Below, one piece after another: positions 1 to 64,000 of a stretch of 64,000 nucleotides of DNA. The stretch is from the IMG/VR virus record IMGVR_UViG_3300009502_000021, positions 44,298 through 108,297 of that record; one strand, written 5' to 3'. The DNA comes from a virus. Each line of letters begins with the position of its first letter. Within the stretch, counting starts at the first letter, position 1. Under the pieces are notes generated by a model. It searched no databases and was not told the origin of the DNA. It was given only the letters and a program-made list of their open reading frames with translations. Made by a program: the position numbers and the translations under genes.

Positions 1-91
1 GTTCTATATCTTCGTGTTTAAGGGGGTTTGTTACTTGTTTTAGGCCATATGGACCCTTGGCAGTTGTTGGTGATATTTCATTAATTTTCAT
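1..91 (-). CDS. 5' part of a gene with a capsid-targeting-like start
   Basis: Thirty codons are visible before the window edge. The protein starts MKINEISPTTAKGPYG, which fits the M-[KR]-x-x-E-[FLIV] N-terminus shared by many genes here. Its ATG overlaps the TGA of the upstream gene (ATGA), so the two are translationally coupled. Function cannot be told from this fragment. It is probably another member of the putative head-packaged set. Confidence 0.6.
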   Translation of the reverse strand, partial: MKINEISPTTAKGPYGLKQVTNPLKHEDIE

Positions 92-836
92 ACTGCGGAC
101 CTTCGTAATTCGGCTTGCACCCCGGCGGTTTTATACATTTCTTCGGAGACATACACCGCAGCATCACACTTGATCATTACTTCGTGATTGGTGTGTAAAG
201 CATTTTGCAGGCCGGTGTTAATATCAAAAAGGTTTTTAACTTTAGCCAGGTCATATGTCTTTGGATCGTCAAGTGGGGCCAAATATATGTAGCCACCATG
301 ACTGTGCTTCTCGACAAAACGCTTCTTTGTATACCTTGCAAGCTCGTCGGCTTTCAACATGAGAAGATCTTCATATGGTGGGCTCCACGCATATTCAAAA
401 TTACCAATTGGGAAGATGGCATACCTATCACCGTAATAACCAGCGGAGCCATAGTCACCAACAAATATGCTATTCGACCGAGTAACTGGCGATTTGATTA
501 ACGATAGCATTGCATTAAAGGCATTGTGCATTTCCATCGATGATCCAAGTGGCAGTCTATCCGGTCTAGTCTTTCTGACAAAGACATGACCAGTTGGCCT
601 TGTGTATTAATACCACGCCATGCAGTAACACCGCCGCTGCCGCCGTTACCGGTTAATTTGATCCAACGTGCGCAATGTGTTCGCAAATAATGTACCACCA
701 AACCAGCATAGTGACTCAATGGCAGTGAGGGATCAAAATCTATTTCTGGAACGGACTGTGGCTTATATGGTGTGGAGTCTGTGGCCTTCTTGGCTCTCTC
801 GATTGGGCCGTCTTCAAATAGTTCCATTATCTTCAC
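88..836 (-). pseudogene. Frameshifted Alt-like ADP-ribosyltransferase homolog
   Basis: Two overlapping frames together make one protein. The 498-836 frame (GTG start, MKIMELFEDGP) carries the N-terminus and an AWRGINTQG segment. The 88-537 frame, read upstream of its first ATG, continues RPTGHVFVRKTRPDRLP and then HNAFNAMLSL and FPIGNFEYAWSP. Both halves align in order with the intact neighbour at 833-1714 (LYRGVRHTGG, HNAFNMLIKL, FPIGNFHYTWSP, HEVMI). The frames switch near 595-606, so one base is lost or gained. This may be a real inactivation, a sequencing or assembly indel, or less likely a programmed shift. The family call follows that of the neighbour. The start codon overlaps the stop of that gene. 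Confidence 0.7.
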
Positions 837-1714
837 AGTATCAAATCTCTTACATATTGACCATAAAAGGTTTTGTTGATGTACAAAATATCCGATCCGG
901 AAATCATAACCTCGTGCCTACTCTGAATAGCATCGGCAAGGTAACGGTCGACAATAATGGATTGCTTGAGTTTATCCAAGTCATATACTTCGGGCTTTAA
1001 AATGTTCGGCGAATCATAATTCAAACTTGCCATTGCCCTAGCAATTTCGACACCCCTTGGTCCTTTAAGGTTCTCGATATCTTTCTTAAGATTGTTAATG
1101 CGGTTTATCGACGGGCCGCCGGCGTACTGTATGCGCTCTAATTCCCTAGAATATTTTGCAATCTCGATTTCAATCCATTCTTGCACCTCTTCATCGCTCA
1201 TCTCTTTATATTCTGGTTTCATCAGATGTCGCATCTGAGTATTCTTGAAGTTAATGGTCCAGTCATCAAAATATGGACTCCATGTATAATGGAAATTGCC
1301 AATTGGGAATACTGTGAACGTATCACCATATTCGGTTGTTGATACTGTGCTGCTGGTGCAAAATGCCGCGTTGGATCTGTTGGCTGTACCACCGGCTAGC
1401 TTGATGAGCATGTTGAATGCATTGTGTCTGAATTTTTCAGTATCGCGGGGTTCACGATCTGTTCTAACATCCCGAATGAACGCAACTGCACCACCAGTGT
1501 GTCGCACACCACGATATAGTGTTTGATCATGCGGATTGACATCGGCGAGATATGGTTTGCAATTTTTGTTAATGAATGCTGCAAGGCCCGCTGCTACCTT
1601 CTGGGCATCTTCGAAGTGCATAAGGCGGTTAATGCCGACAAGCAAGTCGTCGGCAAACGGGACTCCGGGTACAGCCTTGTTTTCGGCTTCTATTAAGAAT
1701 TCCGAGGCTCTCAT
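833..1714 (-). CDS. Putative Alt-like ADP-ribosyltransferase with capsid-targeting-like N-terminus
   Basis: 293 residues starting MRASEFLIEAEN. This resembles the T4 capsid-targeting peptide of IPI-III (MKTYQEFIAEA), and LIE/A is a fitting gp21-type cleavage site. Further on are LYRGV (candidate Arg of the R-S-E class), FCTSSTVST (candidate STS motif) and RHEVMISG (candidate catalytic Glu region, compare EMEVILPRG in T4 Alt). These three motifs in order suggest an R-S-E mono-ADP-ribosyltransferase delivered with the DNA. Motif matching was by eye, so function is inferred. A frameshifted paralog follows directly. Confidence 0.55.
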   Translation of the reverse strand: MRASEFLIEAENKAVPGVPFADDLLVGINRLMHFEDAQKVAAGLAAFINKNCKPYLADVNPHDQTLYRGVRHTGGAVAFIRDVRTDREPRDTEKFRHNAFNMLIKLAGGTANRSNAAFCTSSTVSTTEYGDTFTVFPIGNFHYTWSPYFDDWTINFKNTQMRHLMKPEYKEMSDEEVQEWIEIEIAKYSRELERIQYAGGPSINRINNLKKDIENLKGPRGVEIARAMASLNYDSPNILKPEVYDLDKLKQSIIVDRYLADAIQSRHEVMISGSDILYINKTFYGQYVRDLIL

Positions 1715-1729
1715 TCAAGAACCCCAAAA

Positions 1730-2053
1730 TTAGCGGCGGCGCTTCCTTGTGGGTCCAACTGCCCAAAATTGGCGGGATCCTGCACTGCGCGACATTGGAT
1801 CTCTTGTGAGTTTGATACCTGCATCATTCTTTATCTCAGTTCTTTTATTTACCACTTTCTTCTTCTTGAACTGTGCTAAAGACTTTGCTTCCGCGAGCGT
1901 TTTGATCGGGTGATTGTTGAGGTAAACTTCCCCAAGCACCATGCCCCATTGTCCGTGCAATGTTTCAACACTCCAGCCAGTGAAATTGAATACCTCAATT
2001 TTGGCTGCTTCGAGCATTGCCCGCAAATCAACGAGACAGTTGATTCCCTTCAT
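1730..2053 (-). CDS. Hypothetical basic protein
   Basis: 107 residues, not recognised. The N-terminal third looks folded (LVDLRAMLEAAKIEVFNFTG) and the C-terminus ends in a basic tail (PTRKRRR), which could bind nucleic acid. It lies 15 bases upstream of the ADP-ribosyltransferase-like gene and 2 bases after the 2056-2277 gene, so it is part of the same message. Confidence 0.6.
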   Translation of the reverse strand: MKGINCLVDLRAMLEAAKIEVFNFTGWSVETLHGQWGMVLGEVYLNNHPIKTLAEAKSLAQFKKKKVVNKRTEIKNDAGIKLTRDPMSRSAGSRQFWAVGPTRKRRR

Positions 2054-2055
2054 AG

Positions 2056-2277
2056 CTAGATATTTCTATCCTTGTTGAGATAGTAGTTGAGCAGCATATC
2101 ACGGCACATTGTTGCTGCCGAAGCATATGGCTGCATCACAATAAATGGGCACGGTTCGCCCCATCCACCGGAAGTAAGAAAGAACTTGACCTTCCTTCGA
2201 TGTTCCTTGTTGTTCGGGTCAAACATAACCGTGTTCGTGGCTCTATACATATGAAATGGTTTCAACACTGCGTTCAT
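2056..2277 (-). CDS. Hypothetical protein, 73 aa
   Basis: Starts MNAVLKPFHMYRATNT. No domain recognised. It is the first gene after a consensus sigma70 promoter at 2312-2340 and heads the small operon running to the window edge. Confidence 0.6.
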   Translation of the reverse strand: MNAVLKPFHMYRATNTVMFDPNNKEHRRKVKFFLTSGGWGEPCPFIVMQPYASAATMCRDMLLNYYLNKDRNI

Positions 2278-2311
2278 TGGACATTGTATCCGTATTGCTT
2301 AACACTTTCGT

Positions 2312-2340
2312 ACTATAGCAGGAAAATTGGATACTGTCAA
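2312..2340 (-). promoter_or_regulatory. Sigma70-type promoter, TTGACA-17-TATAGT
   Basis: On the minus strand TTGACA (2335-2340) and TATAGT (2312-2317) are separated by 17 bases, with the extended -10 TGC. It points at the gene starting at 2277. The near-consensus match suggests early transcription by host RNA polymerase. Confidence 0.8.
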
Positions 2341-2558
2341 TGAATTCGGTTCATCAACCGGGCAAGCGCCAATTCTCCCTGAATTTCGTTGTCCTCTGTC
2401 AACCGTAATACTATGTTAAATTGATCGGACGGGATTTCTTCCTCGTCGATGCCCATAAGCATCATCAACTCACCGCTCGAAATCGACTCAACTCCCTGCA
2501 TCTTAAGTTGATACAGCACCGATAAAATTTGGTCGTTTGTTTCGTCTCGGTCGGTCAT
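2337..2558 (-). CDS. Hypothetical acidic protein, 73 aa
   Basis: Starts MTDRDETNDQILSVLY and is rich in Asp and Glu. Its ATG overlaps the stop of the gene at 2555-2887. It follows the four-member paralog array in the same operon and may work with it. Its 3' end overlaps the -35 of the next promoter. No known family. Confidence 0.6.
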   Translation of the reverse strand: MTDRDETNDQILSVLYQLKMQGVESISSGELMMLMGIDEEEIPSDQFNIVLRLTEDNEIQGELALARLMNRIH

Positions 2559-2887
2559 GTAAGTTCATCTCCTGTGAAAGAACGCTCGGATAAGCGGCAG
2601 CGGATAATAAAATGGGATGCACGATCCTTCTTGGCGCTTGAATAATATTTACCAAAGCGATCCAACTTAAACCACCTAAGTCGAACGGGGAAGATCTTAG
2701 CAATCTCCTTGGCATTGCGATGGTTTTCCGGTGTATATTTAATCGGCTTGGTATTCCAAATCTGTGTTGGATCACTCCAAATTTTCTCCTCAGCCTCATT
2801 GCGCAAGCATTGGTTCAACCACTCTTGCTGTTCGGGTGTGAGTAGTAGGAAACGAGATGATGGATCGGAGATGGATACTTCAATCAT
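2555..2887 (-). CDS. Tandem paralog family, member 4
   Basis: 110 residues. The N-terminal segment RFLLLTPEQQEWLN matches those of the next three upstream genes (RFTLLTTEQNHWLD, RFSLFTAREVGWLN, RFGALTPIQNHWLN). The rest is divergent. All four are joined by 4-base ATGA overlaps. The function of the family is unknown. The shared helix-like motif may be a docking element. Confidence 0.65.
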   Translation of the reverse strand: MIEVSISDPSSRFLLLTPEQQEWLNQCLRNEAEEKIWSDPTQIWNTKPIKYTPENHRNAKEIAKIFPVRLRWFKLDRFGKYYSSAKKDRASHFIIRCRLSERSFTGDELT

Positions 2888-3216
2888 AGTTTAAAGGATT
2901 TTAAAATCTCTTTCAAAACCATCTCATCGATTTCTTTCTGAATCTCTTCGGACATTATAGCTGTTACCTCGGCCTCGAGATCAATTTCGTCGCTGCGCCG
3001 GAACGAAAACGCCGGTTTTTCGTAATTATGTTTTACGAGCACATCAAAATATCTATTGATGCGGTCAAATATTTCTAGATTTTCGGCTGTACTCGAAATC
3101 CACAATACACGATCGTATCTAGATATATGCATATCCAGCCAATGGTTCTGCTCAGTGGTGAGCAGTGTAAAGCGGACCATCTTGTTATCGACAGAATACC
3201 GGTTTTCTTCGTTCAT
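2884..3216 (-). CDS. Tandem paralog family, member 3
   Basis: 110 residues. It carries the family motif VRFTLLTTEQNHWLDMH near residue 15 and an acidic helical C-terminus (EEIQKEIDEMVLKEILKSF). The ATGA overlap with both neighbours shows a polycistronic message. No known domain. Confidence 0.65.
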   Translation of the reverse strand: MNEENRYSVDNKMVRFTLLTTEQNHWLDMHISRYDRVLWISSTAENLEIFDRINRYFDVLVKHNYEKPAFSFRRSDEIDLEAEVTAIMSEEIQKEIDEMVLKEILKSFKL

Positions 3217-3476
3217 GGCCAGAACTTAAACAGTTTGCCATCGGGGGACAATATCCACGCAAATTGCAATGAGAGTTTCTTGGCAATAGCTTGAGCCATT
3301 TTTCTATTGTACCTAGTGTTCTTAACCCACTCACTCTTAATGCGAAAAAAATCACCGGCTCCCACCGGAGGCCAATTCCTATTAAGCCACCCAACTTCTC
3401 GTGCTGTGAACAAACTAAACCGTAAGAACGGATCCTCCATAATACCACGTAAATTCGATTCGCGTTCGATAATCAT
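3213..3476 (-). CDS. Tandem paralog family, member 2
   Basis: 87 residues. It carries LRFSLFTAREVGWLNRNWP followed by a basic helix and ends GKLFKFWP. The layout is closest to member 1 (both have WLN.xWP, then R-Y-N-xx-M and an IA-KK/KR-L helix). Unknown function. Confidence 0.65.
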   Translation of the reverse strand: MIIERESNLRGIMEDPFLRFSLFTAREVGWLNRNWPPVGAGDFFRIKSEWVKNTRYNRKMAQAIAKKLSLQFAWILSPDGKLFKFWP

Positions 3477-3766
3477 ATGTAAAACCTAAACTCTCCATTG
3501 ATATGGTCTGCTGCGGTTGCAGGCGCGATATCAAGCCTCTTGGCAATACGTTCCAACATTTGGTAGTTATAGCGCGATGCTTTGATTGGTAAACTGGCAC
3601 TAGTCTGAGTTATCAACCAATCGCCCAAGGGCCAATACTTGTTCAACCAATGATTCTGAATTGGAGTCAAAGCACCGAATCGTAGAAACGAATCGTTAAT
3701 TCGTTCTCTCCTTTTTGCCGCTATACCCACTGGAATCGTCTCGATGTCTATGTGATACTTGGCCAC
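3473..3766 (-). CDS. Tandem paralog family, member 1
   Basis: 97 residues. After an extra N-terminal 25 residues comes FLRFGALTPIQNHWLNKYWP, then RYNYQMLERIAKRLDIAP, matching member 2 (RYNRKMAQAIAKKL). Its start lies inside the 3' end of the dCMP deaminase gene (19-base overlap), linking the array to nucleotide metabolism genes by co-expression only. Confidence 0.65.
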   Translation of the reverse strand: MAKYHIDIETIPVGIAAKRRERINDSFLRFGALTPIQNHWLNKYWPLGDWLITQTSASLPIKASRYNYQMLERIAKRLDIAPATAADHINGEFRFYI

Positions 3767-4260
3767 TTCACCACCCGTACCTTAACGCCGGCTTCTTCGA
3801 GCATTTTACCCGAATATGTCAATTGATAATGTGTCCCAACACCTTTACCACCAAATGGAATGTTCGGTCCGATGATCTCCTTGATGCCAGTTTGAATCAT
3901 TGCCCGTGTGCAATCGGCGCACATTGCTTCTGGTTCAAAATTGAGATACATCTTGCTACCGGCTAGTTTGGTACCATTGCGTGCTGCATTGTAGATGGCA
4001 TTTCTTTCGGCGTGTTCGGTCCATGAATATTTCTCCGGGCGATCCCACCGTGTAAATCGAATGTCTCCCAATGCTTCCTTATGGGTGTATTGGTGCCACT
4101 CAAACTCATCTTCGATGATACCGCGTGGGAACCCGTTGTATCCCATCGACAGGACAACGTTATCATCACTGACAATAACGCATCCCACCTTGGTACTTGG
4201 ATCCTTGCTCTTCTCGGCAATTAGCATTGCCTGTCGAATAAACAATTCGTCCCATTTCAC
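3748..4260 (-). CDS. dCMP deaminase
   Basis: 170 residues of the cytidine/deoxycytidylate deaminase fold. HAE at residues 83-85 supplies one zinc ligand and the catalytic Glu, and Cys114 and Cys117 (MCADC) complete the zinc site. The early segment KDPSTKVGCVIV is typical of the family. The enzyme converts dCMP to dUMP to feed dTMP synthesis, a common phage function (T4 cd). Its ATG overlaps the stop of the lysin gene. Confidence 0.9.
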   Translation of the reverse strand: MKWDELFIRQAMLIAEKSKDPSTKVGCVIVSDDNVVLSMGYNGFPRGIIEDEFEWHQYTHKEALGDIRFTRWDRPEKYSWTEHAERNAIYNAARNGTKLAGSKMYLNFEPEAMCADCTRAMIQTGIKEIIGPNIPFGGKGVGTHYQLTYSGKMLEEAGVKVRVVKWPSIT

Positions 4261-4883
4261 TTGTGTCCGCCTTTATAGAAGATGTGCCTTCCAATCCTTG
4301 CCACAATATTGTCATCGTTCCAATTGGGTTCAACGTATGTGGCATGGAAATATAGTGCTTCCTTTGCTTCCGGTGATCGAGTACCAAGCAACAGCACATT
4401 GGCTGCGGCCTTGCGTGCCTCTTCATACATCGCCGGCATTACCTTGGGGACCCGATCCATGCAAGTCCAACTGAATTGACACCCGGTCTCAGTATGCTGA
4501 TAAACAACTCCACAAACCGACTTGGGGAATGCTGGATTCCTCATCCGATTTACGGTTACTGTTGCCACAGCCACCTTACCTTCATACGGCTCGGTTCCGG
4601 CTTCGTAGTACACATTATCGGTGAGGCATTTTAGCTCGGCCTGTGTCCTCTCGTTCTTGACAGCCATCTTGGATGCTGCTTGAAGTCGAAGAGCTAGGTC
4701 GTCCATTTGTGCTTGTGTGCTTGACCGATATTCATCATATTCACTGCTAATGCTGTGAAGTTGTCTTTCACTCTGAAGGACTGCTCTGCCGGGCACATAG
4801 ATACAGAAGAATGAGAATAATACAATTCCCAATACTTTAAGCATCAACTGCTTCTGGCTCTCTCTATCGCAATCTGTAGTCAT
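4257..4883 (-). CDS. SleB/CwlJ-type cell-wall hydrolase with membrane anchor
   Basis: 208 residues. A hydrophobic helix lies near residues 15-32 (VLGIVLFSFFCIYV), followed by a coiled-coil-like linker and then a Hydrolase_2 domain: CLTDNVYYEAGTEP, GKVAVATVTVNRM, CQFSWTC and LYFHATYVEPNW. The family cleaves peptidoglycan. The N-terminal helix suggests a signal-anchor endolysin exported by the host Sec system. A second, GH19-type lysin lies at 40917-41531. Confidence 0.85.
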   Translation of the reverse strand: MTTDCDRESQKQLMLKVLGIVLFSFFCIYVPGRAVLQSERQLHSISSEYDEYRSSTQAQMDDLALRLQAASKMAVKNERTQAELKCLTDNVYYEAGTEPYEGKVAVATVTVNRMRNPAFPKSVCGVVYQHTETGCQFSWTCMDRVPKVMPAMYEEARKAAANVLLLGTRSPEAKEALYFHATYVEPNWNDDNIVARIGRHIFYKGGHK

Positions 4884-4922
4884 CGTTAGTTACCTCCTAA
4901 GGCTGTCAGATTGTTCGAAGAC

Positions 4923-4959
4923 AAAAAAGGGCGATGTGCTTCATCAGTACAATCGCCCT
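4923..4959 (-). terminator. Rho-independent terminator
   Basis: Read on the minus strand, the 8-bp stem AGGGCGAT/ATCGCCCT is followed by six T. It lies between the sugar-gene operon (ending 5056) and the lysin gene (starting 4883). Confidence 0.8.
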
Positions 4960-4973
4960 GCTTGTCTATACTG

Positions 4974-4979
4974 TATTTA
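4974..4979 (-). promoter_or_regulatory. T4-type late promoter core (TAAATA)
   Basis: Minus-strand ACTAAATACAG, the same core found before many genes here. It lies just upstream of the terminator at 4923-4959, so lysin expression from it would need read-through. Confidence 0.5.
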
Positions 4980-5015
4980 GTAACACAGGACGTCGAATTC
5001 CAACATTGCTATAGA

Positions 5016-5044
5016 ATTATAGCAGTGTTACAGGTACTTTGCAA
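5016..5044 (-). promoter_or_regulatory. Sigma70-type promoter, TTGCAA-17-TATAAT
   Basis: Minus-strand TTGCAA (5039-5044), a 17-base spacer ending TGC, and TATAAT (5016-5021). Only a short non-coding stretch separates it from the terminator at 4923-4959. An inverted repeat GTAACAC/GTGTTAC flanks the region (4980-4986, 5025-5031). Confidence 0.7.
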
Positions 5045-5055
5045 GCGGTTTTTGA

Positions 5056-5847
5056 TTAAGCTAGTTTAAAATTGGACAATTCGCCCAATTGATCAAACAA
5101 ATCCGTGGTGACCATCGGCATAGAATTGGTTGATAGTGTTCTTGTGACGACATCTGTAACAGTTGGAACCACAGTAACGTTCAATCCAAATGCGTCGCTG
5201 ATCATCTTCACCAACTCACCTTTGGTAACTGTGTTCGGAGAGAAGATGTGCTGCACCCCTTCCCAATATGCACCCGATTCAATTACTCGTTCAATTACCT
5301 TGCACAGTTCGAGGCAGGTGACACCATTCCAATCGTGATACACGTACCCCTGTACTTCCTTACCGGCTTGGGACTTAACCCATTCGATTAAGGATAGCTT
5401 GTTTTCGTACTCTTCACCAATAATCGAAGTACGGATAATGGTCAACTTTGGATGTTCACCAAGTGACTTTGTCTTTCCATATTCGTCAGTGCAATCGTGT
5501 AGCGACGTTTCTGTGTAATCGCCATCGCGTCCACTGAACACGCAATCGGTAGTGATATGGATAATTTCGGCACCAAGCTCTTCTTTGAGCTTACCGAGCA
5601 TCTGTGGGAATACTGTGTTGACTGCAACGAGGTCCAAAACTTTTGGATTGCGTTGCTTAATAAGTCCGGCGGCATTGATGATAAGATCGGGCTTGTGCTT
5701 TTTGACAAACCGCTTCAATGCCACTTCCGTAAGTTCCAACAAATCGAGTTCCTTCCGTGTTACCGGAATAACTGTATGCCGATCTTGGAAGTCCGTTACC
5801 AAATAACGCCCAAGCATTCCATTTGCACCAAAAATCATGATTTTCAT
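5056..5847 (-). CDS. RmlD-like NAD(P)-dependent sugar-nucleotide reductase/epimerase
   Basis: The start at 5847 gives MKIMIFGANGMLGRYL, a GxxGxxG dinucleotide-binding motif at the very N-terminus. Later come ITTDCVFSG and YGKTK (YxxxK catalytic pair), as in the short-chain dehydrogenase family that includes dTDP-4-dehydrorhamnose reductase. Likely role: a step in making an activated deoxysugar. The start overlaps the stop of the dehydratase gene (ATGA). Exact substrate unknown. Confidence 0.8.
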   Translation of the reverse strand: MKIMIFGANGMLGRYLVTDFQDRHTVIPVTRKELDLLELTEVALKRFVKKHKPDLIINAAGLIKQRNPKVLDLVAVNTVFPQMLGKLKEELGAEIIHITTDCVFSGRDGDYTETSLHDCTDEYGKTKSLGEHPKLTIIRTSIIGEEYENKLSLIEWVKSQAGKEVQGYVYHDWNGVTCLELCKVIERVIESGAYWEGVQHIFSPNTVTKGELVKMISDAFGLNVTVVPTVTDVVTRTLSTNSMPMVTTDLFDQLGELSNFKLA

Positions 5848-6779
5848 TTGTAATCTCTCTTTTCCAAGTAACAGTGTAACTGTTCTTTTGAAATAACGCA
5901 ATCCTTAGATGAATATTCTCCGGATGGGAAATCTTCCACTTGCGTTGGTTGGTTCAAAGGATGGATCATGTAAATGTCATCGCCATCCCTAAATGTTGTG
6001 CGCCGCACTTCTTCAGCCGAAATCATAATCTCGTGAATCTTCTCGCCCGAACGTGGCGCAGCAATAGTGTACTTCAAACCGTACAAGTCTCGGTACAATT
6101 CGAACATATCTTCAATCCGGAAACTTAAGGCCATTGGCACCGTATTAACGCCGGTGTACCTCAACGACTTTTCGATGAGGTCCATGGCATCGGTTATGCT
6201 CAACATGAAACGGGTCATCTCGGTACCATACAATGTCAGCGTCGCATCATTCTCAATGGACTTCCAAATCAGTGGAATGATGCTGCCTGTACTACCCATC
6301 ACATTTCCGTAGATCGCAGTAGTCAGCCGCACGTTCGATTTAGATGCATTAGCGATAAACGCCTCTCCGGCAACAAACTTCATGGCGCCATAAATGGTTG
6401 TTGCTGCGCGACTTTTATCACTGGAGATAAAGCAGGCCGATTCAAATTCATTCTCTTCGGCTACTCGGCGGCTGTTAAATGCCCCCTCGACAATTACCTT
6501 GTTCGCTTCTTCGTAGTTGTCGTAACATGCTTCGATTTGTTTGAGAGATGCCGCAAATATTCCAATATCGTGTGAACGGCTGGATCGCTGCATAAGATCA
6601 AGATTACGAACATCTCCAACAATGAAATTGACATTTGGGTACGCCTTCTTTAGATAGTAGTGCTTTGCTTCGTCACGCGAATACACAGTGATTTCGTTGG
6701 TACTGTGCAATCGCTTAATAAGATTGGAGCCCAAATAGCCGGCTCCACCTGTAATAAAAATTCTCTTACCATTCACCAT
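5844..6779 (-). CDS. UDP-sugar 4,6-dehydratase-like (FlaA1/PseB/CapD family)
   Basis: The start at 6779 (MVNGKRIFITGGAGYLGSNL) is preceded by a GGAGGG ribosome site. The Rossmann motif is GGAGYLG and the active-site region is SSDKSRAATTIYGAMK (YxxxK). APRSGEKIHEIMISAEE is typical of the polysaccharide-biosynthesis dehydratases that act on UDP-GlcNAc. It probably supplies a nucleotide sugar for the two glycosyltransferase-like genes upstream and the reductase downstream. Confidence 0.8.
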   Translation of the reverse strand: MVNGKRIFITGGAGYLGSNLIKRLHSTNEITVYSRDEAKHYYLKKAYPNVNFIVGDVRNLDLMQRSSRSHDIGIFAASLKQIEACYDNYEEANKVIVEGAFNSRRVAEENEFESACFISSDKSRAATTIYGAMKFVAGEAFIANASKSNVRLTTAIYGNVMGSTGSIIPLIWKSIENDATLTLYGTEMTRFMLSITDAMDLIEKSLRYTGVNTVPMALSFRIEDMFELYRDLYGLKYTIAAPRSGEKIHEIMISAEEVRRTTFRDGDDIYMIHPLNQPTQVEDFPSGEYSSKDCVISKEQLHCYLEKRDYK

Positions 6780-7518
6780 AATCACCCTCCGAACTCCCCC
6801 AACCGCCACAGATCCATGATGTTTGGATGAAGGGCCTGTGCTTAACAATCAAGTGAAACATTAGTGCTTCGTAATCTATGAATGCGACCTTGTCCCCGCC
6901 CTCAAAGTAGAACGGTGGGAATTGTTGTAGGCCGGCGTAGAAATGGTCGTAAAGGTCGTGTCCCACTGCATACGTTTGGGTTGGTGTCCACCACATTTGA
7001 TTGTTGACAGCCATTTCTTTTGGGTACCCCCAAGCGTCATTCCAGGGGAAAATTCGTAGTTGCTTGAACAAGTAGTTAGCTCGGTTCTGTTCATTGAAAT
7101 AGTCGAGGGAGAAGTCGACATAGAAATAACGACCGGATAGCTTGACCATGTAATCAAATTGCTTCACCTTATCCAAATAATTCTTTAGAAACACAATCAT
7201 CGAGCTTGCTTCGCATAACCCCTTAGTTGGATTTGTGCGGCACATTTCTGCTACACCCGGAGCCAACTCCTCGCACGAAATGTATTCGACGTTTGCTTTG
7301 TATGCTAGGTCCTTTTTGTACATCTCATGATTCTTGCTGATGTCAAACAGGTAAATCTGTGAACCCGGAGCAACTGCATTGATACTGTTGATCGAATACT
7401 GTGTTTGGCGGAAGCGTTCTTCTTGACTAAAGGCAGTACGCCGCACCGGACGACTAGTGAGCAATGGGGCATTGTTTTCAATGCCAATTGCCGATGTTAC
7501 AATGAAACACTTCTTCAT
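6766..7518 (-). CDS. Putative glycosyltransferase-like protein, copy 2
   Basis: The start MKKCFIVTSAIGIENN at 7518 was chosen because it aligns with the neighbouring paralog and makes an ATGA overlap with it. Shared segments between the two are FIVTSAI/FVITSAI, YMVKLSGRYFY/YIVKMSGRYEF and TQTYAVG/TVTYAIG. The K-x-S-G-R-Y motif and context with sugar-nucleotide enzymes suggest a glycosyltransferase, but I do not recognise the exact family. Confidence 0.55.
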   Translation of the reverse strand: MKKCFIVTSAIGIENNAPLLTSRPVRRTAFSQEERFRQTQYSINSINAVAPGSQIYLFDISKNHEMYKKDLAYKANVEYISCEELAPGVAEMCRTNPTKGLCEASSMIVFLKNYLDKVKQFDYMVKLSGRYFYVDFSLDYFNEQNRANYLFKQLRIFPWNDAWGYPKEMAVNNQMWWTPTQTYAVGHDLYDHFYAGLQQFPPFYFEGGDKVAFIDYEALMFHLIVKHRPFIQTSWICGGWGSSEGDYGEW

Positions 7519-8264
7519 ACTTCGATGTGCTCGCCGGTGCTTGCTCCGAGACCGGCGCAGCGCCAATCAACTGTTACTAACTTATGCCCACGAACAACAT
7601 ACAGATAAAAAAGTGGTTCGTAATCTATGGTTTTGTACAGTGCATAGGAATTTTCGTAACGTGTTGGCATTGCCTTCATGTCCTCACAGAATTTGACAAG
7701 GGCATAGCGTCCAATTGCGTATGTTACAGTGGGTGCCCAACGGTATTTGCCGTTATCATTGAGTTCGGCCGGCGCGCCCCAACTGTCACTCCAGTCCCAC
7801 TCCCAAAAACGTTTGACTAGAAACTTGTCGAGATTTTCCTCGGTCAATACACTTGCATCAAATTTGGTGAACTCATATCGACCGGACATTTTGACAATGT
7901 AGTCATATTCTCTTAGACGATCTGCGTACTTGGTGAGGAATGCTGCCATCAGCTTTGATTCACAATAGCCTTTGGATTCGTGCGTCTGGCAAATCGTTTT
8001 CGTTTCCTCGTCCAATTTGACTACTTCAACATTTCTGAAAAATGTCAATTCGATGGGGGTTGACCGACCAACATCAACCACAAACATAGTGGCATCGGGT
8101 TGGAATTTTGCAATGTTCAAAATAGTGTGCATTGTTTGCTCAAATCTTTCATTGGGCGTAAAGACGGAACGCATCATAGCATTGGTGCCATGTAGCGTAT
8201 TGTCCTTTAATGCCATATCTCCGTCGATGTCAATCGCCGAGGTGATTACAAAACAAATTTTCAT
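7515..8264 (-). CDS. Putative glycosyltransferase-like protein, copy 1
   Basis: 249 residues, paralog of the next gene. MKICFVITSAIDIDGD begins a predicted alpha/beta fold, with DYIVKMSGRYEF in the middle and DWRCAGLGASTGEH at the end. It probably decorates a phage or host surface glycan together with the two sugar-nucleotide enzymes. Family membership is inferred from context and the motif only. Confidence 0.55.
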   Translation of the reverse strand: MKICFVITSAIDIDGDMALKDNTLHGTNAMMRSVFTPNERFEQTMHTILNIAKFQPDATMFVVDVGRSTPIELTFFRNVEVVKLDEETKTICQTHESKGYCESKLMAAFLTKYADRLREYDYIVKMSGRYEFTKFDASVLTEENLDKFLVKRFWEWDWSDSWGAPAELNDNGKYRWAPTVTYAIGRYALVKFCEDMKAMPTRYENSYALYKTIDYEPLFYLYVVRGHKLVTVDWRCAGLGASTGEHIEV

Positions 8265-8446
8265 TTCTTAATATTGGGGGCTTTGACGATTCCAAATAAA
8301 ACAATTGCAGCCAGCCATGTCCAAAAATTATATGGGATGGACAATGCTGGGAAAAGGGTATTCAACGACCAAACAATAAACAGCGGGCTGAGTAAAACAG
8401 TAAGAATGATGCCGAATACAATGCCGGCAAATGCAAAATTTTTCAT
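8261..8446 (-). CDS. Small membrane protein, two helices
   Basis: 61 residues with two hydrophobic segments (FAGIVFGIILTVLLSPLFIV and FWTWLAAIVLFGIV). Ribosome site AGGAG precedes the ATG, and a TAAATA late core lies at 8463-8468. Its stop overlaps the first glycosyltransferase-like gene. Unknown function. Confidence 0.65.
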   Translation of the reverse strand: MKNFAFAGIVFGIILTVLLSPLFIVWSLNTLFPALSIPYNFWTWLAAIVLFGIVKAPNIKK

Positions 8447-8461
8447 AGAATCTCCTGTCAG

Positions 8462-8611
8462 CTATTTACTGCTGGGAGAGGGGTGGTACCAAATAGTACC
8501 ACCCCGTTTATTCAGGCGAAGAGTTCGAGTGCCGGCAACTAGGAATGCCTCAACTTCCTCAGGATTAGTTGGGCCGTGTGTGATATCGTCTTTGGTGATC
8601 TTTACCGTCAT
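8462..8611 (-). CDS. Hypothetical small protein, 49 aa
   Basis: Starts MTVKITKDDITHGPTNPEEV and ends WYHPSPSSK. Its 3' part contains a perfect 10-bp inverted repeat (GGGGTGGTAC/GTACCACCCC, 8480-8505) that is also coding. The acidic-then-basic pattern and its place in the minus-strand array make it a likely gene. No family recognised. Confidence 0.45.
   Translation of the reverse strand: MTVKITKDDITHGPTNPEEVEAFLVAGTRTLRLNKRGGTIWYHPSPSSK
8463..8468 (-). promoter_or_regulatory. Late promoter core (TAAATA)
   Basis: Minus-strand AGTAAATAGC overlaps the stop codon of the upstream 49-residue gene and precedes the 8261-8446 gene. Late cores overlapping the previous stop codon recur in this genome. 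Confidence 0.5.
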
Positions 8612-8628
8612 AAAGACAGTATAGAGAA

Positions 8629-8658
8629 GGTACGCGGAACGGTCAAGCTCCGCGTACC
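8629..8658. repeat. Perfect 10-bp inverted repeat
   Basis: GGTACGCGGA and TCCGCGTACC are separated by 10 bases and sit between the small minus-strand gene and the plus-strand endonuclease. No T-run follows on either strand, so it is not a classical terminator. It may be an RNA stem or a protein-binding site. Confidence 0.5.
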
Positions 8659-8705
8659 CATTTCCTCAAGCGAAGATTTCCAATGCGGTTTCTCAGTCAT
8701 TAAGA

Positions 8706-8711
8706 TAAATA
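8706..8711 (+). promoter_or_regulatory. Late promoter core (TAAATA) for a homing endonuclease
   Basis: Plus-strand GATAAATAAGC, 17 bases before the endonuclease ATG, leaving room for the AGAGGAG ribosome site. T4 homing endonuclease genes are likewise expressed late. Confidence 0.6.
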
Positions 8712-8728
8712 AGCACAGAGGAGAAATT

Positions 8729-9448
8729 ATGAAAATCTTACCATATGTATACCAACTTACACATACTGAAACTAACGAATTTTACATAGGAGTTAGATGG
8801 GGTAACAAAGTTCCGGCGTCAGATGATCTGGGCAAGAAATATTTTTCTTCGTCAGTTGAAACCAAGCCTCGCTTTTCAGAATTCATCCCCTTGATAATTG
8901 CTGAATTTTTTGACAAAGAGGACGCTATAGAGTTTGAACAACAATTGATTACCGAACACTGGGGTAACCCTCTATTGTTAAATAAAGCTATTCAAGTATC
9001 AAAAACATTCAGGTGTTCCGGGCATTCGGAAGAGACTAAACAGAAAATGTCAAATTCAAAAAAAGGGAAGCCCCCAAATAATAAAGGAACAAAATTGTCG
9101 GCTGAAAGGGTAGAACAGATAAGGAAAAGGGCTAGTGAATATCGGCACACCGATGAATCTATTGAAAAGATTCGCCAAAAAGCATTAGGTAACAAACGAG
9201 GAGTTGGCAACAAGAGTAGGACTGGTCAACAACAATCAGTAGATGAGCGATTGAAAAAGAGTGAGTCACTTAAAGGAGAAAAAAATCCAAATTTTGGAAA
9301 ATCACTCTCAGAGTGGCAAAAAGAAATAATTAGGGCGGCTATGTTAAACCGCCCTAAGTTAAAATGTCCGCATTATTCTAAAGAACTGGATCCGGCGAAC
9401 TATAAACGCTATCACGGTGATAAATGCAAATCACGCATAGATAGTTAA
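8729..9448 (+). CDS. GIY-YIG homing endonuclease with NUMOD3 and zinc finger
   Basis: 239 residues; the start at 8729 follows AGAGGAG. The N-terminal YVYQLTHTETNEFYIGVR is a GIY-YIG catalytic core variant. The middle has NUMOD3-like helices (HSEETKQKMSNSKKGK and EKNPNFGKSLSEW). The C-terminus is a CPHY...H...C zinc-finger-like end similar to those of the two HNH endonucleases here. It is inserted against the direction of its neighbours and its end overlaps the 3' end of the zinc-ribbon gene by 18 bases. Confidence 0.8.
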   Translation: MKILPYVYQLTHTETNEFYIGVRWGNKVPASDDLGKKYFSSSVETKPRFSEFIPLIIAEFFDKEDAIEFEQQLITEHWGNPLLLNKAIQVSKTFRCSGHSEETKQKMSNSKKGKPPNNKGTKLSAERVEQIRKRASEYRHTDESIEKIRQKALGNKRGVGNKSRTGQQQSVDERLKKSESLKGEKNPNFGKSLSEWQKEIIRAAMLNRPKLKCPHYSKELDPANYKRYHGDKCKSRIDS

Positions 9449-10291
9449 GTGCGTACCGCACTCAACACAGAACTTGGCTGTTGCCTTATTCTGTCTGTTG
9501 CAGGACTTGCAACGTGGCTTCGACTTTACAGTCACCGGCGCTGTCACCGGCTTGTTCTCGGAATTTGCCCCAAGCAACTTGAGCACAATCGAATGCTTCT
9601 CGTTTTCCATTGGGAACGAAGATGCTGTACCAAATGATTGTGTACTTTGGCTTCCTGGAACAGTGATGCCGGCGTCGTTTACGGATGCAGTCGACGTAAA
9701 GGTGGTTTCGGTTGCAATGTTATTGGATACCGAACAACTAGTGTAGGAAACACTTTGTGAACTACCACCGGCTTCACTAACATTGCCCAAATTGTTCAAC
9801 ATCATTGATCGTACAATCCGATCACCATGCTTATGATTGAATCCGGTGTTCAATGGAGAATCAATCCAAGGATCCTTATCCCATGGGTGCTTCAGAGGAT
9901 ACTTGTCCATTGTATTTGGAATATAAGGTGGTGGTGCAATGTAGCGTTCGAATTGGTATTCGATACGAACAATGCCATCCTCAAGTTTGATACCACGGTG
10001 CGCTTCCACTGCCCCACTGCGCTCAATGAATTTGAACTTGTTACCTTGTGTCAACGATCCGTTCTTTAGACTGCGTTCAAGGTCAATCTCTTGCCCTGGA
10101 TAGAGAACAAATCCCTGCGGGGTGTGATTTTCACCATCGATATAAACGTTGAACAACATTCTAACGGAATTGAGGTTCTTGATGAGTAACGAGTACTCTG
10201 CGCCAAAGGGCAGGTAGACGGTATCTTTGAACTCTCTTAGGATTTTGCCATTGGCCTTAACGCTGGCCACACATTTCGAATTAAACATCAT
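9431..10291 (-). CDS. Zinc-ribbon protein
   Basis: 286 residues. An N-terminal beta-rich region (VYLPFGAEYSLLIKNLNSVR) is followed by a Ser/Thr-rich segment with VPGSQSTQSFGTASSFPMEN, then a C-terminal zinc ribbon (CKSCNRQNK, then CVECG). Possibly structural or regulatory; unknown. RBS AGGAGATACT; a late core lies at 10366-10371. Confidence 0.65.
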   Translation of the reverse strand: MMFNSKCVASVKANGKILREFKDTVYLPFGAEYSLLIKNLNSVRMLFNVYIDGENHTPQGFVLYPGQEIDLERSLKNGSLTQGNKFKFIERSGAVEAHRGIKLEDGIVRIEYQFERYIAPPPYIPNTMDKYPLKHPWDKDPWIDSPLNTGFNHKHGDRIVRSMMLNNLGNVSEAGGSSQSVSYTSCSVSNNIATETTFTSTASVNDAGITVPGSQSTQSFGTASSFPMENEKHSIVLKLLGANSENKPVTAPVTVKSKPRCKSCNRQNKATAKFCVECGTHLTIYA

Positions 10292-10365
10292 AGTATCTCC
10301 TTCATACGGTACACAGAGTAAGTACCCAGGTTAAACTCTGTTGGTGTAGGACCTTCCTACAATAC

Positions 10366-10371
10366 TATTTA
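10366..10371 (-). promoter_or_regulatory. Late promoter core (TAAATA)
   Basis: Minus-strand CGCTAAATAGT, overlapping the TAA stop of the 10369-10578 gene and upstream of the zinc-ribbon gene. Confidence 0.55.
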
Positions 10372-10578
10372 GCGGCGACGATTCAATGTGCTAATAATAT
10401 TGGCAAGATCGGTGTTCGAACGCCGAAGTGATCGTTCTGTGGCTACGAGTTTGGCTTCGAGTATAGCCATCTTCTCCAATATCATTGCGTACTTTGCTTC
10501 CAACACTACTATCTTTTTCTGTTCTTCCGTGACAGATTTTGTAATCGGTTTTGTGTCGTGTGAGTACATGTTCGTCAT
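10369..10578 (-). CDS. Small coiled-coil protein
   Basis: 69 residues with a heptad-like stretch (VVLEAKYAMILEKMAILEAK) and a basic end (LNRRR). A late core (10585-10590) lies only 6 bases from the ATG, with no ribosome site between, suggesting a leaderless late message. Function unknown. Confidence 0.6.
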   Translation of the reverse strand: MTNMYSHDTKPITKSVTEEQKKIVVLEAKYAMILEKMAILEAKLVATERSLRRSNTDLANIISTLNRRR

Positions 10579-10579
10579 A

Positions 10580-10807
10580 TCATTTATTTAGCACAGTAAT
10601 CGTTTCTAAAATAATATTGGGGAATTTGAGATGCAGCAAAATCTCATCCCGCTCATCTCGAGTGGTGATCATGATTCGGGGGATTGCATTGGAGTGGGAA
10701 TAGTAGTCAAAGTCCGTAGTAACATCGACATTCAATCCACTGCCCGCTAGCCACTCTAGCGCGTCACTGCGAGGCCGATCAATAACCACCCACTTCTTCA
10801 CAATCAT
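10580..10807 (-). CDS. Hypothetical protein, 75 aa
   Basis: Starts MIVKKWVVIDRPRSDALEWL. No recognised domain. Its start overlaps the stop of the PTH2-like gene (ATGA), so the two are coupled. Confidence 0.6.
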   Translation of the reverse strand: MIVKKWVVIDRPRSDALEWLAGSGLNVDVTTDFDYYSHSNAIPRIMITTRDERDEILLHLKFPNIILETITVLNK

Positions 10808-11127
10808 TGCTTGAATCTCAGTGTATTAAATGCCAACAAAATGTCGCGCTTGTCCTCGTTAACAGGATGGACTGCAACCGCAGTAATTCCAACATCGAGA
10901 TCGGGCTCACCAAAGCACTCATACGCATAAGAAAATTCATCAAGTATACGCATAACGGCCCATAGCCCGTCGCGATCGCGAACACCAATGCAAACAAAAA
11001 TGGTTTCATTGGCCTTAGCTTTCCGGCCCAATGTTGAACCAATCTTGTAGGCCACGTGGGCCGTTTGGACAAGTTGCTGCTCGGGTGTGAGATCTTGTCT
11101 TGTGAAAAAGTAAACGTATCGTTTCAT
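10804..11127 (-). CDS. Peptidyl-tRNA hydrolase 2 (PTH2)-like protein
   Basis: The start at 11127 follows a GGAGA site. MKRYVYFFTRQDLTPEQQ and LVQTAHVAYKIG resemble the PTH2 family (basic residue and Asp near the N-terminus, then a Q-xx-H-A helix). PTH2-like proteins act on tRNA-linked peptides or serve as binding folds. Beside a tmRNA gene this is suggestive, but the match is to a short domain and the activity is uncertain. Confidence 0.5.
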   Translation of the reverse strand: MKRYVYFFTRQDLTPEQQLVQTAHVAYKIGSTLGRKAKANETIFVCIGVRDRDGLWAVMRILDEFSYAYECFGEPDLDVGITAVAVHPVNEDKRDILLAFNTLRFKQ

Positions 11128-11154
11128 TATGGTCTCCGAAAAATATAGCATACA

Positions 11155-11186
11155 CAAAAAGAAAGGGGCCGTCAAGCCCCTTTCTT
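11155..11186 (-). terminator. Rho-independent terminator of the tmRNA gene
   Basis: A 9-bp stem (GAAAGGGGC/GCCCCTTTC) is followed on the minus strand by five T, directly after the tmRNA coding piece and before the PTH2-like gene. A TGCTATATT extended -10 lies at 11142-11150 for that gene. Confidence 0.85.
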
Positions 11187-11484
11187 GGTTGCTTAGGTTA
11201 CAGAGTGTTTCCTACTCCGGCTCAGCTAGTTTTTAGGCTGCTAGAGCGTATGCACTATCGTTTGCATTTACGTTTTTACGCCGATTACGTCGGTCGTCTC
11301 TCGAGTGGTCAGTCATCCTATTCTCTGTCAATCGATCCCTTTCACCCCCATAGATACCGGAACGTTAACCCTATGGCGTTTAGGTTAACTACTGTCTGCC
11401 AACCAGCCGGTATTTTAAATTGGTGGAAGTGGCGGCATACGATAGCCGCGTCTTGTCCAGTTTTACGAATCCCTCATACCACTA
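11160..11484 (-). ncRNA. ssrA: Circularly permuted (two-piece) tmRNA
   Basis: Rescues stalled ribosomes by adding a degradation tag. Order on the minus strand: acceptor piece (about 11484-11421) with T-arm GCGGC/GCCGC, CACTTCC, discriminator A and encoded CCA; an intervening loop (11420-11350) whose ATACCGG/CCGGTAT ends pair; then the coding piece from 11349 (GGGGGTGAAAGGGATCGA). GGGGGTG pairs with CACTTCC as a 7-bp acceptor stem (two G-U). ACCACT in the coding piece and AGTGGT in the acceptor piece could form P2. The tag frame at 11265-11233 reads ANDSAYALAA-stop. A terminator follows. The T-loop is 8 instead of 7 bases unless a T-A pair closes it. The GIY-YIG gene touches the acceptor-piece end. 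Confidence 0.88.
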
Positions 11485-12240
11485 TAACTTTTGTGGCATA
11501 CTCGTTTTGAGTCTACCACGAATAAACCCGTTATCCAAATGTTCTGCCAATTGCGATATTTGAATTACATGCTCGTCTATACCATTATTTATCCAACAGG
11601 TGCTTACTCGATGTCCAAGTTTACCACGAACCCAACCATCTGGTATTGGTTCATCTTTACCTATTCTTCTCACCTCTTTGGTAAGAGTATTAGATATCCA
11701 GTATTTTCCAAATTGACTATTGCCTTCTCCTGTTGCTTTTTCACTTATCTTTTTCTTGTGTTCTTCCCTTTCTTTGGGGGTAGCATGTTTCCAACCATTT
11801 CTTGGATTGGTTTTATTTGAGGTTTGAACCTTGTTCAACCAATTCCGATAATGTTCGGTGTGGTTTGCTTTTTGATTGGCCATAAATTCTATCAACTTCC
11901 TACGTGCAATTTTTCCACCAACTCGGGCAGCTTCTTTATGTTGTTCAGAACCATTCCAATGATTCCATCCACCGACTCCACCAGTCCGTATATTATATGT
12001 GTCGGTTCTCTTGCAGAATTCTTCATTAACTATATTGAGTTCTTCAACCCACATGTCCTGTTCATTGTCAAATATATGCAATATTTCTTTGATGAAATGT
12101 TCGATTCCGTATTTCTTTTTGGCTCGATTTAACGCATGTCCAGAGCCCATGTAACCGTCGTTGATGTCCCAAGTTACATGAGCACCAACATAAATCTTAC
12201 CGTTTACGGTATTAGTAATTTTATAGATTAGGTACAGCAC
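11482..12240 (-). CDS. GIY-YIG homing endonuclease abutting the tmRNA gene
   Basis: LYLIYKITNTVNGKIYVGAH is a clear GIY-YIG core at the N-terminus. A DNA-binding tail follows with two copies of a W-I-x-N-G/T...GW/GFxRG(K/R) module (near WISNTLTK and CWINNG). The GTG at 12240 was chosen because it keeps the catalytic core and lies 5 bases from a late core (12246-12251), the spacing seen before other genes here; a TTG at 12315 is the alternative. The stop codon falls in the putative P2 strand of the tmRNA, so the element sits right at that gene. Confidence 0.78.
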   Translation of the reverse strand: MLYLIYKITNTVNGKIYVGAHVTWDINDGYMGSGHALNRAKKKYGIEHFIKEILHIFDNEQDMWVEELNIVNEEFCKRTDTYNIRTGGVGGWNHWNGSEQHKEAARVGGKIARRKLIEFMANQKANHTEHYRNWLNKVQTSNKTNPRNGWKHATPKEREEHKKKISEKATGEGNSQFGKYWISNTLTKEVRRIGKDEPIPDGWVRGKLGHRVSTCWINNGIDEHVIQISQLAEHLDNGFIRGRLKTSMPQKL

Positions 12241-12245
12241 AGTTG

Positions 12246-12251
12246 TATTTA
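12246..12251 (-). promoter_or_regulatory. Late promoter core 5 bases from a GTG start
   Basis: Minus-strand CATAAATACAACTGTG. No ribosome site fits between core and start, implying a leaderless late message for the endonuclease. Confidence 0.55.
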
Positions 12252-12360
12252 TGCCGGACGATAGTTCGATACTTATTTTAAATGTTGGATCGGTTGCATG
12301 GCCCTGATTACCCAACCACCCCTATGTCGTTAGGTGACTTACGATTGGTGTCCAACATTA

Positions 12361-13011
12361 TTATTTAGTTCTACTACGGAACTCTTCAAACAAAGGATAT
12401 ATTGTTTTCCTTTTAAGTTCCATAATGTCAAAAGAGTGCTTGAGTCCCAACTGCACATCTTTGTTTTCCGAAAGAACAAATACATACCGTATCTTCGATT
12501 TGTCACCGATAAACTGTTGGAGTTGATCCGAATCTATAACCGGAGACAATTTATATTCTTTTGTGAAAGTATCATATACTGATATTGTGCCGCCACGATC
12601 GACCATTCCGGACCATAATCGTATTGCATCGTCGGACATTATACCATCACTGGAAAATACCAAGTTTAAATTTGATACGTCCTGTTTGATTGCGACATAC
12701 AAATCTGAAGCATACGGCGATATGTTCTTGCCGAGCAGCGGATTTTTTGATGTCAGCACCACTTTACAAAAGTTACCCATACGTTCAGTATCAACTATGA
12801 TGGATACTTTTTGTGCAGACTTATCTCCAACCCAATATGTTACCTGATCCCCCATTTCAATCTTGAACATTTTGCTATTCAATAGAATGGCTTTTCTGTC
12901 TACAAGATTTTCTTTTAGGAGTTTGTGTTGGGCATCAAAAGCATTCTCGCTCGGCAACATCCAGGGTGTCTCTGTCAAGAATGCTCGAAAAAATACCTCA
13001 TAATTGTCCAT
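12361..13011 (-). CDS. Hypothetical protein, 216 aa, leaderless late gene
   Basis: Starts MDNYEVFFRAFLTETPW; FLTE could be a prohead-protease site like that of internal proteins, but the N-terminus only loosely fits that pattern. The rest is a mixed alpha/beta protein not recognised. A late core (13016-13021) lies 4 bases from the ATG. The 12316-12360 gap downstream holds only a late core overlapping its stop. Confidence 0.65.
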   Translation of the reverse strand: MDNYEVFFRAFLTETPWMLPSENAFDAQHKLLKENLVDRKAILLNSKMFKIEMGDQVTYWVGDKSAQKVSIIVDTERMGNFCKVVLTSKNPLLGKNISPYASDLYVAIKQDVSNLNLVFSSDGIMSDDAIRLWSGMVDRGGTISVYDTFTKEYKLSPVIDSDQLQQFIGDKSKIRYVFVLSENKDVQLGLKHSFDIMELKRKTIYPLFEEFRSRTK

Positions 13012-13015
13012 GCAG

Positions 13016-13021
13016 TATTTA
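13016..13021 (-). promoter_or_regulatory. Late promoter core 4 bases from ATG
   Basis: Minus-strand GCTAAATACTGCATG. It serves the gene starting at 13011 as a probable leaderless late promoter. Confidence 0.6.
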
Positions 13022-13026
13022 GCACA

Positions 13027-13212
13027 TCACTTGGTCTGTGCTAGACAAACAAAGTGAAGATCCTTGGCGGTATTGTCAACGAGCGGTTTGGACTTGTTGC
13101 CCGCTGCCACGCATTCCTGCTCCGAATGAAAACCCGGAATTGCTGTGACCGTAACACTGTCACCCTTCGCAAAGGTACCGGCATAAATGTATAGAACTAG
13201 AATCCAACTCAT
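13027..13212 (-). CDS. Small exported or membrane-anchored protein
   Basis: The start at 13212 (after GGAGATTGAT) gives MSWILVLYIYAGTFAKGDS, a short hydrophobic leader, followed by a 45-residue domain with two Cys (QECVAAG and HFVCLA) that could form a disulfide in the periplasm. Unknown role. Confidence 0.6.
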   Translation of the reverse strand: MSWILVLYIYAGTFAKGDSVTVTAIPGFHSEQECVAAGNKSKPLVDNTAKDLHFVCLAQTK

Positions 13213-13213
13213 A

Positions 13214-13531
13214 TCAATCTCCTTCCTTGTTATGTAAACCCAACTCTCGATTATTTTTCTCGAACCAACGAACAAAATCTAAGTACGGTTTGTGATCCAC
13301 AAACATGTCATAATCGTAAATTGTTCTATCTGATGCCGGGACGTCGCGCTTGTCGCGTTTAATTTGAAACTCTATCCATGTCTTGCATGAACAGTCCATA
13401 TAGAAATTATCGGTTTGGCTAAATTCCAATACATCTAGATTGCAGTCTTTGTCTTTAGATTGAAAAGAATTTACCACCTTTTGGCATTTTGGACAGGTGG
13501 CAGTGGCCTTCACCCAATCAAACATTCCCAT
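13214..13531 (-). CDS. Small zinc-binding protein
   Basis: 105 residues with CPKC near residue 13 and a downstream C-S-C pair (FYMDCSCKTW), a likely zinc site. The remainder is acidic and aromatic. No family recognised. It overlaps the next upstream gene by 14 bases. Confidence 0.65.
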   Translation of the reverse strand: MGMFDWVKATATCPKCQKVVNSFQSKDKDCNLDVLEFSQTDNFYMDCSCKTWIEFQIKRDKRDVPASDRTIYDYDMFVDHKPYLDFVRWFEKNNRELGLHNKEGD

Positions 13532-13829
13532 ACATACCCACCGTCTTTAGTGGTTGCCAATTGTGTCCAAGCAACCAATAAATCCAATCATCGCCGGCGG
13601 GAACAGGTGCCTCTGGACTATCTAAGCGATTCTTCAACCACCGGGTACCATATGGTCCACCAACCTCCAGGATGCGCTCGGCTGCATATAGAATCTTGTA
13701 TGGTATACTCACCCAACCATCCAAACTTCCAGCTGTGGGCGTAACATGCATCATAAGATGCGGGCTGCTCTGCTTGGTGCGCTCTAAACAGCCCGGAGCA
13801 ATTTCAATATAGACAACGTGCTTTTTCAT
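13518..13829 (-). CDS. Hypothetical protein, 103 aa
   Basis: The start at 13829 (MKKHVVYIEIAPGCLERT) makes a 1-base overlap with the stop of the upstream gene (TGATG). Rich in Trp and Gly (GDDWIYWLLGHNWQPL). Unknown. Confidence 0.6.
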   Translation of the reverse strand: MKKHVVYIEIAPGCLERTKQSSPHLMMHVTPTAGSLDGWVSIPYKILYAAERILEVGGPYGTRWLKNRLDSPEAPVPAGDDWIYWLLGHNWQPLKTVGMYGNV

Positions 13830-14227
13830 CATCCTCGCCGCATCCGAGCAATGTCAATCGCCACTTCTTTATTGTCGGCAAAGATCGGCACCATGTTGGA
13901 TTTGTGCATCGTTGCAATACCTATCAATTGCCGTTCACCCGAATACTTACGCTCCGGTGGCTTGCTGCATACCCCCAAACCCGGTGTATGGCTAGTGATT
14001 TCTTGCTTCAAATGATCCTGGTAACGCGGGTGCATTTCTTTTGGCTTCAAATCGGGGCTTTTGTGGCACTTCTGTTCCGGTGGACGAATGTTGTATTCGC
14101 GCAGCATGGCCTCACGTTCAGCAACGGCCTTCTCCGAGCGCCGCTTGGCTTCAGCTGATGCCCACTTCTTCTTACCTTTCTTCTTACCGGTTGTGGTAAG
14201 AGAAGGGTGTGCTAAATGCATGGTCAC
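13829..14227 (-). CDS. Hypothetical basic protein
   Basis: 132 residues. A Lys-rich N-terminal region (KKKGKKKW) leads to a charged helix (SAEAKRRSEKAVAEREAML) and a C-terminal IGIATMHKSNMVPIF segment. Resembles small accessory proteins of large phages with no assigned function. Confidence 0.6.
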   Translation of the reverse strand: MTMHLAHPSLTTTGKKKGKKKWASAEAKRRSEKAVAEREAMLREYNIRPPEQKCHKSPDLKPKEMHPRYQDHLKQEITSHTPGLGVCSKPPERKYSGERQLIGIATMHKSNMVPIFADNKEVAIDIARMRRG

Positions 14228-14517
14228 TTGGGTAACTTCTTTGTTGCTTCTTTTAATATGTCATGGTAGGTATACAGTGCGTCACGCTCAAAGGCATTGA
14301 GCTGTTCCCCGCTCATAAAGAGGGCTGTATTATACGCATCCCTTGCTTCCTTGAGCGCAGGTTCAATAAACCGATTATGTCGTTCAAGAGCCTCAACCAT
14401 ACTGTTTACTTCAAGGTGTACAAAGTACGCCTGCAACTTTGCGCTAACCACCCGACCGGCATTTAGGGCGTCATTGGATGGAAGTGGTCCCGGTCCCATA
14501 TTATCGGATTGACCCAT
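14224..14517 (-). CDS. Hypothetical helical protein
   Basis: The start at 14517 (MGQSDNMGPGPLPSND) was preferred over the longer upstream reading, which lies inside the neighbouring gene; 14499 is possible. The remainder is helical (AKLQAYFVHLEVNSMVEALE). Unknown. Confidence 0.55.
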   Translation of the reverse strand: MGQSDNMGPGPLPSNDALNAGRVVSAKLQAYFVHLEVNSMVEALERHNRFIEPALKEARDAYNTALFMSGEQLNAFERDALYTYHDILKEATKKLPK

Positions 14518-14869
14518 CCGTGTATCCCACCAAGGCCAATGCCATAAGATATTTCTCGTAAGCATCCTGGACGAATGCATACTCCTCACGTATTTTGGAC
14601 TCTTTAACCACCGCAGCAGATTCCCTGTCAATACACTTAACCACAACTTTCAGTGTATGTGCAGTGCTATATAATGCATAGCCTTGTAGTCTACGTTGGC
14701 GTGCAAGGGAATTTACTGCGGTTGCTGTCTGTGGCGGACATTGGGGTATGTCCATTTCATACCGCATTCGATCGGCACGAGGATCTTGCTTTAGATCTAT
14801 TCCAATATTGCTAAGGACGGCGATCTCATAATCGTTTAGATAGATGTCGTCATCGTCGATGATGTTCAA
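14501..14869 (-). CDS. Hypothetical protein, 122 aa
   Basis: The acidic N-terminus MNIIDDDDIYLNDYEIAVL is followed by helical segments; VQDAYEKYLMALALVGY resembles the end region of its downstream neighbour (both helical, possibly related). ATGA overlap with the upstream gene. Confidence 0.6.
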   Translation of the reverse strand: MNIIDDDDIYLNDYEIAVLSNIGIDLKQDPRADRMRYEMDIPQCPPQTATAVNSLARQRRLQGYALYSTAHTLKVVVKCIDRESAAVVKESKIREEYAFVQDAYEKYLMALALVGYTDGSIR

Positions 14870-15210
14870 ACGATCACATCCTTTTCCTTCCTGCGGTCGG
14901 AGTACAACTTTGTGCCGCGTTCGCGCACAAGGTCAGCCATGGCCTGCGGATGATCGTTAAACTGCTCTACCATCGATTCCTTGGTAATCGACTCATCGGT
15001 CTCGAGGTAGTAGATCTCGTAATGGCGTTGGACGTTGAACTTTGCCCGTGTTTCCATATAGAAAATGTGATGGGCGATGGCTTTGGTTGCCCGCATACTG
15101 CCACCAATGGCTTCGAACAGGATCTGATCCTTTTCGGCAGTGATGTCAATGCACGCCTCCAGGCCATTGCAGTCCCACGAAAGAAGAAACTTGTTAGTCT
15201 GCTCGGACAT
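14866..15210 (-). CDS. Hypothetical protein, 114 aa
   Basis: Starts MSEQTNKFLLSWDCNGLEAC. Mixed alpha/beta, no recognised domain. Linked by ATGA to the downstream gene; its start overlaps the 56-residue gene upstream by 17 bases. Confidence 0.6.
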   Translation of the reverse strand: MSEQTNKFLLSWDCNGLEACIDITAEKDQILFEAIGGSMRATKAIAHHIFYMETRAKFNVQRHYEIYYLETDESITKESMVEQFNDHPQAMADLVRERGTKLYSDRRKEKDVIV

Positions 15211-15364
15211 GTTCTTTCACCTTTACACGAATGCTGTTGTTCACCAGTGCATTATACAACGCCGGATAGTGAGTTTGCAACTCGCCAAGAAGATGCGTTG
15301 GCCCATATTCGTCCAACGCATCGTTTAATGCTGCAAGCGCCGAGTGAAGGCTTGCCTCATTCAT
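15194..15364 (-). CDS. Hypothetical small protein, 56 aa
   Basis: Starts MNEASLHSALAALNDALDEY and ends VKEHVRAD. Its ATG directly follows the stop of the 15365-15628 gene and its 3' end overlaps the next gene, the usual packing of this operon. Helical composition. Unknown. Confidence 0.6.
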   Translation of the reverse strand: MNEASLHSALAALNDALDEYGPTHLLGELQTHYPALYNALVNNSIRVKVKEHVRAD

Positions 15365-15628
15365 TTACCGTGCCATCCACTTTCCAATCTTGTATGCCGC
15401 AGCGCCGGAAATGGCAACCTTGGCTGCATACTTGCCAACTGACATAGCAGTGCTCTCGCGACCTTCTCGGGCCAGGCGCTTGTCTTCTTCCTTGGCGGCC
15501 TTTGCTTCCTGCTTACAATATGCTTTGTATTCGGGATCATTATCTCGGGAAATTTCTTTCATCTTCCAGCAATCATCGCTGTAGTCGATTTCCCACCAGG
15601 GTTTCCATTCGATACGTCTTCCCCACAT
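15365..15628 (-). CDS. Hypothetical protein with C-terminal hydrophobic helix
   Basis: 87 residues. The Trp-rich start (MWGRRIEWKPWWEIDY) leads to a charged coiled-coil region and a final AAKVAISGAAAYKIGKWMAR, like the tail of the protein at 32380-33018 (ALKVGALAWASYELGKRMAK). The shared tail suggests a membrane-binding module. RBS AAGGAGAG. Confidence 0.6.
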   Translation of the reverse strand: MWGRRIEWKPWWEIDYSDDCWKMKEISRDNDPEYKAYCKQEAKAAKEEDKRLAREGRESTAMSVGKYAAKVAISGAAAYKIGKWMAR

Positions 15629-15640
15629 AACACTCTCCTT

Positions 15641-15683
15641 AAAACAAAAATGGGTGTTTTCGGCCGCGCCCGGATTACACCCA
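15641..15683 (-). terminator. Rho-independent terminator
   Basis: Minus strand: TGGGTGT/ACACCCA stem, then TTTTTGTTTT, directly after the 15697-16026 gene. Confidence 0.75.
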
Positions 15684-15696
15684 ACCTGGGTTCAGA

Positions 15697-16026
15697 TTAG
15701 GCCTGAACTTCGGCCTTGGCCTTGGGGGCCTTGGTCTTGCTGGCCTTCGGCGTCACGGGAACCGAAACCTCGGTCTCCGAACGATTCAGGACGTGCTTCA
15801 GCGCAACACCCGCACCAGCCGGAATGTTCTCCAGCGTAGCAAGCAGATGGTTAACCGCAGCGACCTTGGTCATCGCATGTGGGAGTTCCACAAACGTAAC
15901 CTCAGTCATGCCAGTACGCTCCAAGAGCGCAATACGCGCCTTTGAAGTAGTGTTGGCAAAGCGAGCCTTGTACTGACCATTGGCCAGCTTGCTGTATCCA
16001 GCAATCTTAAAAGTCTTAGTCGTCAT
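15697..16026 (-). CDS. Hypothetical protein with Ala/Lys/Pro-rich tail
   Basis: 109 residues. A folded first part (FKIAGYSKLANGQYKARFAN) is followed by a histone-like tail (TPKASKTKAPKAKAEVQA), which may bind nucleic acid. It lies between two transcription signals and is probably transcribed on its own. Unknown. Confidence 0.6.
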   Translation of the reverse strand: MTTKTFKIAGYSKLANGQYKARFANTTSKARIALLERTGMTEVTFVELPHAMTKVAAVNHLLATLENIPAGAGVALKHVLNRSETEVSVPVTPKASKTKAPKAKAEVQA

Positions 16027-16110
16027 ATCATATCCTCACAATTTACAAAAGTACCAAAGGGGTACCACCATATAATGCAGTCGGTTGTTCTTATTGTCAA
16101 CCTAAATGCA

Positions 16111-16290
16111 TTACAACCAACGCTGACGGTCTTCGACCGCAACGCAGATCTCTACCAGCTCATCCCGTTCGTACAGGTGAGCATTTTGGACACCAAACTC
16201 AACTTGCGCCACGCGGGCCAAGTTGGCCTCTTCGAGAAGAGCATTCCGAAGTCGCTCAAGTTCCATGTCCATAGATTCCTCACTGTTCAT
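16111..16290 (-). CDS. Small acidic helical protein, leaderless early gene
   Basis: 59 residues, starting MNSEESMDMELERLRNALLE. The TATAAT of a consensus promoter (16297-16325) ends 6 bases before this ATG and no ribosome site exists, so the message is probably leaderless. Unknown function. Confidence 0.6.
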   Translation of the reverse strand: MNSEESMDMELERLRNALLEEANLARVAQVEFGVQNAHLYERDELVEICVAVEDRQRWL

Positions 16291-16296
16291 TTTAAA

Positions 16297-16325
16297 ATTA
16301 TAGCAAAGGACTAAACCGATGTCAA
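16297..16325 (-). promoter_or_regulatory. Consensus sigma70 promoter, TTGACA-17-TATAAT
   Basis: Minus strand TTGACA at 16320-16325 and TATAAT at 16297-16302, extended -10 TGC. A perfect match on both hexamers. Confidence 0.88.
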
Positions 16326-16531
16326 CTCTTTTTACCGGAAAGTTTATCAAAAATCTGTTGCGAAAGAGCAAGGGCCTCATCGTCCGACAAGTACCAGTCG
16401 GTAAGCGGATTCCAATACTTGCCCTCCTTGGGATCATAGTACGCAACCTGCCCGTTGGGATAATGGAAGGGACCCTCGAGTCCCTTACGGGGACCAAATT
16501 CCTGTCGGTTCATCACAACCACGTATCCCAT
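16322..16531 (-). CDS. Hypothetical protein, 69 aa
   Basis: Starts MGYVVVMNRQEFGPRKGLEG; the middle (NGQVAYYDPKEGKYWNP) is beta-like. Its ATG overlaps the stop of the upstream gene (TAATG). Unknown. Confidence 0.6.
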   Translation of the reverse strand: MGYVVVMNRQEFGPRKGLEGPFHYPNGQVAYYDPKEGKYWNPLTDWYLSDDEALALSQQIFDKLSGKKS

Positions 16532-16791
16532 TACAGTTTCTCCTCGAGCTCATCGTACACAAAATTGTGTCGAAGGTCAATCGATTTTGTAACCAGTTCC
16601 GGCGAAATAATGTACTGCTTCGTAACAGCTTCGCCATTCTTACCATGGAACACGTCGTAAACGTTGGTCCGACTCTTCATGCGGATGCCAACGATAAGCC
16701 CACGAATATTTGAAGGATTCTTAAGAATAACCTTCTGTCCATTTGTTAAATGGTATTCTGTGTAACGTGTTTCTTTACTGTCCATACTCAT
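16531..16791 (-). CDS. Hypothetical protein, 86 aa, leaderless early gene
   Basis: Begins MSMDSKETRY or, at 16785, MDSKETRY. The second ATG lies 6 bases after the -10 of the promoter at 16792-16820, the same spacing as the gene at 16290 and uvsW, so it is the likelier start. Middle: NGQKVILKNPSNIRGLIVG. Unknown. Confidence 0.6.
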   Translation of the reverse strand: MSMDSKETRYTEYHLTNGQKVILKNPSNIRGLIVGIRMKSRTNVYDVFHGKNGEAVTKQYIISPELVTKSIDLRHNFVYDELEEKL

Positions 16792-16820
16792 AGTATAGCA
16801 AAAGGGTACCCAAAAGTCAA
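16792..16820 (-). promoter_or_regulatory. Sigma70 promoter, TTGACT-17-TATACT
   Basis: Minus strand TTGACT (16815-16820) and TATACT (16792-16797), extended -10 TGC, at the start of the gene ending at 16531. Confidence 0.8.
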
Positions 16821-16840
16821 ATATTAAATATCGTTAAGAA

Positions 16841-16972
16841 TCATTGGGTTACAAGCGAATGCGATTCAATTATCCAAAAAATGGTGTAAAATAGAACGGA
16901 TAGCAGTGCAATGCCCGAAAAGGCCATTACCATTCCTGCTTTAAGCGCCCAATGCGTTTTATTTTTACCCAC
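16841..16972 (-). CDS. Membrane micro-protein, 43 aa
   Basis: The GTG start at 16972 follows GGAGATACCT, itself downstream of a late core (16993-16998). The sequence has one clear transmembrane helix (AFSGIALLSVLFYTIFWII). One of four tiny membrane proteins in this stretch. Unknown. Confidence 0.5.
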   Translation of the reverse strand: MGKNKTHWALKAGMVMAFSGIALLSVLFYTIFWIIESHSLVTQ

Positions 16973-16992
16973 AGGTATCTCCGTTCTGTAAG

Positions 16993-16998
16993 TATTTA
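16993..16998 (-). promoter_or_regulatory. Late promoter core (TAAATA)
   Basis: Minus-strand GGCTAAATACT, 20 bases before the GTG start of the 43-residue membrane protein, with a ribosome site between. Confidence 0.55.
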
Positions 16999-17015
16999 GC
17001 CAAGCCTCAAATTAA

Positions 17016-17126
17016 CTACTGTTTGGCCCGGATCAAAATATAGGTGAACAGTGCAGCCACAAGAAATACCCCAGCGGTATATAGTGCGGCATACAGATTT
17101 TCTCGAAAATGCTTATTGTGCAGCAT
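17016..17126 (-). CDS. Membrane micro-protein, 36 aa
   Basis: MLHNKHFRENLYAALYTAGV, then VFLVAALFTYILIRAKQ, a single membrane helix with basic end. Its ATG lies inside the end of the 17113-17352 gene (14-base overlap). Unknown. Confidence 0.5.
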   Translation of the reverse strand: MLHNKHFRENLYAALYTAGVFLVAALFTYILIRAKQ

Positions 17127-17352
17127 GGTACGGATCTTTCAAGATTGCGCGGATTTGCTTGAGAGCCGCACCAGCTGAAAAATAGTCATCTTCCCATTTT
17201 CCAATTATATGATTTGCCTGCTCGATTCGATCGAGAAGATCATCATATAGTTCGGCTGGAACCACTTCCACGCCCGGGGCCAATGGCCCACGGGGGATGT
17301 TTGGATCCTCTGCACTCCAACGATCAATCTTATTGGCCCAACGATCATCCAT
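17113..17352 (-). CDS. Hypothetical protein, 79 aa
   Basis: Starts MDDRWANKIDRWSAEDPNIP; helical C-terminal half (YDDLLDRIEQANHIIGKWED). Packed between two membrane micro-proteins. Unknown. Confidence 0.6.
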   Translation of the reverse strand: MDDRWANKIDRWSAEDPNIPRGPLAPGVEVVPAELYDDLLDRIEQANHIIGKWEDDYFSAGAALKQIRAILKDPYHAAQ

Positions 17353-17355
17353 ACA

Positions 17356-17481
17356 TTAGCCCCCGGTTCTAGTCATCCACCAGACTGCAAAGCAAACCAC
17401 CGATACTAACGGGTTGCCGATCAGGAGAAACCCAACACCACCGGCTAACAGCACCACATTGACGTCTATGGTAGTTTTCAT
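17356..17481 (-). CDS. Membrane micro-protein, 41 aa
   Basis: MKTTIDVNVVLLAGGVGFLL followed by a second hydrophobic stretch (PLVSVVCFAVWWM): one long or two short membrane helices. It follows the 17483-17704 gene directly. Unknown. Confidence 0.5.
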   Translation of the reverse strand: MKTTIDVNVVLLAGGVGFLLIGNPLVSVVCFAVWWMTRTGG

Positions 17482-17482
17482 G

Positions 17483-17704
17483 TTAAATCTGGCTACGATT
17501 AAGTCCAACGGTCTTGAGCTTTTCGTCGGCCTTGGCCAACTGAGCCTTGGCGTAATCGAGCTTGCCTTCGGCAGTAGTTACAGCAACCTCATCCGGGGTC
17601 GTTGCACGCTTTGCACGACGGAGATTCCGCTTGGCCAATTCCAGGTTGCGCTGGGCGCAAATGTAATCAACACCTTGACTCAACATACGGGTCGTCTTCG
17701 CCAT
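17483..17704 (-). CDS. Hypothetical helical basic protein
   Basis: 73 residues, mostly helix (RNLELAKRNLRRAKRATT). It is preceded by RBS AGGAGA and a consensus promoter at 17735-17763, so probably early. Unknown. Confidence 0.65.
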   Translation of the reverse strand: MAKTTRMLSQGVDYICAQRNLELAKRNLRRAKRATTPDEVAVTTAEGKLDYAKAQLAKADEKLKTVGLNRSQI

Positions 17705-17724
17705 TCTGCTCTCCTAAAATTAGT

Positions 17725-18156
17725 TCACTGTTCTATTATACGGTATTCTTGGGCTGCTGTCAACAATTTTTTTGGATCCAATTTTAGGTACTCGATTAGC
17801 AGTTTTAGGTAGATTTCTACAAATTTGACGTCGTGCTCATCATAGCCCATTGAATGGATTAGCTCGTGTATCAACACCAAAAAGTTACGTTGGTTTCGAG
17901 ACAATTGGATATAATCGCCCTGCGAGTAGCTGAACCATGCACCACCGTGCTTTGTTCCTTTTCCGGCAACAATTTTGGGTTCAGGTTTGCCCTTACCGTA
18001 CTTCTTCCAAATTTTGGAGGCCAATGCCCGCAACGTGGACATCGACAATACTTTGGATGCTGCTGTACCCCAAAAGTAATCGGCTTCGAATTTATACAAG
18101 CGACGGGTATCAACTCCCCGGGCGTGACTGGTTTTTGTTACTTCGTCGATCTTCAT
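17725..18156 (-). CDS. Putative zinc metallopeptidase (HExxH) with capsid-targeting-like start
   Basis: 143 residues, starting MKIDEVTKTSHARG, in the M-[KR]-x-x-E-[FLV] class. FLVLIHELIHSMGYDEHD holds the HExxH zinc/catalytic motif followed by a downstream Asp/His, as in small zincins. The late core at 18161-18166 is 4 bases from the ATG (leaderless). It may be a head-packaged protease. Substrate unknown. Confidence 0.6.
   Translation of the reverse strand: MKIDEVTKTSHARGVDTRRLYKFEADYFWGTAASKVLSMSTLRALASKIWKKYGKGKPEPKIVAGKGTKHGGAWFSYSQGDYIQLSRNQRNFLVLIHELIHSMGYDEHDVKFVEIYLKLLIEYLKLDPKKLLTAAQEYRIIEQ
17735..17763 (-). promoter_or_regulatory. Consensus sigma70 promoter, TTGACA-17-TATAAT
   Basis: Minus strand TTGACA (17758-17763) and TATAAT (17735-17740). 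The -35 lies inside the 3' end of the metallopeptidase-like gene. Confidence 0.85.
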
Positions 18157-18160
18157 ACTG

Positions 18161-18166
18161 TATTTA
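18161..18166 (-). promoter_or_regulatory. Late promoter core 4 bases from ATG
   Basis: Minus-strand CATAAATACAGTATG; no room for a ribosome site. Confidence 0.6.
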
Positions 18167-18174
18167 TGGTTGAA

Positions 18175-18212
18175 CGAAAAAGGTGGAAGGCTATTAGAAA
18201 CTAACAGCCTTC
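18175..18212 (-). terminator. Rho-independent terminator
   Basis: Minus strand: GAAGGCTGTTAG/CTAATAGCCTTC (12-bp stem, one G-U pair), then CACCTTTTT. It follows the 24-residue membrane peptide. Confidence 0.7.
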
Positions 18213-18225
18213 GTTCACCGAACCA

Positions 18226-18300
18226 CTACTTGACTTTGTCAAATGCTTCGGCGCCCATTATGGCCAATGCCAGGGCCAAGTTTGCTACGATTAGAAACAT
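18226..18300 (-). CDS. Membrane micro-peptide, 24 aa
   Basis: The very strong ribosome site AAAGGAGG and an upstream late core (18315-18320) precede MFLIVANLALALAIMGAEAF, a single hydrophobic helix. Signals on both sides (promoter, RBS, terminator) argue it is a real monocistronic gene despite its size. Unknown; could be a lysis or envelope peptide. Confidence 0.5.
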   Translation of the reverse strand: MFLIVANLALALAIMGAEAFDKVK

Positions 18301-18384
18301 GGTATATCCTCCTTTATTTATTCTGTTATTGTACGCGAGTATTTATGGCAGTGCAACATGAAATTCAATAAAATCGTATCAGCA

Positions 18385-18390
18385 TAAATA
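18385..18390 (+). promoter_or_regulatory. Late promoter core 5 bases from ATG
   Basis: Plus-strand GCATAAATACTATCATG before the nucleotidase gene. Confidence 0.55.
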
Positions 18391-18395
18391 CTATC

Positions 18396-18938
18396 ATGCG
18401 ACGAACCGATTTTGAACCACGAAAACCAACAATTTACTTGGACATGGATGGTGTCCAATGTGATTTCTTTTCGGCATGGGCAAGATTACATGGCAAGTCC
18501 AGGTATAAGGATATCGGCAGTGACATTGCACGCGAACAAAGTCTAAAGGATTTGGCTGCGCTGGGGCCGGATGCCATTCATAAGTTCTTTGCTACTTTAC
18601 CACCAATTGCCGAAGGATTGGATTTGGTAAATTGGTTTCGATACCGGAAGATACCGTACATTATTTTGAGCTCACCATTACGCTATCACAGCGAAGCAAG
18701 CATCGAGGGCAAAAAGGAATGGTTACAAAAATACACACCTTGGGCATTAAGCTCGGCTATCTTTTTAAGCGAGAAGGCAAACCTCGCCACAAAAGATGGA
18801 CAACCAAATGTGTTAATCGATGATTACAAGAAGAACATTAACAGTTGGAATAAGGCCAATGGATTGGCAATCTTATTCCGGACGGACCGAGTTGATGAGA
18901 TCAAACAACAACTCGCCGAAATATACAAAAAGGGTTGA
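18396..18938 (+). CDS. 5'(3')-deoxyribonucleotidase-like HAD phosphatase
   Basis: 180 residues. IYLDMDGVQCDF holds the HAD nucleophile motif DxDGV. IILSSPL is a motif II-like Ser region, a Lys lies in the KKEWLQKY segment, and NVLIDDYKKN is the motif IV acidic pair, matching the NT5C family that dephosphorylates dNMPs. It would tune nucleotide pools. One of few plus-strand genes here. Confidence 0.75.
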   Translation: MRRTDFEPRKPTIYLDMDGVQCDFFSAWARLHGKSRYKDIGSDIAREQSLKDLAALGPDAIHKFFATLPPIAEGLDLVNWFRYRKIPYIILSSPLRYHSEASIEGKKEWLQKYTPWALSSAIFLSEKANLATKDGQPNVLIDDYKKNINSWNKANGLAILFRTDRVDEIKQQLAEIYKKG

Positions 18939-18973
18939 TGGTTAGTAATTTATAAACAACAAGGAGGAAGTTT

Positions 18974-19267
18974 ATGATGAAGTCATTTATTTTTGCGATA
19001 ATGCTAACACTGTCTAGTGTGGCAATGGCCGATACGATTACATTGGGTCCAGTTAGCTGTGGTACCTTAAAGCAATGTTATACTATCCCAAACGACGCAG
19101 CACTCGATATCAATTTGTTTGCTGGTACAGGTGCGGGGTCGGGGTCAACATTGCAATACCCACTGGCAGCTCACAGATGGTTCGATCGTCCGATAACTGA
19201 AGTTAGTCTTTATACTAAGCCGTCTGGTCCCACGCTAATAGTCATGCGACCTGCGGTCTTAGTATAA
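18974..19267 (+). CDS. Small secreted protein
   Basis: A clear signal peptide (MMKSFIFAIMLTLSSVAMA, then DT) follows the strong ribosome site AAGGAGG. The mature part has two Cys (VSCGTLKQCY), probably disulfide-linked, and a Gly-rich patch. The 3' end overlaps the convergent gene inside a shared inverted repeat (19208-19269). Unknown periplasmic role. Confidence 0.65.
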   Translation: MMKSFIFAIMLTLSSVAMADTITLGPVSCGTLKQCYTIPNDAALDINLFAGTGAGSGSTLQYPLAAHRWFDRPITEVSLYTKPSGPTLIVMRPAVLV

Positions 19268-19269
19268 AG
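19208..19269. terminator. Bidirectional hairpin inside two convergent gene ends
   Basis: A perfect 12-bp inverted repeat CTTTATACTAAG/CTTAGTATAAAG. It encodes LYTK and the final LV-stop in both the plus-strand and the minus-strand gene. It could act as a bidirectional terminator or RNA-protecting stem. Confidence 0.5.
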
Positions 19270-19413
19270 GCCACTTGCCTCATCCCAATTCAGCACCAAA
19301 ACCTCGTCGAACATCTTAACCCAAATCTTCCCTTTGCGTTTGTCAATGTCGACTAACGTGGCGGGCTTGGCCTGCATACCACACTTAACAGTGACGCGCT
19401 GACCTTTGATCAT
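19210..19413 (-). CDS. Small KOW-like beta protein
   Basis: 67 residues: IKGQRVTVKCGMQAKPATLV and KRKGKIWVKMFDEVLVLNW look like a compact SH3/KOW-type barrel, but this is by eye. ATGA overlap with the exonuclease gene upstream. Confidence 0.5.
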   Translation of the reverse strand: MIKGQRVTVKCGMQAKPATLVDIDKRKGKIWVKMFDEVLVLNWDEASGLYTKTAGRMTISVGPDGLV

Positions 19414-19949
19414 TTCCGACCCTTTGCCTTGACACCAAGTTGTTTGAAGATTTGTTGCACGGAAACTGCCTGTGCATAAGCATCGGCTAATGCATTGTGG
19501 AGTGCAGCGTTTGACGTCTTAGCCGAATCATCGCCCATATCCATTACGGTGCGCGAATCTCGAATTTGCCAATACTGCCAGGGAACCGGGCGGCCCATTG
19601 ATTGGTACAAGTTTTCTAGAATGCCAATGTCGAACATCACACCCTGTGCCCAAATCTTGCTGCTACCCGAAAGGTACTTGTTGAGCTGCGTTACAACATC
19701 TTCTAGTGGGATGCGGTTTGCATCCGACAATGCTTCTTCGCGAACATCTTCGGCTTGCTTCGACCACCAATCAAGTGTGCTTTCACTAATGTTGCGTCCA
19801 AGTGCAACCTGTTCATCAACGTTCACCTTAACATAGAACGGCGCACTCGGTTCGAGTAAGTTGAATGGATCAAACTTCACCGCACCAATGGTTAAAATTA
19901 CTGCGTCATTGCCTGTGGCAAGCGTTTCCATATCGATCATTACATCCAT
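19410..19949 (-). CDS. DnaQ-like 3'-5' exonuclease
   Basis: 179 residues of the DEDDh class. Exo I is MIDMETLATG (DxE), Exo II lies near WAQGVMFDIGIL (Asp), and Exo III is HNALADAYAQA (His...Asp). The length fits the Rv2179c-like 3'-5' exoribonuclease group seen in phages. Probably processes RNA or DNA 3' ends. It lies 1 base after the glycosyltransferase-like gene. Confidence 0.8.
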   Translation of the reverse strand: MDVMIDMETLATGNDAVILTIGAVKFDPFNLLEPSAPFYVKVNVDEQVALGRNISESTLDWWSKQAEDVREEALSDANRIPLEDVVTQLNKYLSGSSKIWAQGVMFDIGILENLYQSMGRPVPWQYWQIRDSRTVMDMGDDSAKTSNAALHNALADAYAQAVSVQQIFKQLGVKAKGRK

Positions 19950-19950
19950 C

Positions 19951-20658
19951 TTACTCTCCTAGAATTTCCAAACATTTCTTGCGGAACAGTTCTTGCTGTC
20001 CCGGAATTCGAATCTCAAAATTGTGGTAAAACAATAGACTCTCTTCATCACCATATGTTGTACCACCACCATATACAGGGTGGCCATCCGCCAGTGGCCA
20101 ATGTGGCGCATCTGTTGTAACGGGCTTACGATCAAACGACACTGGCATGAATAAATCTACCATACTATCGGTTGTTGCTTCTGCTGCCCAAGTATACTCT
20201 TCGGCAACATCCGAGCGATGTGTTTCCAACGCACTCGGTGCACCAATGTACTTAAACGACTCTCGGCTTATAGCCAAAGAACTTGGTGCCGCAAACATGT
20301 GTTGGCCGTTATCCAAATGGTTGGAGCGTTGAGCGTTGCCCACAACTCCTCCCCGATCTACTGCCGCTAGATTTAGATAGTAGTCAATTGCACGCTCGTG
20401 CAATGGTACACAATCAATATCTAAAAACAAAACAGTGTCGATATCAAACTCTTGCTTTATAGGCTTGTTGGCATGTGTCTTAACAGGCACTCCATTCAAG
20501 CACCAAAAGTAGTCGATGGCCGCACCATGCATCATGTCCACCATAATCACATAGTGTGGTATGTTGCTTCGGTTGAACTTTTGCACAACCGCTTGCTGTA
20601 ATTTGATCGTATAAGGATCAATGTTTGCCATCACGAACGAAAAAATTGCACGGCTCAA
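19951..20658 (-). CDS. Glycosyltransferase-like protein
   Basis: 235 residues. TVLFLDIDCVPLHERA holds a DxD metal/nucleotide-sugar motif in the expected place for a GT-A fold, followed by VVGNAQRSNHLDNG and APHWPLADGHP. Donor and acceptor are unknown. It may act on phage DNA or a surface glycan. Confidence 0.6.
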   Translation of the reverse strand: MSRAIFSFVMANIDPYTIKLQQAVVQKFNRSNIPHYVIMVDMMHGAAIDYFWCLNGVPVKTHANKPIKQEFDIDTVLFLDIDCVPLHERAIDYYLNLAAVDRGGVVGNAQRSNHLDNGQHMFAAPSSLAISRESFKYIGAPSALETHRSDVAEEYTWAAEATTDSMVDLFMPVSFDRKPVTTDAPHWPLADGHPVYGGGTTYGDEESLLFYHNFEIRIPGQQELFRKKCLEILGE

Positions 20659-20659
20659 G

Positions 20660-21463
20660 TTAGGTCCACAGGCTTCGGCGTAGCTTGATGAGACGAGTCA
20701 TCATCTCAGTATCTTCGTCGTTGTATTGATCTTCGAGCTTGCGAATATCGGCAAGCATCTTCTTGACTTTCTTCTTCCCGGCCGCGGTCTTCTCTTCGGT
20801 CCACATACTTTCCTTCGAATCACAGTGTGCCGACCATCCGGTTACATCAAAGACATCCGGGCGATTTGGATACACGTTCTTCCACCAGTTGTAGAGTTCA
20901 ATAGTTTCCTTGGCTGCAATGGCTTGTGGGGTTAGCTTGCCGTAGAGCTTGTGTCCCTTTTCAATACCACTGTTCTCATCGTATACGAGTTTGGATGACC
21001 AGTCGAAATAGGCTAGACCAGAATCAGGACTGCGCCAGGCGCGGTACCACTTGCGCCACCACGGGCGTTCAAATTTCTTTGCTGCTTCTTTGTCCCAGAC
21101 AACGTTCATCCATGCACATTCGATTTCAACAAACTCCACAAGCTCGTTGAACATACCGTGCATTAATCGAGTTTCAAATTCGTGCCATTGTCCCGGTTCG
21201 AGGCCGGTCTTCATAAAATGGGTCTTGGATACGAACCGGTTGTTGCAATAGTAACGAACCTTATTAAACTGATCGGGAAGCCACCCGACAATATCTTGTA
21301 GCTTGCCCAGGCCGTCGTCGGCAAGCCAAAAACGGAATGGGTGCTTTTTCTTGGCATCCTTCTTCCAGATATCCCAGCCTTCCATTGTTTCGGCTTCGGG
21401 TTTACTTGTTCCGCGCAGCCAATCTGCGAAAGAACTACACGACCAATAATTTACATGTTGCAT
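20660..21463 (-). CDS. Hypothetical protein, 267 aa, Trp-rich
   Basis: Starts MQHVNYWSCSSFADWLRG. Many Trp/Tyr, and a helical C-terminus (KMLADIRKLEDQYNDED). Similar proteins of unknown function occur in other large phages as far as I recall. RBS AAAGGAGA. Confidence 0.6.
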   Translation of the reverse strand: MQHVNYWSCSSFADWLRGTSKPEAETMEGWDIWKKDAKKKHPFRFWLADDGLGKLQDIVGWLPDQFNKVRYYCNNRFVSKTHFMKTGLEPGQWHEFETRLMHGMFNELVEFVEIECAWMNVVWDKEAAKKFERPWWRKWYRAWRSPDSGLAYFDWSSKLVYDENSGIEKGHKLYGKLTPQAIAAKETIELYNWWKNVYPNRPDVFDVTGWSAHCDSKESMWTEEKTAAGKKKVKKMLADIRKLEDQYNDEDTEMMTRLIKLRRSLWT

Positions 21464-21486
21464 AAATCTCCTTTAACGCCCGAGGA

Positions 21487-21807
21487 TCAGGCGGGTTTAA
21501 CTTTCACTTCTAGTGGATGACCATTCTGCCGAGAAATATAAGTGCATTCGAGCGCCTTTTGCTCGGCAAGTTCGAAATGTAGAGTAGCAGCCACACCCGA
21601 TCCTCGTTCGTGGACTTCCATCATGATCTCAAACGCACGTTCGGGTACATGCCCAAATTGTGCTTGCAATAATTGGATTACAAAATCCATTGGAGTAAAG
21701 TTGTCGTTCATGAAAACAACATTGAACTTTTTTGGCTCCTCGGCCTTGAGCGTATTCTTAGTTGTGCTCTTGGTCGTGGACTTTGATTTTACTGCAACGT
21801 CTGACAT
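21487..21807 (-). CDS. clpS: ClpS, adaptor of the Clp protease
   Basis: 106 residues. An Ala/Lys/Thr N-terminal extension leads to the ClpS core: NVVFMNDNFTPMDFV (ND..TPM, N-degron pocket), EIMMEVHERGSGVA and ALECTYISRQNGHPLEV. ClpS delivers N-degron substrates to ClpAP and blocks other substrates. With tmRNA and ClpX encoded nearby, the phage seems to steer host proteolysis. Confidence 0.92.
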   Translation of the reverse strand: MSDVAVKSKSTTKSTTKNTLKAEEPKKFNVVFMNDNFTPMDFVIQLLQAQFGHVPERAFEIMMEVHERGSGVAATLHFELAEQKALECTYISRQNGHPLEVKVKPA

Positions 21808-21820
21808 GATGGGTCCTTAC

Positions 21821-22237
21821 TTAGCCGCGGGTAATAGCAATGCGGCGGGGCTTTAACTCTTCCGGTACCTTGCGTTCCAAGTTTACAGTGAGAAGCCCAT
21901 TATCACAAGTAGCCGATGCCACTTCGTAATGTTGCTCCAATTGCCAACTTAGTCGGAAGCTGCGAGTAGCAATACCCTTGTGGATATATTCCTTTGATTC
22001 ATCGGCCACTGTTTCAGCTGAAATAGTAAGCTGGTTGTTTTCGACAACCACATTGATGTCATCGGGACTAAATCCAGCAACGGCCAATGTAATCTTACGC
22101 CCATCGTTCTCGAGCTTTTCGATATCGTATGGGGGATACTTTGGTTGGTTTGCTGCCCTGTCAATCACGTCAAACAATTCGTCAAAACCGACTGTGAGGC
22201 GTGAAAATGGATCATAGAGTCGTACTGCTGTATTCAT
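21821..22237 (-). CDS. Small heat-shock protein, Hsp20/IbpA type
   Basis: 138 residues from the ATG at 22237 (RBS AAAGGAGA). IEKLENDGRKITLAVAGFSP, NNQLTISAE, ATRSFRLSWQL and CDNGLLTVNLERKVPEE form an alpha-crystallin domain like IbpA. It is an ATP-independent chaperone. The 5' leader has a TATAAATA late promoter and two hairpins. Similar genes occur in T4-like cyanophages. Confidence 0.9.
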   Translation of the reverse strand: MNTAVRLYDPFSRLTVGFDELFDVIDRAANQPKYPPYDIEKLENDGRKITLAVAGFSPDDINVVVENNQLTISAETVADESKEYIHKGIATRSFRLSWQLEQHYEVASATCDNGLLTVNLERKVPEELKPRRIAITRG

Positions 22238-22288
22238 AAATTTCTCCTTTAATAAGCGAGTAGTTTGGAACCCCGAATTGGGCGTTCC

Positions 22289-22319
22289 GTGTAGCACTGG
22301 GACCTTCCCAGCACTACAC
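22289..22319 (-). promoter_or_regulatory. 5'-leader hairpin of the hsp20 gene
   Basis: GTGTAG/CTACAC and CTGGG/CCCAG pair around a small loop. A second stem (GGAAC..CCC/GGG.GTTCC) lies just downstream, before the ribosome site. It is not followed by a T-run. Possible stabilising or temperature-sensing structure. Confidence 0.4.
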
Positions 22320-22320
22320 A

Positions 22321-22328
22321 TATTTATA
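22321..22328 (-). promoter_or_regulatory. T4-type late promoter, TATAAATA
   Basis: Minus-strand exact TATAAATA upstream of the hsp20 leader. Confidence 0.75.
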
Positions 22329-22337
22329 CACTATACT

Positions 22338-22598
22338 TTACTTCTTGTCAACTTTCTTTGGTATCTTTTTTGGAACAGACAATTTTGGATTGTTCTCTCT
22401 TTTGGTTTTGGCAATGGCTCGTTGCTTAGCCAATCTTGCCTTTACACTTGGTTTCACATATTCGCGTTTGGCGTCGAGCGTGTCCAATTTTCCATCGTTC
22501 TCGACCTTCTTCTTAAACTTGCGCAGCATCTTCTCAAAATTGTCGCCTTCAATATCTACACGAAGGCCACTAATAATTGACTGGTGTCTAACTCTCAT
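22338..22598 (-). CDS. rpsU: Ribosomal protein bS21 homolog
   Basis: 86 residues from the ATG at 22598. FEKMLRKFKKKVENDGKL, REYVKPSVKARLAKQRAIA and a Lys-rich end match bS21, which binds near the 30S anti-Shine-Dalgarno site. Viral bS21 genes are known in several aquatic phages and may favour phage messages. It overlaps the clpX stop by 11 bases, so it is co-expressed with clpX. Confidence 0.88.
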   Translation of the reverse strand: MRVRHQSIISGLRVDIEGDNFEKMLRKFKKKVENDGKLDTLDAKREYVKPSVKARLAKQRAIAKTKRENNPKLSVPKKIPKKVDKK

Positions 22599-23844
22599 TT
22601 CTACTTCCTTTCTTTTTGATTCTTCTAAACTTAACAGATGGTTGTGTACCATCTTTCTCCACATACTCTTTAGTTATCGTAACCGAGCTCACCCCTTGCA
22701 TATTTTTTTGGCTCAAGTGGAATTGCAACGGGTTCAATTTCTTGTCCAGAATACTTCTAAGACTGCGTGCGCCCGTCCCCATTTTTATAGCCGATTCAGC
22801 AATGGCTTCCAATGCGAGATTTTCAAACTTGAGTTTGATTGGTAGGAAGAGCTCTTGGTATTGTTTGGTCAGACTGTCTTTTGGTTCTGTTAGAATCTGG
22901 ACCAGTTGATCCTTGGTGAGTGCTTCGGTGGTTGTAAGGATTGGCAAGCGCCCAATCAATTCTGGAATGATGCCATATTTGACCAAATCTCGATCTGTGA
23001 CATCCTTCAAGTTTGCCTTCTTCTTGCTTACATCAGCAGAGAATCCAATCCCCGATGTACCGGATGCCCGAGATTCGAGTATCTTGTCCAATCCAACAAA
23101 TGCACCACTGCATACAAATAGGATATGCGTAGTATCCATTTCAATAGTTTCAACCATTCCCAATTTTTTGTTTGGTTCGGTGGGGACGGACATAACGTGT
23201 CCTTCGATCATCTTGAGTAGTGCTTGTTGTACACCCTCACCGCTAATGTCGCGGGATACTATTGCACTGTCTCCCATGCGAGCAATCTTGTCAATCTCGT
23301 CGATAAACACAATGCCATGTTCGGCAAGATCAATATCACCCTTGGCCGATTGTATCAGCTTACTCAATAGTGATTCAACATCATCGCCAACATAGCCGGC
23401 TTGTGTAATTGTAGTTGCATCTCCGACCACAATAGGCACATTTAGCAACTCGGCGATGGCCTTGACCATTAGTGTCTTGCCACTGCCAGTTGGTCCAAGT
23501 ACGAGCACATTGCTCTTTTGAATCTGAACGTTGGCCTTTGATTGTTTATTATTGAGTCGCTTGTAATGATTATGTACAGCCACACTCAGAGCAATCTTTG
23601 CATGATCCTGGCCGATAACAATATTGTCAAGGTGTTCCTTGATTTCTCTCGGCGATGGAACCTTAGCTTTTGCTTTCTTTATCTTGGGTCTCGGCGTGTC
23701 CTTGGCCAATAGGTCCTTGATTGATTCAAAGCAAATATCGCATATAGCAACCTCGGTCCCAACAATTAACTTATGTACTTCGTTTTGATTGCGCTGGCAG
23801 AAGCTGCAATGTTTGACTGTACTTTCTTTGTATTGCATGTTCAA
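22588..23844 (-). CDS. clpX: ClpX ATPase
   Basis: 418 residues, full length. Zinc-binding domain Cys13, Cys16, Cys35 and Cys38; Walker A GPTGSGKT (117-124); GYVG pore loop (150-153); Walker B VFIDEID; IGF loop (266-268) that docks on ClpP; and TGARSLR sensor 2. So it should unfold ssrA-tagged proteins and work with host ClpP. Phage ClpX is unusual. Its start overlaps the upstream gene by 74 bases, but the zinc domain begins at once, so the start is sound. Confidence 0.95.
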   Translation of the reverse strand: MNMQYKESTVKHCSFCQRNQNEVHKLIVGTEVAICDICFESIKDLLAKDTPRPKIKKAKAKVPSPREIKEHLDNIVIGQDHAKIALSVAVHNHYKRLNNKQSKANVQIQKSNVLVLGPTGSGKTLMVKAIAELLNVPIVVGDATTITQAGYVGDDVESLLSKLIQSAKGDIDLAEHGIVFIDEIDKIARMGDSAIVSRDISGEGVQQALLKMIEGHVMSVPTEPNKKLGMVETIEMDTTHILFVCSGAFVGLDKILESRASGTSGIGFSADVSKKKANLKDVTDRDLVKYGIIPELIGRLPILTTTEALTKDQLVQILTEPKDSLTKQYQELFLPIKLKFENLALEAIAESAIKMGTGARSLRSILDKKLNPLQFHLSQKNMQGVSSVTITKEYVEKDGTQPSVKFRRIKKKGSRNES

Positions 23845-24199
23845 TTATCCCAGTTAGTTCTGTCTCGTCGATCTGCCTTAGAGAGATTTCGTACAAGGTA
23901 TTTACTGTGGCTGCGTCATACTCTAAATAATAACAATGTGGAAGTGCGACTATGAAACCCGTGAGCCATGTATGCATATCGGGGCGTTCATAGATAACAA
24001 GATCCGACGACATAATTGCCGCTAGAGTATAATGCGTATCTTTATCAGCTAATCTTAGATCGTACAGAGCAACATTGATACCGGTATCAAGTTCCGACAC
24101 AAACGATGTAATCTTCGATTGTGTTTCGGGTTTGGCATTTAACATCGCCAACCGAAATCCTGTGTACGATATATTAGGATTTGTCAACAGACTGATCAT
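23771..24199 (-). CDS. Hypothetical protein, 142 aa
   Basis: Starts MISLLTNPNISYTGFRLAML. Mixed alpha/beta, with SSDLVIYERPDMHTW in the middle, possibly a nucleotide-binding or TIR/DprA-like small fold, but not recognised. Its end overlaps clpX by 74 bases and its start overlaps the membrane gene by 26. Confidence 0.55.
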   Translation of the reverse strand: MISLLTNPNISYTGFRLAMLNAKPETQSKITSFVSELDTGINVALYDLRLADKDTHYTLAAIMSSDLVIYERPDMHTWLTGFIVALPHCYYLEYDAATVNTLYEISLRQIDETELTGIIEHAIQRKYSQTLQLLPAQSKRST

Positions 24200-25424
24200 G
24201 TTCTAGGTATTCCTGTATTGCGTCACACTCTATCCATGTCAGGCTTTCTACTGTAATCTCATCTCTCTTGAGCTTCTCAACCAATTCCTTGATTCTCGGT
24301 AACGGTATGTTAGTTTGGCCTTTGAGTGCAGCCTCGCTCATCACTTTACCATCGATTCTCTTGTAGCCCGGAGCTACTCTATTCACACGTTTAGCAATGT
24401 CAGCTACCCATTCCGTTTTATCGGGTTGCTGTTCAACAACTGGTTCGGCAGGAATCTTACGCCAATCTTTTGTGGATTCGTCCCATGCCAAACTATCGGG
24501 TATATGCCGTGGTGGTATTACTGGCATCTCAACCATATCGGCCGGATACACTGGTTCGGGTGTGGCGACCTCAACTAAGTCTTGCTTGTCAAACCCATAT
24601 TGCCGAACAGCGGCTGCTTCCTTCTCTAGATTCTCCTCGGGAGTGGGGTCTATCCTTTTGAGCTTGTCCTCTCGGGCCCATGTCATTGTTTGCTGTGCAG
24701 CCAATATTAAGACAAGCGCCAATGGATCAAACACCAACACCAAAATTATGATAACCCAACGGACTGCTCTCTCCAATAGATTGCTATCGGGGTTATCGCC
24801 GTACAGCAGAGCAGCCACATATTTGATGGGCCCAACATCTGCTTCGATCTTGCGAGATTCTGCTGCTAACGGGGCGCGTTCGTCTTGGAACGACACTATC
24901 TTTTTCTGAGATTCTGTAATCTCGTCTTGAAGAGCCTTTCTCTCCTTCGCTTGGCTACGACGTATCTGTATGGCCTTAGCAGCACCATTTGCGTCATCTG
25001 TACGACCAAGCATTTGATCCACTTGTGCATCCAACTGTGCAACCGCTTTTTTGTCGGCTTCGATGTTACCGCGTTCGGTTGCGATACGCTCGTCAATAAT
25101 TTGAACTTGGGCCGCAGCGTCACCAGCTGGTGCAGTTTGGGACAAATGTGCCTTGGCTAAAAAGCCGTAAATACCCATTGATGTGATTAGCATCAATACC
25201 AATACTGCGGGAATCAAATACAATTTAAATTGGAGACTGGCGCGTTTCCAATATTTGTGTATCCAAAGAATTGCGCTAATCTTGCCTAATTCCAATGCTG
25301 CACCCATAATAATGATGGGCACTGCGGCACCAGCAAAGATTGCGGTTAAACCGGAGATTGAGTAAAATACCCCAACTGCGGAGATAGCTAACGCTACCAA
25401 TAATAGTAGTATTCCAAATAACAT
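24174..25424 (-). CDS. Large membrane protein with coiled coil
   Basis: 416 residues. Three hydrophobic helices near the N-terminus (including LLLLVALAISAVGVFYSISG and IPAVLVLMLITSMGIYGFL), a coiled-coil stretch of about 100 residues, another helix pair (VIIILVLVFDPLALVLILAA), then a cytoplasmic-like tail. ALELGKISAILW and ITSMGIYGFLAKAH recall a conserved membrane protein of marine T4-like phages. Role unknown. Confidence 0.7.
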   Translation of the reverse strand: MLFGILLLLVALAISAVGVFYSISGLTAIFAGAAVPIIIMGAALELGKISAILWIHKYWKRASLQFKLYLIPAVLVLMLITSMGIYGFLAKAHLSQTAPAGDAAAQVQIIDERIATERGNIEADKKAVAQLDAQVDQMLGRTDDANGAAKAIQIRRSQAKERKALQDEITESQKKIVSFQDERAPLAAESRKIEADVGPIKYVAALLYGDNPDSNLLERAVRWVIIILVLVFDPLALVLILAAQQTMTWAREDKLKRIDPTPEENLEKEAAAVRQYGFDKQDLVEVATPEPVYPADMVEMPVIPPRHIPDSLAWDESTKDWRKIPAEPVVEQQPDKTEWVADIAKRVNRVAPGYKRIDGKVMSEAALKGQTNIPLPRIKELVEKLKRDEITVESLTWIECDAIQEYLEHDQSVDKS

Positions 25425-25441
25425 AATTTTACCTTGTCACG

Positions 25442-25447
25442 TATTTA
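25442..25447 (-). promoter_or_regulatory. Late promoter core (TAAATA)
   Basis: Minus-strand CGATAAATACG, followed by AAGGT and the ATG of the membrane protein gene at 25424. Confidence 0.55.
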
Positions 25448-25456
25448 TCGAACGTT

Positions 25457-26242
25457 TTAGGTTTGAGATTGCTTTTTAATGTGTCGTCTTGAATGGGCAG
25501 CATGCCTTTTAATTCGATAGCATAGGAGGTTGTCCGTTCCAAATTCGCTTTCATAACTCTCGTAGATGCCAATGTACTTCAAAACCTTTTTAATAAAGTT
25601 CTGCCGCACACCCTCATCCTTCATTGAAAAGTAATCCTTAAATTCGCTGCAATGGCTATCTGTAGTCTTGAACTTTTTAGCACGATTCCTGGCACCATCG
25701 ACGCCAAACCGTGCAACTAGACTTTGTGCCGAGTTCAATGCATAGCTATCGATTTCATCTGGATTCTTGTAATAGTCGCCGCTCCAATTAGTTAGATGAT
25801 AATTTCTTGTGCGACTTTGCTTGGCATGGTTTAGTTCATGTACCACAGTTTTAATTAGCAGGTTCACAAAGCGTTCTTTAACGCCCAATCTCGAATAATG
25901 TGGTTTACGCCAAAACCAAATATGCACACGAATAGGTTTCTTTCTCTTTCGGTCGGCAATCGAATCGTACCACCCCCCAAAGGCAAAGAAGGTATTCTCC
26001 TTACCCTTGTCGGGCTTCTTTCTTGGGTATACATGTACCACCATAGACTTCTTCAATGGTTCAAGTTGAAAATCAAACCATTCGCGGAAGGTTATGTTCT
26101 TGTAGTGCTTGGATGCGAACTGTGACCAGAAATAATTTTCGACTTCAATAAACCAATACTTTTTGGAAAGGTTGATTCTGAAATCGTCTGTTATTCGAAC
26201 TGTTAATGTTGGGCGGCGTTTGGGTTGCTTTTTTGCTACCAT
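25457..26242 (-). CDS. Putative zinc metallopeptidase-like protein (HExxH)
   Basis: 261 residues. LLIKTVVHELNHAKQSRT holds the HExxH motif, and NPDEIDSYALNSAQ about 30 residues on supplies a likely third zinc ligand (Glu). Basic N- and C-termini. One of three HExxH proteins in the window; unlike the others it lacks the capsid-targeting-like start. Substrate unknown. Confidence 0.6.
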   Translation of the reverse strand: MVAKKQPKRRPTLTVRITDDFRINLSKKYWFIEVENYFWSQFASKHYKNITFREWFDFQLEPLKKSMVVHVYPRKKPDKGKENTFFAFGGWYDSIADRKRKKPIRVHIWFWRKPHYSRLGVKERFVNLLIKTVVHELNHAKQSRTRNYHLTNWSGDYYKNPDEIDSYALNSAQSLVARFGVDGARNRAKKFKTTDSHCSEFKDYFSMKDEGVRQNFIKKVLKYIGIYESYESEFGTDNLLCYRIKRHAAHSRRHIKKQSQT

Positions 26243-26254
26243 TCGCTGCGCCTC

Positions 26255-26578
26255 TTATCTCGTTACCAATCCCGCCGGGGCCGTAACAATGTTACTGGTC
26301 AATGTTGTGTAATGTGCTGCCATATCCGAATCGGGTGTGGCAAAAGCAACAATACTCGATGTCTTGATTTCTACTGGTTTGTCCTTATCGGCAAATACCA
26401 TCCACTTGTTCATCACCGGATGACCACCTTGGCCAATTCCAAGAGTGCATGGACGATATAGACTAATATGGATTTCATTTATATCCGAAACTGTTGCGAT
26501 GATTTCTTCACCCGAAGTTAGTTTCACTACCGTAATCTCATCCTTTTGAGGATGCGCTGAATTTTTATTAATGAGCAT
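26255..26578 (-). CDS. Sm-like (LSm-type) small protein
   Basis: 107 residues. ITVVKLTSGEEIIATVSDIN and EIHISLYRPCTL resemble the Sm1 strand pattern of small phage LSm-like proteins. Probably binds RNA or forms a ring, but this is inferred. It shares one base with the next gene. Confidence 0.5.
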   Translation of the reverse strand: MLINKNSAHPQKDEITVVKLTSGEEIIATVSDINEIHISLYRPCTLGIGQGGHPVMNKWMVFADKDKPVEIKTSSIVAFATPDSDMAAHYTTLTSNIVTAPAGLVTR

Positions 26579-26763
26579 TATTTTCTCCGCTTGCTCTTTA
26601 ATTTAGCCGACTTGTTTGGCTTGCCCGTAAAAAAGCCAACATCCGAAGTTGCTGCATCAACTGCCCGTGTTTGGATCGGTCCAATACCGCCGGATACCGA
26701 AGCAATGCCACCGGCACTAGAACTGCCGCTACTTGCTGTTTCCAAAAGTTCTTTAATTTTCAT
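26578..26763 (-). CDS. Short protein with capsid-targeting-like start
   Basis: 61 residues: MKIKELLETASSGSSSAGGI, then a flexible Gly/Ser part and a basic end (KSAKLKSKRRK). LLE/T could be a prohead-protease site. The flexible basic body resembles core or internal proteins that pack with DNA. Coupled to both neighbours. Confidence 0.55.
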   Translation of the reverse strand: MKIKELLETASSGSSSAGGIASVSGGIGPIQTRAVDAATSDVGFFTGKPNKSAKLKSKRRK

Positions 26764-27263
26764 TAGAATACCGTTTGTGTCATTTTAAGAGTTGCCGAAG
26801 AACCCCCAGTAAGGGCATATGATATAGTTACGATTTGCGATATGTTATTCAGTGCTGCCGAAAAGGCAAGACCACAATCACTGCCGGTGAAATTGAAATC
26901 TTCGAACATGTTGACCCCAGTTGACGATGCTGCCAATCGGAGTTGGCCACAGCGTGTATCTGTATCTCGGGTAAGGCTGTATCGTATTTCCTGATAATGT
27001 GTTACTGCTACAGCAAATGAAAAATCAACAAGGGGACCACTCAATCCACCGGTCAATATGTACGTGTGAAGATCGAGGAGGTCCGAATGTTGGGTAAGCA
27101 CCTCTGTGTTACCAACCTCGGGAGCGCCCTCGGACAAATCTCCATTGCCGATATAGAGCTTCTGGGAATCGATTGCCCAACCAAGTTCGGCGCTCGATAG
27201 CTGTGGAAGATCTGCTTTATTACCGCGGCGTACTTGAAGCCGTGTGATGTTCGTTACTGACAA
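26763..27263 (-). CDS. Virion protein with Mtd-N-like domain
   Basis: 166 residues from a TTG start at 27263 (GGAGG 8 bases before). ITRLQVRRGNKADLPQLSSA and ELGWAIDSQKLYIGNG match the N-terminal repeat found in tail-fibre and tropism proteins (RRG...EL...D..KLYIG.G). Late core at 27285-27290. Probably a tail or fibre component. Confidence 0.65.
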   Translation of the reverse strand: MSVTNITRLQVRRGNKADLPQLSSAELGWAIDSQKLYIGNGDLSEGAPEVGNTEVLTQHSDLLDLHTYILTGGLSGPLVDFSFAVAVTHYQEIRYSLTRDTDTRCGQLRLAASSTGVNMFEDFNFTGSDCGLAFSAALNNISQIVTISYALTGGSSATLKMTQTVF

Positions 27264-27284
27264 TGTTTGTGCCTCCTGACGTAG

Positions 27285-27290
27285 TATTTA
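27285..27290 (-). promoter_or_regulatory. Late promoter core (TAAATA)
   Basis: Minus-strand GCTAAATACTACG before the virion protein gene at 27263. Confidence 0.6.
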
Positions 27291-27309
27291 GCGTCGGGGC
27301 ACGTTTCCG

Positions 27310-27984
27310 CTAGTGGTGCTCTTTGTAGTATTTGTCCACTTTTTTCCACCATTCGGATGTCCAATGGTCAAATTCCTTACCCTTAATCTCGAAAATCTGT
27401 AGTTTTAGCTCGGGTGTACACACCAATACCACACCCTGATTAATATCGGTACCGTACATTTCGTTATGGGCCACTGCATACGCACATAATTGGCAAAAGT
27501 ATCCCTCGATCCATTCTCTCTTTTTGGGCTTGTTACTTTGCTTGAAGTCAATGATTGCCGAATCCTTGTCCCATATGCCGACCAAATCCGTTGTTCCGGC
27601 ATACAGTTCGGGATAGTAAAGACTGAGTTCTGTACCCCATGCTTCCTTAAGATTTGGCTTTAACGCACCCTCGATAATGATGCGCGACATTTTAAATGCT
27701 TGCTGATGAACTAGATTTGTACCGGGTTCTTTCTCCTCATTAAGGAGCCAACGCTCAATATATTTGTGCATTGTAGTACCGCGTCCCCCGGCCTCTTTGG
27801 TAATGCGTGTGGCTTCTTGGTCGCCGACTCGCTTACGCCATTCAACCAATGCTTTCTTATCGGCAGTCTTGTCCAAAATTGTAGTTACACTTGGAAGAGC
27901 AACCTTATCCGGAGTGTGGTAATAGCGCGTTCCATTAATCGTGACTTTTTCCAAGAGCTTGTATTCATACGGCTTCGTAATCAT
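27310..27984 (-). CDS. PD-(D/E)XK exonuclease, RecB/MGME1-like
   Basis: 224 residues. GGRGTTMHKYIERW holds the upstream His motif, ELYAGTTDLVGIWD the catalytic Asp, AIIDFKQS the (D/E)xK pair and YFCQLCAYAVAH the C-terminal QxxxY-like motif. Family members are single-strand or end-processing nucleases. A consensus early promoter lies upstream, in keeping with a DNA-metabolism role. Confidence 0.8.
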   Translation of the reverse strand: MITKPYEYKLLEKVTINGTRYYHTPDKVALPSVTTILDKTADKKALVEWRKRVGDQEATRITKEAGGRGTTMHKYIERWLLNEEKEPGTNLVHQQAFKMSRIIIEGALKPNLKEAWGTELSLYYPELYAGTTDLVGIWDKDSAIIDFKQSNKPKKREWIEGYFCQLCAYAVAHNEMYGTDINQGVVLVCTPELKLQIFEIKGKEFDHWTSEWWKKVDKYYKEHH

Positions 27985-28007
27985 TAATCATCCTTTTCAG
28001 AAAACAT

Positions 28008-28036
28008 ATAATAGCATAGGTTGAAACGAATGTCAA
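28008..28036 (-). promoter_or_regulatory. Sigma70 promoter, TTGACA-17-TATTAT
   Basis: Minus strand TTGACA (28031-28036) and TATTAT (28008-28013), extended -10 TGC, before the exonuclease gene. Confidence 0.82.
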
Positions 28037-28061
28037 CCTTTAAATTATCAACAGTTGATAG

Positions 28062-28655
28062 TTACCAGGTAGCGTACCAGAGAAAAGTATTACCGGTGAG
28101 TGCATTTGTGACTCGCTTAATACCATATCCGAGCTGATTGAAATTATCCAACACAGCCTGCATACCGGCTGCACGAGTTTCGTCAGTTACCAATCCCTGC
28201 CAAACTCTATAATACATCTGTGCTTCAGTGTATGTGGCTGCTACCATAAATGGATCGGCAAGTTGAAATGTGCCGGGTGTGGTTGGGTAGATAAGTGTGA
28301 TGCTTGTAGTAGTGGTTGCATATGCTGCGAGGCCAGTAACGTTGAATCCTGTCGATGCCGAACCCTCGACATGATACGTGCCGTGTACATCGGGGGCAAT
28401 CAATTGTGGTAATGGTAGTGGAAACGTAACCAAAAACGGTCCGGAGCCGGCAACTGTTGGTGAACCACTAATTTCCCAAGTGGGTTCTGTTTGTGAGGTC
28501 CCGGTCATTGTTGTTTCGCCACCAATGCCCGCATTAACATATGCACCGGCTTGGACTGATGCTAGTACCGCTGTTTCAATTGCTTGAATCTCGCTTAATA
28601 CTACGGAAGTGTCGCCGGCTTGACTACGGGCTTGTGATGCAGTTGGGAAACTCAT
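28062..28655 (-). CDS. Probable virion structural protein
   Basis: 197 residues, rich in Thr, Gly and Ala, with beta-type segments (FLVTFPLPLPQLIAP and TTSITLIYPTTPG). It lies among scaffold and tail genes and is coupled to the next upstream gene (ATGA). Family not recognised. Confidence 0.55.
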   Translation of the reverse strand: MSFPTASQARSQAGDTSVVLSEIQAIETAVLASVQAGAYVNAGIGGETTMTGTSQTEPTWEISGSPTVAGSGPFLVTFPLPLPQLIAPDVHGTYHVEGSASTGFNVTGLAAYATTTTSITLIYPTTPGTFQLADPFMVAATYTEAQMYYRVWQGLVTDETRAAGMQAVLDNFNQLGYGIKRVTNALTGNTFLWYATW

Positions 28656-29140
28656 AGCCCTCTCCTCTTGGCTGCACGGTCGGCCATCTTCTGTACGGTA
28701 TCAATTCTCTTTACTTGTTCTTTATCTTCGTCGCTGTCAACGGCATCAACGTCAGTGCTATCCATCGGTGGTGCCGATATGTCGGTTGGCGATACTGGTG
28801 CACCGGAAGTATCCGGTGGGGTATCTAAGCCCAAGTCTCCAAGATCGCCCAAGTCGGACATGTCGTCACTTGGTGCCGGGGCTTCGGATGCGTGTGCCGA
28901 ATCGACTACGATTCCGGTATCATCTAAATCCGATATCTCGGAGGCCAATGTTGGGTCATTGTTCATTGCTGCTTCAATATCGGCCTTGGATATTGTGCCA
29001 CGGAAATTAACAAGGTGGGCTAGTTGGTCGTAAGAGATATGATATGGTTTACCAATCGTCTTACTGCGCACTAGCATCACATCAATGGCGTTCTTAAGTT
29101 TGGCCACCATTGGATCTTGGATCAGCTCGTCTAGTCGCAT
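28652..29140 (-). CDS. Probable prohead core-type protein with capsid-targeting-like start
   Basis: 162 residues. MRLDELIQDPMVAKLKNAID, a helical first half, then a low-complexity acidic tail (SDLGDLGDLGLD and DSTDVDAVDSDEDKEQ). Acidic, proline-rich tails are typical of T4 prohead core proteins. It lies next to a second core-like gene. Inferred. Confidence 0.5.
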   Translation of the reverse strand: MRLDELIQDPMVAKLKNAIDVMLVRSKTIGKPYHISYDQLAHLVNFRGTISKADIEAAMNNDPTLASEISDLDDTGIVVDSAHASEAPAPSDDMSDLGDLGDLGLDTPPDTSGAPVSPTDISAPPMDSTDVDAVDSDEDKEQVKRIDTVQKMADRAAKRRGL

Positions 29141-29141
29141 T

Positions 29142-29825
29142 TTATTTCTTCGACTTTGCTAGCTTTTCTTTCTTTCTGGCAATGACACACTTTGGGCAAG
29201 CATGACCATCTTTGATAAGGTTCCACTTACCATGCTTTTCACAATTACGATCTGCTTTCCTGGAGAGCTTTTCTGAATCGGTCTCTTCCTTAACCTTCTT
29301 CTTGGATGACTTCTTGGCTTCGGTTACTCGATTGGCTTTCTTGGTTGCTGCAATCTTGCGCTCCAACGATTCCATCATGGCCTTCATTCGGTTAATGCGG
29401 GATTCGCGCTTACCACGACCAAGTGGCTCATCACCGCCGGCGGCTGTATCGGCTGCTGGTGCTTCTTCATCACCCAAATCCGGAATGTTATCACCAACCG
29501 GTACGCCCATATTATCTGGGGTCGACATTGGCATTGCTGCATCACCGGCAATAGCAAGTGCTGCCTGGTCAACTTGCGTCTGTGCTTGGTTGACTGCTTG
29601 GATGGCAGCATCGAGTGCGGGATCAACTGTGCTGACGAAATGATCAGCAGTTTCATTGTCCATTGCTCCGCGAATGCTTTCCTTTAGGGCCGGGAGGTCT
29701 TCAACCTTGAGCTTGGTTAAATCCTGCACCATTGTGAGCAGTTGATCAACAAGATCGCGTGCTGCAAGGGCGAGTTGGGCTTTTTCTAGCTCGCCTTCTA
29801 GTAATGTTTTAATTGACTTGGCCAT
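29142..29825 (-). CDS. Probable scaffold/prohead core protein
   Basis: 227 residues. MAKSIKTLLEGELEKAQLAL (LLE/G possible protease site), long helices, a flexible Ala/Pro/Asp centre, then a Lys-rich end with CEKHGKWN...CPKC zinc-like motif. It resembles conserved structural proteins of marine T4-like phages. Late core at 29850-29855. Confidence 0.55.
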   Translation of the reverse strand: MAKSIKTLLEGELEKAQLALAARDLVDQLLTMVQDLTKLKVEDLPALKESIRGAMDNETADHFVSTVDPALDAAIQAVNQAQTQVDQAALAIAGDAAMPMSTPDNMGVPVGDNIPDLGDEEAPAADTAAGGDEPLGRGKRESRINRMKAMMESLERKIAATKKANRVTEAKKSSKKKVKEETDSEKLSRKADRNCEKHGKWNLIKDGHACPKCVIARKKEKLAKSKK

Positions 29826-29849
29826 TGACGGTAATCCTCAAATATAATG

Positions 29850-29855
29850 TATTTA
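29850..29855 (-). promoter_or_regulatory. Late promoter core (TAAATA)
   Basis: Minus-strand GCTAAATACATT, overlapping the end of the Rz1-like gene; drives the scaffold-like gene at 29825 (RBS GAGGA). Confidence 0.6.
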
Positions 29856-29857
29856 GC

Positions 29858-30040
29858 TCAATTTGGCTTTTTGTCGTCGACTGGCGCCTTTGGCGGTGGC
29901 AACGGTATTGGCTTTAATTCAAGTGGCGGGCGCATCAAAATCTCCGGCTCTTCGGGTAATGTTGCCTGCGGGATAAGCAATGGTTTTGGCTGACAGCCAG
30001 TTAATCCAAGTAGTAAAATTAATGCGATTATGTATTTCAT
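29858..30040 (-). CDS. Outer-membrane spanin (Rz1-like lipoprotein)
   Basis: 60 residues. The signal peptide with lipobox (IALILLLGLTGC) is followed by a short proline-rich body (PIPLPPPKAP), the hallmark of Rz1-type o-spanins. It overlaps the end of the i-spanin gene by 4 bases. Acts in the last step of Gram-negative lysis, fusing inner and outer membranes. Confidence 0.85.
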   Translation of the reverse strand: MKYIIALILLLGLTGCQPKPLLIPQATLPEEPEILMRPPLELKPIPLPPPKAPVDDKKPN

Positions 30041-30582
30041 TTTTTGGATCCTGCAATAGCTGCATTGAGCTTGATAATTGTTGCCTTTAATTGTACCAGG
30101 TAACTTTGCATAGATTCAATCTGAGCAATGTTTGCACGGCAACTCGAGTTATTATCGACTATAGTTACCAATCCCGTATTATCCATTACACCCGATGAGG
30201 TGGGATCAGCAGCCAATGTTTGATCGGCATCTTTACCCAAAGCACTGGAATTGTAGAGATATACCCAACCATTCGATAATTCGTGCTGTGCCGGGACAAC
30301 CTGCGTGGCTTGTTGCACATATACTGTTCGGTGTTTTTCAACAGTTACGATCTTATCAACATATTGGGTTACTACCCGTTCTTTTATGTTGGTTTTTTCC
30401 TTGTCCAGCGCAATTTGTAAATCGTCGGCTTTAGACTTAAATTGGGCAACCTGTAACTTCCCCTCGGCAGTACCGTTATGATACCCCCAATAATACAATC
30501 CACCAATAATAGCTGCTGTCAGCAGCGCCACTGCCACCCATTTAGCCCAGGGTGGTACTATAACACCTGTTAATAATCCCAT
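30037..30582 (-). CDS. Inner-membrane spanin (Rz-like)
   Basis: 181 residues from the ATG at 30582. One N-terminal membrane helix (WVAVALLTAAIIGGLYYWGY), a periplasmic coiled coil (QFKSKADDLQIALDKEKTN), and a helical C-terminus. Followed by the lipoprotein partner, the usual Rz/Rz1 order. A Gram-negative host is implied. Confidence 0.8.
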   Translation of the reverse strand: MGLLTGVIVPPWAKWVAVALLTAAIIGGLYYWGYHNGTAEGKLQVAQFKSKADDLQIALDKEKTNIKERVVTQYVDKIVTVEKHRTVYVQQATQVVPAQHELSNGWVYLYNSSALGKDADQTLAADPTSSGVMDNTGLVTIVDNNSSCRANIAQIESMQSYLVQLKATIIKLNAAIAGSKK

Positions 30583-30583
30583 A

Positions 30584-30976
30584 TTAAAACAATGCGAAAA
30601 CAGCCTTCGATAACTGACGCATTGCCTCCTTGTAACGATCTTCGGCTTGTTGCCTCTTTGCCCCGAGAGATTCATTTAGCCGTGAGGCCTGTGCAACAGA
30701 TTGCATATGATTATGTGCCAATCCAACTGCATGATCTAAGGTTAATATCTTATCCGCCATCCAAGGAGAATCGTTTGTTAAGCATTTGGCATAACCCATA
30801 GCACCCATTCTGGTACTAAGCCAAATAGATACATTGGGTCCGATTATTTCCCAAGTATTATCGCCAGCTGATTCGATCTTGAATGGACCCACTTTGATGT
30901 ATCTGGCTGTATCTTCTAGATAATCAACCAAATCCAATTTATCCATAATCAGCTTAACGGCGGCAACTTTACTCAT
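30584..30976 (-). CDS. Hypothetical protein of the lysis region
   Basis: 130 residues: MSKVAAVKLIMDKLDLVDYL, then a mixed fold with GPNVSIWLSTRMGAMGYAK and a helical C-terminus. Coupled by ATGA to the small gene upstream and just before the spanin pair. Unknown. Confidence 0.6.
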   Translation of the reverse strand: MSKVAAVKLIMDKLDLVDYLEDTARYIKVGPFKIESAGDNTWEIIGPNVSIWLSTRMGAMGYAKCLTNDSPWMADKILTLDHAVGLAHNHMQSVAQASRLNESLGAKRQQAEDRYKEAMRQLSKAVFALF

Positions 30977-31134
30977 TGGACCAAACCTTTTTGTTGTAGG
31001 CGGCGAAGGATAACTTCTTTTTCTCTCTCGTTTAATTTATCCTTCGAGACACCATCTTTCAACTTTTTCAATAGGTGCTTTTCTTCGTTGGACAGGAAAA
31101 GGGTAATACCGTCAGTAACCTCAAATAGTTTCAT
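30973..31134 (-). CDS. Hypothetical small charged protein, 53 aa
   Basis: MKLFEVTDGITLFLSNEEKH, then a Lys/Glu-rich helix (KLNEREKEVILRRLQQKG). Its ATG overlaps the stop of the holin-like gene and its stop overlaps the next start (ATGA on both sides). Unknown; possibly DNA-binding by composition. Confidence 0.6.
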   Translation of the reverse strand: MKLFEVTDGITLFLSNEEKHLLKKLKDGVSKDKLNEREKEVILRRLQQKGLVQ

Positions 31135-31493
31135 AGCAGTCCTAATTTGGATATGGCCGGGCCAAGTTTGGTGATAATCATAGTGAGCAGGCCCAAAAGC
31201 CCAACCACAACGGTTGCGGTACTAGTAATAACGGCAGTTTTTAACGCCCTGTTTTCTTTGGAAGTCTCTTCGCGCATCTCTCTAATTTCGCGAAGATGTT
31301 CTTCACGCATTAACTTGAGCTCAGAAGCTATTTCGGAATCCTTGCGATCAACTTTGGTTGCCAAGGTATCGATTTTTTCATCAACTGCTTCTAGCCTATC
31401 ATTCATTCGACGAGACCGCTCGTGCGCCATCTCAACATGAGCTTCTAAGTTTTCGCGCTCGATATCCGCTGTAAAAGCGCGATCTTGTGCCAT
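31131..31493 (-). CDS. Coiled-coil protein with C-terminal membrane helix, candidate holin
   Basis: 120 residues. A long charged coiled coil (residues about 10-85) is followed by one hydrophobic helix (AVITSTATVVVGLLGLLTMI). Its place in the same operon as the spanins makes a holin or holin-regulator role likely, but no family match was seen. Confidence 0.45.
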   Translation of the reverse strand: MAQDRAFTADIERENLEAHVEMAHERSRRMNDRLEAVDEKIDTLATKVDRKDSEIASELKLMREEHLREIREMREETSKENRALKTAVITSTATVVVGLLGLLTMIITKLGPAISKLGLL

Positions 31494-31529
31494 AGTTGCT
31501 CCTTAAACAAGTGTGTCATCCTATGTTAT

Positions 31530-31814
31530 TTATACGATTGGTTCCAGTTTTAGGAGCAATGACGCATCAGTTGGTTCACTATTGTGGAAGATCACTAATG
31601 ATGCAAGATCGTGTTTCAAAAATTCTAAATCATCCCCCCAATATTCTGGACGTTCGAGAAGTAATACAACCTCCCAATTTGCATCAACTGCTGTTATGGA
31701 TTTAACTTCAATTTGACTTCGAAGTCCGGCAGCTATTAATAGGAGATTTAGATTCTTTCTTCCGTGTGGGGTCGATGGATCTAAGGTAAATGTGGTTGTT
31801 ATTTTTACGAGCAT
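31530..31814 (-). CDS. Hypothetical protein, 94 aa
   Basis: Starts MLVKITTTFTLDPSTPHGRK; DANWEVVLLLERPEYWGDDL in the middle. It lies between the terminator at 31845-31874 and the lysis operon. Unknown. Confidence 0.6.
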   Translation of the reverse strand: MLVKITTTFTLDPSTPHGRKNLNLLLIAAGLRSQIEVKSITAVDANWEVVLLLERPEYWGDDLEFLKHDLASLVIFHNSEPTDASLLLKLEPIV

Positions 31815-31844
31815 ACACTATCTATGACTGTACGTTGGTCACCC

Positions 31845-31874
31845 AAAAAGAAAGGGCCTTTCGACCCTTTCTTT
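31845..31874 (-). terminator. Rho-independent terminator
   Basis: Minus strand: AAAGAAAGGG/CCCTTTCTTT stem, then TTTTT, after the structural gene at 31899-32300. Confidence 0.8.
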
Positions 31875-31898
31875 AGTTCTTCAACATCAAGTCGCTTA

Positions 31899-32300
31899 TT
31901 AGGCGAGCTGGAATGTCTTGGCTGTGACAGTCGCAAGCGACAAGTCAACTGGTGTGTTCGAACCAGTGTAACCCAATGCACGAATTGCTGTTTGCAATGC
32001 GCTTGTGTCAAGTGCTCCGGATCCGCCGAGGCTTTCTACTGCAAAGCTCTGACCGGTTACCGAACCAGCAAATCCACCAACGTTGAACAATGGACCAATG
32101 TACGAAAGTGTTACAGTCTGCTCAATTGTCTTGAGGACTGATTGCTGTGCGTCATATGGGCCGTCTGCCAATGTTAGGTCCTGGGTACCGGTTGTACCGG
32201 CGTAACCAACTGTGAAAAACTGTAGTGATGCACCCTGAAGGTTTGTGCTAGTAACGGTTGTTACTGGATGTACCTTTGGTGTGCCTGGTGCTGTTGCCAT
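31899..32300 (-). CDS. Probable virion structural protein
   Basis: 133 residues, Thr/Gly/Ala-rich and beta-like (TNLQGASLQFFTVGYAGTTG), no charged clusters. Its own late core (32353-32358), an AGGAG ribosome site and a strong terminator suggest high late expression, as for a decoration or tube-type protein. Family unknown. Confidence 0.6.
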   Translation of the reverse strand: MATAPGTPKVHPVTTVTSTNLQGASLQFFTVGYAGTTGTQDLTLADGPYDAQQSVLKTIEQTVTLSYIGPLFNVGGFAGSVTGQSFAVESLGGSGALDTSALQTAIRALGYTGSNTPVDLSLATVTAKTFQLA

Positions 32301-32352
32301 AATCTTAATCTCCTAGTATAATGCGACCCGGATCTCTCCGAGTTCGTAATTG

Positions 32353-32358
32353 TATTTA
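32353..32358 (-). promoter_or_regulatory. Late promoter core (TAAATA)
   Basis: Minus-strand ACTAAATACAATT, about 50 bases before the structural gene start at 32300. Confidence 0.6.
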
Positions 32359-32379
32359 GTCCGGACGTCAAAATATGGG

Positions 32380-33018
32380 TTATTTTGCCATCCTTTTGCC
32401 CAATTCGTAGCTTGCCCAAGCTAGCGCACCAACTTTAAGTGCCCAACCCAGGAAACCACGTGTGGCCCCGCTCTTGCCCTTGGTTTTTGCTACATCTAGC
32501 ATATCACCGCTGGCTCCAAATGGCGCGTAATATCGTGCCATATCTCCCATTAACTGTTCGCGTTGTGATGGTGACAATGCTTCATAGTCACCAATGCGAC
32601 GACGTAATCCGGTAAGCAACGAATCACTAATGTCAAAACTACGTTGAGCATCCATTGTAAACTTAGCATAGTCACCGGCTTGACCGCGCCCATTGCTAAT
32701 ATCTCTTAGGAGCTTCTGTAGTAAGGTGACGTTTATTGTGCCTCTACTAATCTTTAATTTGCTGCGATAATTTGACGAGTTTAGTGCGGTTGCAGAATTG
32801 TACAAATCTGTTCCAAACATACGCCAGCTGTCAAAAGACCCACTGGATAATGTTTTGGCTGCGTAATCCCTTGCTGTTGATTCATGCTGGAACATTAATG
32901 CAGCGCCAAGCTCGAGGAAAAGTAAACGCATAACTTCGGCGGGAGTAACTTTATATAGTTGACCCTCACGGCTTAGTGCCCGTCCTTCATCTAGCTGTTG
33001 TAGAAACTCTAATTCCAT
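32380..33018 (-). CDS. Hypothetical virion-associated protein
   Basis: The start at 33018 gives MELEFLQQLDEGRALSREGQ; QLDE/G could be a prohead-protease site. The body is helical and the C-terminus hydrophobic (ALKVGALAWASYELGKRMAK, like the tail of the 15365-15628 protein). The late core 4 bases upstream (33023-33028) suggests a leaderless late message. Confidence 0.6.
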   Translation of the reverse strand: MELEFLQQLDEGRALSREGQLYKVTPAEVMRLLFLELGAALMFQHESTARDYAAKTLSSGSFDSWRMFGTDLYNSATALNSSNYRSKLKISRGTINVTLLQKLLRDISNGRGQAGDYAKFTMDAQRSFDISDSLLTGLRRRIGDYEALSPSQREQLMGDMARYYAPFGASGDMLDVAKTKGKSGATRGFLGWALKVGALAWASYELGKRMAK

Positions 33019-33022
33019 ATTG

Positions 33023-33028
33023 TATTTA
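33023..33028 (-). promoter_or_regulatory. Late promoter core 4 bases from ATG
   Basis: Minus-strand GCTAAATACAATATG; overlaps the end of the Nudix gene. Confidence 0.6.
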
Positions 33029-33457
33029 GCGCATATACCGTAGGATTGTCGAAACTGAATTTTTGTCTCCAAGCAATCTAGCTAAGCCGGGGTGTAATGG
33101 TTTGGGCCATTGTCCCCAATCAACCCACATATGAGCCTCGGATTCATACAAATCGAGCATCGGGGTAAATTCGTGATTGATTATAGCCAGAAAATTATGG
33201 TAAACAAAACTATTGTGATCATCCCTGTATACGAGCAACGGTGTTAGTTTATCGATTCCGCTAAATCCTGTTTCTTCAAGGACTTCTCGATACACGGTTT
33301 GCTTTGGCGTTTCATCTGGATCCATATTACCGCCCCAGGTACTCCATGTTCCCGGATAGCGCATAAATTCACTGCGCTTGCACAAACAAATTCTATTGGT
33401 AATTGTCGAAAGAATGATACACCCGGCGGCCCGATAAGTTATCTCACTCGTTTTCAT
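33026..33457 (-). CDS. Nudix hydrolase
   Basis: 143 residues. The Nudix box (G-x5-E-x7-REUxEExGU) is met by GGNMDPDE followed by REVLEETGF. It hydrolyses nucleoside diphosphates linked to another group (nucleotide sugars, damaged dNTPs or RNA caps); the substrate cannot be predicted. Starts MKTSEITYRAAG. Confidence 0.9.
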   Translation of the reverse strand: MKTSEITYRAAGCIILSTITNRICLCKRSEFMRYPGTWSTWGGNMDPDETPKQTVYREVLEETGFSGIDKLTPLLVYRDDHNSFVYHNFLAIINHEFTPMLDLYESEAHMWVDWGQWPKPLHPGLARLLGDKNSVSTILRYMR

Positions 33458-33719
33458 TGGTCCTCAACTGTTCAATTGCGGCTGCAACAGTGTCGAGTGT
33501 GTTCTTTAACTGACGAATGTTATACGCCGCGGCCTTGTACGCATCATCGGTCTGAGCTTCTAAATCTCGGGCCAACTGCAATGCTTCTTTACGGGCCTTA
33601 AGTTTGAGCATCTTAAGGCTGTAAGATCCTGCCCCACCAAGAACCCGAACAGTTGAATTGTCCGGATTAGTGGGGTCAGTCTTTAGTATAACATTCTCTT
33701 CGAATATTGTCGATCTCAT
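33444..33719 (-). CDS. Hypothetical helical protein, 91 aa
   Basis: Starts MRSTIFEENVILKTDPTNPD; the second half is helical (ARKEALQLARDLEAQTDDAY). Coupled to both neighbours by overlaps. Probably structural or chaperone-like; unknown. Confidence 0.6.
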   Translation of the reverse strand: MRSTIFEENVILKTDPTNPDNSTVRVLGGAGSYSLKMLKLKARKEALQLARDLEAQTDDAYKAAAYNIRQLKNTLDTVAAAIEQLRTNENE

Positions 33720-34297
33720 TGTGGTTTCTTTTGTCCCGATAGAACTTTGAGTGATTCAACGTCCAATTTGACATTCTTACCTTCGTACAACTGTGCTTCT
33801 ACTTTCGAATACACATACTCACCATCATCACTAAGTTCGTTAAGTTCTTCGTCTGTTAATGGTGTGCCATCAGTGAAGAGGGCATGGGAAATATATGCAT
33901 CGCAAAAATCGGGATAATCTTTCATATCAACCCCATCAACTTCAACAGATGAGTCGTCAACTTGCTTGCCGTTAATAGTTGGTCCAGACTTCACTGGTAC
34001 CCCGGTGTTTGCTTCGGTGTCGTTATCAAAATGATCGTCCCAATTTTCAGTTTCATCAACCATTGCATCGCCGACACCCGGATGGCCCTGTGCCTTCAAT
34101 TGGCGGTCGGCTGTTGCCTGTGAGATAAGTCCTTTCTTGAGATTGTGCAAGATTGACTTAATAGCGTGCTCACCCGATGCCTTCTTATCCCGGTTAACCG
34201 AGAGGCGCGAGTAGTGTGGATCATCAGATGGTGTATCTAGATGTGATCCGTAATGCTCGTCAAGTACTTCTTCGAGTAATCCTTGTTTCTTTGCCAT
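33716..34297 (-). CDS. Hypothetical acidic protein, 193 aa
   Basis: MAKKQGLLEEVLDEHYGSHL, a basic helix, then an acidic region (DETENWDDHFDNDTE) and GEYVYSKVEAQLYEG. LLEE near the start could be a protease site. Unknown, probably virion-related from context. Confidence 0.55.
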   Translation of the reverse strand: MAKKQGLLEEVLDEHYGSHLDTPSDDPHYSRLSVNRDKKASGEHAIKSILHNLKKGLISQATADRQLKAQGHPGVGDAMVDETENWDDHFDNDTEANTGVPVKSGPTINGKQVDDSSVEVDGVDMKDYPDFCDAYISHALFTDGTPLTDEELNELSDDGEYVYSKVEAQLYEGKNVKLDVESLKVLSGQKKPQ

Positions 34298-34316
34298 GTT
34301 CTAATCCTTTAATTAA

Positions 34317-34341
34317 ACTGCGGGGTGATTAGCCCCGCAGT
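34317..34341 (-). terminator. Rho-independent terminator
   Basis: Minus strand: ACTGCGGGG/CCCCGCAGT stem, then TTTAATT, just after the structural gene at 34353-35438. Confidence 0.75.
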
Positions 34342-34352
34342 GTACGCTCTTA

Positions 34353-35438
34353 TTAAGCGGTTTCGAGTAACGCTTCGCCGGGTTGCAATGGATATGTTGT
34401 CTGTACATACCACTTGTACTTGTCGTCTGCCGTGTAGGTGTAGACAAAGTTTGTGGTCAACTTTCTTGCATATTCCGTGGCACCTGTCCCCGATGGAGCA
34501 AACAATACTGATGGTAGAGCTGCTGCCGGAGCATATGTACCTGGCGTTAGTATTGTAGCACCTGTGATCGAGCCTGCTACGATTATTGGATTACCTGTTG
34601 CTGGCGAACCACCACCAAAGGTAACGTATGCACCCAAGTAGTCCTGACCGTTTGCGCTCATTACCACACTACCAACTCCATAGCTAGTGATGTTCAATGT
34701 TGCGCCCGTGCCAGTTGCCGACGTGGTTGCTGTTGCTGCTGGGTTTGCTGGTGTAACTGTCATTGCACCTGCTGTTAGAATGGTGACACCATTTACACCC
34801 CATGTGAATGTAAACGTCGGTGTACCTGTTCCGGGGCCGCTGTGACTGCTTGGTGAGACTGGGTTAGCTGGAATTGCTGTGAAGCGAATGCCTGCATTGC
34901 TAATCGACTGCACACCGGTAACTGCACCTGCTGCTGCTGTAACTACGATGACTGTATCGGTACCACCGGCATTTGTAATAGTAACAGTGTCACCAGTTGT
35001 CCAACCTGCTGTACCCGCACCCGATGCCAATACTGCTGTACGAGCCTTAACGCTTGTGACGCTAAACACTGTGCTGGTGCCAGTTGCACCGGATAATGTT
35101 AATTGATCATTGATGTCATAGCTACCACCTGTTCCACTTGTGCCGATGCTTGTTACAGCATTGGCTGTGAAGCGTGCTGCACCAGTTGCGCCCGAACCCG
35201 ATTGTCCTGAACCATAAGGAAATACCTTAAGGGTCATTTCACCATCGTTAGCAGGTGTAGCACCAACAAGCAAGCAAACTGCCGGGTGTGTTCCATCAGT
35301 TACCAAAAACTTACGTTCGCCGCGTGCGCGAACAATGTACCCGGTGTAATTTACACCACCTGTACGGTATGTAACTTGAATCTGCTGTCCAGCAGTTACC
35401 AAGTCACCAAAGAATTTCTTTTTAATCGGTCTTCCCAT
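34353..35438 (-). CDS. Virion structural protein, long paralog with inserted beta domain
   Basis: 361 residues. The first 75 residues (MGRPIKKKFFGDLVTAGQQI, GYIVRARGERKFLV, NDGEMTLKV) and the last 45 (EYARKLTTNFVYTYTADDKY) match the 121-residue gene next door. About 240 residues of Gly/Thr/Ala-rich beta-type sequence are inserted between. Probably an exposed decoration or fibre-like part of the virion. Confidence 0.6.
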   Translation of the reverse strand: MGRPIKKKFFGDLVTAGQQIQVTYRTGGVNYTGYIVRARGERKFLVTDGTHPAVCLLVGATPANDGEMTLKVFPYGSGQSGSGATGAARFTANAVTSIGTSGTGGSYDINDQLTLSGATGTSTVFSVTSVKARTAVLASGAGTAGWTTGDTVTITNAGGTDTVIVVTAAAGAVTGVQSISNAGIRFTAIPANPVSPSSHSGPGTGTPTFTFTWGVNGVTILTAGAMTVTPANPAATATTSATGTGATLNITSYGVGSVVMSANGQDYLGAYVTFGGGSPATGNPIIVAGSITGATILTPGTYAPAAALPSVLFAPSGTGATEYARKLTTNFVYTYTADDKYKWYVQTTYPLQPGEALLETA

Positions 35439-35453
35439 GTTCGTAATCTCCTA

Positions 35454-35819
35454 TTATGCTGTTTCGATGTTAGCTTCGCTATTCAACGTTGTTGAGGCGC
35501 CAGTAACGTACCACTTGTACTTGTTATCCGATGTCCAAGTGTAGACGTAGTTCATTGTGATCTTTCTTGCCCACTCTGTACCACCAGCATGTGGAGAAAC
35601 CTTAAGAGTCATTTCACCGTCATTTGACGGCGAGGTGTTTACTAAACGGCAGACTGCTGTAACAGCACTGGATTGATCGTGTACTAAGAACTTGCGTGTG
35701 CCGCGTGCTCGCACGATATAACCGGTATATGATACACCACCTGTATTGAATGTTACTTTGATTGTTTGTCCCGGGCCAGTGAGGGCGCCAAAGAACGAAT
35801 CCTTGATTGGTCTTCCCAT
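35454..35819 (-). CDS. Virion structural protein, short paralog
   Basis: 121 residues, the core version of the next gene: MGRPIKDSFFGALTGPGQTI, GYIVRARGTRKFLVHD and EWARKITMNYVYTWTSDNKY. Strong RBS AGGAGATAA, late core at 35894-35899. Likely a repeating virion subunit. Confidence 0.6.
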   Translation of the reverse strand: MGRPIKDSFFGALTGPGQTIKVTFNTGGVSYTGYIVRARGTRKFLVHDQSSAVTAVCRLVNTSPSNDGEMTLKVSPHAGGTEWARKITMNYVYTWTSDNKYKWYVTGASTTLNSEANIETA

Positions 35820-35893
35820 TTGTTTATCTCCTGTGTTAATCGTTCTAAGATCTACGCAGCGGGTTACTGCATAAGTCGTAATTTACGATAATG

Positions 35894-35899
35894 TATTTA
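35894..35899 (-). promoter_or_regulatory. Late promoter core (TAAATA)
   Basis: Minus-strand GCTAAATACATT, about 75 bases before the short structural paralog. The divergent plus-strand nrdJ array starts at 36015; no clear promoter for it was found in 35900-36014. Confidence 0.6.
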
Positions 35900-36014
35900 G
35901 CTTTTCCTGTCGAATTCTTGGGGTTATTTTGCTTCTAGACTAAGTAATATACCGTTGCGCTGCCGTGACAGTTAAGTAAAAGAAAAGACACGATAACCAG
36001 GAGATTTCAAGTCC

Positions 36015-37199
36015 ATGTCAACTACCCTACCTTCATTATACCAAGATTTCATTCATATTAGCAGATACGCCCGTTTTAACGATGCTTTAGGGCGTCGAGA
36101 AACGTGGGAAGAGACGGTGGACAGATACATTACGTTTTTCCAGAATAAAGTTCAAAATGGTAAGAAGGTACCGTGGGAAGAGTTAAGAACCGCTATATTG
36201 AATTTGGAAGTCATGCCATCAATGCGATGCTTAATGACAGCTGGACCTGCACTAGAGAAGGACCAAGTAGCCGGATACAATTGCTCGTATATCGCCGTTG
36301 ACAATTCAAAGTCGTTTGACGAGATCATGTACATCTTGATGTGTTTTCATCCCGATACACTTGTCAAAACCCGAAATGGTCCGGTTGCTATATCATCTAT
36401 GCAGATTGGAGACGAAGTGTTATCGTATAACGAAGTAACAAAAAACTTTGTCTGGCGTCCTATTACTAATGTAGTAGAAACACCATCCGCCCATTTAGAA
36501 AAAGTGAAAATAACATTAGAAAATGGTCAAGAGATTTTGTGTACATCAAATCATAAATGGTTGACTGAAAATCGTGGTTGGATAGAGGCCGGCAATCTTA
36601 CCGTCGACGATGATCTAATAGCTCCGAAATTTGTAGTATACAAGAGCACTAACACAAATAATCAAAAAAGTTATGTTGGTTATACGTCCAAGACCGTAAG
36701 GGGTAGGTTTATCCAACACCTCGCCGAAGCACGGAGCAACAGTGGTAAGTATTCCTCCCATTTTCATCGTGCTATTAGAAAACACGGAGAAGTCTGTTGG
36801 AATAACGAAATACTTGACTACGCATATACTAGAGAAGAAGCAAAACAAAAGGAAAAGGATTGGATTGTTTTATTAGACAGTAAAGAAAACGGATATAATT
36901 CTTCAAATGGCGGGGACGGTGGGGGCAATACTTGGTCCGAAGAAGCAAAACAAAAAGCTCGGGAAAATTCTTATGAGCGAACCGAAGAACATCGGACAAA
37001 ACAAGCAGAAGTAATTAAGAAGGCTCATATAAAAATACACGAGACTAGAAAAACTGAAAAATACCGAGAAGCACAGCGTTTGCGAAATCTAGGATCAAAT
37101 AATCCTAGATATGGATGTACTGCTACCGAAGAAGAACGCAGAATCAAAAGTGAACAGGCTAAGGCAAGAACCAGATCGGCAACAGGGAGATTTGTATGA
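36015..37199 (+). CDS. nrdJ: Class II ribonucleotide reductase, N-part fused to split N-intein and GIY-YIG endonuclease
   Basis: 394 residues. Residues 1-109 are the start of an adenosylcobalamin-dependent reductase (redox Cys90 in AGYNCSYIAVD). Cys110 opens an N-intein (CFHPDTLVKTRNGPVA, block B CTSNHKWL). From about residue 207 comes a GIY-YIG nuclease (YKSTNTNNQKSYVGYTS) and NUMOD-like helices. The stop overlaps the next ATG (ATGA). The other intein half starts that next gene, so a working enzyme needs protein trans-splicing. RBS AGGAG. Confidence 0.88.
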   Translation: MSTTLPSLYQDFIHISRYARFNDALGRRETWEETVDRYITFFQNKVQNGKKVPWEELRTAILNLEVMPSMRCLMTAGPALEKDQVAGYNCSYIAVDNSKSFDEIMYILMCFHPDTLVKTRNGPVAISSMQIGDEVLSYNEVTKNFVWRPITNVVETPSAHLEKVKITLENGQEILCTSNHKWLTENRGWIEAGNLTVDDDLIAPKFVVYKSTNTNNQKSYVGYTSKTVRGRFIQHLAEARSNSGKYSSHFHRAIRKHGEVCWNNEILDYAYTREEAKQKEKDWIVLLDSKENGYNSSNGGDGGGNTWSEEAKQKARENSYERTEEHRTKQAEVIKKAHIKIHETRKTEKYREAQRLRNLGSNNPRYGCTATEEERRIKSEQAKARTRSATGRFV

Positions 37200-38671
37200 A
37201 AATTACCAAATTAGAAAAAATTCAAGATAATCAAAATTATTTTGATATTACAGTACAGGATACACATAACTTTGTGCTTGAAAATGGGTCAGTTGTCCAT
37301 AATTGTGGAACAGGTGTTGGATTCTCTGTTGAATCACGTTATACTAACAAACTACAAGAAGTACCCGACGAGCTGCATGATACCGATACAACAATTGTAT
37401 TCAAGGATAGCAAGATTGGTTGGGCAACCGGATACCGTGAATTTGTATCGTTGCTGTATTCCGGTAAGATTGCGAAGTGGGACGTTTCAAAACTACGCCC
37501 AGCTGGCGCACGCTTAAAGACATTTGGTGGTCGAGCATCCGGACCAGAACCGATGGTCGATCTTTTGAAGTTTACCCTTAACATTTTTAACAAAGCCCGT
37601 GGACGCAAATTGTCCACATTGGAGTGTCATGACATCGTGTGTAAAATTGCTGATATTGTTGTGTGTGGCGGAGTTCGTCGCTCTGCTCTTATCTCTCTTA
37701 GTGATCTTAATGATGACTATATCCGACATTCCAAGTCAGGAGAATGGTGGACGGGAAACGGTCAACGAGCACTCGCGAATAATAGCGCAGTATATGAACA
37801 GCGACCGGATATGGCAACATTCATGAATGAATGGGTTGCGCTCTATATGTCGCGATCCGGTGAACGTGGTATCTTCTCTCGCGCAGCATCACAAGCCGCT
37901 GCTGCCAAATATGGACGTCGAGATCCAAAGATGGATTATGGTACCAACCCATGTTCCGAAATTATTCTTCGTCCGTACCAATTCTGTAATCTATCGGAAG
38001 TTGTTGTTCGTGCAGAGGACAATTTGGAGAGCTTGCAGCGTAAGGTAAGGCTTGCAACCATTCTCGGAACACTACAATCAACACTGTCCGATTTCCGTTA
38101 TATCAACAAGCGTTGGAAGAACAATACCGAAGAAGAACGGTTGCTTGGTGTTTCCCTTACCGGTATTATGGATCACAAGATTCTTAATGGATCGGTATTT
38201 GATGACCAAAAGGATGTGTTGGGTAATTGGTTGTCGTCTATGCGCGAAACTGCCGTTAGCACCAATAAAGAATTTGCCAAAGTATTGGGAGTTGAAGAAT
38301 CGGCTGCTATTACTTGCGTCAAACCTTCGGGGTGTATGGACAAAGATACAGTCATCAAAACTTCAAAGGGTAACATGACGCTAGAAGAAGTATTCGAATA
38401 TTTCGCATACGATTTAACACAATATAACCAAGGAACTTTCCTCACAGCAGGGCATTCGGCAAAGAACTTTGAAGAATTGTTTGTATACGACGAAAATAAT
38501 CAATTACAACCTATTACAAAATTGTATGTTAATGGCATGTCAGAGGTTTATGAAATTGAAGATGAAACTGGAAATACCTGGCGGTTCACTGGCGAACACA
38601 AAGTAAAGACACACCGTGGATGGGTGCGGGTCGACGAATTATCAATGGATGACACCATTGTTACATACTAA
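37196..38671 (+). CDS. nrdJ: Class II ribonucleotide reductase, middle part flanked by two split-intein halves
   Basis: 491 residues. Residues 1-36 are a C-intein ending VVHN, then extein from Cys37 (CGTGVGFSVE). The core includes NPCSEI (thiyl-radical Cys) and, 11 residues on, FCNLSEV (redox partner), as in monomeric RTPR. At Cys380, after CVKPSG, a second N-intein starts (CMDKDTVIKTSKGN; block B FTGEHKVKT) and runs to the stop. Two splicing events, one at each end, are needed. Confidence 0.88.
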   Translation: MKITKLEKIQDNQNYFDITVQDTHNFVLENGSVVHNCGTGVGFSVESRYTNKLQEVPDELHDTDTTIVFKDSKIGWATGYREFVSLLYSGKIAKWDVSKLRPAGARLKTFGGRASGPEPMVDLLKFTLNIFNKARGRKLSTLECHDIVCKIADIVVCGGVRRSALISLSDLNDDYIRHSKSGEWWTGNGQRALANNSAVYEQRPDMATFMNEWVALYMSRSGERGIFSRAASQAAAAKYGRRDPKMDYGTNPCSEIILRPYQFCNLSEVVVRAEDNLESLQRKVRLATILGTLQSTLSDFRYINKRWKNNTEEERLLGVSLTGIMDHKILNGSVFDDQKDVLGNWLSSMRETAVSTNKEFAKVLGVEESAAITCVKPSGCMDKDTVIKTSKGNMTLEEVFEYFAYDLTQYNQGTFLTAGHSAKNFEELFVYDENNQLQPITKLYVNGMSEVYEIEDETGNTWRFTGEHKVKTHRGWVRVDELSMDDTIVTY

Positions 38672-38697
38672 AACGCACAGTCCCACTTGGTTTGACA

Positions 38698-38703
38698 TAA
38701 ATA
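38698..38703 (+). promoter_or_regulatory. Late promoter core 5 bases from ATG
   Basis: Plus-strand ACATAAATACAATTATG before the HNH gene; separates its expression from that of nrdJ. Confidence 0.6.
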
Positions 38704-38708
38704 CAATT

Positions 38709-39449
38709 ATGTCCAAACCTAAACAAAAATATAGAAAAGATTGCCATAAAATCTGGAGAGATGCTTATGGCGATGTTCCGGAAGGCTATGAATTACATCA
38801 TATTGTTCCCCGCCATGCTGGCGGACAAGACGTATTGGAAAACTTAGAAATAGTTACTTCGGCAGAACATAAAGAACGGCATCTAAAATTATACGAAAAA
38901 AATGGTGATTTTAGAGACTTATGTGCCTATCATATGATAGGATATAACTTCACTGAGGCCCATAGGATATCATCAAGCGAAGGCGGGAAGGCAGGAGGAA
39001 AGAAAGTATACGAAGAAGGCATAGGTATATTTCGCTCAAAAGAAGAGCGACGAGTCTGGGCTTCTGCTGCCGGGAAAATTGGAGGGGTAACGCAACGAGA
39101 TAATAAACTCGGCATACACGGACTAACTAAAGAACAGAACCGTATCAATAGTAGTAAGGGTGGTAAGAAAGGCGGATTCACTAATCCAGAAATTCAGAGA
39201 AAGCTCGGTAAACGCGGTGGTCCAAAAAACAAAGGGTTTGTTTGGCTAACCAATGGAGTTGATACTATAAAGTATTCTCCTAAACAGCAACAACTAAAAT
39301 CTGTTGAACAATTTTTACTAGAGAATAAAGAATATAGAATAGGACGGGCACAGCACAAACCAGTTACCTGCCCATACTGTCAAAAAACCGGACAACCCGG
39401 AGCAATGGCGTTACATCATTTTGAAAATTGTAAAAAGAGGAAAACTTAA
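38709..39449 (+). CDS. HNH homing endonuclease between split-intein halves
   Basis: 246 residues from the ATG at 38709. YELHHIVPRHAGGQ and NLEIVTSAEHKERH form the HNH fold. Gly/Lys-rich DNA-binding repeats follow (SSEGGKAGGKK, SSKGGKKGG), then a CPYC...H...C zinc finger. It lies exactly between the N- and C-halves of the second intein and ends overlapping the next ATG (TAATG). This is the arrangement of fractured genes reported from metagenomes, with the nuclease freed from the intein. Confidence 0.85.
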   Translation: MSKPKQKYRKDCHKIWRDAYGDVPEGYELHHIVPRHAGGQDVLENLEIVTSAEHKERHLKLYEKNGDFRDLCAYHMIGYNFTEAHRISSSEGGKAGGKKVYEEGIGIFRSKEERRVWASAAGKIGGVTQRDNKLGIHGLTKEQNRINSSKGGKKGGFTNPEIQRKLGKRGGPKNKGFVWLTNGVDTIKYSPKQQQLKSVEQFLLENKEYRIGRAQHKPVTCPYCQKTGQPGAMALHHFENCKKRKT

Positions 39450-40105
39450 TGAGAATCAAAAAAATTACGAAACTAGCACAACCACTACTAACAGTAGATA
39501 TCGAAGTTGCCGACACACATTCATATCAATTAGCTAATGGTTGGGTGGTCCACAATACCGTTAGCCAGCTAGTTGACTCGGCTTCGGGTATTCATCCTCG
39601 TTATGCCCAATATTATATTCGCCGTGTTCGTGCGGACAAGAAGGATCCATTGGCCAACTTTATGATCTCGCACGGTTACAAAGCCGAAGAAGATTTCTAT
39701 GCCAAATCCAATTGGGTATTCTCGTTTCCAGTAAAGGCACCCGAAGGTGCTGTTGTTACCAAAGATGTAACGGCTATCAAGCAACTTGAACTATGGCAGA
39801 CTTACCAAAATTCCTGGTGCGAGCATAAGCCATCCATTACAGTGTTCGTTGGTGATGATGAATGGATGGATGTAGGAGCTTGGGTGTTCAAAAATATGAG
39901 CACACTATCGGGCGTATCATTCCTCCCACGCGATAACGGAACATACCGCCAAGCGCCATACGAAGAGATTACCAAAGAGAAGTTTGAAGAACTATCAGCA
40001 GAACTCAAAGCCGATATTGATTGGACTAAGTTTATGGAAGAAACAGATATGACCAAGGGCTCGCAAGAACTAGCATGTTCGGCGGCCGGTGGTTGCGAAA
40101 TCTAA
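39449..40105 (+). CDS. nrdJ: Class II ribonucleotide reductase, C-part fused to split C-intein
   Basis: 218 residues. Residues 1-36 are a C-intein (MRIKKITKLAQPLLTV...WVVHN), then extein from Thr37: TVSQLVDSASGIHPRY, the motif after PSG in class II reductases. It ends with the redox Cys pair CSAAGGC that reloads the active site. Joined to the other pieces it gives a reductase of about 634 residues. The +1 residue is Thr here, while the first intein uses Cys. Confidence 0.88.
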   Translation: MRIKKITKLAQPLLTVDIEVADTHSYQLANGWVVHNTVSQLVDSASGIHPRYAQYYIRRVRADKKDPLANFMISHGYKAEEDFYAKSNWVFSFPVKAPEGAVVTKDVTAIKQLELWQTYQNSWCEHKPSITVFVGDDEWMDVGAWVFKNMSTLSGVSFLPRDNGTYRQAPYEEITKEKFEELSAELKADIDWTKFMEETDMTKGSQELACSAAGGCEI

Positions 40106-40142
40106 ATAGATGTGCTATAATTAACAAAGAGTTTAACTTCGA

Positions 40143-40150
40143 TATAAATA
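40143..40150 (+). promoter_or_regulatory. T4-type late promoter, TATAAATA
   Basis: Exact TATAAATA on the plus strand just before GAGGAGAG and the QueD-like gene. Confidence 0.7.
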
Positions 40151-40162
40151 GAGGAGAGAAGA

Positions 40163-40747
40163 ATGAGTTATAAATGGACCATAGACAAAGAATTTAGTTG
40201 GGAAGGCGGACACAGGGTCTGGGCTCAAAAACTAAACCATCCCCACCTAAGTATCAGTACAGAGTGCGCCTGTCGCCACCTCCATGGTCATTCCTATACT
40301 ATCAAGGTGTTTCTGGGTGCAGACACATTGGACCAATCACAAATGGTCACGGACTTCAAGAATCTAAACTTCATGAAGGAGTTTGTGGATAACGTACTTG
40401 ATCACAAGTTTATGATCGATATCAACGATCCGAACTTTTCTCTTATCACGGGTATTCCTGACGATTTGGGTCAAAATACCCAAGCACTACAATCCATTAT
40501 TACCCGTAAAGGCAACTTTCAAAATCTAGGAGCCTTGCAGCCATCTCTTATGGGCGTAAAGTCTCCGGCTAAAGAAAATGTGCAACTGCACCGTAATAGT
40601 TTTGTGTTGGTGGACTTTGTTCCAACATCCGAAAACATTTGCAAGTATCTAAAGCAATATGCCCAAGAGTTTATTGGAGATGTTGCTACGGTTACTGCGC
40701 TAGAGCTTTGGGAGACTCGCAAAAGCCACTGCCGTTACGTTGGCTAG
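40163..40747 (+). CDS. QueD-like 6-pyruvoyl/6-carboxy-tetrahydropterin synthase
   Basis: 194 residues. Zinc ligands lie in EGGHRVW and HLHGHSYT, the catalytic Cys in STECACRHLHGH, and a Glu in the C-terminal TALELWETRKS. Family members act in queuosine/7-deazaguanine or pterin synthesis. Phages use such genes to make 7-deazaguanine DNA, but no queC, queE or folE partner is visible in this window. Longer than typical QueD (about 120). Confidence 0.82.
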   Translation: MSYKWTIDKEFSWEGGHRVWAQKLNHPHLSISTECACRHLHGHSYTIKVFLGADTLDQSQMVTDFKNLNFMKEFVDNVLDHKFMIDINDPNFSLITGIPDDLGQNTQALQSIITRKGNFQNLGALQPSLMGVKSPAKENVQLHRNSFVLVDFVPTSENICKYLKQYAQEFIGDVATVTALELWETRKSHCRYVG

Positions 40748-40936
40748 GTGTTGCTGATGGGATACAAGCCCGTCTATTCTGTAAATATTTACAGAATGAA
40801 CCGACTTACACGAATCATACGTTACGCCTTTATTAAACGACAACGAGCCAAACGCGGAAGTTACGCGGTGCTAGAACGTGCCGTGGATCGCGCAATCCGT
40901 GCAATGGAAGAAGAGGTTAAGGTAAAACAGCCTTAG
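40748..40936 (+). CDS. Hypothetical small basic protein
   Basis: The likely start is 40796 (MNRLTRIIRYAFIKRQRAKR) or 40757 (MGYKPVYSVNIYRM). The upstream palindrome CTGTAAATATTTACAG carries a late core. Basic helix then acidic tail. Its end overlaps the convergent lysin gene by 20 bases. Unknown. Confidence 0.5.
   Translation: MLLMGYKPVYSVNIYRMNRLTRIIRYAFIKRQRAKRGSYAVLERAVDRAIRAMEEEVKVKQP
40779..40794. promoter_or_regulatory. Perfect 16-bp palindrome with late cores on both strands
   Basis: CTGTAAATATTTACAG contains TAAATA in both directions. It may be a promoter or operator for the small gene starting at 40796. Confidence 0.45.
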
Positions 40937-41531
40937 CCTGATTGTACAACTTGGTTCGATTATCGAGCCCGTTAGTACCACCGTTGATAATCTTTGTCAT
41001 GTGGACAATGTCGTCGGCGTCGGCTGCGGCATTAATGTTGTGCAAAGTCCAATACCAACCTGCGGACCGTGTGGCATCCAATGGTGTCTCGAGCAACGTT
41101 GGATTGGTAACTAAATCCAATTGCAACGATGTGCCGCAAAGAGTATAATTGGTCTTTCCGGTAATTTGAATTATTCCACGACCCCTAAATTTCCAACCTT
41201 CTCCCGATGCCTCGTCACCGTTGCCCATTCTGTTGGCGTACATGTGATTGGCAATCTTTTGTGGCTGGCGGGAATATTGATCGGCTACTTCCACAGATGG
41301 GAAGTATTTTGGATAGAGCGTATGCAATGCATCCGACGAGTAGTTTAGGTTTTCAACCACTGCACTAAAATTTCCACTTTCGTGGCAGCATTGAGCTAGA
41401 AAGCCGGCAATGCGATTCTTAGTGTTGATGCTGTTGGCATCCATTGTTGAATTTAGCGCATCGAGATACAATGCAAGATTTGCTTGCTTCGCCTGTGGAA
41501 ACATTTGTTCTAGTTGTGTTATTGTTATCAT
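40917..41531 (-). CDS. GH19 (chitinase-like) lysozyme
   Basis: 204 residues. IAGFLAQCCHESGNFSAVVE (catalytic Glu region), LNYSSDALHTLYPKYFP, ANRMGNGDEASGEG and WKFRGRGIIQITGKTNY are the typical GH19 lysin motifs. It cleaves peptidoglycan. With the SleB-type enzyme at 4257-4883 the phage has two unrelated lysins. One may be virion-bound. Confidence 0.9.
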   Translation of the reverse strand: MITITQLEQMFPQAKQANLALYLDALNSTMDANSINTKNRIAGFLAQCCHESGNFSAVVENLNYSSDALHTLYPKYFPSVEVADQYSRQPQKIANHMYANRMGNGDEASGEGWKFRGRGIIQITGKTNYTLCGTSLQLDLVTNPTLLETPLDATRSAGWYWTLHNINAAADADDIVHMTKIINGGTNGLDNRTKLYNQAKAVLP

Positions 41532-42232
41532 TGTGGTAGACTTAGGTCCTGTGTAGTTTTATTCTTGATGAACTTTGATAGCTTGGCAAGGAATCCTTGA
41601 TTACGAAGAATCTTGAATGCTAAATTTTCAGCACCATACATGCCGGCTTCGGCAATGCCGGACTTACGCATCTTAATAATCTTCTGACGAAGCGAATCCG
41701 CTCCATCAATGTCATCATGGGAAACAACTGTATCAATTGATCCCATTAAATCTCTAGTTTTTGCAGCAACCGCATGGTTATCGATTGTTGGTTTTTCTTT
41801 TACTGGCTCGGTAAGCCACACATTGTCGATGATCGAAAACGTACCATTGCTAACTGGCGGATGCTTAGATGATTCGGCATATAGCTCAACACTATATCCG
41901 TGGATGGTTATTGGGTAGTGATCATTCCATATTGCCTTCTTGGCTTGAAATAGTTGCTCAACTAGCTTGTCATCAAAGCCCAAGTCGTCGTGGTCATAAA
42001 CCACATGGACATCAAAGTCGCTGTATGGTGTGTAGTTATAGCTGGCCATTGATCCAGTAAGTTGAATGTCCATTAGTGGGAAATCTTCAATTTCCAAAGA
42101 TTCAATAAACTTTTCGGCTATTTGCAATAAGTGGTATCGAACCTCATGATCCAGTTCAGTGCCATTCCACACTTCGGGGTTGAGTGTATCGTGGAATTGA
42201 ATGTTCTTGTCTATGAATCTGGAGACGTTCAT
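41528..42232 (-). CDS. Nucleotidyltransferase-fold protein
   Basis: 234 residues from the ATG at 42232 (MNVSRFIDKNIQFHDT). LTGSMASYNYTPYSDFDVHV is the GS...D-x-D metal-binding motif of the pol-beta-like superfamily, with a further acidic strand near YSVELYAES. Could adenylylate a protein or RNA. It lies in the cluster of capsid-targeting-like genes; its own N-terminus fits only loosely. Confidence 0.65.
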   Translation of the reverse strand: MNVSRFIDKNIQFHDTLNPEVWNGTELDHEVRYHLLQIAEKFIESLEIEDFPLMDIQLTGSMASYNYTPYSDFDVHVVYDHDDLGFDDKLVEQLFQAKKAIWNDHYPITIHGYSVELYAESSKHPPVSNGTFSIIDNVWLTEPVKEKPTIDNHAVAAKTRDLMGSIDTVVSHDDIDGADSLRQKIIKMRKSGIAEAGMYGAENLAFKILRNQGFLAKLSKFIKNKTTQDLSLPQ

Positions 42233-42564
42233 TTCTTCCAAAAGTTGCTAATAGAAGCAACCATGTCCTTAAGGGCTTGGTCAGTGTCATCATCCTCTTT
42301 GTCATCTTCGGCTTTTTGGTTAACAGTTTTAAGTGGTTCATCGCCAACAGGATTTTCTTTGGTCAAGTCTGGACGGCTGAACCAAAGTTTGAACCATTGC
42401 TCCGTACCGGGCTTGATGTTTTTCTCGCGTTGAATCTTGCCTTTCTCGTTTCCGGTAATGCTTAGGTTACTTCCGGTCCATTTGCTCCAGTCAACATTCT
42501 TACCACCTTGTATAAAGTGGTCCAGGCCGGCAAGTTTACGAATGTCATCTAGTTCGTCGGACAT
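42229..42564 (-). CDS. Hypothetical protein, MSDELDDIRKLAGL start
   Basis: 111 residues. MSDELDDIRKLAGLDHFIQG is a start seen in small proteins of T4-like marine phages. The end is acidic then helical (EDDDTDQALKDMVASISNFW). TAATG overlap with the upstream gene. Unknown. Confidence 0.55.
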   Translation of the reverse strand: MSDELDDIRKLAGLDHFIQGGKNVDWSKWTGSNLSITGNEKGKIQREKNIKPGTEQWFKLWFSRPDLTKENPVGDEPLKTVNQKAEDDKEDDDTDQALKDMVASISNFWKK

Positions 42565-44327
42565 TACTTCTTTTCCTGCTTAGGTGTATCAAAATAGAAT
42601 TCCGGCGATGCTCGGGCTTGCCCATTGTTCCAGTTCACTCCGTTAACAAACGAAAAGACACTGTTTGGCTTGAGGATTTCCTTTTCAAATTGTGTCGCAG
42701 CAAATACTCTAAAACTTCTCGAATATCTGTTAAAGAATAGGAAGTGGTCCTTACCGCTTTCCTCTCCATCTTGTCTGTACATATATGCTGCCAAGTAACC
42801 CACATACTTCATGAAGTCACCGCGATAGCTAGTGTCAATGTGTCCATCCGAATCAATCATTGATTCAACCTTTGACAATACCATTGGGCGTGATATTTCA
42901 TCTACTGCCCACTTGTATGGAACCGACAGCATGTCGGTTAATAGTTTTGCTCGGTCTTTCTTACTGAGTTTCTTACCGAGACGATCAAATTCTTTATTGT
43001 AGTCCGCAAGACCCTTTTGTGTTAGCTTGAAGCGAGGAACCTTCGTACCCGGGTAGAAAAACTCTCGGAAGCCGTAACCTTCCAATATGTTCTTAACCAT
43101 TGGCCATGCTACCTTGCCAGTTACCAATGCCGATGCACCCATTACAGATCCACTGCGTCCTGTTCCCGATGGTCCCGATGACTTGACTTCGTATTTCTTA
43201 CCATTGATCATTAAGTCGCCCTTACTCAACTTGATTGTAAAGTCACCGAGCAGAATAAATGCTAGCTCACCCTTACCAACTTCGGAACTAGTGTCGGGCT
43301 GTACTTCGATAAAATCCGAAATGACTTTTTCAAACACTGGTTGTTGCGCACTATCAACGAAATCATCAATTTTACCTTTGCCACTGGAAATAAGAGACTT
43401 CATGTCGATAATCGATTTTTCTTTGTTGGCTGCAATTTTAAGAAATGCAATTGCATCTTCGGTATCGATTTTTCTTCTTCGGAAAATACCCACATACGTA
43501 TCGACTAACTTGTCCGATGGAATTGGTGTAAACTTATGCAGCATTTCTTTAACGGATGCAGTCAGTGCATCACCTTCGGCCACAGCCGCTTTCTTACCGG
43601 CAACAACACCGGCAACGTGAGCTTCTTTTGTAGCGTCAATTAAAATCTGTTCAATGCGGCTTCTTATGGCGGCATATTCCGGCGACGATGCTGGCAATGC
43701 TTGCGTAATGTCCTGGATAAGTTTTTGGGTTATGGCGTCAACGGAATCAACGTCGGTCTCCGGCGATTCAGTAAGTTCGGGTGTCATTGGTTCCTCGTGT
43801 TTCTTGAGTAAAGCATCAACCCATCGCGACAGCGCCTGAAGTTTCAGTTTAATTGGTCCGGCTTTACTTGGATCATCGTGTACTTCTTGCTGAATTATTT
43901 CCAGCTTATTAACAATTTCGTTGCCAACAGACTCTTTGATGATTGGGCGCTCGTCAAAGTAGTGTGGGAATGCCTTATCAAAATGGCGCATAATAACGCC
44001 GGCTTTAACGTGGGCATCGTTCTCTTCGGGACTTCCAGTCTTACCACTCTTTGGCCCAAGCTCTTGTTCAAGCCATTGTTTAAAGTGTGCTAGTTCATGG
44101 GCCAATGTGCGCAGCACATCGAGTGGGTGTCTATTCTTGACACCAAGGTATATAGTTGCTTTCTTATTGTCAAATTTACCAAACGTTGGTTGTTTGGGGT
44201 CGGAAACCCTCATCTCAAGTTCAATTGATGGTAGCTTGGTCAATCCCAACTCTTTCATTGCCAGGGGTAAAAAGTCGGCAAACGCCTTCATTAAATTCGG
44301 TTCTTCGGTGACTTCGATTATTCGCAT
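42564..44327 (-). CDS. Large putative packaged protein: HExxH metallopeptidase plus PD-(D/E)XK-like domain
   Basis: 587 residues, start MRIIEVTEEPNLMKAF (capsid-targeting-like). LRTLAHELAHFKQWLEQELG near residue 80 is a zincin motif. Near residues 350-375, GELAFILLGDF and DLMINGKKYEVKSS resemble the D...ExK core of restriction-like nucleases. The late core is 4 bases from the ATG. A protein with both protease and nuclease signatures and a head-targeting start could be an injected host-attack factor. Activities are inferred. Confidence 0.6.
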   Translation of the reverse strand: MRIIEVTEEPNLMKAFADFLPLAMKELGLTKLPSIELEMRVSDPKQPTFGKFDNKKATIYLGVKNRHPLDVLRTLAHELAHFKQWLEQELGPKSGKTGSPEENDAHVKAGVIMRHFDKAFPHYFDERPIIKESVGNEIVNKLEIIQQEVHDDPSKAGPIKLKLQALSRWVDALLKKHEEPMTPELTESPETDVDSVDAITQKLIQDITQALPASSPEYAAIRSRIEQILIDATKEAHVAGVVAGKKAAVAEGDALTASVKEMLHKFTPIPSDKLVDTYVGIFRRRKIDTEDAIAFLKIAANKEKSIIDMKSLISSGKGKIDDFVDSAQQPVFEKVISDFIEVQPDTSSEVGKGELAFILLGDFTIKLSKGDLMINGKKYEVKSSGPSGTGRSGSVMGASALVTGKVAWPMVKNILEGYGFREFFYPGTKVPRFKLTQKGLADYNKEFDRLGKKLSKKDRAKLLTDMLSVPYKWAVDEISRPMVLSKVESMIDSDGHIDTSYRGDFMKYVGYLAAYMYRQDGEESGKDHFLFFNRYSRSFRVFAATQFEKEILKPNSVFSFVNGVNWNNGQARASPEFYFDTPKQEKK

Positions 44328-44330
44328 CAG

Positions 44331-44744
44331 TTATTTAGCTCCAGATGTCCAAGCAAACTGTCTCGCATCACCCTTGCTTGCCTTGAATCCCAGAGAGATA
44401 TAAAACTTCTTGAGCTTACTCAACGGTGTCTTACTCTTGTCCCATGCAAATAGCTCTAGATTTATGCCGGCTTGCTTTGCTTCGTTTTGCAACTGTATCA
44501 TGCCACGCTTGCCAACACCCTTTCCCTGTGGAAATGCATGGACAAATTTAATCTCGACCCAATCGGGACCTTTGAAACTAGTTGTAAGCTCAAACAATGC
44601 AACCGATTGTCCTTCATCGTATACCATTCCAAATTCTTTGTTGTTCATTGGATTGGATGGATATTTGGCGTACATTGCATCGACAAACTTCTTTGCCGGT
44701 GTATTGTTATCGGAGAGCTTCAGTGCTACTTCACTGATTTTCAT
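44331..44744 (-). CDS. GNAT-like acetyltransferase with capsid-targeting-like start
   Basis: 137 residues, MKISEVALKLSDNNTP. IKFVHAFPQGKGVGKRGMIQ is motif A (Q-x-x-G-x-G, acetyl-CoA binding), and SKLKKFYISLGFKA is the usual C-terminal FYxxxGF. Substrate unknown. Coupled to the upstream gene by ATGA. Confidence 0.7.
   Translation of the reverse strand: MKISEVALKLSDNNTPAKKFVDAMYAKYPSNPMNNKEFGMVYDEGQSVALFELTTSFKGPDWVEIKFVHAFPQGKGVGKRGMIQLQNEAKQAGINLELFAWDKSKTPLSKLKKFYISLGFKASKGDARQFAWTSGAK
44332..44337 (-). promoter_or_regulatory. Late promoter core 4 bases from ATG
   Basis: Minus-strand GCTAAATAACTGATG, overlapping the stop of the acetyltransferase-like gene. Confidence 0.55.
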
Positions 44745-45949
44745 TTCTTTGGTTTTGCCTTGAGTCTTGAACGAGCGTATGCGATATATTGGGTATCATC
44801 CCCATTAACTAAATCATGCTTTGATATCTTTGCCGGAATGTTGGATATTGTTGCCGGTTCATCCCAGCTACTTCGAGGAGGTTCAACAACTTGATGGTTT
44901 TGTTTTTTCGCTGCCTTAATCTGGTCTCTGGAGTATAACGATCTCATGGTTTGCGTGATTAGATCTGGATCGTGGGCCAATCTATCCCATACCCTAGCAC
45001 CTGCTGCCGTTTGTGAGTGATCCGAAATCAAAACAAGGCCCAGTTTCATAATCAAATTCTTGTAGAATTCCGATGCCCAAACACGGTTACGTTTCATGCT
45101 GTCTAGACTTGAGATTTCAAAGGAAGCCAATTTACCTTTGAATGTTCGCATATGGCCACATACCTCAATGCACGACTGGCCATTGATGCTGCCGGCAAAT
45201 TTGTGATCGCGCACGCTGTAATATACGTCAACAGTATCTCTTAGGTGACTCTTAAAGGAGAATATCTTTTTAAAATCTTCATCTTCAAGATCTTGGGCAT
45301 CTGGCCAATAGATGCCTTTACTCACACTAGAAACTCGTTCTACTTCGTTAATTTTCATTTCTTTGATCCTCAATAAAGGAGGGTAGCCATCTTTGGTAAC
45401 CGAGTTACCAAACTTCTTGGCTTCGATGCTAGTCTGATCATAACCAACATCTTTTGTTTTATTTGTCTTGGTGATGCGGCCAACACCTTCGCCAACTGGC
45501 TTGGTAACACGCCGTAACACAAACTCGGGGAAAATATGGAATTTTGGAAAGTCGTTACATTCAGCTGGATTGACCCGCCTGTATCCAAACTTTGAAGCAA
45601 ACCGGTCTATCAACTTACCGTATAAACTCTTCCTACTCTCTTCCGACGCACTGAATATAAGGAACTTTGGATGACCGACTTCCTTTAGATACATTTCGAC
45701 GGACAATAACACTGTACCGAATATGGCAATTGCATCGCCTTGTTTTGTTACCTTTGTTTTTCCATTTCTATCAAATTCTATGTTGACCGTCCTATCGCTA
45801 GCAGTACCGATGGGATAAAAGCCAATAGCAAGTTCATGATCATCTTTTGTTCTGGCGTGAATATATGATATCTGGGATATAGAACCGCCATGTATTTGCC
45901 AACTAAGATAGTACGCTTTCTCGGGCTGGAATAATTCGTCGAGTCTCAT
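44741..45949 (-). CDS. Possible natural fusion of two capsid-targeting-like proteins
   Basis: 402 residues. It opens MRLDELFQPEKAYYLS and, at residue 198 (ATG at 45358, AGGATC upstream), a second typical start appears: MKINEVERVSSVSKG. The C-terminal half has LVLISDHSQTAAGARVWDRL, a motif of GNAT-like phage proteins. Either two genes fused by loss of a stop, or one gene with an internal start. Both halves are otherwise unrecognised. Confidence 0.6.
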   Translation of the reverse strand: MRLDELFQPEKAYYLSWQIHGGSISQISYIHARTKDDHELAIGFYPIGTASDRTVNIEFDRNGKTKVTKQGDAIAIFGTVLLSVEMYLKEVGHPKFLIFSASEESRKSLYGKLIDRFASKFGYRRVNPAECNDFPKFHIFPEFVLRRVTKPVGEGVGRITKTNKTKDVGYDQTSIEAKKFGNSVTKDGYPPLLRIKEMKINEVERVSSVSKGIYWPDAQDLEDEDFKKIFSFKSHLRDTVDVYYSVRDHKFAGSINGQSCIEVCGHMRTFKGKLASFEISSLDSMKRNRVWASEFYKNLIMKLGLVLISDHSQTAAGARVWDRLAHDPDLITQTMRSLYSRDQIKAAKKQNHQVVEPPRSSWDEPATISNIPAKISKHDLVNGDDTQYIAYARSRLKAKPKK

Positions 45950-46821
45950 ACCTTGCCTTCGCTAAACGAATGCACACGACGCTCGACCTTAGATACCCAT
46001 TCTTTACTTGGGCGGCCCGAACCATGATAGTATTGCAGCACCTTGCTTGGATCTTTGCGACTTACTAAGCACCACTTGCCATTGCGGTGGGCCAATGTTT
46101 CTTCGAGATTAACTTCCTTGAGATGCTCGTCACCAATCTTGTGACCCTCTTTCTCCATCTCCTCTTTCCAATCCTTGATCATTTCTTCTTTTTCTGGATT
46201 GCCGTTTAGCTTGTCAAGAATGCTTTCAACACTCAACACATCGTCGGCTTTAGCATTTGGTCCCAGCAATGTCTTGGCCACATAGTCTTGTTCCTGACCA
46301 CCGGTTAATGGATTGCCGGTTGTGCGCGAACTTAGGCCATTGAGCCAACTCCACTTGAGACCATGATGCTTGGCAACTGCGCTCAATAGCTTGTGCTTGT
46401 CGGCATCCTTAAAGGCGCTTGGCACTGCTGCCATGCTCCACTTTGAGAATCCGAGATTTGGAAGAAACATGAAATCTGTTTGCACGTAGCCGTTCTTACC
46501 GTCACCCTTGATTGGGGTACGAAAATGAACGCTGGATCCTGATTTCTTAATAAGTGCAGATTTGTCGTGCTTAACAGCCCATGCTGTAAGTTTGGTGGCT
46601 AGTTCTTCTTTATTGCTGGTGGCTACATCAATCCCAAGATCCAAATCGCCGCTGGATTCTTTGCGACCAGTAGTCCCAAGCATATTATCCAAAAGTGGTA
46701 ATCCGGTTAGCTTTTCAAGCCATGCAACAGTGGGTGCAACATCGGCTTTATTGATTCTTTGGGTTACATCGGGACCCTTCCAAACATTTCCACCTTCGAT
46801 TAGAAATTCTGTTGCTCGCAT
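45946..46821 (-). CDS. Nucleotidyltransferase-like protein with capsid-targeting-like start
   Basis: The start at 46821 gives MRATEFLIEGGNVWKG; LIE/G is a very good prohead-protease site match. LGTTGRKESSGDLDLGIDVA resembles a G-x...DxD nucleotidyltransferase core. A Glu/Lys-rich helix and a small C-terminal domain (HRNGKWCLVSRKDPSK) follow. RBS GAAGGG, late core in the shared palindrome at 46844-46857. Confidence 0.6.
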   Translation of the reverse strand: MRATEFLIEGGNVWKGPDVTQRINKADVAPTVAWLEKLTGLPLLDNMLGTTGRKESSGDLDLGIDVATSNKEELATKLTAWAVKHDKSALIKKSGSSVHFRTPIKGDGKNGYVQTDFMFLPNLGFSKWSMAAVPSAFKDADKHKLLSAVAKHHGLKWSWLNGLSSRTTGNPLTGGQEQDYVAKTLLGPNAKADDVLSVESILDKLNGNPEKEEMIKDWKEEMEKEGHKIGDEHLKEVNLEETLAHRNGKWCLVSRKDPSKVLQYYHGSGRPSKEWVSKVERRVHSFSEGKV

Positions 46822-46843
46822 AGATACACCCTTCAATTTTAAC

Positions 46844-46857
46844 TATTTAGCTAAATA
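46844..46857. promoter_or_regulatory. Palindromic divergent late promoter
   Basis: TATTTAGCTAAATA is a perfect 14-bp palindrome giving TAAATA on both strands. It lies between the minus-strand gene starting at 46821 and the plus-strand gene at 46878. Confidence 0.7.
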
Positions 46858-46877
46858 TTTCTATAAGAGGGTTTGAT

Positions 46878-48191
46878 ATGCGCTTCATAGAATTTGGACT
46901 ACTGCTCGAGGATGAAGTCCCAGCAGAAGAAACTACATTTGCTTATTCCGATACGGCCGAGATTAGTGCTGCTGCAATGCCGCTTTTACAGGCCAAAGTC
47001 GATAAGATTAACAAAAAAGCCGCAAAACTTGGTGCCCCAACTGTAACTCTTACAAAGGAAGAGGAATTTTACAAAGAGGTGCCATCTGAGCCGGGTGAGA
47101 AATCTGCTGTCAAAGAACTCTATTACAGAGTTAAGATTGCAGGTGCTGCCCCAAAAGTTGAGGGTTACAAATTCCTCGCCACAATTGAACACACTGCCGG
47201 GGGTAACATTATCCGTACTGCCCCGGGATACGAAGAAAATGCTAACATCAAGAAGTTTTATACTGCCCGTCCGGATTATTGCGATCATTGCCATAAAATT
47301 CGCCAACGAATAGATACGTTTATTGTTGCCGACGAGAAGGGCAACTTGCGCCAAATTGGGCGTAACTGCTTATCGGACTTCTTGGGTGGACTCGACCCAA
47401 AAGCCATGCTCTATTACTTCAGCTTGCGTAACTTGGTACAAGAGGCTGTCAAGGATGCCGAATCCGAGGGCGAAGGATCTATACGAGGTCATAAGAGAGA
47501 CAGAACCGTTGAACGTGATGTATTGCTCCGGACTGCGGCTGCAATGATTCGTGTGTTTGGTTACAGGAAGCGCATGGATCCAGTAGACGATTTTAGTTAT
47601 CGTCCAAGCACCGGCCAGGCACTATGGTGGGTATTCTTTGGTAACCACGACCCCAAGACTATGGATGACGAAGATAAGCAATGGCTCGAGCTTGCCAAGA
47701 ACGGCATCACTGCTGTGGATGACAAGGCAGTAAAGAATGCACTCGATTGGTTCAATGCATTACCCCCAGCCGAGAAGGACAACAATACCTTCTTGCATAA
47801 CTTGGACGTTATTCTTAAGGCGCCACAAGTATCAACACGCAACATTGGATATGCCGTTGCTGTATTCCCGTGCTACTATCGCGCACTCCACGCCGGTGAA
47901 CAAAAGAAAGAGCAGGCCAAGAAATCCAATGAATGGATTGGTAATGATGGTGACAAGTTTACCAATCTCAAAGTTACCATCATTGATACCAAGCTACTCA
48001 ATACAAACTTTGGTACCACGCAACTTGTCCGCATGGAGGATGAGAAGGGTAATGCTATCACGTGGTTCAACAGTGGTGCCAAGGCCGGCTTTGATAAGGG
48101 TGATCAGTTAACCATCAAGGGCACAATCAAAAAGCAAGATGAGTTTAAGGGTCGCAAGCAAACATTAGTAACGCGGGTTAAGAAATTATAG
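46878..48191 (+). CDS. Zinc-knuckle protein with capsid-targeting-like start
   Basis: 437 residues, MRFIEFGLLLEDEVPA. Near residues 135-170 CDHCHKIRQRIDTFIV and IGRNCLSDFLGG form a treble-clef-like zinc site (CxxC...C). The C-terminal 90 residues look like an OB-type beta domain (FTNLKVTIIDTKLL, DQLTIKGTIKKQ), so nucleic-acid binding is likely. Proteins with this zinc motif occur in many phages and plasmids without assigned function. RBS AAGAGGG. Confidence 0.65.
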   Translation: MRFIEFGLLLEDEVPAEETTFAYSDTAEISAAAMPLLQAKVDKINKKAAKLGAPTVTLTKEEEFYKEVPSEPGEKSAVKELYYRVKIAGAAPKVEGYKFLATIEHTAGGNIIRTAPGYEENANIKKFYTARPDYCDHCHKIRQRIDTFIVADEKGNLRQIGRNCLSDFLGGLDPKAMLYYFSLRNLVQEAVKDAESEGEGSIRGHKRDRTVERDVLLRTAAAMIRVFGYRKRMDPVDDFSYRPSTGQALWWVFFGNHDPKTMDDEDKQWLELAKNGITAVDDKAVKNALDWFNALPPAEKDNNTFLHNLDVILKAPQVSTRNIGYAVAVFPCYYRALHAGEQKKEQAKKSNEWIGNDGDKFTNLKVTIIDTKLLNTNFGTTQLVRMEDEKGNAITWFNSGAKAGFDKGDQLTIKGTIKKQDEFKGRKQTLVTRVKKL

Positions 48192-48519
48192 CCGATGCCG
48201 GAATGCTACCTTTGTGTAGTAAGTATCCTTCTGATTGTCCTGTGTAACGTAGATTATTTGGATCTAGTTTTGTTGCATCCACCGTAATGTAGTCGGATCC
48301 AAAGTATCCTTCTTTTGGAGCAAGCCACACATAGCCATCTGGGCTTGGCTCAGCAAATAATTGTTCGAGTTCTTTTTCCGATGGTCTTAGCTGATATCCT
48401 TTGATACCGGATGGATCTACTGATCGACCTCGGAGATTGTGATACAATAATGCGGGTGCTTCGGTGGTTGCGCGGCCCTTACGGCCAATTGGAATATTGA
48501 TAAATTCTTGGGCTCGCAT
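48178..48519 (-). CDS. Hypothetical protein with capsid-targeting-like start
   Basis: 113 residues: MRAQEFINIPIGRKGRATTE. Later YVWLAPKEGYFGSDYITVDA and YTGQSEGYLLHKGSIPASAI, a pattern like the C-terminal part of small ADP-ribosyltransferase-type folds, but no catalytic residues can be named. Convergent overlap of 14 bases with the plus-strand gene. Confidence 0.55.
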   Translation of the reverse strand: MRAQEFINIPIGRKGRATTEAPALLYHNLRGRSVDPSGIKGYQLRPSEKELEQLFAEPSPDGYVWLAPKEGYFGSDYITVDATKLDPNNLRYTGQSEGYLLHKGSIPASAIIS

Positions 48520-48992
48520 TAGTACATTACCTCAAAAAATGGTCCAGTGAGTACGCGGGTTGATTTTTCAACAACCAATTGCTCATTCATACGCTTTAGC
48601 ATTTCGGGAGTGATATCGCGGCGCTTGAGTCCATCGCGCATAAACAAATGCATTTCAAATGGTTTATCACCTTCGGCTGCTAGTACCGAAGTAACACGAT
48701 TGCGTCCTTCGTGTCCAGCAATCATAGCAGGCTTTGAGAGGTCGCCTTCCTCCCATTCGGACGGAATTCTGATGTCAAGGAACGGAGCGCCAATTGTTCC
48801 ACCCTTCTTAATATGAGCTACAATTTCCGGCTTTGGGTCATTGCCCAACGGTGCTGCTAAACGCAAGAAGGTACTTGGCTTCATAAGAACAGGAAAGCCC
48901 ATTGAATGTCTGCTACCAGTTGCAACATCACCATTGTATGGCACTGCCCCCCAACCTCGATCATTATCGATTACTACTTCGTTAATCTTCAT
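48519..48992 (-). CDS. ParB/sulfiredoxin-like protein with capsid-targeting-like start
   Basis: 157 residues from the ATG at 48992, MKINEVVIDNDRGWG. APFLDIRIPSEWEEGD and MIAGHEGRNRVTSVLAAEGD match the GHEGRxR motif of ParB-like domains in phages. Possible nuclease or NTP-binding role. Coupled to both neighbours. Confidence 0.6.
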   Translation of the reverse strand: MKINEVVIDNDRGWGAVPYNGDVATGSRHSMGFPVLMKPSTFLRLAAPLGNDPKPEIVAHIKKGGTIGAPFLDIRIPSEWEEGDLSKPAMIAGHEGRNRVTSVLAAEGDKPFEMHLFMRDGLKRRDITPEMLKRMNEQLVVEKSTRVLTGPFFEVMY

Positions 48993-48993
48993 A

Positions 48994-49824
48994 TTATAAA
49001 TCGTCCTGGTCGTCATTAAAATAAATTGGTACTTCACCAACTAACTGTAAGAAACTAGTGTCTAGCCAACCCGTCGATTCGCAATCCCAACCATACATAA
49101 ATCCGTTGTCATGCGACCCATATCCAATGTTACGGTGGCGTACAGCATCAAAATGTTTAACAACCTCGTCCCATGGGAACGTGGATTGCATTTGGAATCT
49201 TGTGCCATATCTAGCAACGTCTGGATCCGACCAATCGAAATCTTTTACACGCTCGAGCTTTTGAAATGCTGCCATAACTTGCTCGGCATCATGGTCGGAA
49301 TCAATTTCCAATACCAATGCTCCGGGCTTGACCTTGTACAAATATCCAACCGGACTCATCCAACCCTTCTGATTGTAGTAAGTCCACTTGACCCAATCGG
49401 AGCTATATCCCTTGTTTGTTTTGTATGCGGTGCTGGTCCAAAGATCAGCATTTGGTTTGTTGCGGCCCGGTGGCGCAACTGCCTTACCGGGCTTCAGTAA
49501 AGGAGCACCCTCTTCCAATGGATTATCTTCCCATTTCTGGTATGGCTCCTTAAGGTTACCATCGTCATCCCATGCATACCTGTTTGCCAAATTCTTTTTA
49601 GCTTTATCGTATTTGGTAAGGACACCGGGATGTGGGCGGGGCATAAACAACTGATATGTTCCGGCCAATTGTTCGCCGGCACGTTTGGCCCATTCCTTAA
49701 GATAGTTTAATGATTCCCAACCCGGGTTATATGGCACCGGTTCGGGTTTTGGCTTGGCCCTGGACTTACGTGGCTTTTTAGCCTTGGGCGCAGCCCCATC
49801 TTCAATGAGTTCGTGCGCCCGCAT
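48994..49824 (-). CDS. Putative packaged protein, possible ADP-ribosyltransferase fold
   Basis: 276 residues. MRAHELIEDGAAPKAKKPRK: LIE/D site then a basic Pro/Lys linker, very like T4 internal proteins. The body has NADLWTSTAYKTNKG and VGYLYKVKPGALVLEIDSDH, which could be an STS-type ADP-ribosyltransferase core, but the evidence is weak. Unknown function. Confidence 0.55.
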   Translation of the reverse strand: MRAHELIEDGAAPKAKKPRKSRAKPKPEPVPYNPGWESLNYLKEWAKRAGEQLAGTYQLFMPRPHPGVLTKYDKAKKNLANRYAWDDDGNLKEPYQKWEDNPLEEGAPLLKPGKAVAPPGRNKPNADLWTSTAYKTNKGYSSDWVKWTYYNQKGWMSPVGYLYKVKPGALVLEIDSDHDAEQVMAAFQKLERVKDFDWSDPDVARYGTRFQMQSTFPWDEVVKHFDAVRHRNIGYGSHDNGFMYGWDCESTGWLDTSFLQLVGEVPIYFNDDQDDL

Positions 49825-49826
49825 TA

Positions 49827-51473
49827 TTATTCTTCATCGCCACCAACAAGTTTACCCTTGAATGGGTGCTTCTTTGGTTCATTGGTAATAACTGGGCTAA
49901 TATTCTTGGCCTTAACCTTTGGTCCAAGCTGTCCGGCGCGTTCCTGGTCATCGTCGAGACCTTCGGCCTTAATACCGAGGCTCTTCATGATTTCCGGATC
50001 GATTGCACGGCCGCCACCAAGTGCGTTGTGTGCATCATATCCGCGCTTAATATCTCTCTCGGGCTTGGTTGATGTACCTTTACTATCTTTAGCATGGTAA
50101 TCATAATACGAAGTTTCGTCAACTGCCTTCCACGGATTTGGTTCGTCGATGCCGTTAACTTCGTTATAAGCATCCCACATGTCAATCAAGTATTGATCGT
50201 AACTCTTGTAGCCGGCTGTTTTTGCAGCACGATCAAGGTACTTAGTAGCACCACCGTTTGTGTCGATGCCGTACTTGCGCAACTTAGGAAGAATATAATC
50301 CATTGGATCAACGTCTGGAACTGCCTTTCCAACTGCATCTTCAACTTCATGCCAAAGAGAAGAATAATCAACAGTTGATTTTGTCTTCTTGTTTGCGGCT
50401 TTTGCTGCTGCACGAGCTGCTAATTCAGCTTCACGTTCTTTTTGTTTGCGCTCTTTGTTGGCCTTTGCAATGTACTTAGGATTAATCTCGCCGCCGAATG
50501 CTTCCCAAATCTTGGATTTATCGTGTGGCAATCCAACAGCCTTCAATGCCTTGGCTTCGGCATATTCCGGCTTGATGTTGTAATACAAATCCTTGGACTT
50601 GAGGTGTTTCATAACCTCTGGATTGTCGGCGTACTTTTCAAGTAATGCTTTCCATGCAGCAACATACGCATCGTGTTCGCGTTGTTGGCCGGCTGCGCCC
50701 CAACCCTCATTAATTCCTGTGCCTTTGCAGGCGGTGCATTTAATTTTCTTGGCACCTTTCTTGTTATCGGCATGCTTCTTGCCATCTGGTGTCTTGTACA
50801 GAACCTTGCGTCCACAGCAGGTTTTGCAGTTTGTATCCTTTAACTTCCCATGTGGACCATTCATGTGGTCAACATCATGGGAGAAATCTTCAGTAACCAA
50901 TCGTGCCCAGTTCATCATTGGATGATGACCTTGTTTCTTTGCTGCGGCCATCGCTTTGCTTTTTGCTTCTTCTTCCGACGATGCGCCAACAACAAGTTCT
51001 ATTGCTTGATGTGGTCCCACATCCATGCATACTGTCCACTTAGTGGCCTTTCCTTTATCTTCGGCAACTTCTTGTTCTAGTTCATCTTCAATCATACCGT
51101 CGCGCAACTTGACCGACTTTGGTCCGGTTGGCGAAAACAGTGTTATAAAGCCCGTAGTGCTAATCTGACTGCGTTGCTTAATTTCACCAATCTCGCTTGC
51201 TTTGATAGGGCGGGCCGCACCTCTTGGTAGTAACTTCTTACCACTCTGTAATTTCTTGGACAATAGATCCTTAAGAATCGCGTCGGCATTATCCAACACA
51301 ACCTTCCTTGCCTCTTCGGCATTGGATGCAAGTACCCGATATTCGCGACCACTGTAGTCGGGATACTTACCGTTGTAATAGTTGTTTTTGATAACAACGT
51401 CCCATACCGCCAATCCTTGAATCTTAGAGAATATGGCTTTGTTATCTTCTGTTAATACGTCTGTGATCTTCAT
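49827..51473 (-). CDS. Large putative packaged protein with DnaJ-type zinc motif
   Basis: 548 residues from the ATG at 51473: MKITDVLTEDNKAIFSKIQG (LTE/D site). CKTCCGRKVLY and CTACKGTG form a DnaJ-like CxxCxGxG pair. Lys/Ala-rich helices (KANKERKQKEREAELAARAA) and a long C-terminal helical region follow. It may be structural inside the capsid or an injected factor. Not recognised. Confidence 0.55.
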   Translation of the reverse strand: MKITDVLTEDNKAIFSKIQGLAVWDVVIKNNYYNGKYPDYSGREYRVLASNAEEARKVVLDNADAILKDLLSKKLQSGKKLLPRGAARPIKASEIGEIKQRSQISTTGFITLFSPTGPKSVKLRDGMIEDELEQEVAEDKGKATKWTVCMDVGPHQAIELVVGASSEEEAKSKAMAAAKKQGHHPMMNWARLVTEDFSHDVDHMNGPHGKLKDTNCKTCCGRKVLYKTPDGKKHADNKKGAKKIKCTACKGTGINEGWGAAGQQREHDAYVAAWKALLEKYADNPEVMKHLKSKDLYYNIKPEYAEAKALKAVGLPHDKSKIWEAFGGEINPKYIAKANKERKQKEREAELAARAAAKAANKKTKSTVDYSSLWHEVEDAVGKAVPDVDPMDYILPKLRKYGIDTNGGATKYLDRAAKTAGYKSYDQYLIDMWDAYNEVNGIDEPNPWKAVDETSYYDYHAKDSKGTSTKPERDIKRGYDAHNALGGGRAIDPEIMKSLGIKAEGLDDDQERAGQLGPKVKAKNISPVITNEPKKHPFKGKLVGGDEE

Positions 51474-51480
51474 TGACTGT

Positions 51481-51741
51481 TTATTCCTTGTCAGTGCATG
51501 GATTTTCTGCGCGGTGCAAACTGTTCTTGAACTTGTTCGCTTCCTGTAACTTAATTGCGTTGAGTAGCTTGCGCTCCAAATCATGGGCCACAGCTGGTTC
51601 ATAATTCTCTTTGATGAGAGTAATCAAATGTATTGCGCTATTGATAACATGATCCGCGCGACTGGCGATAATGTCCTTACGGCTCTTAGTTGGTACTAAG
51701 CCATTAATCTCTTCAAGAATACTACGAGTTTTATACTTCAT
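51481..51741 (-). CDS. Hypothetical protein, capsid-targeting-like start
   Basis: 86 residues, MKYKTRSILEEINGLVPTKS; ILE/E is a possible site. The rest is helical (HVINSAIHLITLIKENYEPA). The start at 51741 is an ATG 9 bases after the upstream stop; TTG 51753 is the alternative. Confidence 0.55.
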   Translation of the reverse strand: MKYKTRSILEEINGLVPTKSRKDIIASRADHVINSAIHLITLIKENYEPAVAHDLERKLLNAIKLQEANKFKNSLHRAENPCTDKE

Positions 51742-51749
51742 GATAGTTA

Positions 51750-52304
51750 TCAACCCCTTCTCGGTTGTGCAGTCGAAAGAAGTTCTTTTGCAAACTTTGC
51801 TTTGTCGTCTGGTGATAATTGATTTGCTTGGGCCAATAATTGGTCCAGGGAAGGCTGCGTATTAACCGGAGCCTTTTGGGGTGCTACGGGCTTGGGTGCT
51901 GCCGGAGCTTGTGGTGTGGGTGGCGAGTTACGAATGGCTGATAATTGCTGTGTATATCGATACATTGCATTTGTTAACGCCGGGCTGTTTATTGGATACT
52001 GTGTCCGTAATGTATTATCTACTGCGGCCGCTGCGGTTCTACCTTTTTGATTTCCGAAGCCCCAGCCGGGAAAATGCTCACCAGCGTCGATTAAATCCTG
52101 AAATGATATTGATTTCTTTCCGGCTTTCCCGGCAAATTGATTGGCTTCGGACGCCAATGCTCGAGCACGGGCCACGGACTCTTGCTGCCCTTTGGCTACA
52201 TTATTTCCCAATTTTGCAGATACTGCGGTTGCTGCTCGGCCGAGTATTCCGGTTGGATTGAGTTCATTCAAAACCGGGTCGTTCGAAAATTCATCTAAAC
52301 GCAT
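51750..52304 (-). CDS. Hypothetical protein, capsid-targeting-like start
   Basis: 184 residues, MRLDEFSNDPVLNELNPTGI, then Ala-rich helices, a Pro/Ala linker (TPQAPAAPKPVAPQKAP) and a helical end. The composition fits a flexible internal protein. Late core at 52328-52333 and GGAG site. Confidence 0.55.
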   Translation of the reverse strand: MRLDEFSNDPVLNELNPTGILGRAATAVSAKLGNNVAKGQQESVARARALASEANQFAGKAGKKSISFQDLIDAGEHFPGWGFGNQKGRTAAAAVDNTLRTQYPINSPALTNAMYRYTQQLSAIRNSPPTPQAPAAPKPVAPQKAPVNTQPSLDQLLAQANQLSPDDKAKFAKELLSTAQPRRG

Positions 52305-52327
52305 TTATGTCTGCTCCAATTATACTT

Positions 52328-52333
52328 TATTTA
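52328..52333 (-). promoter_or_regulatory. Late promoter core (TAAATA)
   Basis: Minus-strand GCTAAATAAAG before the gene at 52304; first in the run of capsid-targeting-like genes. Confidence 0.6.
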
Positions 52334-52357
52334 GCAGGAATGCGTTTTGATTTTGTC

Positions 52358-53773
52358 TTAATTATTACTCATGTTCTTGAGCATTTCCTTGAGGCGTGAG
52401 CTGCTAGTTTTAGCTGCTAATGCAGTATCATCGGGGGATTCAATAATCCCCGTGCTTGGATTTGGAACCACTGTACTGCGAGTTTTTAAGTTGGATAATA
52501 TTGATCCGCTACTTGGTTGCGAGTTACCCGAATTTGCCGAATTTCTGATGCGCAAAGTATCAATATCAAATTCAAGCTCTACTTTTCTACCCACTCCCGA
52601 GCTACTTCTGGTCTTCATAAACTGAACTTGATACAACCCGCGTTCACGCATTGCCCTGCTGGTAAAAATACCAATTACGTTGTCGGCTGTGTTAATCTTA
52701 GACAACCCGCCCGCAATGTGAGAATGGTCAAATTCAACTTCCTCAACTGCACTTCTATTCAACTGGCTACCAGTTATGGCCACACAATTGAACTCCTTTG
52801 CTAGATTACGCATTTCTTCGGATACATACTTGTCCTTCACGAACAAGTTTGCCGGATCAACCTTCTTGCTGTTGGCACTGCACAAGTCGAGATAGTCGAT
52901 AATAACAAAGTCCGGCTTGATATTCTTACGGGTAATGTACTCTTTGATGTATGCTCTAAAGTCATTGCAACTACTGCCCGATGGCATATACTTAATTTGC
53001 AATGCCCCGGATTGCTTGCCCGTTATACGCACCTTGAGCTCAACGTCATCAATCTTCTTGAAGATTTCCCTTGATGGAATATCTGTAATCATACTGTCGA
53101 GTCGCATGGCGCACAGAGATTCACTAAGTTCAAGTGTAAAGTAGATTCCACTCAATCCCGCTAGTGCCCAATTGAGTCCGAGATTCTGCATGAGAAGACT
53201 CTTACCCGATCCGGAGCCTCCGGCCCAAATTGTAAGCTCACCCCTGTTCAAGCCACCGTACAATGCATGATCAATATCCGACCACCCGGTACTCACTTGG
53301 CCGTTACCATCGCGCAATGCTAGTAATCGCTTACGTGGATCTTCAAAGTAATCAGTACCAATATCCTTGGTCAAACCAATTTGCACTGCTGCCTTGATCT
53401 TGTTTTCAACCTCGCCATAATGACCGGTTTCAAGCAAGTCGGCGCTGGCAATAATTGCTCGCTCCAATGCCTTGTGTCTACTAAACTGTTCAAACTCATC
53501 AAGCAACCATTCTGTGTGCCCGTCTGTTAGTCCTTCGATTCTTTCAAAGCTAACTCCGGTTTGTGCTTTAATCTGTTCTATTGTCGGAAGTACCTTGTAT
53601 TCCTCAACGTGCTTGTAGATAAAATCTGCCGATGGTCTTAAACTGCGATCAAAGTTTTCCGAATCAAAAATCGATACCACACGCACAAATGTTTCGGCAT
53701 CATGCAATAGCATTTGCAAATACAACTTCTGTACTTCGGCATCGTAATTCCTAATCGGTTCTTTCTCTTTCAT
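52358..53773 (-). CDS. Replicative DNA helicase, T4 gp41/DnaB type
   Basis: 471 residues. An N-terminal helical domain, then the RecA core: Walker A AGGSGSGKSLLMQN, PDFVIIDYLDLC (Walker B), and ITGSQLNRSA (H3/sensor region). It forms the hexameric replicative helicase that partners the primase encoded directly upstream. Overlaps the primase stop by 23 bases. Ser/Asn-rich C-terminal tail. Confidence 0.92.
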   Translation of the reverse strand: MKEKEPIRNYDAEVQKLYLQMLLHDAETFVRVVSIFDSENFDRSLRPSADFIYKHVEEYKVLPTIEQIKAQTGVSFERIEGLTDGHTEWLLDEFEQFSRHKALERAIIASADLLETGHYGEVENKIKAAVQIGLTKDIGTDYFEDPRKRLLALRDGNGQVSTGWSDIDHALYGGLNRGELTIWAGGSGSGKSLLMQNLGLNWALAGLSGIYFTLELSESLCAMRLDSMITDIPSREIFKKIDDVELKVRITGKQSGALQIKYMPSGSSCNDFRAYIKEYITRKNIKPDFVIIDYLDLCSANSKKVDPANLFVKDKYVSEEMRNLAKEFNCVAITGSQLNRSAVEEVEFDHSHIAGGLSKINTADNVIGIFTSRAMRERGLYQVQFMKTRSSSGVGRKVELEFDIDTLRIRNSANSGNSQPSSGSILSNLKTRSTVVPNPSTGIIESPDDTALAAKTSSSRLKEMLKNMSNN

Positions 53774-54761
53774 ACCTTTCCTTTAATCTTGCTCGCAATT
53801 GCTTTATTTGAATTTGTGCCAATGTCTTGTTGGATGTGGCATTATGCATAATACTTACCAAGGTTGCCGTGCGACCATAACGTATTACGGCATCATTGAT
53901 GTCCTTGCAGTCTCCCCAGTTTGGTAGCGATATGCCCCATCCAAACTCCAGAACATGTTCTGCTAATATCAGTCCCGCCTTGTCCCTGTCGGGTACAAAG
54001 ATAATTCGCTTATGCGTTCTATCAATAAACTCTCGCTGGGCCTGCGACACGCCACTACCAAGCACAGATGCTGCATCAATACTGTCGGCATCAAGTACCC
54101 CCTCGCACACCAATAAGATCGATTGATCTGGATTTTGATCACTGAGCCCATACACGTAACCCGGTGTCATGTTGCTTAGATATTTTGTTGTCTTAATCTT
54201 GTCGATTGATCTTGCGGTCCAACCAACTGTTTCTCCGAGCCACTCAAAGGGCACAATGAAGCGACGGGGCATGTCCGGTGACCAAAAGTAGTTCTCTATG
54301 TTTAAATGTCTAGACGAAATATAATCGCACACATCAAGCAAATCTGTGTTGGTTGCATATAATGCCAACGCATCCGCTACCAACGTAGCATCTTTTGGTA
54401 ATTCTTGTGGGGCAAATGTTGGCAGTATGTTTTTTGGTGTTGTGTGTAGCATTGGCAAGTCTTCTTTGAGACGCAATGCTTCAAGCCCGAGTTGCCCAAC
54501 TTGATCGTCGCTGGCACCAAGCAAATGCAGTAGTTTTTTAACCTTGGGTCCAATTAACGAACCCGGTGCCCAACCTGTTTTGAACTGACAATTAAAGCAA
54601 TGCCAAACCCATCCATCTTCGGCTGTTGTGCGTAGCCCACCACGACCACGCTTATCCGCGCAACAAACGGCATTGCCACTGGTCCACCCGGAAGGATTCT
54701 TTTTTACCTTCCGCCCTCTTTGCCAGAGTTCAAAAACAGTGTCGGTTACAGCATTGACCAT
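53751..54761 (-). CDS. DNA primase, T4 gp61 type
   Basis: 336 residues. Zinc-binding domain NAVCCADKRGRGG...WHCFNC, TOPRIM domain with LLVCEGVLDADSIDAASVLG (Glu, then DxD-like) and IIFVPDRDKAG (DxD). It makes RNA primers for lagging-strand synthesis with the gp41-like helicase. The promoter-like TATAAAATA lies 4 bases from the ATG. Confidence 0.92.
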   Translation of the reverse strand: MVNAVTDTVFELWQRGRKVKKNPSGWTSGNAVCCADKRGRGGLRTTAEDGWVWHCFNCQFKTGWAPGSLIGPKVKKLLHLLGASDDQVGQLGLEALRLKEDLPMLHTTPKNILPTFAPQELPKDATLVADALALYATNTDLLDVCDYISSRHLNIENYFWSPDMPRRFIVPFEWLGETVGWTARSIDKIKTTKYLSNMTPGYVYGLSDQNPDQSILLVCEGVLDADSIDAASVLGSGVSQAQREFIDRTHKRIIFVPDRDKAGLILAEHVLEFGWGISLPNWGDCKDINDAVIRYGRTATLVSIMHNATSNKTLAQIQIKQLRARLKERYERERTD

Positions 54762-54768
54762 ACTGTAT

Positions 54769-54796
54769 TTTATACTCGCCGGGTGGTTGTAATCAA
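54769..54796 (-). promoter_or_regulatory. Promoter-like site, TTGATT-16-TATAAA
   Basis: Minus strand TTGATT (54791-54796) and TATAAAATA just before the primase ATG. It could be a sigma70 promoter or a variant late core. Confidence 0.5.
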
Positions 54797-54800
54797 GTTA

Positions 54801-55505
54801 TTAGAACAGTCTGTAATACAGTGTGCCAGGAATTCCAACATTAATAATTGATGGCGTAAATCTAAATCGAACACGCTCATACAATCCATAAAAGTTAGCG
54901 TATGCATTTGTGGTCGATGCGGTCAACAGGAAATCGTTCACAACCACCCATGTATCTGGTGATGGTGAATTGGATGCTTCGATGGATATCAACCCATCAA
55001 CAGCGGCACCTTTGAAAATCGCAACTGTGTGCAATGGACTTAACTGGCTTTCGGCTAGTACGTCTGTGGATACTACACCAGTAATAAATGTAGTGTCCGG
55101 TGGTACCGTATTTGAATCCAACGACCAGTCTGTGAGCACAGCCGAAGCCAATGCATCGTCGGCAAAAGTCCATTCTTCAATAATTAGTTGACCATCAACC
55201 GAGCTGTTAAGTTCGAGATACAATGGGCGCTCGTATCCATTCTCATCGTCAACACTTATGGCCCAGTTGTATTCCCCAATGTCAAGGTCTGTAATCTCAT
55301 CTCGCGTAATATCCAAGCCCAAACGATTTGTTGTGCCCGGGCGGAATGTTAATGTCTTTGATATAACTGATACGCCATGTATATCAACAGCACGAAATCT
55401 AAATACATATGGACGCACTGGAACTGGTTGTTGATCAAAATCTTGAATAGATAGATCAAATGAGTTTGTTACACCCTTGTAAACTTTAAGAGGCTTATTC
55501 CACAT
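54801..55505 (-). CDS. Tandem structural paralog, member 3 (long)
   Basis: 234 residues. The first 110 (MWNKPLKVYKGVTNSFDLSI, DQQPVPVRPY, GTTNRLGLDI, ERPLYLELNS) match the two genes upstream. The extra C-terminal 110 residues form another beta-type domain. The layout recalls baseplate or fibre proteins with repeated Ig-like N-domains. The run directly precedes the replication genes. Confidence 0.55.
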   Translation of the reverse strand: MWNKPLKVYKGVTNSFDLSIQDFDQQPVPVRPYVFRFRAVDIHGVSVISKTLTFRPGTTNRLGLDITRDEITDLDIGEYNWAISVDDENGYERPLYLELNSSVDGQLIIEEWTFADDALASAVLTDWSLDSNTVPPDTTFITGVVSTDVLAESQLSPLHTVAIFKGAAVDGLISIEASNSPSPDTWVVVNDFLLTASTTNAYANFYGLYERVRFRFTPSIINVGIPGTLYYRLF

Positions 55506-55840
55506 TATTGTACACCTATTTCCAGCGCGCCTTCAATAGCACCGTTATGTTCGAGGTACAGTGGACGCACCCGACCGTTCTCATTTATTACTAATCCCCA
55601 ATTGTAAAATCCCGGATCAATTGCTGCAATGTCGTCACCGTTAACATCAATTATCAATCTGTTGGTTGTGTTTGGTCTTAGAACAACGTCTTTGGTTAAC
55701 AGCGGTGCTTCAAATCTATCAAAAATTCGAAACAAAAAAGAGTATTCGCGTATGTCAACGGGTTGTTGATCTCGATCTTGCACGACAACATCAAACTCAT
55801 TGTCCATCTCCTTGTACAGCATTAGTGGCTTATTCCACAT
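55505..55840 (-). CDS. Tandem structural paralog, member 2 (core only)
   Basis: 111 residues: MWNKPLMLYKEMDNEFDVVV, RDQQPVDIREY, NTTNRLIIDV, RPLYLEHNGA. It is only the shared domain, so it defines the module. One-base overlap with the next gene. Confidence 0.55.
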   Translation of the reverse strand: MWNKPLMLYKEMDNEFDVVVQDRDQQPVDIREYSFLFRIFDRFEAPLLTKDVVLRPNTTNRLIIDVNGDDIAAIDPGFYNWGLVINENGRVRPLYLEHNGAIEGALEIGVQ

Positions 55841-56269
55841 TTACGCGCCCATAAACCAGCTGAGTAATTCGAAGGTACTAACAGCATCGCCATTAACCTC
55901 GAGGTAAATTGGACGCTCTCTATTGTTTTCGTCAATAATTGATAAGCCCCAGGTGTACAAACCGATATTCATTGCCGCAGTATCTTCTTTAAGAATATTC
56001 AACGCCAGTCGGTTTGTGGTTCCGGATCTAAACCCAACAATTTTGTTGATGAGTAAATTCTGGTCCTGATCCTTAACCTTGAACTTGAAGGTGTATGTAT
56101 TGACTACCACAGGTTGGAGGTCGAAGTCGTTCATAACAATGTCGATGTAGTTATCGGCACCCTTATAAACCTTCAACGGCTTGTTCCAAGTTACTGTATT
56201 GCGGACAGTATTTGGGCGATTAAATCTAGCCTGTATTTCCGGATTGAATAAATAAGCTGTGAGTTGCAT
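55841..56269 (-). CDS. Tandem structural paralog, member 1
   Basis: 142 residues. A 27-residue extension (MQLTAYLFNPEIQARFNRPN) precedes the shared domain WNKPLKVYKGADNYIDIVMN. The late core at 56275-56280 lies 5 bases from the ATG (leaderless pattern), fitting a late virion gene. Confidence 0.55.
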   Translation of the reverse strand: MQLTAYLFNPEIQARFNRPNTVRNTVTWNKPLKVYKGADNYIDIVMNDFDLQPVVVNTYTFKFKVKDQDQNLLINKIVGFRSGTTNRLALNILKEDTAAMNIGLYTWGLSIIDENNRERPIYLEVNGDAVSTFELLSWFMGA

Positions 56270-56274
56270 AGAGG

Positions 56275-56280
56275 TATTTA
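56275..56280 (-). promoter_or_regulatory. Late promoter core 5 bases from ATG
   Basis: Minus-strand CGATAAATACCTCTATG. Confidence 0.6.
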
Positions 56281-56284
56281 TCGA

Positions 56285-56662
56285 GTGACAGCCCCAAAAC
56301 TTCCGGAGTTATTAAAAAAATTCCCCTTCTTAGCCATAATCAGCTATTGTGGGGACGAATATGTAGGTATAATACAAAATTCCGATGGTCAGTTCATCAA
56401 CTTTTATGATTTTCAAGCAATCAAAACAGATGATCTCAAAACACACTTTCTTAAGATGGGCGAACAATGGTGGTGGGGATCAAACCGCATCATTCCAATT
56501 AACCTATTTTTGAAAGATGATTTTTTGATGTTCAAACCTTGCTTGAGAACATTTAGTGCGAAGGACATTAAGATCATCGCGGGCCACATGGTATCCTTAC
56601 ATTCGTTCTTTAGAAAGCGTATTAAACGACGCAGTATACAGTTGGTCAGACGAACTAGATAA
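56285..56662 (+). CDS. Hypothetical protein, 125 aa, divergent gene
   Basis: GTG start at 56285 (VTAPKLPELLKKFPFLAIIS). GEQWWWGSNRIIPINLFLKD and KRIKRRSIQLVRR resemble a conserved small protein of T4-like marine phages as far as I recall. It ends inside the 3' end of the convergent gene (8-base overlap). Function unknown. Confidence 0.55.
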   Translation: MTAPKLPELLKKFPFLAIISYCGDEYVGIIQNSDGQFINFYDFQAIKTDDLKTHFLKMGEQWWWGSNRIIPINLFLKDDFLMFKPCLRTFSAKDIKIIAGHMVSLHSFFRKRIKRRSIQLVRRTR

Positions 56663-57224
56663 TCCCTTCGACGATCAAGTTCATATGAACAACCACCAAG
56701 TGCGAATACGAAATGGCGTGACTATGCTTGAAGCCGTAAGAACCATCATCAGATTTGGACCAAACAGATAATGCAACTTCATCCCAACTTTTTCCGACCA
56801 AGTGCCTCTTTGCCGGCCGAATCAAAGCTAGAAACATTGCCATCTTGTCAATGCTATTCACTGGTTCGGGCATTGCTGAAAGTATGTCGTGGTGCCCGTT
56901 GATATGTATCACCATATCAACAAATTCCTTATCCTTTAACAGGTCCCACATGGGCTCTCTATTCATGAGCTCGATTAGATGTTCTTCGCTCTTTACATTT
57001 TGGTAAACGTGTACATTCAAAAAGTCAAACTTGAAGAAGCCGACTTTCTCGGCGGTTTTATAATCTAGTACGGCGAGCTTGGTAAACGGATCCTTTGGCA
57101 TCTTTTGCAAGTATGCCCCCGACGGATGCTTGGTATAATCCGAACCCTTTTTAATGCTCGCTGGGGTATACTCGATTAGCTCGAGTAGCTTATCCCTATT
57201 TCCAAAATCCATGTCGATATCCAT
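56655..57224 (-). CDS. DNA polymerase III alpha-like fragment
   Basis: 189 residues from the ATG at 57224. MDIDMDFGNRDKLLELI resembles PDIDxDF of DnaE/PolC, AEKVGFFKFDFLNVHVYQNV resembles the K-x-G-x-x-KFDFLGL fingers motif, and YGFKHSHAISYSHLVVVHMN resembles the YGFNKSHAAAYA motif. The palm, PHP and tail regions of a full enzyme are absent. Such mini Pol III alpha-like proteins probably are not polymerases by themselves. TAATG overlap with the upstream gene. Confidence 0.65.
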   Translation of the reverse strand: MDIDMDFGNRDKLLELIEYTPASIKKGSDYTKHPSGAYLQKMPKDPFTKLAVLDYKTAEKVGFFKFDFLNVHVYQNVKSEEHLIELMNREPMWDLLKDKEFVDMVIHINGHHDILSAMPEPVNSIDKMAMFLALIRPAKRHLVGKSWDEVALSVWSKSDDGSYGFKHSHAISYSHLVVVHMNLIVEGII

Positions 57225-57931
57225 TACGGTATCCCTGCTGCCTCGCACGCCATTTTAACGTACTTCAATTCAATGGGTTGATTCTTCATCTTGTTGGTCC
57301 ACACATCGGGTTCGACAAACGGCATCACAAAAGCCATCTGTTCATCACTGAGTTCCGACAATGCTTGCACACCGGTAGTAGTTGCATACAACATCCACGG
57401 ACTAATTGCCCCGCGTGTTAAATCAAACGTTAGCCTGTTGGCACCGCAGTGGTACAGATATTGATCCAAGCCAAGTTTGAATTGGTCTCCCCATTCTTGC
57501 ATGGAATAAAAACTGCGCTCAACTGCTGTCTCTGCTGACTCATTATAAATCAGTTGGATTAAGTATTCCTTATAGATAGCATCATCGCACCAACGATCCA
57601 ACTTATCTGTCTTCTTCTTAACAATCCAGTCGGCGAACAAGTCGGGATTGATAGCCCCAATGTCTTTAGCATAGCGGGCAAACTTTATGAATGCAGCGTA
57701 GTATGGAGAATCGCAGAATTGCATCCAAGTCTTAACACCCGGTCCTTGGCTCAGCAGATAGAACTTTTTGTATGCTGCAAATGCGTACTTAGATGCTGGT
57801 TCGTCGCGAGATTGATCGCGCATCTTGAGCCGACAGCTATGGTTCAGTAATGTTTTCTCGGAACGAAAACTCTTACCGCAGTAAGAACATTCATTCTCTG
57901 TTGAAGTCGGACTTGAACTCGTTGTATTCAT
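57224..57931 (-). CDS. Conserved phage protein with N-terminal zinc finger
   Basis: 235 residues. ENECSYCGKSFRSEKTLLNH...C is a C2HC/C2H2-type zinc finger, followed by a helical domain with W/Y-rich segments. It lies among replication genes, between the Pol III alpha-like fragment and a gp62-like gene, so a role in DNA metabolism is likely. Not recognised further. Confidence 0.6.
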   Translation of the reverse strand: MNTTSSSPTSTENECSYCGKSFRSEKTLLNHSCRLKMRDQSRDEPASKYAFAAYKKFYLLSQGPGVKTWMQFCDSPYYAAFIKFARYAKDIGAINPDLFADWIVKKKTDKLDRWCDDAIYKEYLIQLIYNESAETAVERSFYSMQEWGDQFKLGLDQYLYHCGANRLTFDLTRGAISPWMLYATTTGVQALSELSDEQMAFVMPFVEPDVWTNKMKNQPIELKYVKMACEAAGIP

Positions 57932-58346
57932 TTGTTAACTTCTTGATATCCTCGGGAGTCAAGGTTTCCTTGAGCAATTGCAAATCACGCAATTTTGTTG
58001 TTGGATAAAGCACCCCCAACATATCAAGTACCTTATCGGCCTTGTCTTGTGTACGAGGAACCCATTCGTGATACATCACCTGACCACCACCAATCTGACT
58101 AAACATCAACCAGAGCAACTTTGGATGCTTGGCCAGAACATAGAAGTTTTTGTTTACCGAACGATTGGTTTCCTCGATGTACCACTGTTGCCACATTGTA
58201 TTGCTCTTGGGTGTACGGGAATTTCTGTTCAGCACACCCTCAACCAAACTAGCCCAACGGACTAGAATGTACATCGAAAACTTCTTCTTCTCTTCGGGTG
58301 TTAACCGATCGTAGAAAGTCTTGTCGCGCAGATCAACTGCACGCAT
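57891..58346 (-). CDS. Possible clamp-loader small subunit, gp62-like
   Basis: 151 residues from the ATG at 58346 (AAGGACGAG before it). Helical: FSMYILVRWASLVEG, then YHEWVPRTQDKADKVLDMLG and KLRDLQLLKETLTPEDIKKL, the latter like the C-terminus of T4-like gp62 (helix, then LTPEQ...). No gp44 or gp45 gene is visible here, so the call is tentative. Confidence 0.4.
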   Translation of the reverse strand: MRAVDLRDKTFYDRLTPEEKKKFSMYILVRWASLVEGVLNRNSRTPKSNTMWQQWYIEETNRSVNKNFYVLAKHPKLLWLMFSQIGGGQVMYHEWVPRTQDKADKVLDMLGVLYPTTKLRDLQLLKETLTPEDIKKLTNEYNEFKSDFNRE

Positions 58347-58375
58347 CTCGTCCTTGATGTCCAGTGACGCTTTTC

Positions 58376-58876
58376 CTACCAAATGTGATCTACCTTTACA
58401 ATCTGTTGCGTGCGTCCAACCTCTCGGCTGAAATAAATGCACAGTGGGTTCAAGCCAGTTGTTACCGGTACTGCAAGTAATTGCCCAATCTTGATCTTCG
58501 GAGCATACCATTTGACTTCGGGATAAATGTCCACAATGTCAATCTTCTCAAATTCCGGGCGGTATGTGCTCAGTGGATTGTTCATGAACGATTCAAAGCC
58601 ACGCTCACTAATCGAAGTCAACGGAATGATCTCCAGGTCTCCAATTTCCGGATCCCCAACCATCACCTGCCAGTCAAGTGGCATCTTTACCTGATGCTTA
58701 CCAATCTGGATGACTGCTGCTGGGGCTGTGAAGCTTTCCACAAATACCAAAGGGATAAAGAAGTAATCCGGATTATCAGGATCACTGTTGTCGAGCACTG
58801 CAAAACGCAGATCATCGACCTCGGGTGGAAGCTTCATCATGTCCAAGCAGACATTATCCAACGTCAAAATTTGCAT
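58376..58876 (-). CDS. Conserved phage protein, 166 aa
   Basis: MQILTLDNVCLDMMKLPPEV, FFIPLVFVESFTAPAAVIQI, GDPEIGDLEIIPLTSISERG, YAPKIKIGQLLAVPV. A beta-rich fold, probably conserved in T4-like phages of aquatic bacteria, with unknown role near replication genes. RBS AGAGAG; TATAAAATA lies upstream near 58897-58905. Confidence 0.55.
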   Translation of the reverse strand: MQILTLDNVCLDMMKLPPEVDDLRFAVLDNSDPDNPDYFFIPLVFVESFTAPAAVIQIGKHQVKMPLDWQVMVGDPEIGDLEIIPLTSISERGFESFMNNPLSTYRPEFEKIDIVDIYPEVKWYAPKIKIGQLLAVPVTTGLNPLCIYFSREVGRTQQIVKVDHIW

Positions 58877-58936
58877 ACGGGTTCTCTCTTACTGTATTTT
58901 ATACGATCTAAACGGGGGCTTCAAATATTCACCTAA

Positions 58937-59647
58937 TTATTTTGATTTACAAAATTTTATGTGACGGACAGTCACTATCTTAATCAAACAATACGGGCAT
59001 TCATCGATTCTTTTCTGTGGGCCGGTTTTTCCTCTAGCTTGCTGTCGTTCTCGCATTTTTTGTTTCGTTTCTTCAGAGTGTGATTTGCCAGTCATTCCGC
59101 TTTTATGACCAATCTTACTAGATGATATCTTTTCTTTGATCTCTTTAGCCAATTCTTCACCGTGCCGCTCTGCTAAACTTTTCCCCGAATACAACTTTGA
59201 TAAATTCTCTTTAAACTCATCAGATCGTTTATCAACGCCACGCTGACCTTTATTGTGAGGGATTTTCCCTTTTTGTGCATCGCTCATTTTTCGTTTCGCT
59301 TCGTCTGAATGTTTGTGTCCTGTGCGAGCCATTATTATACTGTCACGAATTTTAGCATATTCCCACGAAGTAACTCGTCGATCTTGAAGCGGTGACATTT
59401 GAATAAACTTACCCAATGCATAGTGCATTAGCCGCTTGTCATTACCAGTAGTAAATTTTGTTAGTAGCATATGGCAAACCAAGTGTTCTCGAGCAGTCAA
59501 ATAAACCAGGTTAGTTTTGTCATTTGATCCACCCATTGACTTTGGAATAATATGATGACGCTCACTACCAACAAACTTATTTCTGTTTGACGCATTTATA
59601 ACTATGTTGTGGTACCATTTATGGTACTTGTTTTCGATGATCGACAC
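58937..59647 (-). CDS. HNH homing endonuclease downstream of uvsW
   Basis: 236 residues from a GTG at 59647 (GGAGAAGGTAA before it). SERHHIIPKSMGGSNDKTNL and LTAREHLVCHMLL form the HNH core. NUMOD3-like helices follow (HSDEAKRKMSDAQKGKIPHN, HSEETKQKMRERQQARG), then a CPYC...H...C zinc finger. It overlaps the end of uvsW by 29 bases and has its own late core (59671-59676) inside uvsW. Confidence 0.85.
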   Translation of the reverse strand: MSIIENKYHKWYHNIVINASNRNKFVGSERHHIIPKSMGGSNDKTNLVYLTAREHLVCHMLLTKFTTGNDKRLMHYALGKFIQMSPLQDRRVTSWEYAKIRDSIIMARTGHKHSDEAKRKMSDAQKGKIPHNKGQRGVDKRSDEFKENLSKLYSGKSLAERHGEELAKEIKEKISSSKIGHKSGMTGKSHSEETKQKMRERQQARGKTGPQKRIDECPYCLIKIVTVRHIKFCKSK

Positions 59648-61091
59648 TTACCTTCTCCACAGTATAGTTATATTTAGCTTCCTTGTAGAATTCCTTCCTT
59701 TTTGTTAGATGCCGCTTGCTGTACTTGCAGGACGAAGTAATATCCCAAATCTCCACACTATCCTTATCCTGTGCTTTCCTCAAACCACGCCCAATACTTT
59801 GAATTGTTCGAATAAAGCTCTTGCCGGGTTCAATAAGAACTAGATTAAAGATACGCGGAATGTTGATACCAACTGACGCCACGCCATATGTTGCCACAAT
59901 AACCTTATTTGTTGCTGTAGCAACATCACCATATTCATCGGCGCGTTTAGTGCTCTTAACGCCGCCGTTAATAAACACTGCGTCCGGAATACGTGCAATA
60001 AGTTCTTCTCCGGCGTCAATGCGATCCACTAAAACCAACGTATTTCCATTGGCCGAAATGTTAGTGATTAGCTTGCCAATATAATCCAACCTGTTTGCGT
60101 CGGAGAGCAAGTATTTGAGTTCGGCTTGGTAGTTGGGGAAGGTACGTTGGTCCTGCATCTGTACAATATTAACATTGCAATTGGCCAGCACACCTTGCTC
60201 CTGTAGATCCGATGCCTTGATCTTATTCACCACCGGACCAATACTAACTTGCATCCCGCGCCAATCCGACTCCTCCTTTGGAATCGTACCGGTCAAACCC
60301 CAACGAATTGGCACTTGCGCAAACGGCCCAGTGAGCATGGCTTTTAGAATTTCTGCCTTACCACCGTGGGCTTCGTCAACAACAAGGGCGTTTACTCCCT
60401 CGACAAATGTATCCCATTCAATTGGTGCTGTTCCATCCTTTGATCGCTTGCCAAGGCTGTTTAGACTCTGCCATGTGCAAATTGTGTGCGTCTTAGTGTA
60501 GTCTTTTTGTGATCCAAAGAACACCCCAACGTCAAGCCCAATGAGATCGTAGTCCTTGAATGTTTGGGTCACAAGATCTCTGTTTGGAACGATTGTAATT
60601 GTGCGGCCGTACTTCTCGGCGCGTAGGCACAGCATTGCAGTTATTAGTGTCTTGCCGGCGCCGGTGCTGATCTCTTGAAGACAATGTGGTTCCGAAAGGA
60701 ATGCGTTGAGTGCAGTGACTTGGTAATCACGGAATTCAATTGGTTCACCTTCGTTAACGTGTCCCTTGGGCCACACAAGGTGCGACAATGATTGCTCATT
60801 TACTTCTTCAAATTCAAACTGCCATGGATGGCGCTGATCGACAACTTCAATGTCGTAGTTTGCTGCATCGAGCATTGGAATGATCTCGTCAAGCAACTTG
60901 ACATAGGTCCCACCACCCATGGTGACAAACTTTACAGTGCCGTCCCAACGTCCGAGTTTGTAAGCTGGCGTGTGGCGGGCGTAAGGCAAGAGATAGGTAA
61001 ACTTGCTCATGATTTTGCGTCGCATCATCACGTCTAAGTTTTCCAATTTACAGTTGACTTCGTCTTTGATTACTATTTTGATTGTAGGCAT
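59619..61091 (-). CDS. uvsW: UvsW-like SF2 helicase
   Basis: 490 residues. An N-terminal domain (KLGRWDGTVKFV), Walker A EISTGAGKTLITAML, VVDEAHGGKA (DEAH-type box), WGLTGTI (motif III), NTLVLVDRI (motif IV) and SIGRGLRKA (motif VI). T4 UvsW unwinds R-loops and branched DNA and switches replication to recombination mode. A consensus promoter gives a 6-base gap between -10 and ATG. The C-terminus is overlapped by the HNH gene. Confidence 0.92.
   Translation of the reverse strand: MPTIKIVIKDEVNCKLENLDVMMRRKIMSKFTYLLPYARHTPAYKLGRWDGTVKFVTMGGGTYVKLLDEIIPMLDAANYDIEVVDQRHPWQFEFEEVNEQSLSHLVWPKGHVNEGEPIEFRDYQVTALNAFLSEPHCLQEISTGAGKTLITAMLCLRAEKYGRTITIVPNRDLVTQTFKDYDLIGLDVGVFFGSQKDYTKTHTICTWQSLNSLGKRSKDGTAPIEWDTFVEGVNALVVDEAHGGKAEILKAMLTGPFAQVPIRWGLTGTIPKEESDWRGMQVSIGPVVNKIKASDLQEQGVLANCNVNIVQMQDQRTFPNYQAELKYLLSDANRLDYIGKLITNISANGNTLVLVDRIDAGEELIARIPDAVFINGGVKSTKRADEYGDVATATNKVIVATYGVASVGINIPRIFNLVLIEPGKSFIRTIQSIGRGLRKAQDKDSVEIWDITSSCKYSKRHLTKRKEFYKEAKYNYTVEKVSVDHRKQVP
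59671..59676 (-). promoter_or_regulatory. Late promoter core (TAAATA) inside uvsW
   Basis: Minus-strand GCTAAATATAAC, 24 bases before the HNH gene start. Confidence 0.55.
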
Positions 61092-61097
61092 TTAGTT

Positions 61098-61127
61098 ATT
61101 ATATATGACTCGCTGGTATTATGTCAA
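61098..61127 (-). promoter_or_regulatory. Consensus sigma70 promoter, TTGACA-18-TATAAT
   Basis: Minus strand TTGACA (61122-61127) and TATAAT (61098-61103), 6 bases before the uvsW ATG, so probably leaderless. Confidence 0.82.
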
Positions 61128-61128
61128 G

Positions 61129-61338
61129 TTAAAAATCGTTTTGTTTTTCCTTCCGTTCGCTGTACAAACCACAACCGGCACAAGCACGGGCCTGAACGAT
61201 GTGTTTGTATCCGGCAATTGATTTAATTTCGGGTATGGACCATTTGGTCCAACTGTGCATCCCGAACCGACACCAAAACCTCGACACCAAAAGTGGCTGC
61301 TCGGCTAGTGTCCGAAATACGTTATGGTCTTCATTCAC
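61129..61338 (-). CDS. Small zinc-binding protein
   Basis: 69 residues. CRFGMHSWTKWSIPE and ARACAGCGLYSER suggest a zinc knuckle (C..H...CxxC) as found in many small phage proteins. ATGA overlap with the membrane gene upstream. Unknown. Confidence 0.6.
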   Translation of the reverse strand: MNEDHNVFRTLAEQPLLVSRFWCRFGMHSWTKWSIPEIKSIAGYKHIVQARACAGCGLYSERKEKQNDF

Positions 61339-61703
61339 TTATGACCATCCTTCAGTGCATTGAAGTATTTCTGCTGGTCCTTAAGGAATGCAGCAAACGC
61401 CACACGAACAATAATACTAACAATGTGGAGCCCCATGAGAACGAAATAGGACAACAATACGGCACCCATTGTGGGTAAAAAGCTCTTTGAGTCAAGGAAT
61501 GTCCCGCAAACAAATGCAGCCAGAATCATACCGAAGAAAAAGGTTAGCAACCAAAATATAACGAATATCGGAAGGGTGTCGGCTGCGTCATCGGTTACCA
61601 TGCCCCGGTCCTTTGCTACAATAAATAGAATGAACTTCTTAATGAGCAGCCAGACCTGATACGGGCACCAACGCACAAAGTTCCACAATAGTCGCAACGT
61701 CAT
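61335..61703 (-). CDS. Membrane protein, two or three helices
   Basis: 122 residues. Hydrophobic segments IFVIFWLLTFFFGMILAAFV and MGAVLLSYFVLMGLHIVSII, with a basic amphipathic N-terminus. Candidate inner-membrane protein; unknown role. Confidence 0.65.
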   Translation of the reverse strand: MTLRLLWNFVRWCPYQVWLLIKKFILFIVAKDRGMVTDDAADTLPIFVIFWLLTFFFGMILAAFVCGTFLDSKSFLPTMGAVLLSYFVLMGLHIVSIIVRVAFAAFLKDQQKYFNALKDGHK

Positions 61704-61704
61704 A

Positions 61705-62010
61705 TCAGCACCCCTTCATAATTGCCCACACTGCTGTGGTTTCGAGATCTTGTTCGAACTCCGGATAGATCTCGTCGAGATGATTCTTGTTCGCCGGGAT
61801 ATAACCCTTGTCGCGCTTCTTATCAATGATGCGCTTCATTTCCCAGCGTGTACCATTGAACACCTTCGACTGGAGTGTCTTGCCCCTACGACCCCAAACA
61901 GTGGCGTAGGTGATATGGGCTCCATACCGTTCTTCATCCTTGAGTAGCAGTGCGCACCAAACCTTGTCCGATGTGCCTTCCTTATACGTACCAATGAATT
62001 CGTACTTCAC
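61705..62010 (-). CDS. WGR-domain protein
   Basis: 101 residues. HITYATVWGRRGKTLQSKVF contains the WGR signature (V-W-G-R-x-G) with surrounding strands, and KRIIDKKRDKGY fits the usual K-x2-KxxKGY end. WGR domains bind nucleic acid, for example in PARPs. A stand-alone copy is of unknown function. Confidence 0.8.
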   Translation of the reverse strand: MKYEFIGTYKEGTSDKVWCALLLKDEERYGAHITYATVWGRRGKTLQSKVFNGTRWEMKRIIDKKRDKGYIPANKNHLDEIYPEFEQDLETTAVWAIMKGC

Positions 62011-62012
62011 TT

Positions 62013-62402
62013 TCAGAACCTCTTAATGATGAGTGAATTATCGTCTCGCACAGTCCAACCGACCTTCTTCCAGAATTCCGGGGTCTGCGTATTTGCTTCA
62101 ATCCTGTTCATGCCCATAGTATGCACTCGAAGGTAGATTTGGTCAAGTAGCAATCGGCTGATGCCCGTACCCCTATATTGCGGTGCAACAATAACATCCT
62201 CCAAAAACGCACGGGCAACACGGTCCGTAATAATACGGGCAAATGCCACGGGTTTGTTACCATCCTTGCCCATAACAGCAATGTCGGTATTCACCAAAAG
62301 AAGGCTCACTTGGTCGTATGTGCGGTTGGCTGTCCAGCCCGCATAACTGAAAATCTCCATCACCTCGTTGACTGTGAAGTCGGTATCGGTGAACGTAATC
62401 AC
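62013..62402 (-). CDS. GNAT N-acetyltransferase
   Basis: 129 residues. AFLEDVIVAPQYRGTGISRL is motif A (V..YRGxGI), with PVAFARIITD before it and TPEFWKKVGW after it (FW/FY...G). Acceptor unknown. ATGA with its neighbour upstream. Confidence 0.85.
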   Translation of the reverse strand: MITFTDTDFTVNEVMEIFSYAGWTANRTYDQVSLLLVNTDIAVMGKDGNKPVAFARIITDRVARAFLEDVIVAPQYRGTGISRLLLDQIYLRVHTMGMNRIEANTQTPEFWKKVGWTVRDDNSLIIKRF

Positions 62403-62923
62403 TTGACACCAAACTTGCTTTTGATTGCAGCCGAAAGGACGAGTGCCGTTTGGCTGGTGTTATCAGGCATGCCATACGCATCACATACTGCGACACATTC
62501 GTTGACGATTAGTTCGGCGAAGTTTTTAATAAACTCGTTTGGAACGTACAGACGGTTAATGTCGTCGTCGGGATCGGGTCCATTGAATGTCTTGTGCAGT
62601 GCATCCATCATAAGGTTATGAACCAGCGGATTCATCGGAACATCTGGATCCTTGCCATTCCAGCCCCGAATCTGCTTTAGCTCAACGACGTCAAAGTCGT
62701 CTTTGAATTTGGCCATGTCGTCATCTGTCTTGAACAGAATGCTGGTCCAATCTCCATATTTGCCTTGGCGCAGAGTAGCGTTGTATCTCTCCTTGGCCCA
62801 TGCTTTAAGTCCATTTGTTCCAACCCACTGTTCTGCTCGGGCAGCGGCACGTAACTTGTCCACCAATGAATCATTGGTGGCGCCACTTGGTCCGGTACGC
62901 TTAAATATGATTGACTTTGCCAT
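62399..62923 (-). CDS. Conserved small phage protein
   Basis: 174 residues from the ATG at 62923 (TAATG overlap; GGAGA 7 bases before). MAKSIIFKRTGPSGATND, then FKDDFDVVELKQIRGWNGKD and FIKNFAELIVNECVAVCDAY, a terminal helix also common in small T4-like phage proteins. Unknown. Confidence 0.55.
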   Translation of the reverse strand: MAKSIIFKRTGPSGATNDSLVDKLRAAARAEQWVGTNGLKAWAKERYNATLRQGKYGDWTSILFKTDDDMAKFKDDFDVVELKQIRGWNGKDPDVPMNPLVHNLMMDALHKTFNGPDPDDDINRLYVPNEFIKNFAELIVNECVAVCDAYGMPDNTSQTALVLSAAIKSKFGVK

Positions 62924-63141
62924 TACCATTCTCCATCGGGGATTTCTTTAGTGCCACAATATAATGCGGCCTGGACTCCAATTTGTACACAAGTCTTAAC
63001 AATAGCCTCGGGCCAATTGCAGTACCCCGAACGCAAACAATCGCGCTTACCTGTTTCCAAATCCTCACGATAAACGGTAATGTAAGGAACCAGGTCGTCA
63101 TCATGAAACTCTTGATGGACATGTATCTTGTACTGGCTCAT
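62923..63141 (-). CDS. Hypothetical protein, 72 aa
   Basis: MSQYKIHVHQEFHDDDLVPY, then CLRSGYCNWPEAIVKTCVQI. Several Cys and His, perhaps metal-binding. Coupled to both neighbours. Confidence 0.6.
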   Translation of the reverse strand: MSQYKIHVHQEFHDDDLVPYITVYREDLETGKRDCLRSGYCNWPEAIVKTCVQIGVQAALYCGTKEIPDGEW

Positions 63142-63326
63142 CGCGGATCCATCCCACCATTGCCCCGACTGTCGGGGTGGAGGATTCGCTTAACCAAATC
63201 CTGTTCCACCAGGCGGGCAAACTGCTCCAGTTGATCCAACCAAGCTTCGGCAAATTCCTTCCCGTCATTGCCCGAGATGAAATCGATGCCCGCCTGTTCG
63301 GCTAGTATTCTAATTCGTTCTTCCAT
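63138..63326 (-). CDS. Hypothetical protein, 62 aa
   Basis: MEERIRILAEQAGIDFISGN...LEQFARLVEQDLVKRI, a short helical protein of a type frequent in phage accessory regions (F A . L V . .). Unknown. Confidence 0.6.
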   Translation of the reverse strand: MEERIRILAEQAGIDFISGNDGKEFAEAWLDQLEQFARLVEQDLVKRILHPDSRGNGGMDPR

Positions 63327-63556
63327 TTCGTAAACTCCTGTACTCGTTCGCTATGCGGCACTCCACCTTTCACTTTACGCCCAGTTGGTGTCTCGCAATA
63401 ATAGCCTGGATCGCTGTTGCACAATGGGCACTTGACCTGCCGATTTGTATCGCTAAATATCCACCCGGTAAGTGGGCCGCCGACAATGTGTCTTGATGTT
63501 GGATCGTCGATGGTCCAACCAATGTATTCGTGCTTGTTCACTTTAGTGGCTTCCAT
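63302..63556 (-). CDS. Small zinc-finger protein
   Basis: 84 residues. CPLCNSDPGYYCETPTGRKV...PHSER matches the CPxC..PG..C..P.G....PH..R motif found in small phage zinc proteins. Overlaps both neighbours. Unknown. Confidence 0.65.
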   Translation of the reverse strand: MEATKVNKHEYIGWTIDDPTSRHIVGGPLTGWIFSDTNRQVKCPLCNSDPGYYCETPTGRKVKGGVPHSERVQEFTKWKNELEY

Positions 63557-63933
63557 TCTCCAAGCAACTTGTCGAACACCGCAACCGGGCGGCCACAGTC
63601 GATGAAAACAGGCGCCGGGCGATCCCGTGGCTTGCCCGGGGGATCACCATTGTAAATGTCCTCGATGCCGGGCAATGCAAACAGCTCATCCCAGTCATCG
63701 AGACCATGCACCAGGTTTTCTGCAACCTGCAGGGCACGACCACCATGCTTCTTCACCTTAGCAATCTCAATGATGGTTGCTGCTGCGTCCACTGCCGGCA
63801 TAGCTCTAAGTTCGTTGACAAACGGCGTAATAGACATCACTTCATGTGGGCCTTTGTCATCAAACGAGTAGGTACCGAACAGCTTCAGAGCTTCGCCCAG
63901 TTCCTTGATAACACGTTCTTGAATTGTTGCCAT
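63538..63933 (-). CDS. Hypothetical protein, 131 aa
   Basis: MATIQERVIKELGEALKLFG, helical centre (VDAAATIIEIAKVKKHGGRA), Pro-rich end with VFIDCGRPVAVFD. RBS AAAGGAG. Unknown. Confidence 0.6.
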   Translation of the reverse strand: MATIQERVIKELGEALKLFGTYSFDDKGPHEVMSITPFVNELRAMPAVDAAATIIEIAKVKKHGGRALQVAENLVHGLDDWDELFALPGIEDIYNGDPPGKPRDRPAPVFIDCGRPVAVFDKLLGEWKPLK

Positions 63934-63944
63934 ACGTTACTCCT

Positions 63945-64000
63945 TTACTTGATATCGAAATGCTTCTTGACTTGCTGCATGGCGAGGTCCACACTCCAAC
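63945..64000 (-). CDS. 3' end of a gene cut by the window edge
   Basis: Last residues SVDLAMQQVKKHFDIK before TAA. The gap and AAAGGAG site before the next gene fit the operon. Nothing more can be said. Confidence 0.5.
   Translation of the reverse strand, partial: WSVDLAMQQVKKHFDIK

What the first reader, a model, noticed from the sequence alone, without database searches (positions are those of the whole stretch)
41528..52304. Large family of proteins with T4 capsid-targeting-like N-termini
At least 18 proteins in the window start M-[KR]-x-x-E-[FLIV], for example MRASEFLIEA, MRATEFLIEG, MRAHELIEDG, MKIKELLETA, MRIIEVTEEP, MKITDVLTED, often with LxE or IxE a few residues on. T4 IPI-III (MKTYQEFIAEA) and Alt use such a leader to enter the prohead, where gp21 cuts after L/IxE. 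Most lie in the 41.5-52.3 kb block, others at 1-1.7, 17.7, 26.6 and 28.7 kb. Their bodies differ widely: ADP-ribosyltransferase-like, metalloprotease, nuclease-like, nucleotidyltransferase-like, GNAT, ParB-like, zinc proteins. This may be an expanded armoury of injected effectors.
Basis: partly seen in the sequence, partly recalled or inferred. Interest (0 to 1): 0.88.

Follow-up and report, generated by a model that had tools for sequence, protein, structure and literature searches.

The report
Phage tag for packing proteins inside
A giant, distantly T4-like phage gives the same short N-terminal tag to about 20 otherwise unrelated proteins; the evidence says the tag loads them into the phage head, so they probably enter the host cell with the DNA.

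Summary
M-[KR]-x-x-[ED]-[FLIV] begins 20 of 145 genes of the 108-kb contig (0.5 expected), including 10 of the 12 genes at 41.5-52.3 kb. The best reading is a capsid-targeting leader that works like T4's CTS, one residue shorter (phi3-x-E5-phi6 instead of phi4-x-E6-phi7), often followed by a gp21-type L/I-x-E site.

Three independent tests support packaging. (1) A profile trained on metagenomic relatives was applied to Pseudomonas phage PA5oct: 8 of its 10 best-scoring N-termini are virion proteins by mass spectrometry (30% base rate, p=0.0014). (2) With one residue inserted, the same profile ranks T4 IPIII, IPII, Alt and IPI 2nd, 3rd, 4th and 7th of 130 T4 genes. (3) Leader genes sit just downstream of the DnaB-like helicase (25/112 protein families, against 3/115 upstream); that block is virion-rich in PA5oct and Atu_ph07. 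Five large relatives encode the gp21 protease; the window's own contig, a fragment, shows none.

The leader is portable: it sits on Nudix, 5'-nucleotidase-like, ParB-like and other bodies, and orthologs carry different leaders that keep the motif. Injection and effector activity are not shown, and the suggested ADP-ribosyltransferase fold was not confirmed. It is a new variant of a known kind.

The parts
833..1714 (-). MRASEFLIE|A leader on a 293-aa 'YRG' family protein (phrog_11975); three paralogs elsewhere in the contig
   Evidence: phrog_11975 E=2e-41; residues 1-32 of the AlphaFold model mostly pLDDT<50, body folded
17725..18156 (-). MKIDEV leader, 143 aa, unknown body; late-promoter-like ATAAATA just before the ATG
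18396..18938 (+). MRRTDF leader on a 5'(3')-deoxynucleotidase-like (NT5C) body; ortholog in relative G001 starts MKLTEIGESKP
   Evidence: Pfam NT5C 31.6 bits over cut-off, domain from residue 11
26578..26763 (-). MKIKELLE|TASSG small protein (phrog_17311); ortholog in G001 MKIHELLEDASAG
28652..29140 (-). MRLDEL leader, 162 aa; ortholog in G001 starts MRLMELIEDP
30973..31134 (-). MKLFEV leader, 53-aa protein
33026..33457 (-). MKTSEI leader directly on a Nudix hydrolase; G001 Nudix protein starts MKINEFHPTNETKR
   Evidence: Pfam NUDIX 54 bits
42564..44327 (-). MRIIEVTE leader, 587 aa, metalloprotease-like N-terminal domain (HELAHFKQW); leader-bearing relative G001 206331-206738 (MRSREFITES)
   Evidence: HExxH read from sequence; BLASTP 35% over 125 aa; no Pfam hit
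44331..44744 (-). MKISEV leader on a GNAT-like body
   Evidence: Pfam Acetyltransf_10 E=3e-4, below cut-off
44741..45949 (-). MRLDEL leader, 402 aa; second complete leader MKINEVE at residue 198 after a linker, so probably a fusion of two leader genes
45946..46821 (-). MRATEFLIE|G leader, 291 aa; C-terminal small domain shared with PA5oct 262106-262300, itself a leader protein
   Evidence: BLASTP 51% over 53 aa
46878..48191 (+). MRFIEFGLLLE|DE leader added to a phrog_2319 protein; homologs in SCTP-2, Aeh1 and RpAliso lack it
48178..48519 (-). MRAQEF leader, 113 aa, unknown body
48519..48992 (-). MKINEV leader on a ParB/sulfiredoxin-like body (GHEGRNR); homologs keep the motif with different leaders
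48994..49824 (-). MRAHELIE|DG leader, 276 aa; homolog L197 has an unrelated first ~50 residues that still start MRIDEI
49827..51473 (-). MKITDVLTE|D leader, 548 aa, unknown body with a CxxC-rich segment
51750..52304 (-). MRLDEF leader, 184 aa, gene nearest the helicase
52358..53773 (-). DnaB-like replicative helicase, the syntenic anchor of the leader-gene block

Best explanation
The shared N-terminus is a portable capsid-targeting signal that works like the T4 CTS. Late in infection each leader-bearing protein binds the prohead core (gp22/gp67/gp68-like) through the hydrophobic residues at 3 and 6 beside the acidic residue 5, and is enclosed when the shell closes. In about half of cases the gp21-type prohead protease then cuts after L/I-x-E around residues 8-12 and frees the cargo, which stays with the DNA and is probably ejected into the next host. 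The phage keeps a swappable set of such cargo genes, mainly just downstream of its DnaB-like helicase. Supported by comparison and by published proteomics of a related phage: a specific leader, virion association, cleavage-site enrichment, protease present in relatives. Inferred: the core contact, cleavage in this phage, ejection, and action on host targets.
For: Leader enriched about 40-fold over internal Met and also seen in relatives G001 17, G003 15, G004 8 against 0.8-1.5 expected. A profile trained on these four phages puts 8 MS-detected virion proteins in the top 10 PA5oct N-termini (93/307 overall, Fisher p=0.0014; MS notes in the GenBank record). One of these, 82921-83142, lies between portal and protease, the place of T4 gene 67. 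T4 positive control: IPIII, IPII, Alt and IPI rank 2, 3, 4 and 7 of 130. In T4 the CTS is 10 residues, targeting maps to residues 4 and 7 and processing to 8 and 10 (PMC9026906), matching the conserved positions here with a one-residue shift. L/I-x-E in residues 7-16: 31/74 leader proteins against 108/952 others, p=3e-10, shuffles 11 (max 25). Peptidase_S77 in five of five large DnaB-selected relatives. DnaB-downstream families 25/112 against upstream 3/115. In Atu_ph07 the cluster CDS 31-76 beside DnaB (gp70) gave 29 virion proteins by MS (PMC6102473) and contains a tandem array of 11 genes starting M[KR]WxQL[TN]E or a close variant. CBB_299 (MRFSQITEDA) is MS-positive (PMC5259590).
Against: No Peptidase_S77 was found in the window's own 108-kb contig; the contig is a fragment, so this is inconclusive. 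In a second set of ten records, only two encoded it. Across all PA5oct genes the leader score does not separate MS from non-MS proteins (Mann-Whitney p=0.38); only the top of the ranking does. About half of the leaders have no L/I-x-E site. No N-terminal peptide or cleavage data exist for these phages in what I could read. The late-promoter-like ATAAATA is not enriched at leader genes.
Confidence: 0.8

Rival explanations
1. The leader is a head-targeting signal, but the cargo is mostly structural core or head protein rather than injected effectors.
For: Some leader proteins look conserved and structural: PA5oct 130473-131921 (482 aa, MS-positive) lies among terminase and head genes, several leader families recur beside DnaB across many relatives, and the 73-aa protein between portal and protease carries the leader.
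Against: Bodies in the window include Nudix, 5'-nucleotidase-like and ParB-like proteins, vary between relatives, and exist elsewhere without the leader, as expected of accessory cargo.
Confidence: 0.3
2. The leader addresses proteins to something else: a phage replication compartment, a host complex such as RNA polymerase, or a protease adaptor.
For: A short N-terminal motif on diverse proteins fits any address tag; about half the leaders lack a cleavage site.
Against: 8 of the 10 best PA5oct matches are virion proteins, and the same profile picks out T4's known internal proteins.
Confidence: 0.1
3. The pattern reflects common ancestry or duplication of 5' ends, or a translation-initiation preference, without a targeting role.
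For: Four paralogs of one family share it in this contig.
Against: Leader DNA is only 42% identical with varied codons; bodies are unrelated; orthologs keep the motif while the rest of the leader changes; phiKZ, SPO1 and B23 lack enrichment.
Confidence: 0.05

Closest known systems
T4 capsid-targeting sequence of IPI, IPII, IPIII and Alt
   Same: Short N-terminal signal on unrelated bodies; hydrophobic pair three residues apart with an acidic residue before the second; L/I-x-E site; T4-type prohead protease in relatives; hypervariable cargo
   Different: One residue shorter (E at 5, not 6); [KR] at residue 2 by definition; roughly 8-20 copies per phage instead of 3-4; larger bodies, some enzyme-like; block beside the DnaB-like helicase
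T4 Alt (packaged ADP-ribosyltransferase)
   Same: Leader-bearing multi-paralog 'YRG' family with conserved R, S/T and E positions that by eye recall the ART R-S-E pattern
   Different: hhalign with Alt probability 0.1%, no PDB fold or sequence match; not filed as ART
phiKZ/SPN3US inner-body and ejection proteins
   Same: Many head proteins cleaved after x-x-E by a gp21-like protease and ejected
   Different: Most SPN3US propeptides are long (over 100 residues in several), and the phiKZ motif is S/A-x-E; a phiKZ stretch has no such leader
MuF-fused and polyvalent head-packaged effectors
   Same: Diverse enzymes carried in the head (PMC9503650)
   Different: Those are packaged by fusion to structural domains; here by a leader of about 10 residues

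Membership tests
T4-type capsid-targeting sequence | Short N-terminal segment shared by otherwise unrelated proteins | tested here: met
T4-type capsid-targeting sequence | Hydrophobic targeting residues three apart with acidic residue between (T4 Y4, E6, F7) | tested here: met
   residue 3 hydrophobic in 76% (28% in other genes); residues 5 and 6 are part of the search pattern (E in 74% at residue 5); T4 map from PMC9026906
T4-type capsid-targeting sequence | Same register as T4 (E at residue 6) | tested here: not met
   E at residue 5; T4 proteins score only after a one-residue insertion. Hence filed as a variant that works like it, not as a strict member
T4-type capsid-targeting sequence | gp21 cleavage motif L/I-x-E following the targeting part | tested here: met
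   31/74 against 108/952; absent in roughly half of the leaders
T4-type capsid-targeting sequence | gp21-type prohead protease (Peptidase_S77) in the same phage | tested here: inconclusive
   not in the 108-kb fragment; present in five of five large DnaB-selected relatives; in 2 of 10 further records
T4-type capsid-targeting sequence | Proteins present in virions | tested here: met
   for the related phage PA5oct only: 8 of the top 10; not for this phage
T4-type capsid-targeting sequence | Leader removed by cleavage | not testable with these tools
   needs N-terminal peptide data
T4-type capsid-targeting sequence | Leader sufficient to package a foreign protein, and cargo ejected into host | not testable with these tools
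   needs fusion and ejection assays
ADP-ribosyltransferase (YRG family, 833-1714 and paralogs) | ART fold | tested here: not met
   AlphaFold model pLDDT 78; no PDB fold match at E<=0.001; no PDB sequence match
ADP-ribosyltransferase (YRG family, 833-1714 and paralogs) | R-S-E motif residues | tested here: inconclusive
   R87, R113, N115, E268 invariant and G69, S116, T120 nearly so in 13 sequences, but assignment is by eye

The most novel reading that the evidence does not exclude
A widespread lineage of T4-related jumbo phages uses a minimal (about 6-10 residue) import code to load roughly 10-20 different enzymes and inhibitors per virion from an exchangeable gene block beside the replicative helicase. 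The code would let packaged effectors be read directly from sequence and would expose new injected enzyme families such as the multi-paralog YRG family.
Probability: 0.5. Interest if true: 0.82.

Novelty: new variant of a known kind. Interest (0 to 1): 0.64.

Why it matters
Most genes of jumbo phages have no assigned role. A short, testable N-terminal code that predicts which proteins ride in the head would pick out candidate host-takeover and anti-defence proteins in uncultured phages. T4's IPI, IPII and IPIII were recently shown to inhibit distinct type IV restriction enzymes (PMC12373910), so packaged cargo is a rich place to look. It would also offer a minimal tag for loading proteins into large phage heads.

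Tried and rejected
ART assignment of the YRG family: fold search, PDB profile search and hhalign with T4 Alt all negative. Second structure model (48994-49824) was unusable, pLDDT 39. Late-promoter enrichment at leader genes: none. Defence-system library: nothing useful; NCBIfam: nothing over cut-off. Mean-score comparison over all PA5oct genes: not significant. CBB as a second proteomics test: only two leaders in 100 kb, one MS-positive, and none in a further 50 kb. Leader-like starts I set aside as coincidence: dCMP deaminase 3748-4260 and, outside the window, genome 17602-18045 and 26872-27066. Atu_ph07 per-protein MS data are in a supplement I could not open.

Full report
Setting. The window is bases 44298-108297 of a 108,297-bp linear IMG/VR virus fragment. 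Its DnaB-like helicase (52358-53773) is closest to jumbo phages distantly related to T4: PA5oct-type Pseudomonas phages (49% identity), Atu_ph07, Phosso, XaC1, SCTP-2, CBB and GAP32. A 266-kb IMG/VR record (G001, helicase 76% identical) is the nearest long relative.

Observation. I called 145 genes. M-[KR]-x-x-[ED]-[FLIV] begins 20 of them, against 0.48 expected from internal Met codons, 0.8 from shuffled N-termini and 3.4 from column permutation. Ten of the twelve genes in 41.5-52.3 kb carry it. The DNA is not conserved (42% identity, many codons), so the similarity is at the protein level. It recurs in three long relatives (17, 15 and 8 genes against 0.8-1.5 expected) and is not enriched in stretches of phiKZ, SPO1 or cyanophage B23.

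Virion test. The GenBank record of PA5oct marks proteins found in virions by ESI-MS/MS. A position weight matrix trained only on the four IMG/VR phages was applied to PA5oct N-termini: 8 of the top 10 are MS-positive, against 93 of 307 overall (p=0.0014). The strict pattern alone gives 6 of 10 (p=0.047). The effect is confined to the top of the ranking; the whole distribution does not differ (p=0.38). One of the two top-ten misses is a 64-aa protein beside two MS-positive leader proteins.

T4 control. With one residue inserted, the same matrix ranks IPIII, IPII, Alt and IPI 2nd, 3rd, 4th and 7th of 130 T4 genes. Published mutagenesis of the IPIII CTS puts targeting at residues 4 and 7 and processing at 8 and 10; an aspartate at 10 allows targeting but blocks processing (PMC9026906). 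The jumbo leader keeps the same order, one residue earlier. Leaders without a good cleavage site (for example MKINEVVID) may therefore be targeted but unprocessed; this is inference.

Cleavage sites. T4 gp21 cuts after L/I-x-E (PMC9026906). Among 74 non-redundant leader proteins, 31 have L/I-x-E in residues 7-16, against 108 of 952 other proteins (p=3e-10) and 11 (max 25) in shuffles. The next residue is usually D, A, N, G or S. All five large relatives examined first encode Peptidase_S77. The window's own contig does not, but it is incomplete. In ten further records two had it.

Genomic place. In 42 DnaB loci, leader genes are 81 of 267 downstream genes and 5 of 344 upstream genes; after removing redundancy, 25 of 112 families against 3 of 115 (p=3e-6). 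In PA5oct the block just downstream of DnaB (148.4-160.6 kb) is mostly MS-positive. In Atu_ph07 the paper reports a virion cluster CDS 31-76 with 29 MS-identified proteins and names gp70 as the helicase (PMC6102473). Counting back from it, 11 tandem genes starting M[KR]WxQL[TN]E or a close variant (about gp53-gp63) lie inside that cluster; which of them were detected is in a supplement I could not read.

Portability. Homologs of the 46878-48191 protein in SCTP-2, Aeh1 and RpAliso lack the leader. Homologs of 48519-48992 start MRAHEIFE, MRATEFISE and MRAREFLSE, with near-identical bodies in the last two. A homolog of 48994-49824 has an unrelated first ~50 residues but still starts MRIDEI. Orthologs of 18396, 26578, 28652 and 33026 in G001 all keep the motif. 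The 402-aa protein 44741-45949 contains a second leader after a linker, as if two leader genes had fused.

Cargo. Firm: Nudix, 5'-nucleotidase-like. Suggestive: GNAT-like, ParB-like, metalloprotease-like. The four-member YRG family, homologous to the Atu_ph07 array, looked ART-like by eye, but fold and profile searches did not support this; its matches are uncharacterised proteins of Atu_ph07 and other, mostly uncultured, phages. Its leader segment is predicted disordered.

Literature. Signal-sequence-based detection of internal proteins is established in T-even phages, at least ten IPs (PMC12373910), and head-packaged ARTs and Nudix proteins are proposed broadly (PMC9503650). I found no paper in the searched open library describing this expanded leader family in jumbo phages; that library lacks most subscription journals, so priority is not proven.

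Verdict. A T4-CTS-like head-targeting leader, expanded and shifted by one residue: 0.8. Injection and effector roles: about 0.5-0.55.

Noticed in passing
window 36015-40105 (+): A ribonucleotide reductase gene (class II-like) appears split over three ORFs by two split inteins: N-extein + IntN with GIY-YIG endonuclease (36015-37199), IntC + middle extein + second IntN (37196-38671), free HNH (38649-39449), IntC + C-extein (39449-40105).
   Followed up: partly
G003 (L104-L120); also window 18161-18167 and 18384-18390: Late-promoter-like ATAAATA ends exactly 5 nt before the start codon of 16 genes in G003, suggesting leaderless late mRNAs.
   Followed up: no
window 44741-45949, residues 160-197; G001 106165-107100: A linker ITKTNKTKDVGYDQTSIEAKKFGNSVTKDGYPPLL recurs after different domains in leader proteins; role unknown.
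   Followed up: no
window 45946-46821 C-terminus; PA5oct 262106-262300: A small NGKWxLVSK domain occurs alone behind a leader in PA5oct and at the C-terminus of a leader protein here.
   Followed up: no
PA5oct 84079-84711 and 180349-181020: Two annotated head maturation proteases, both MS-positive.
   Followed up: no
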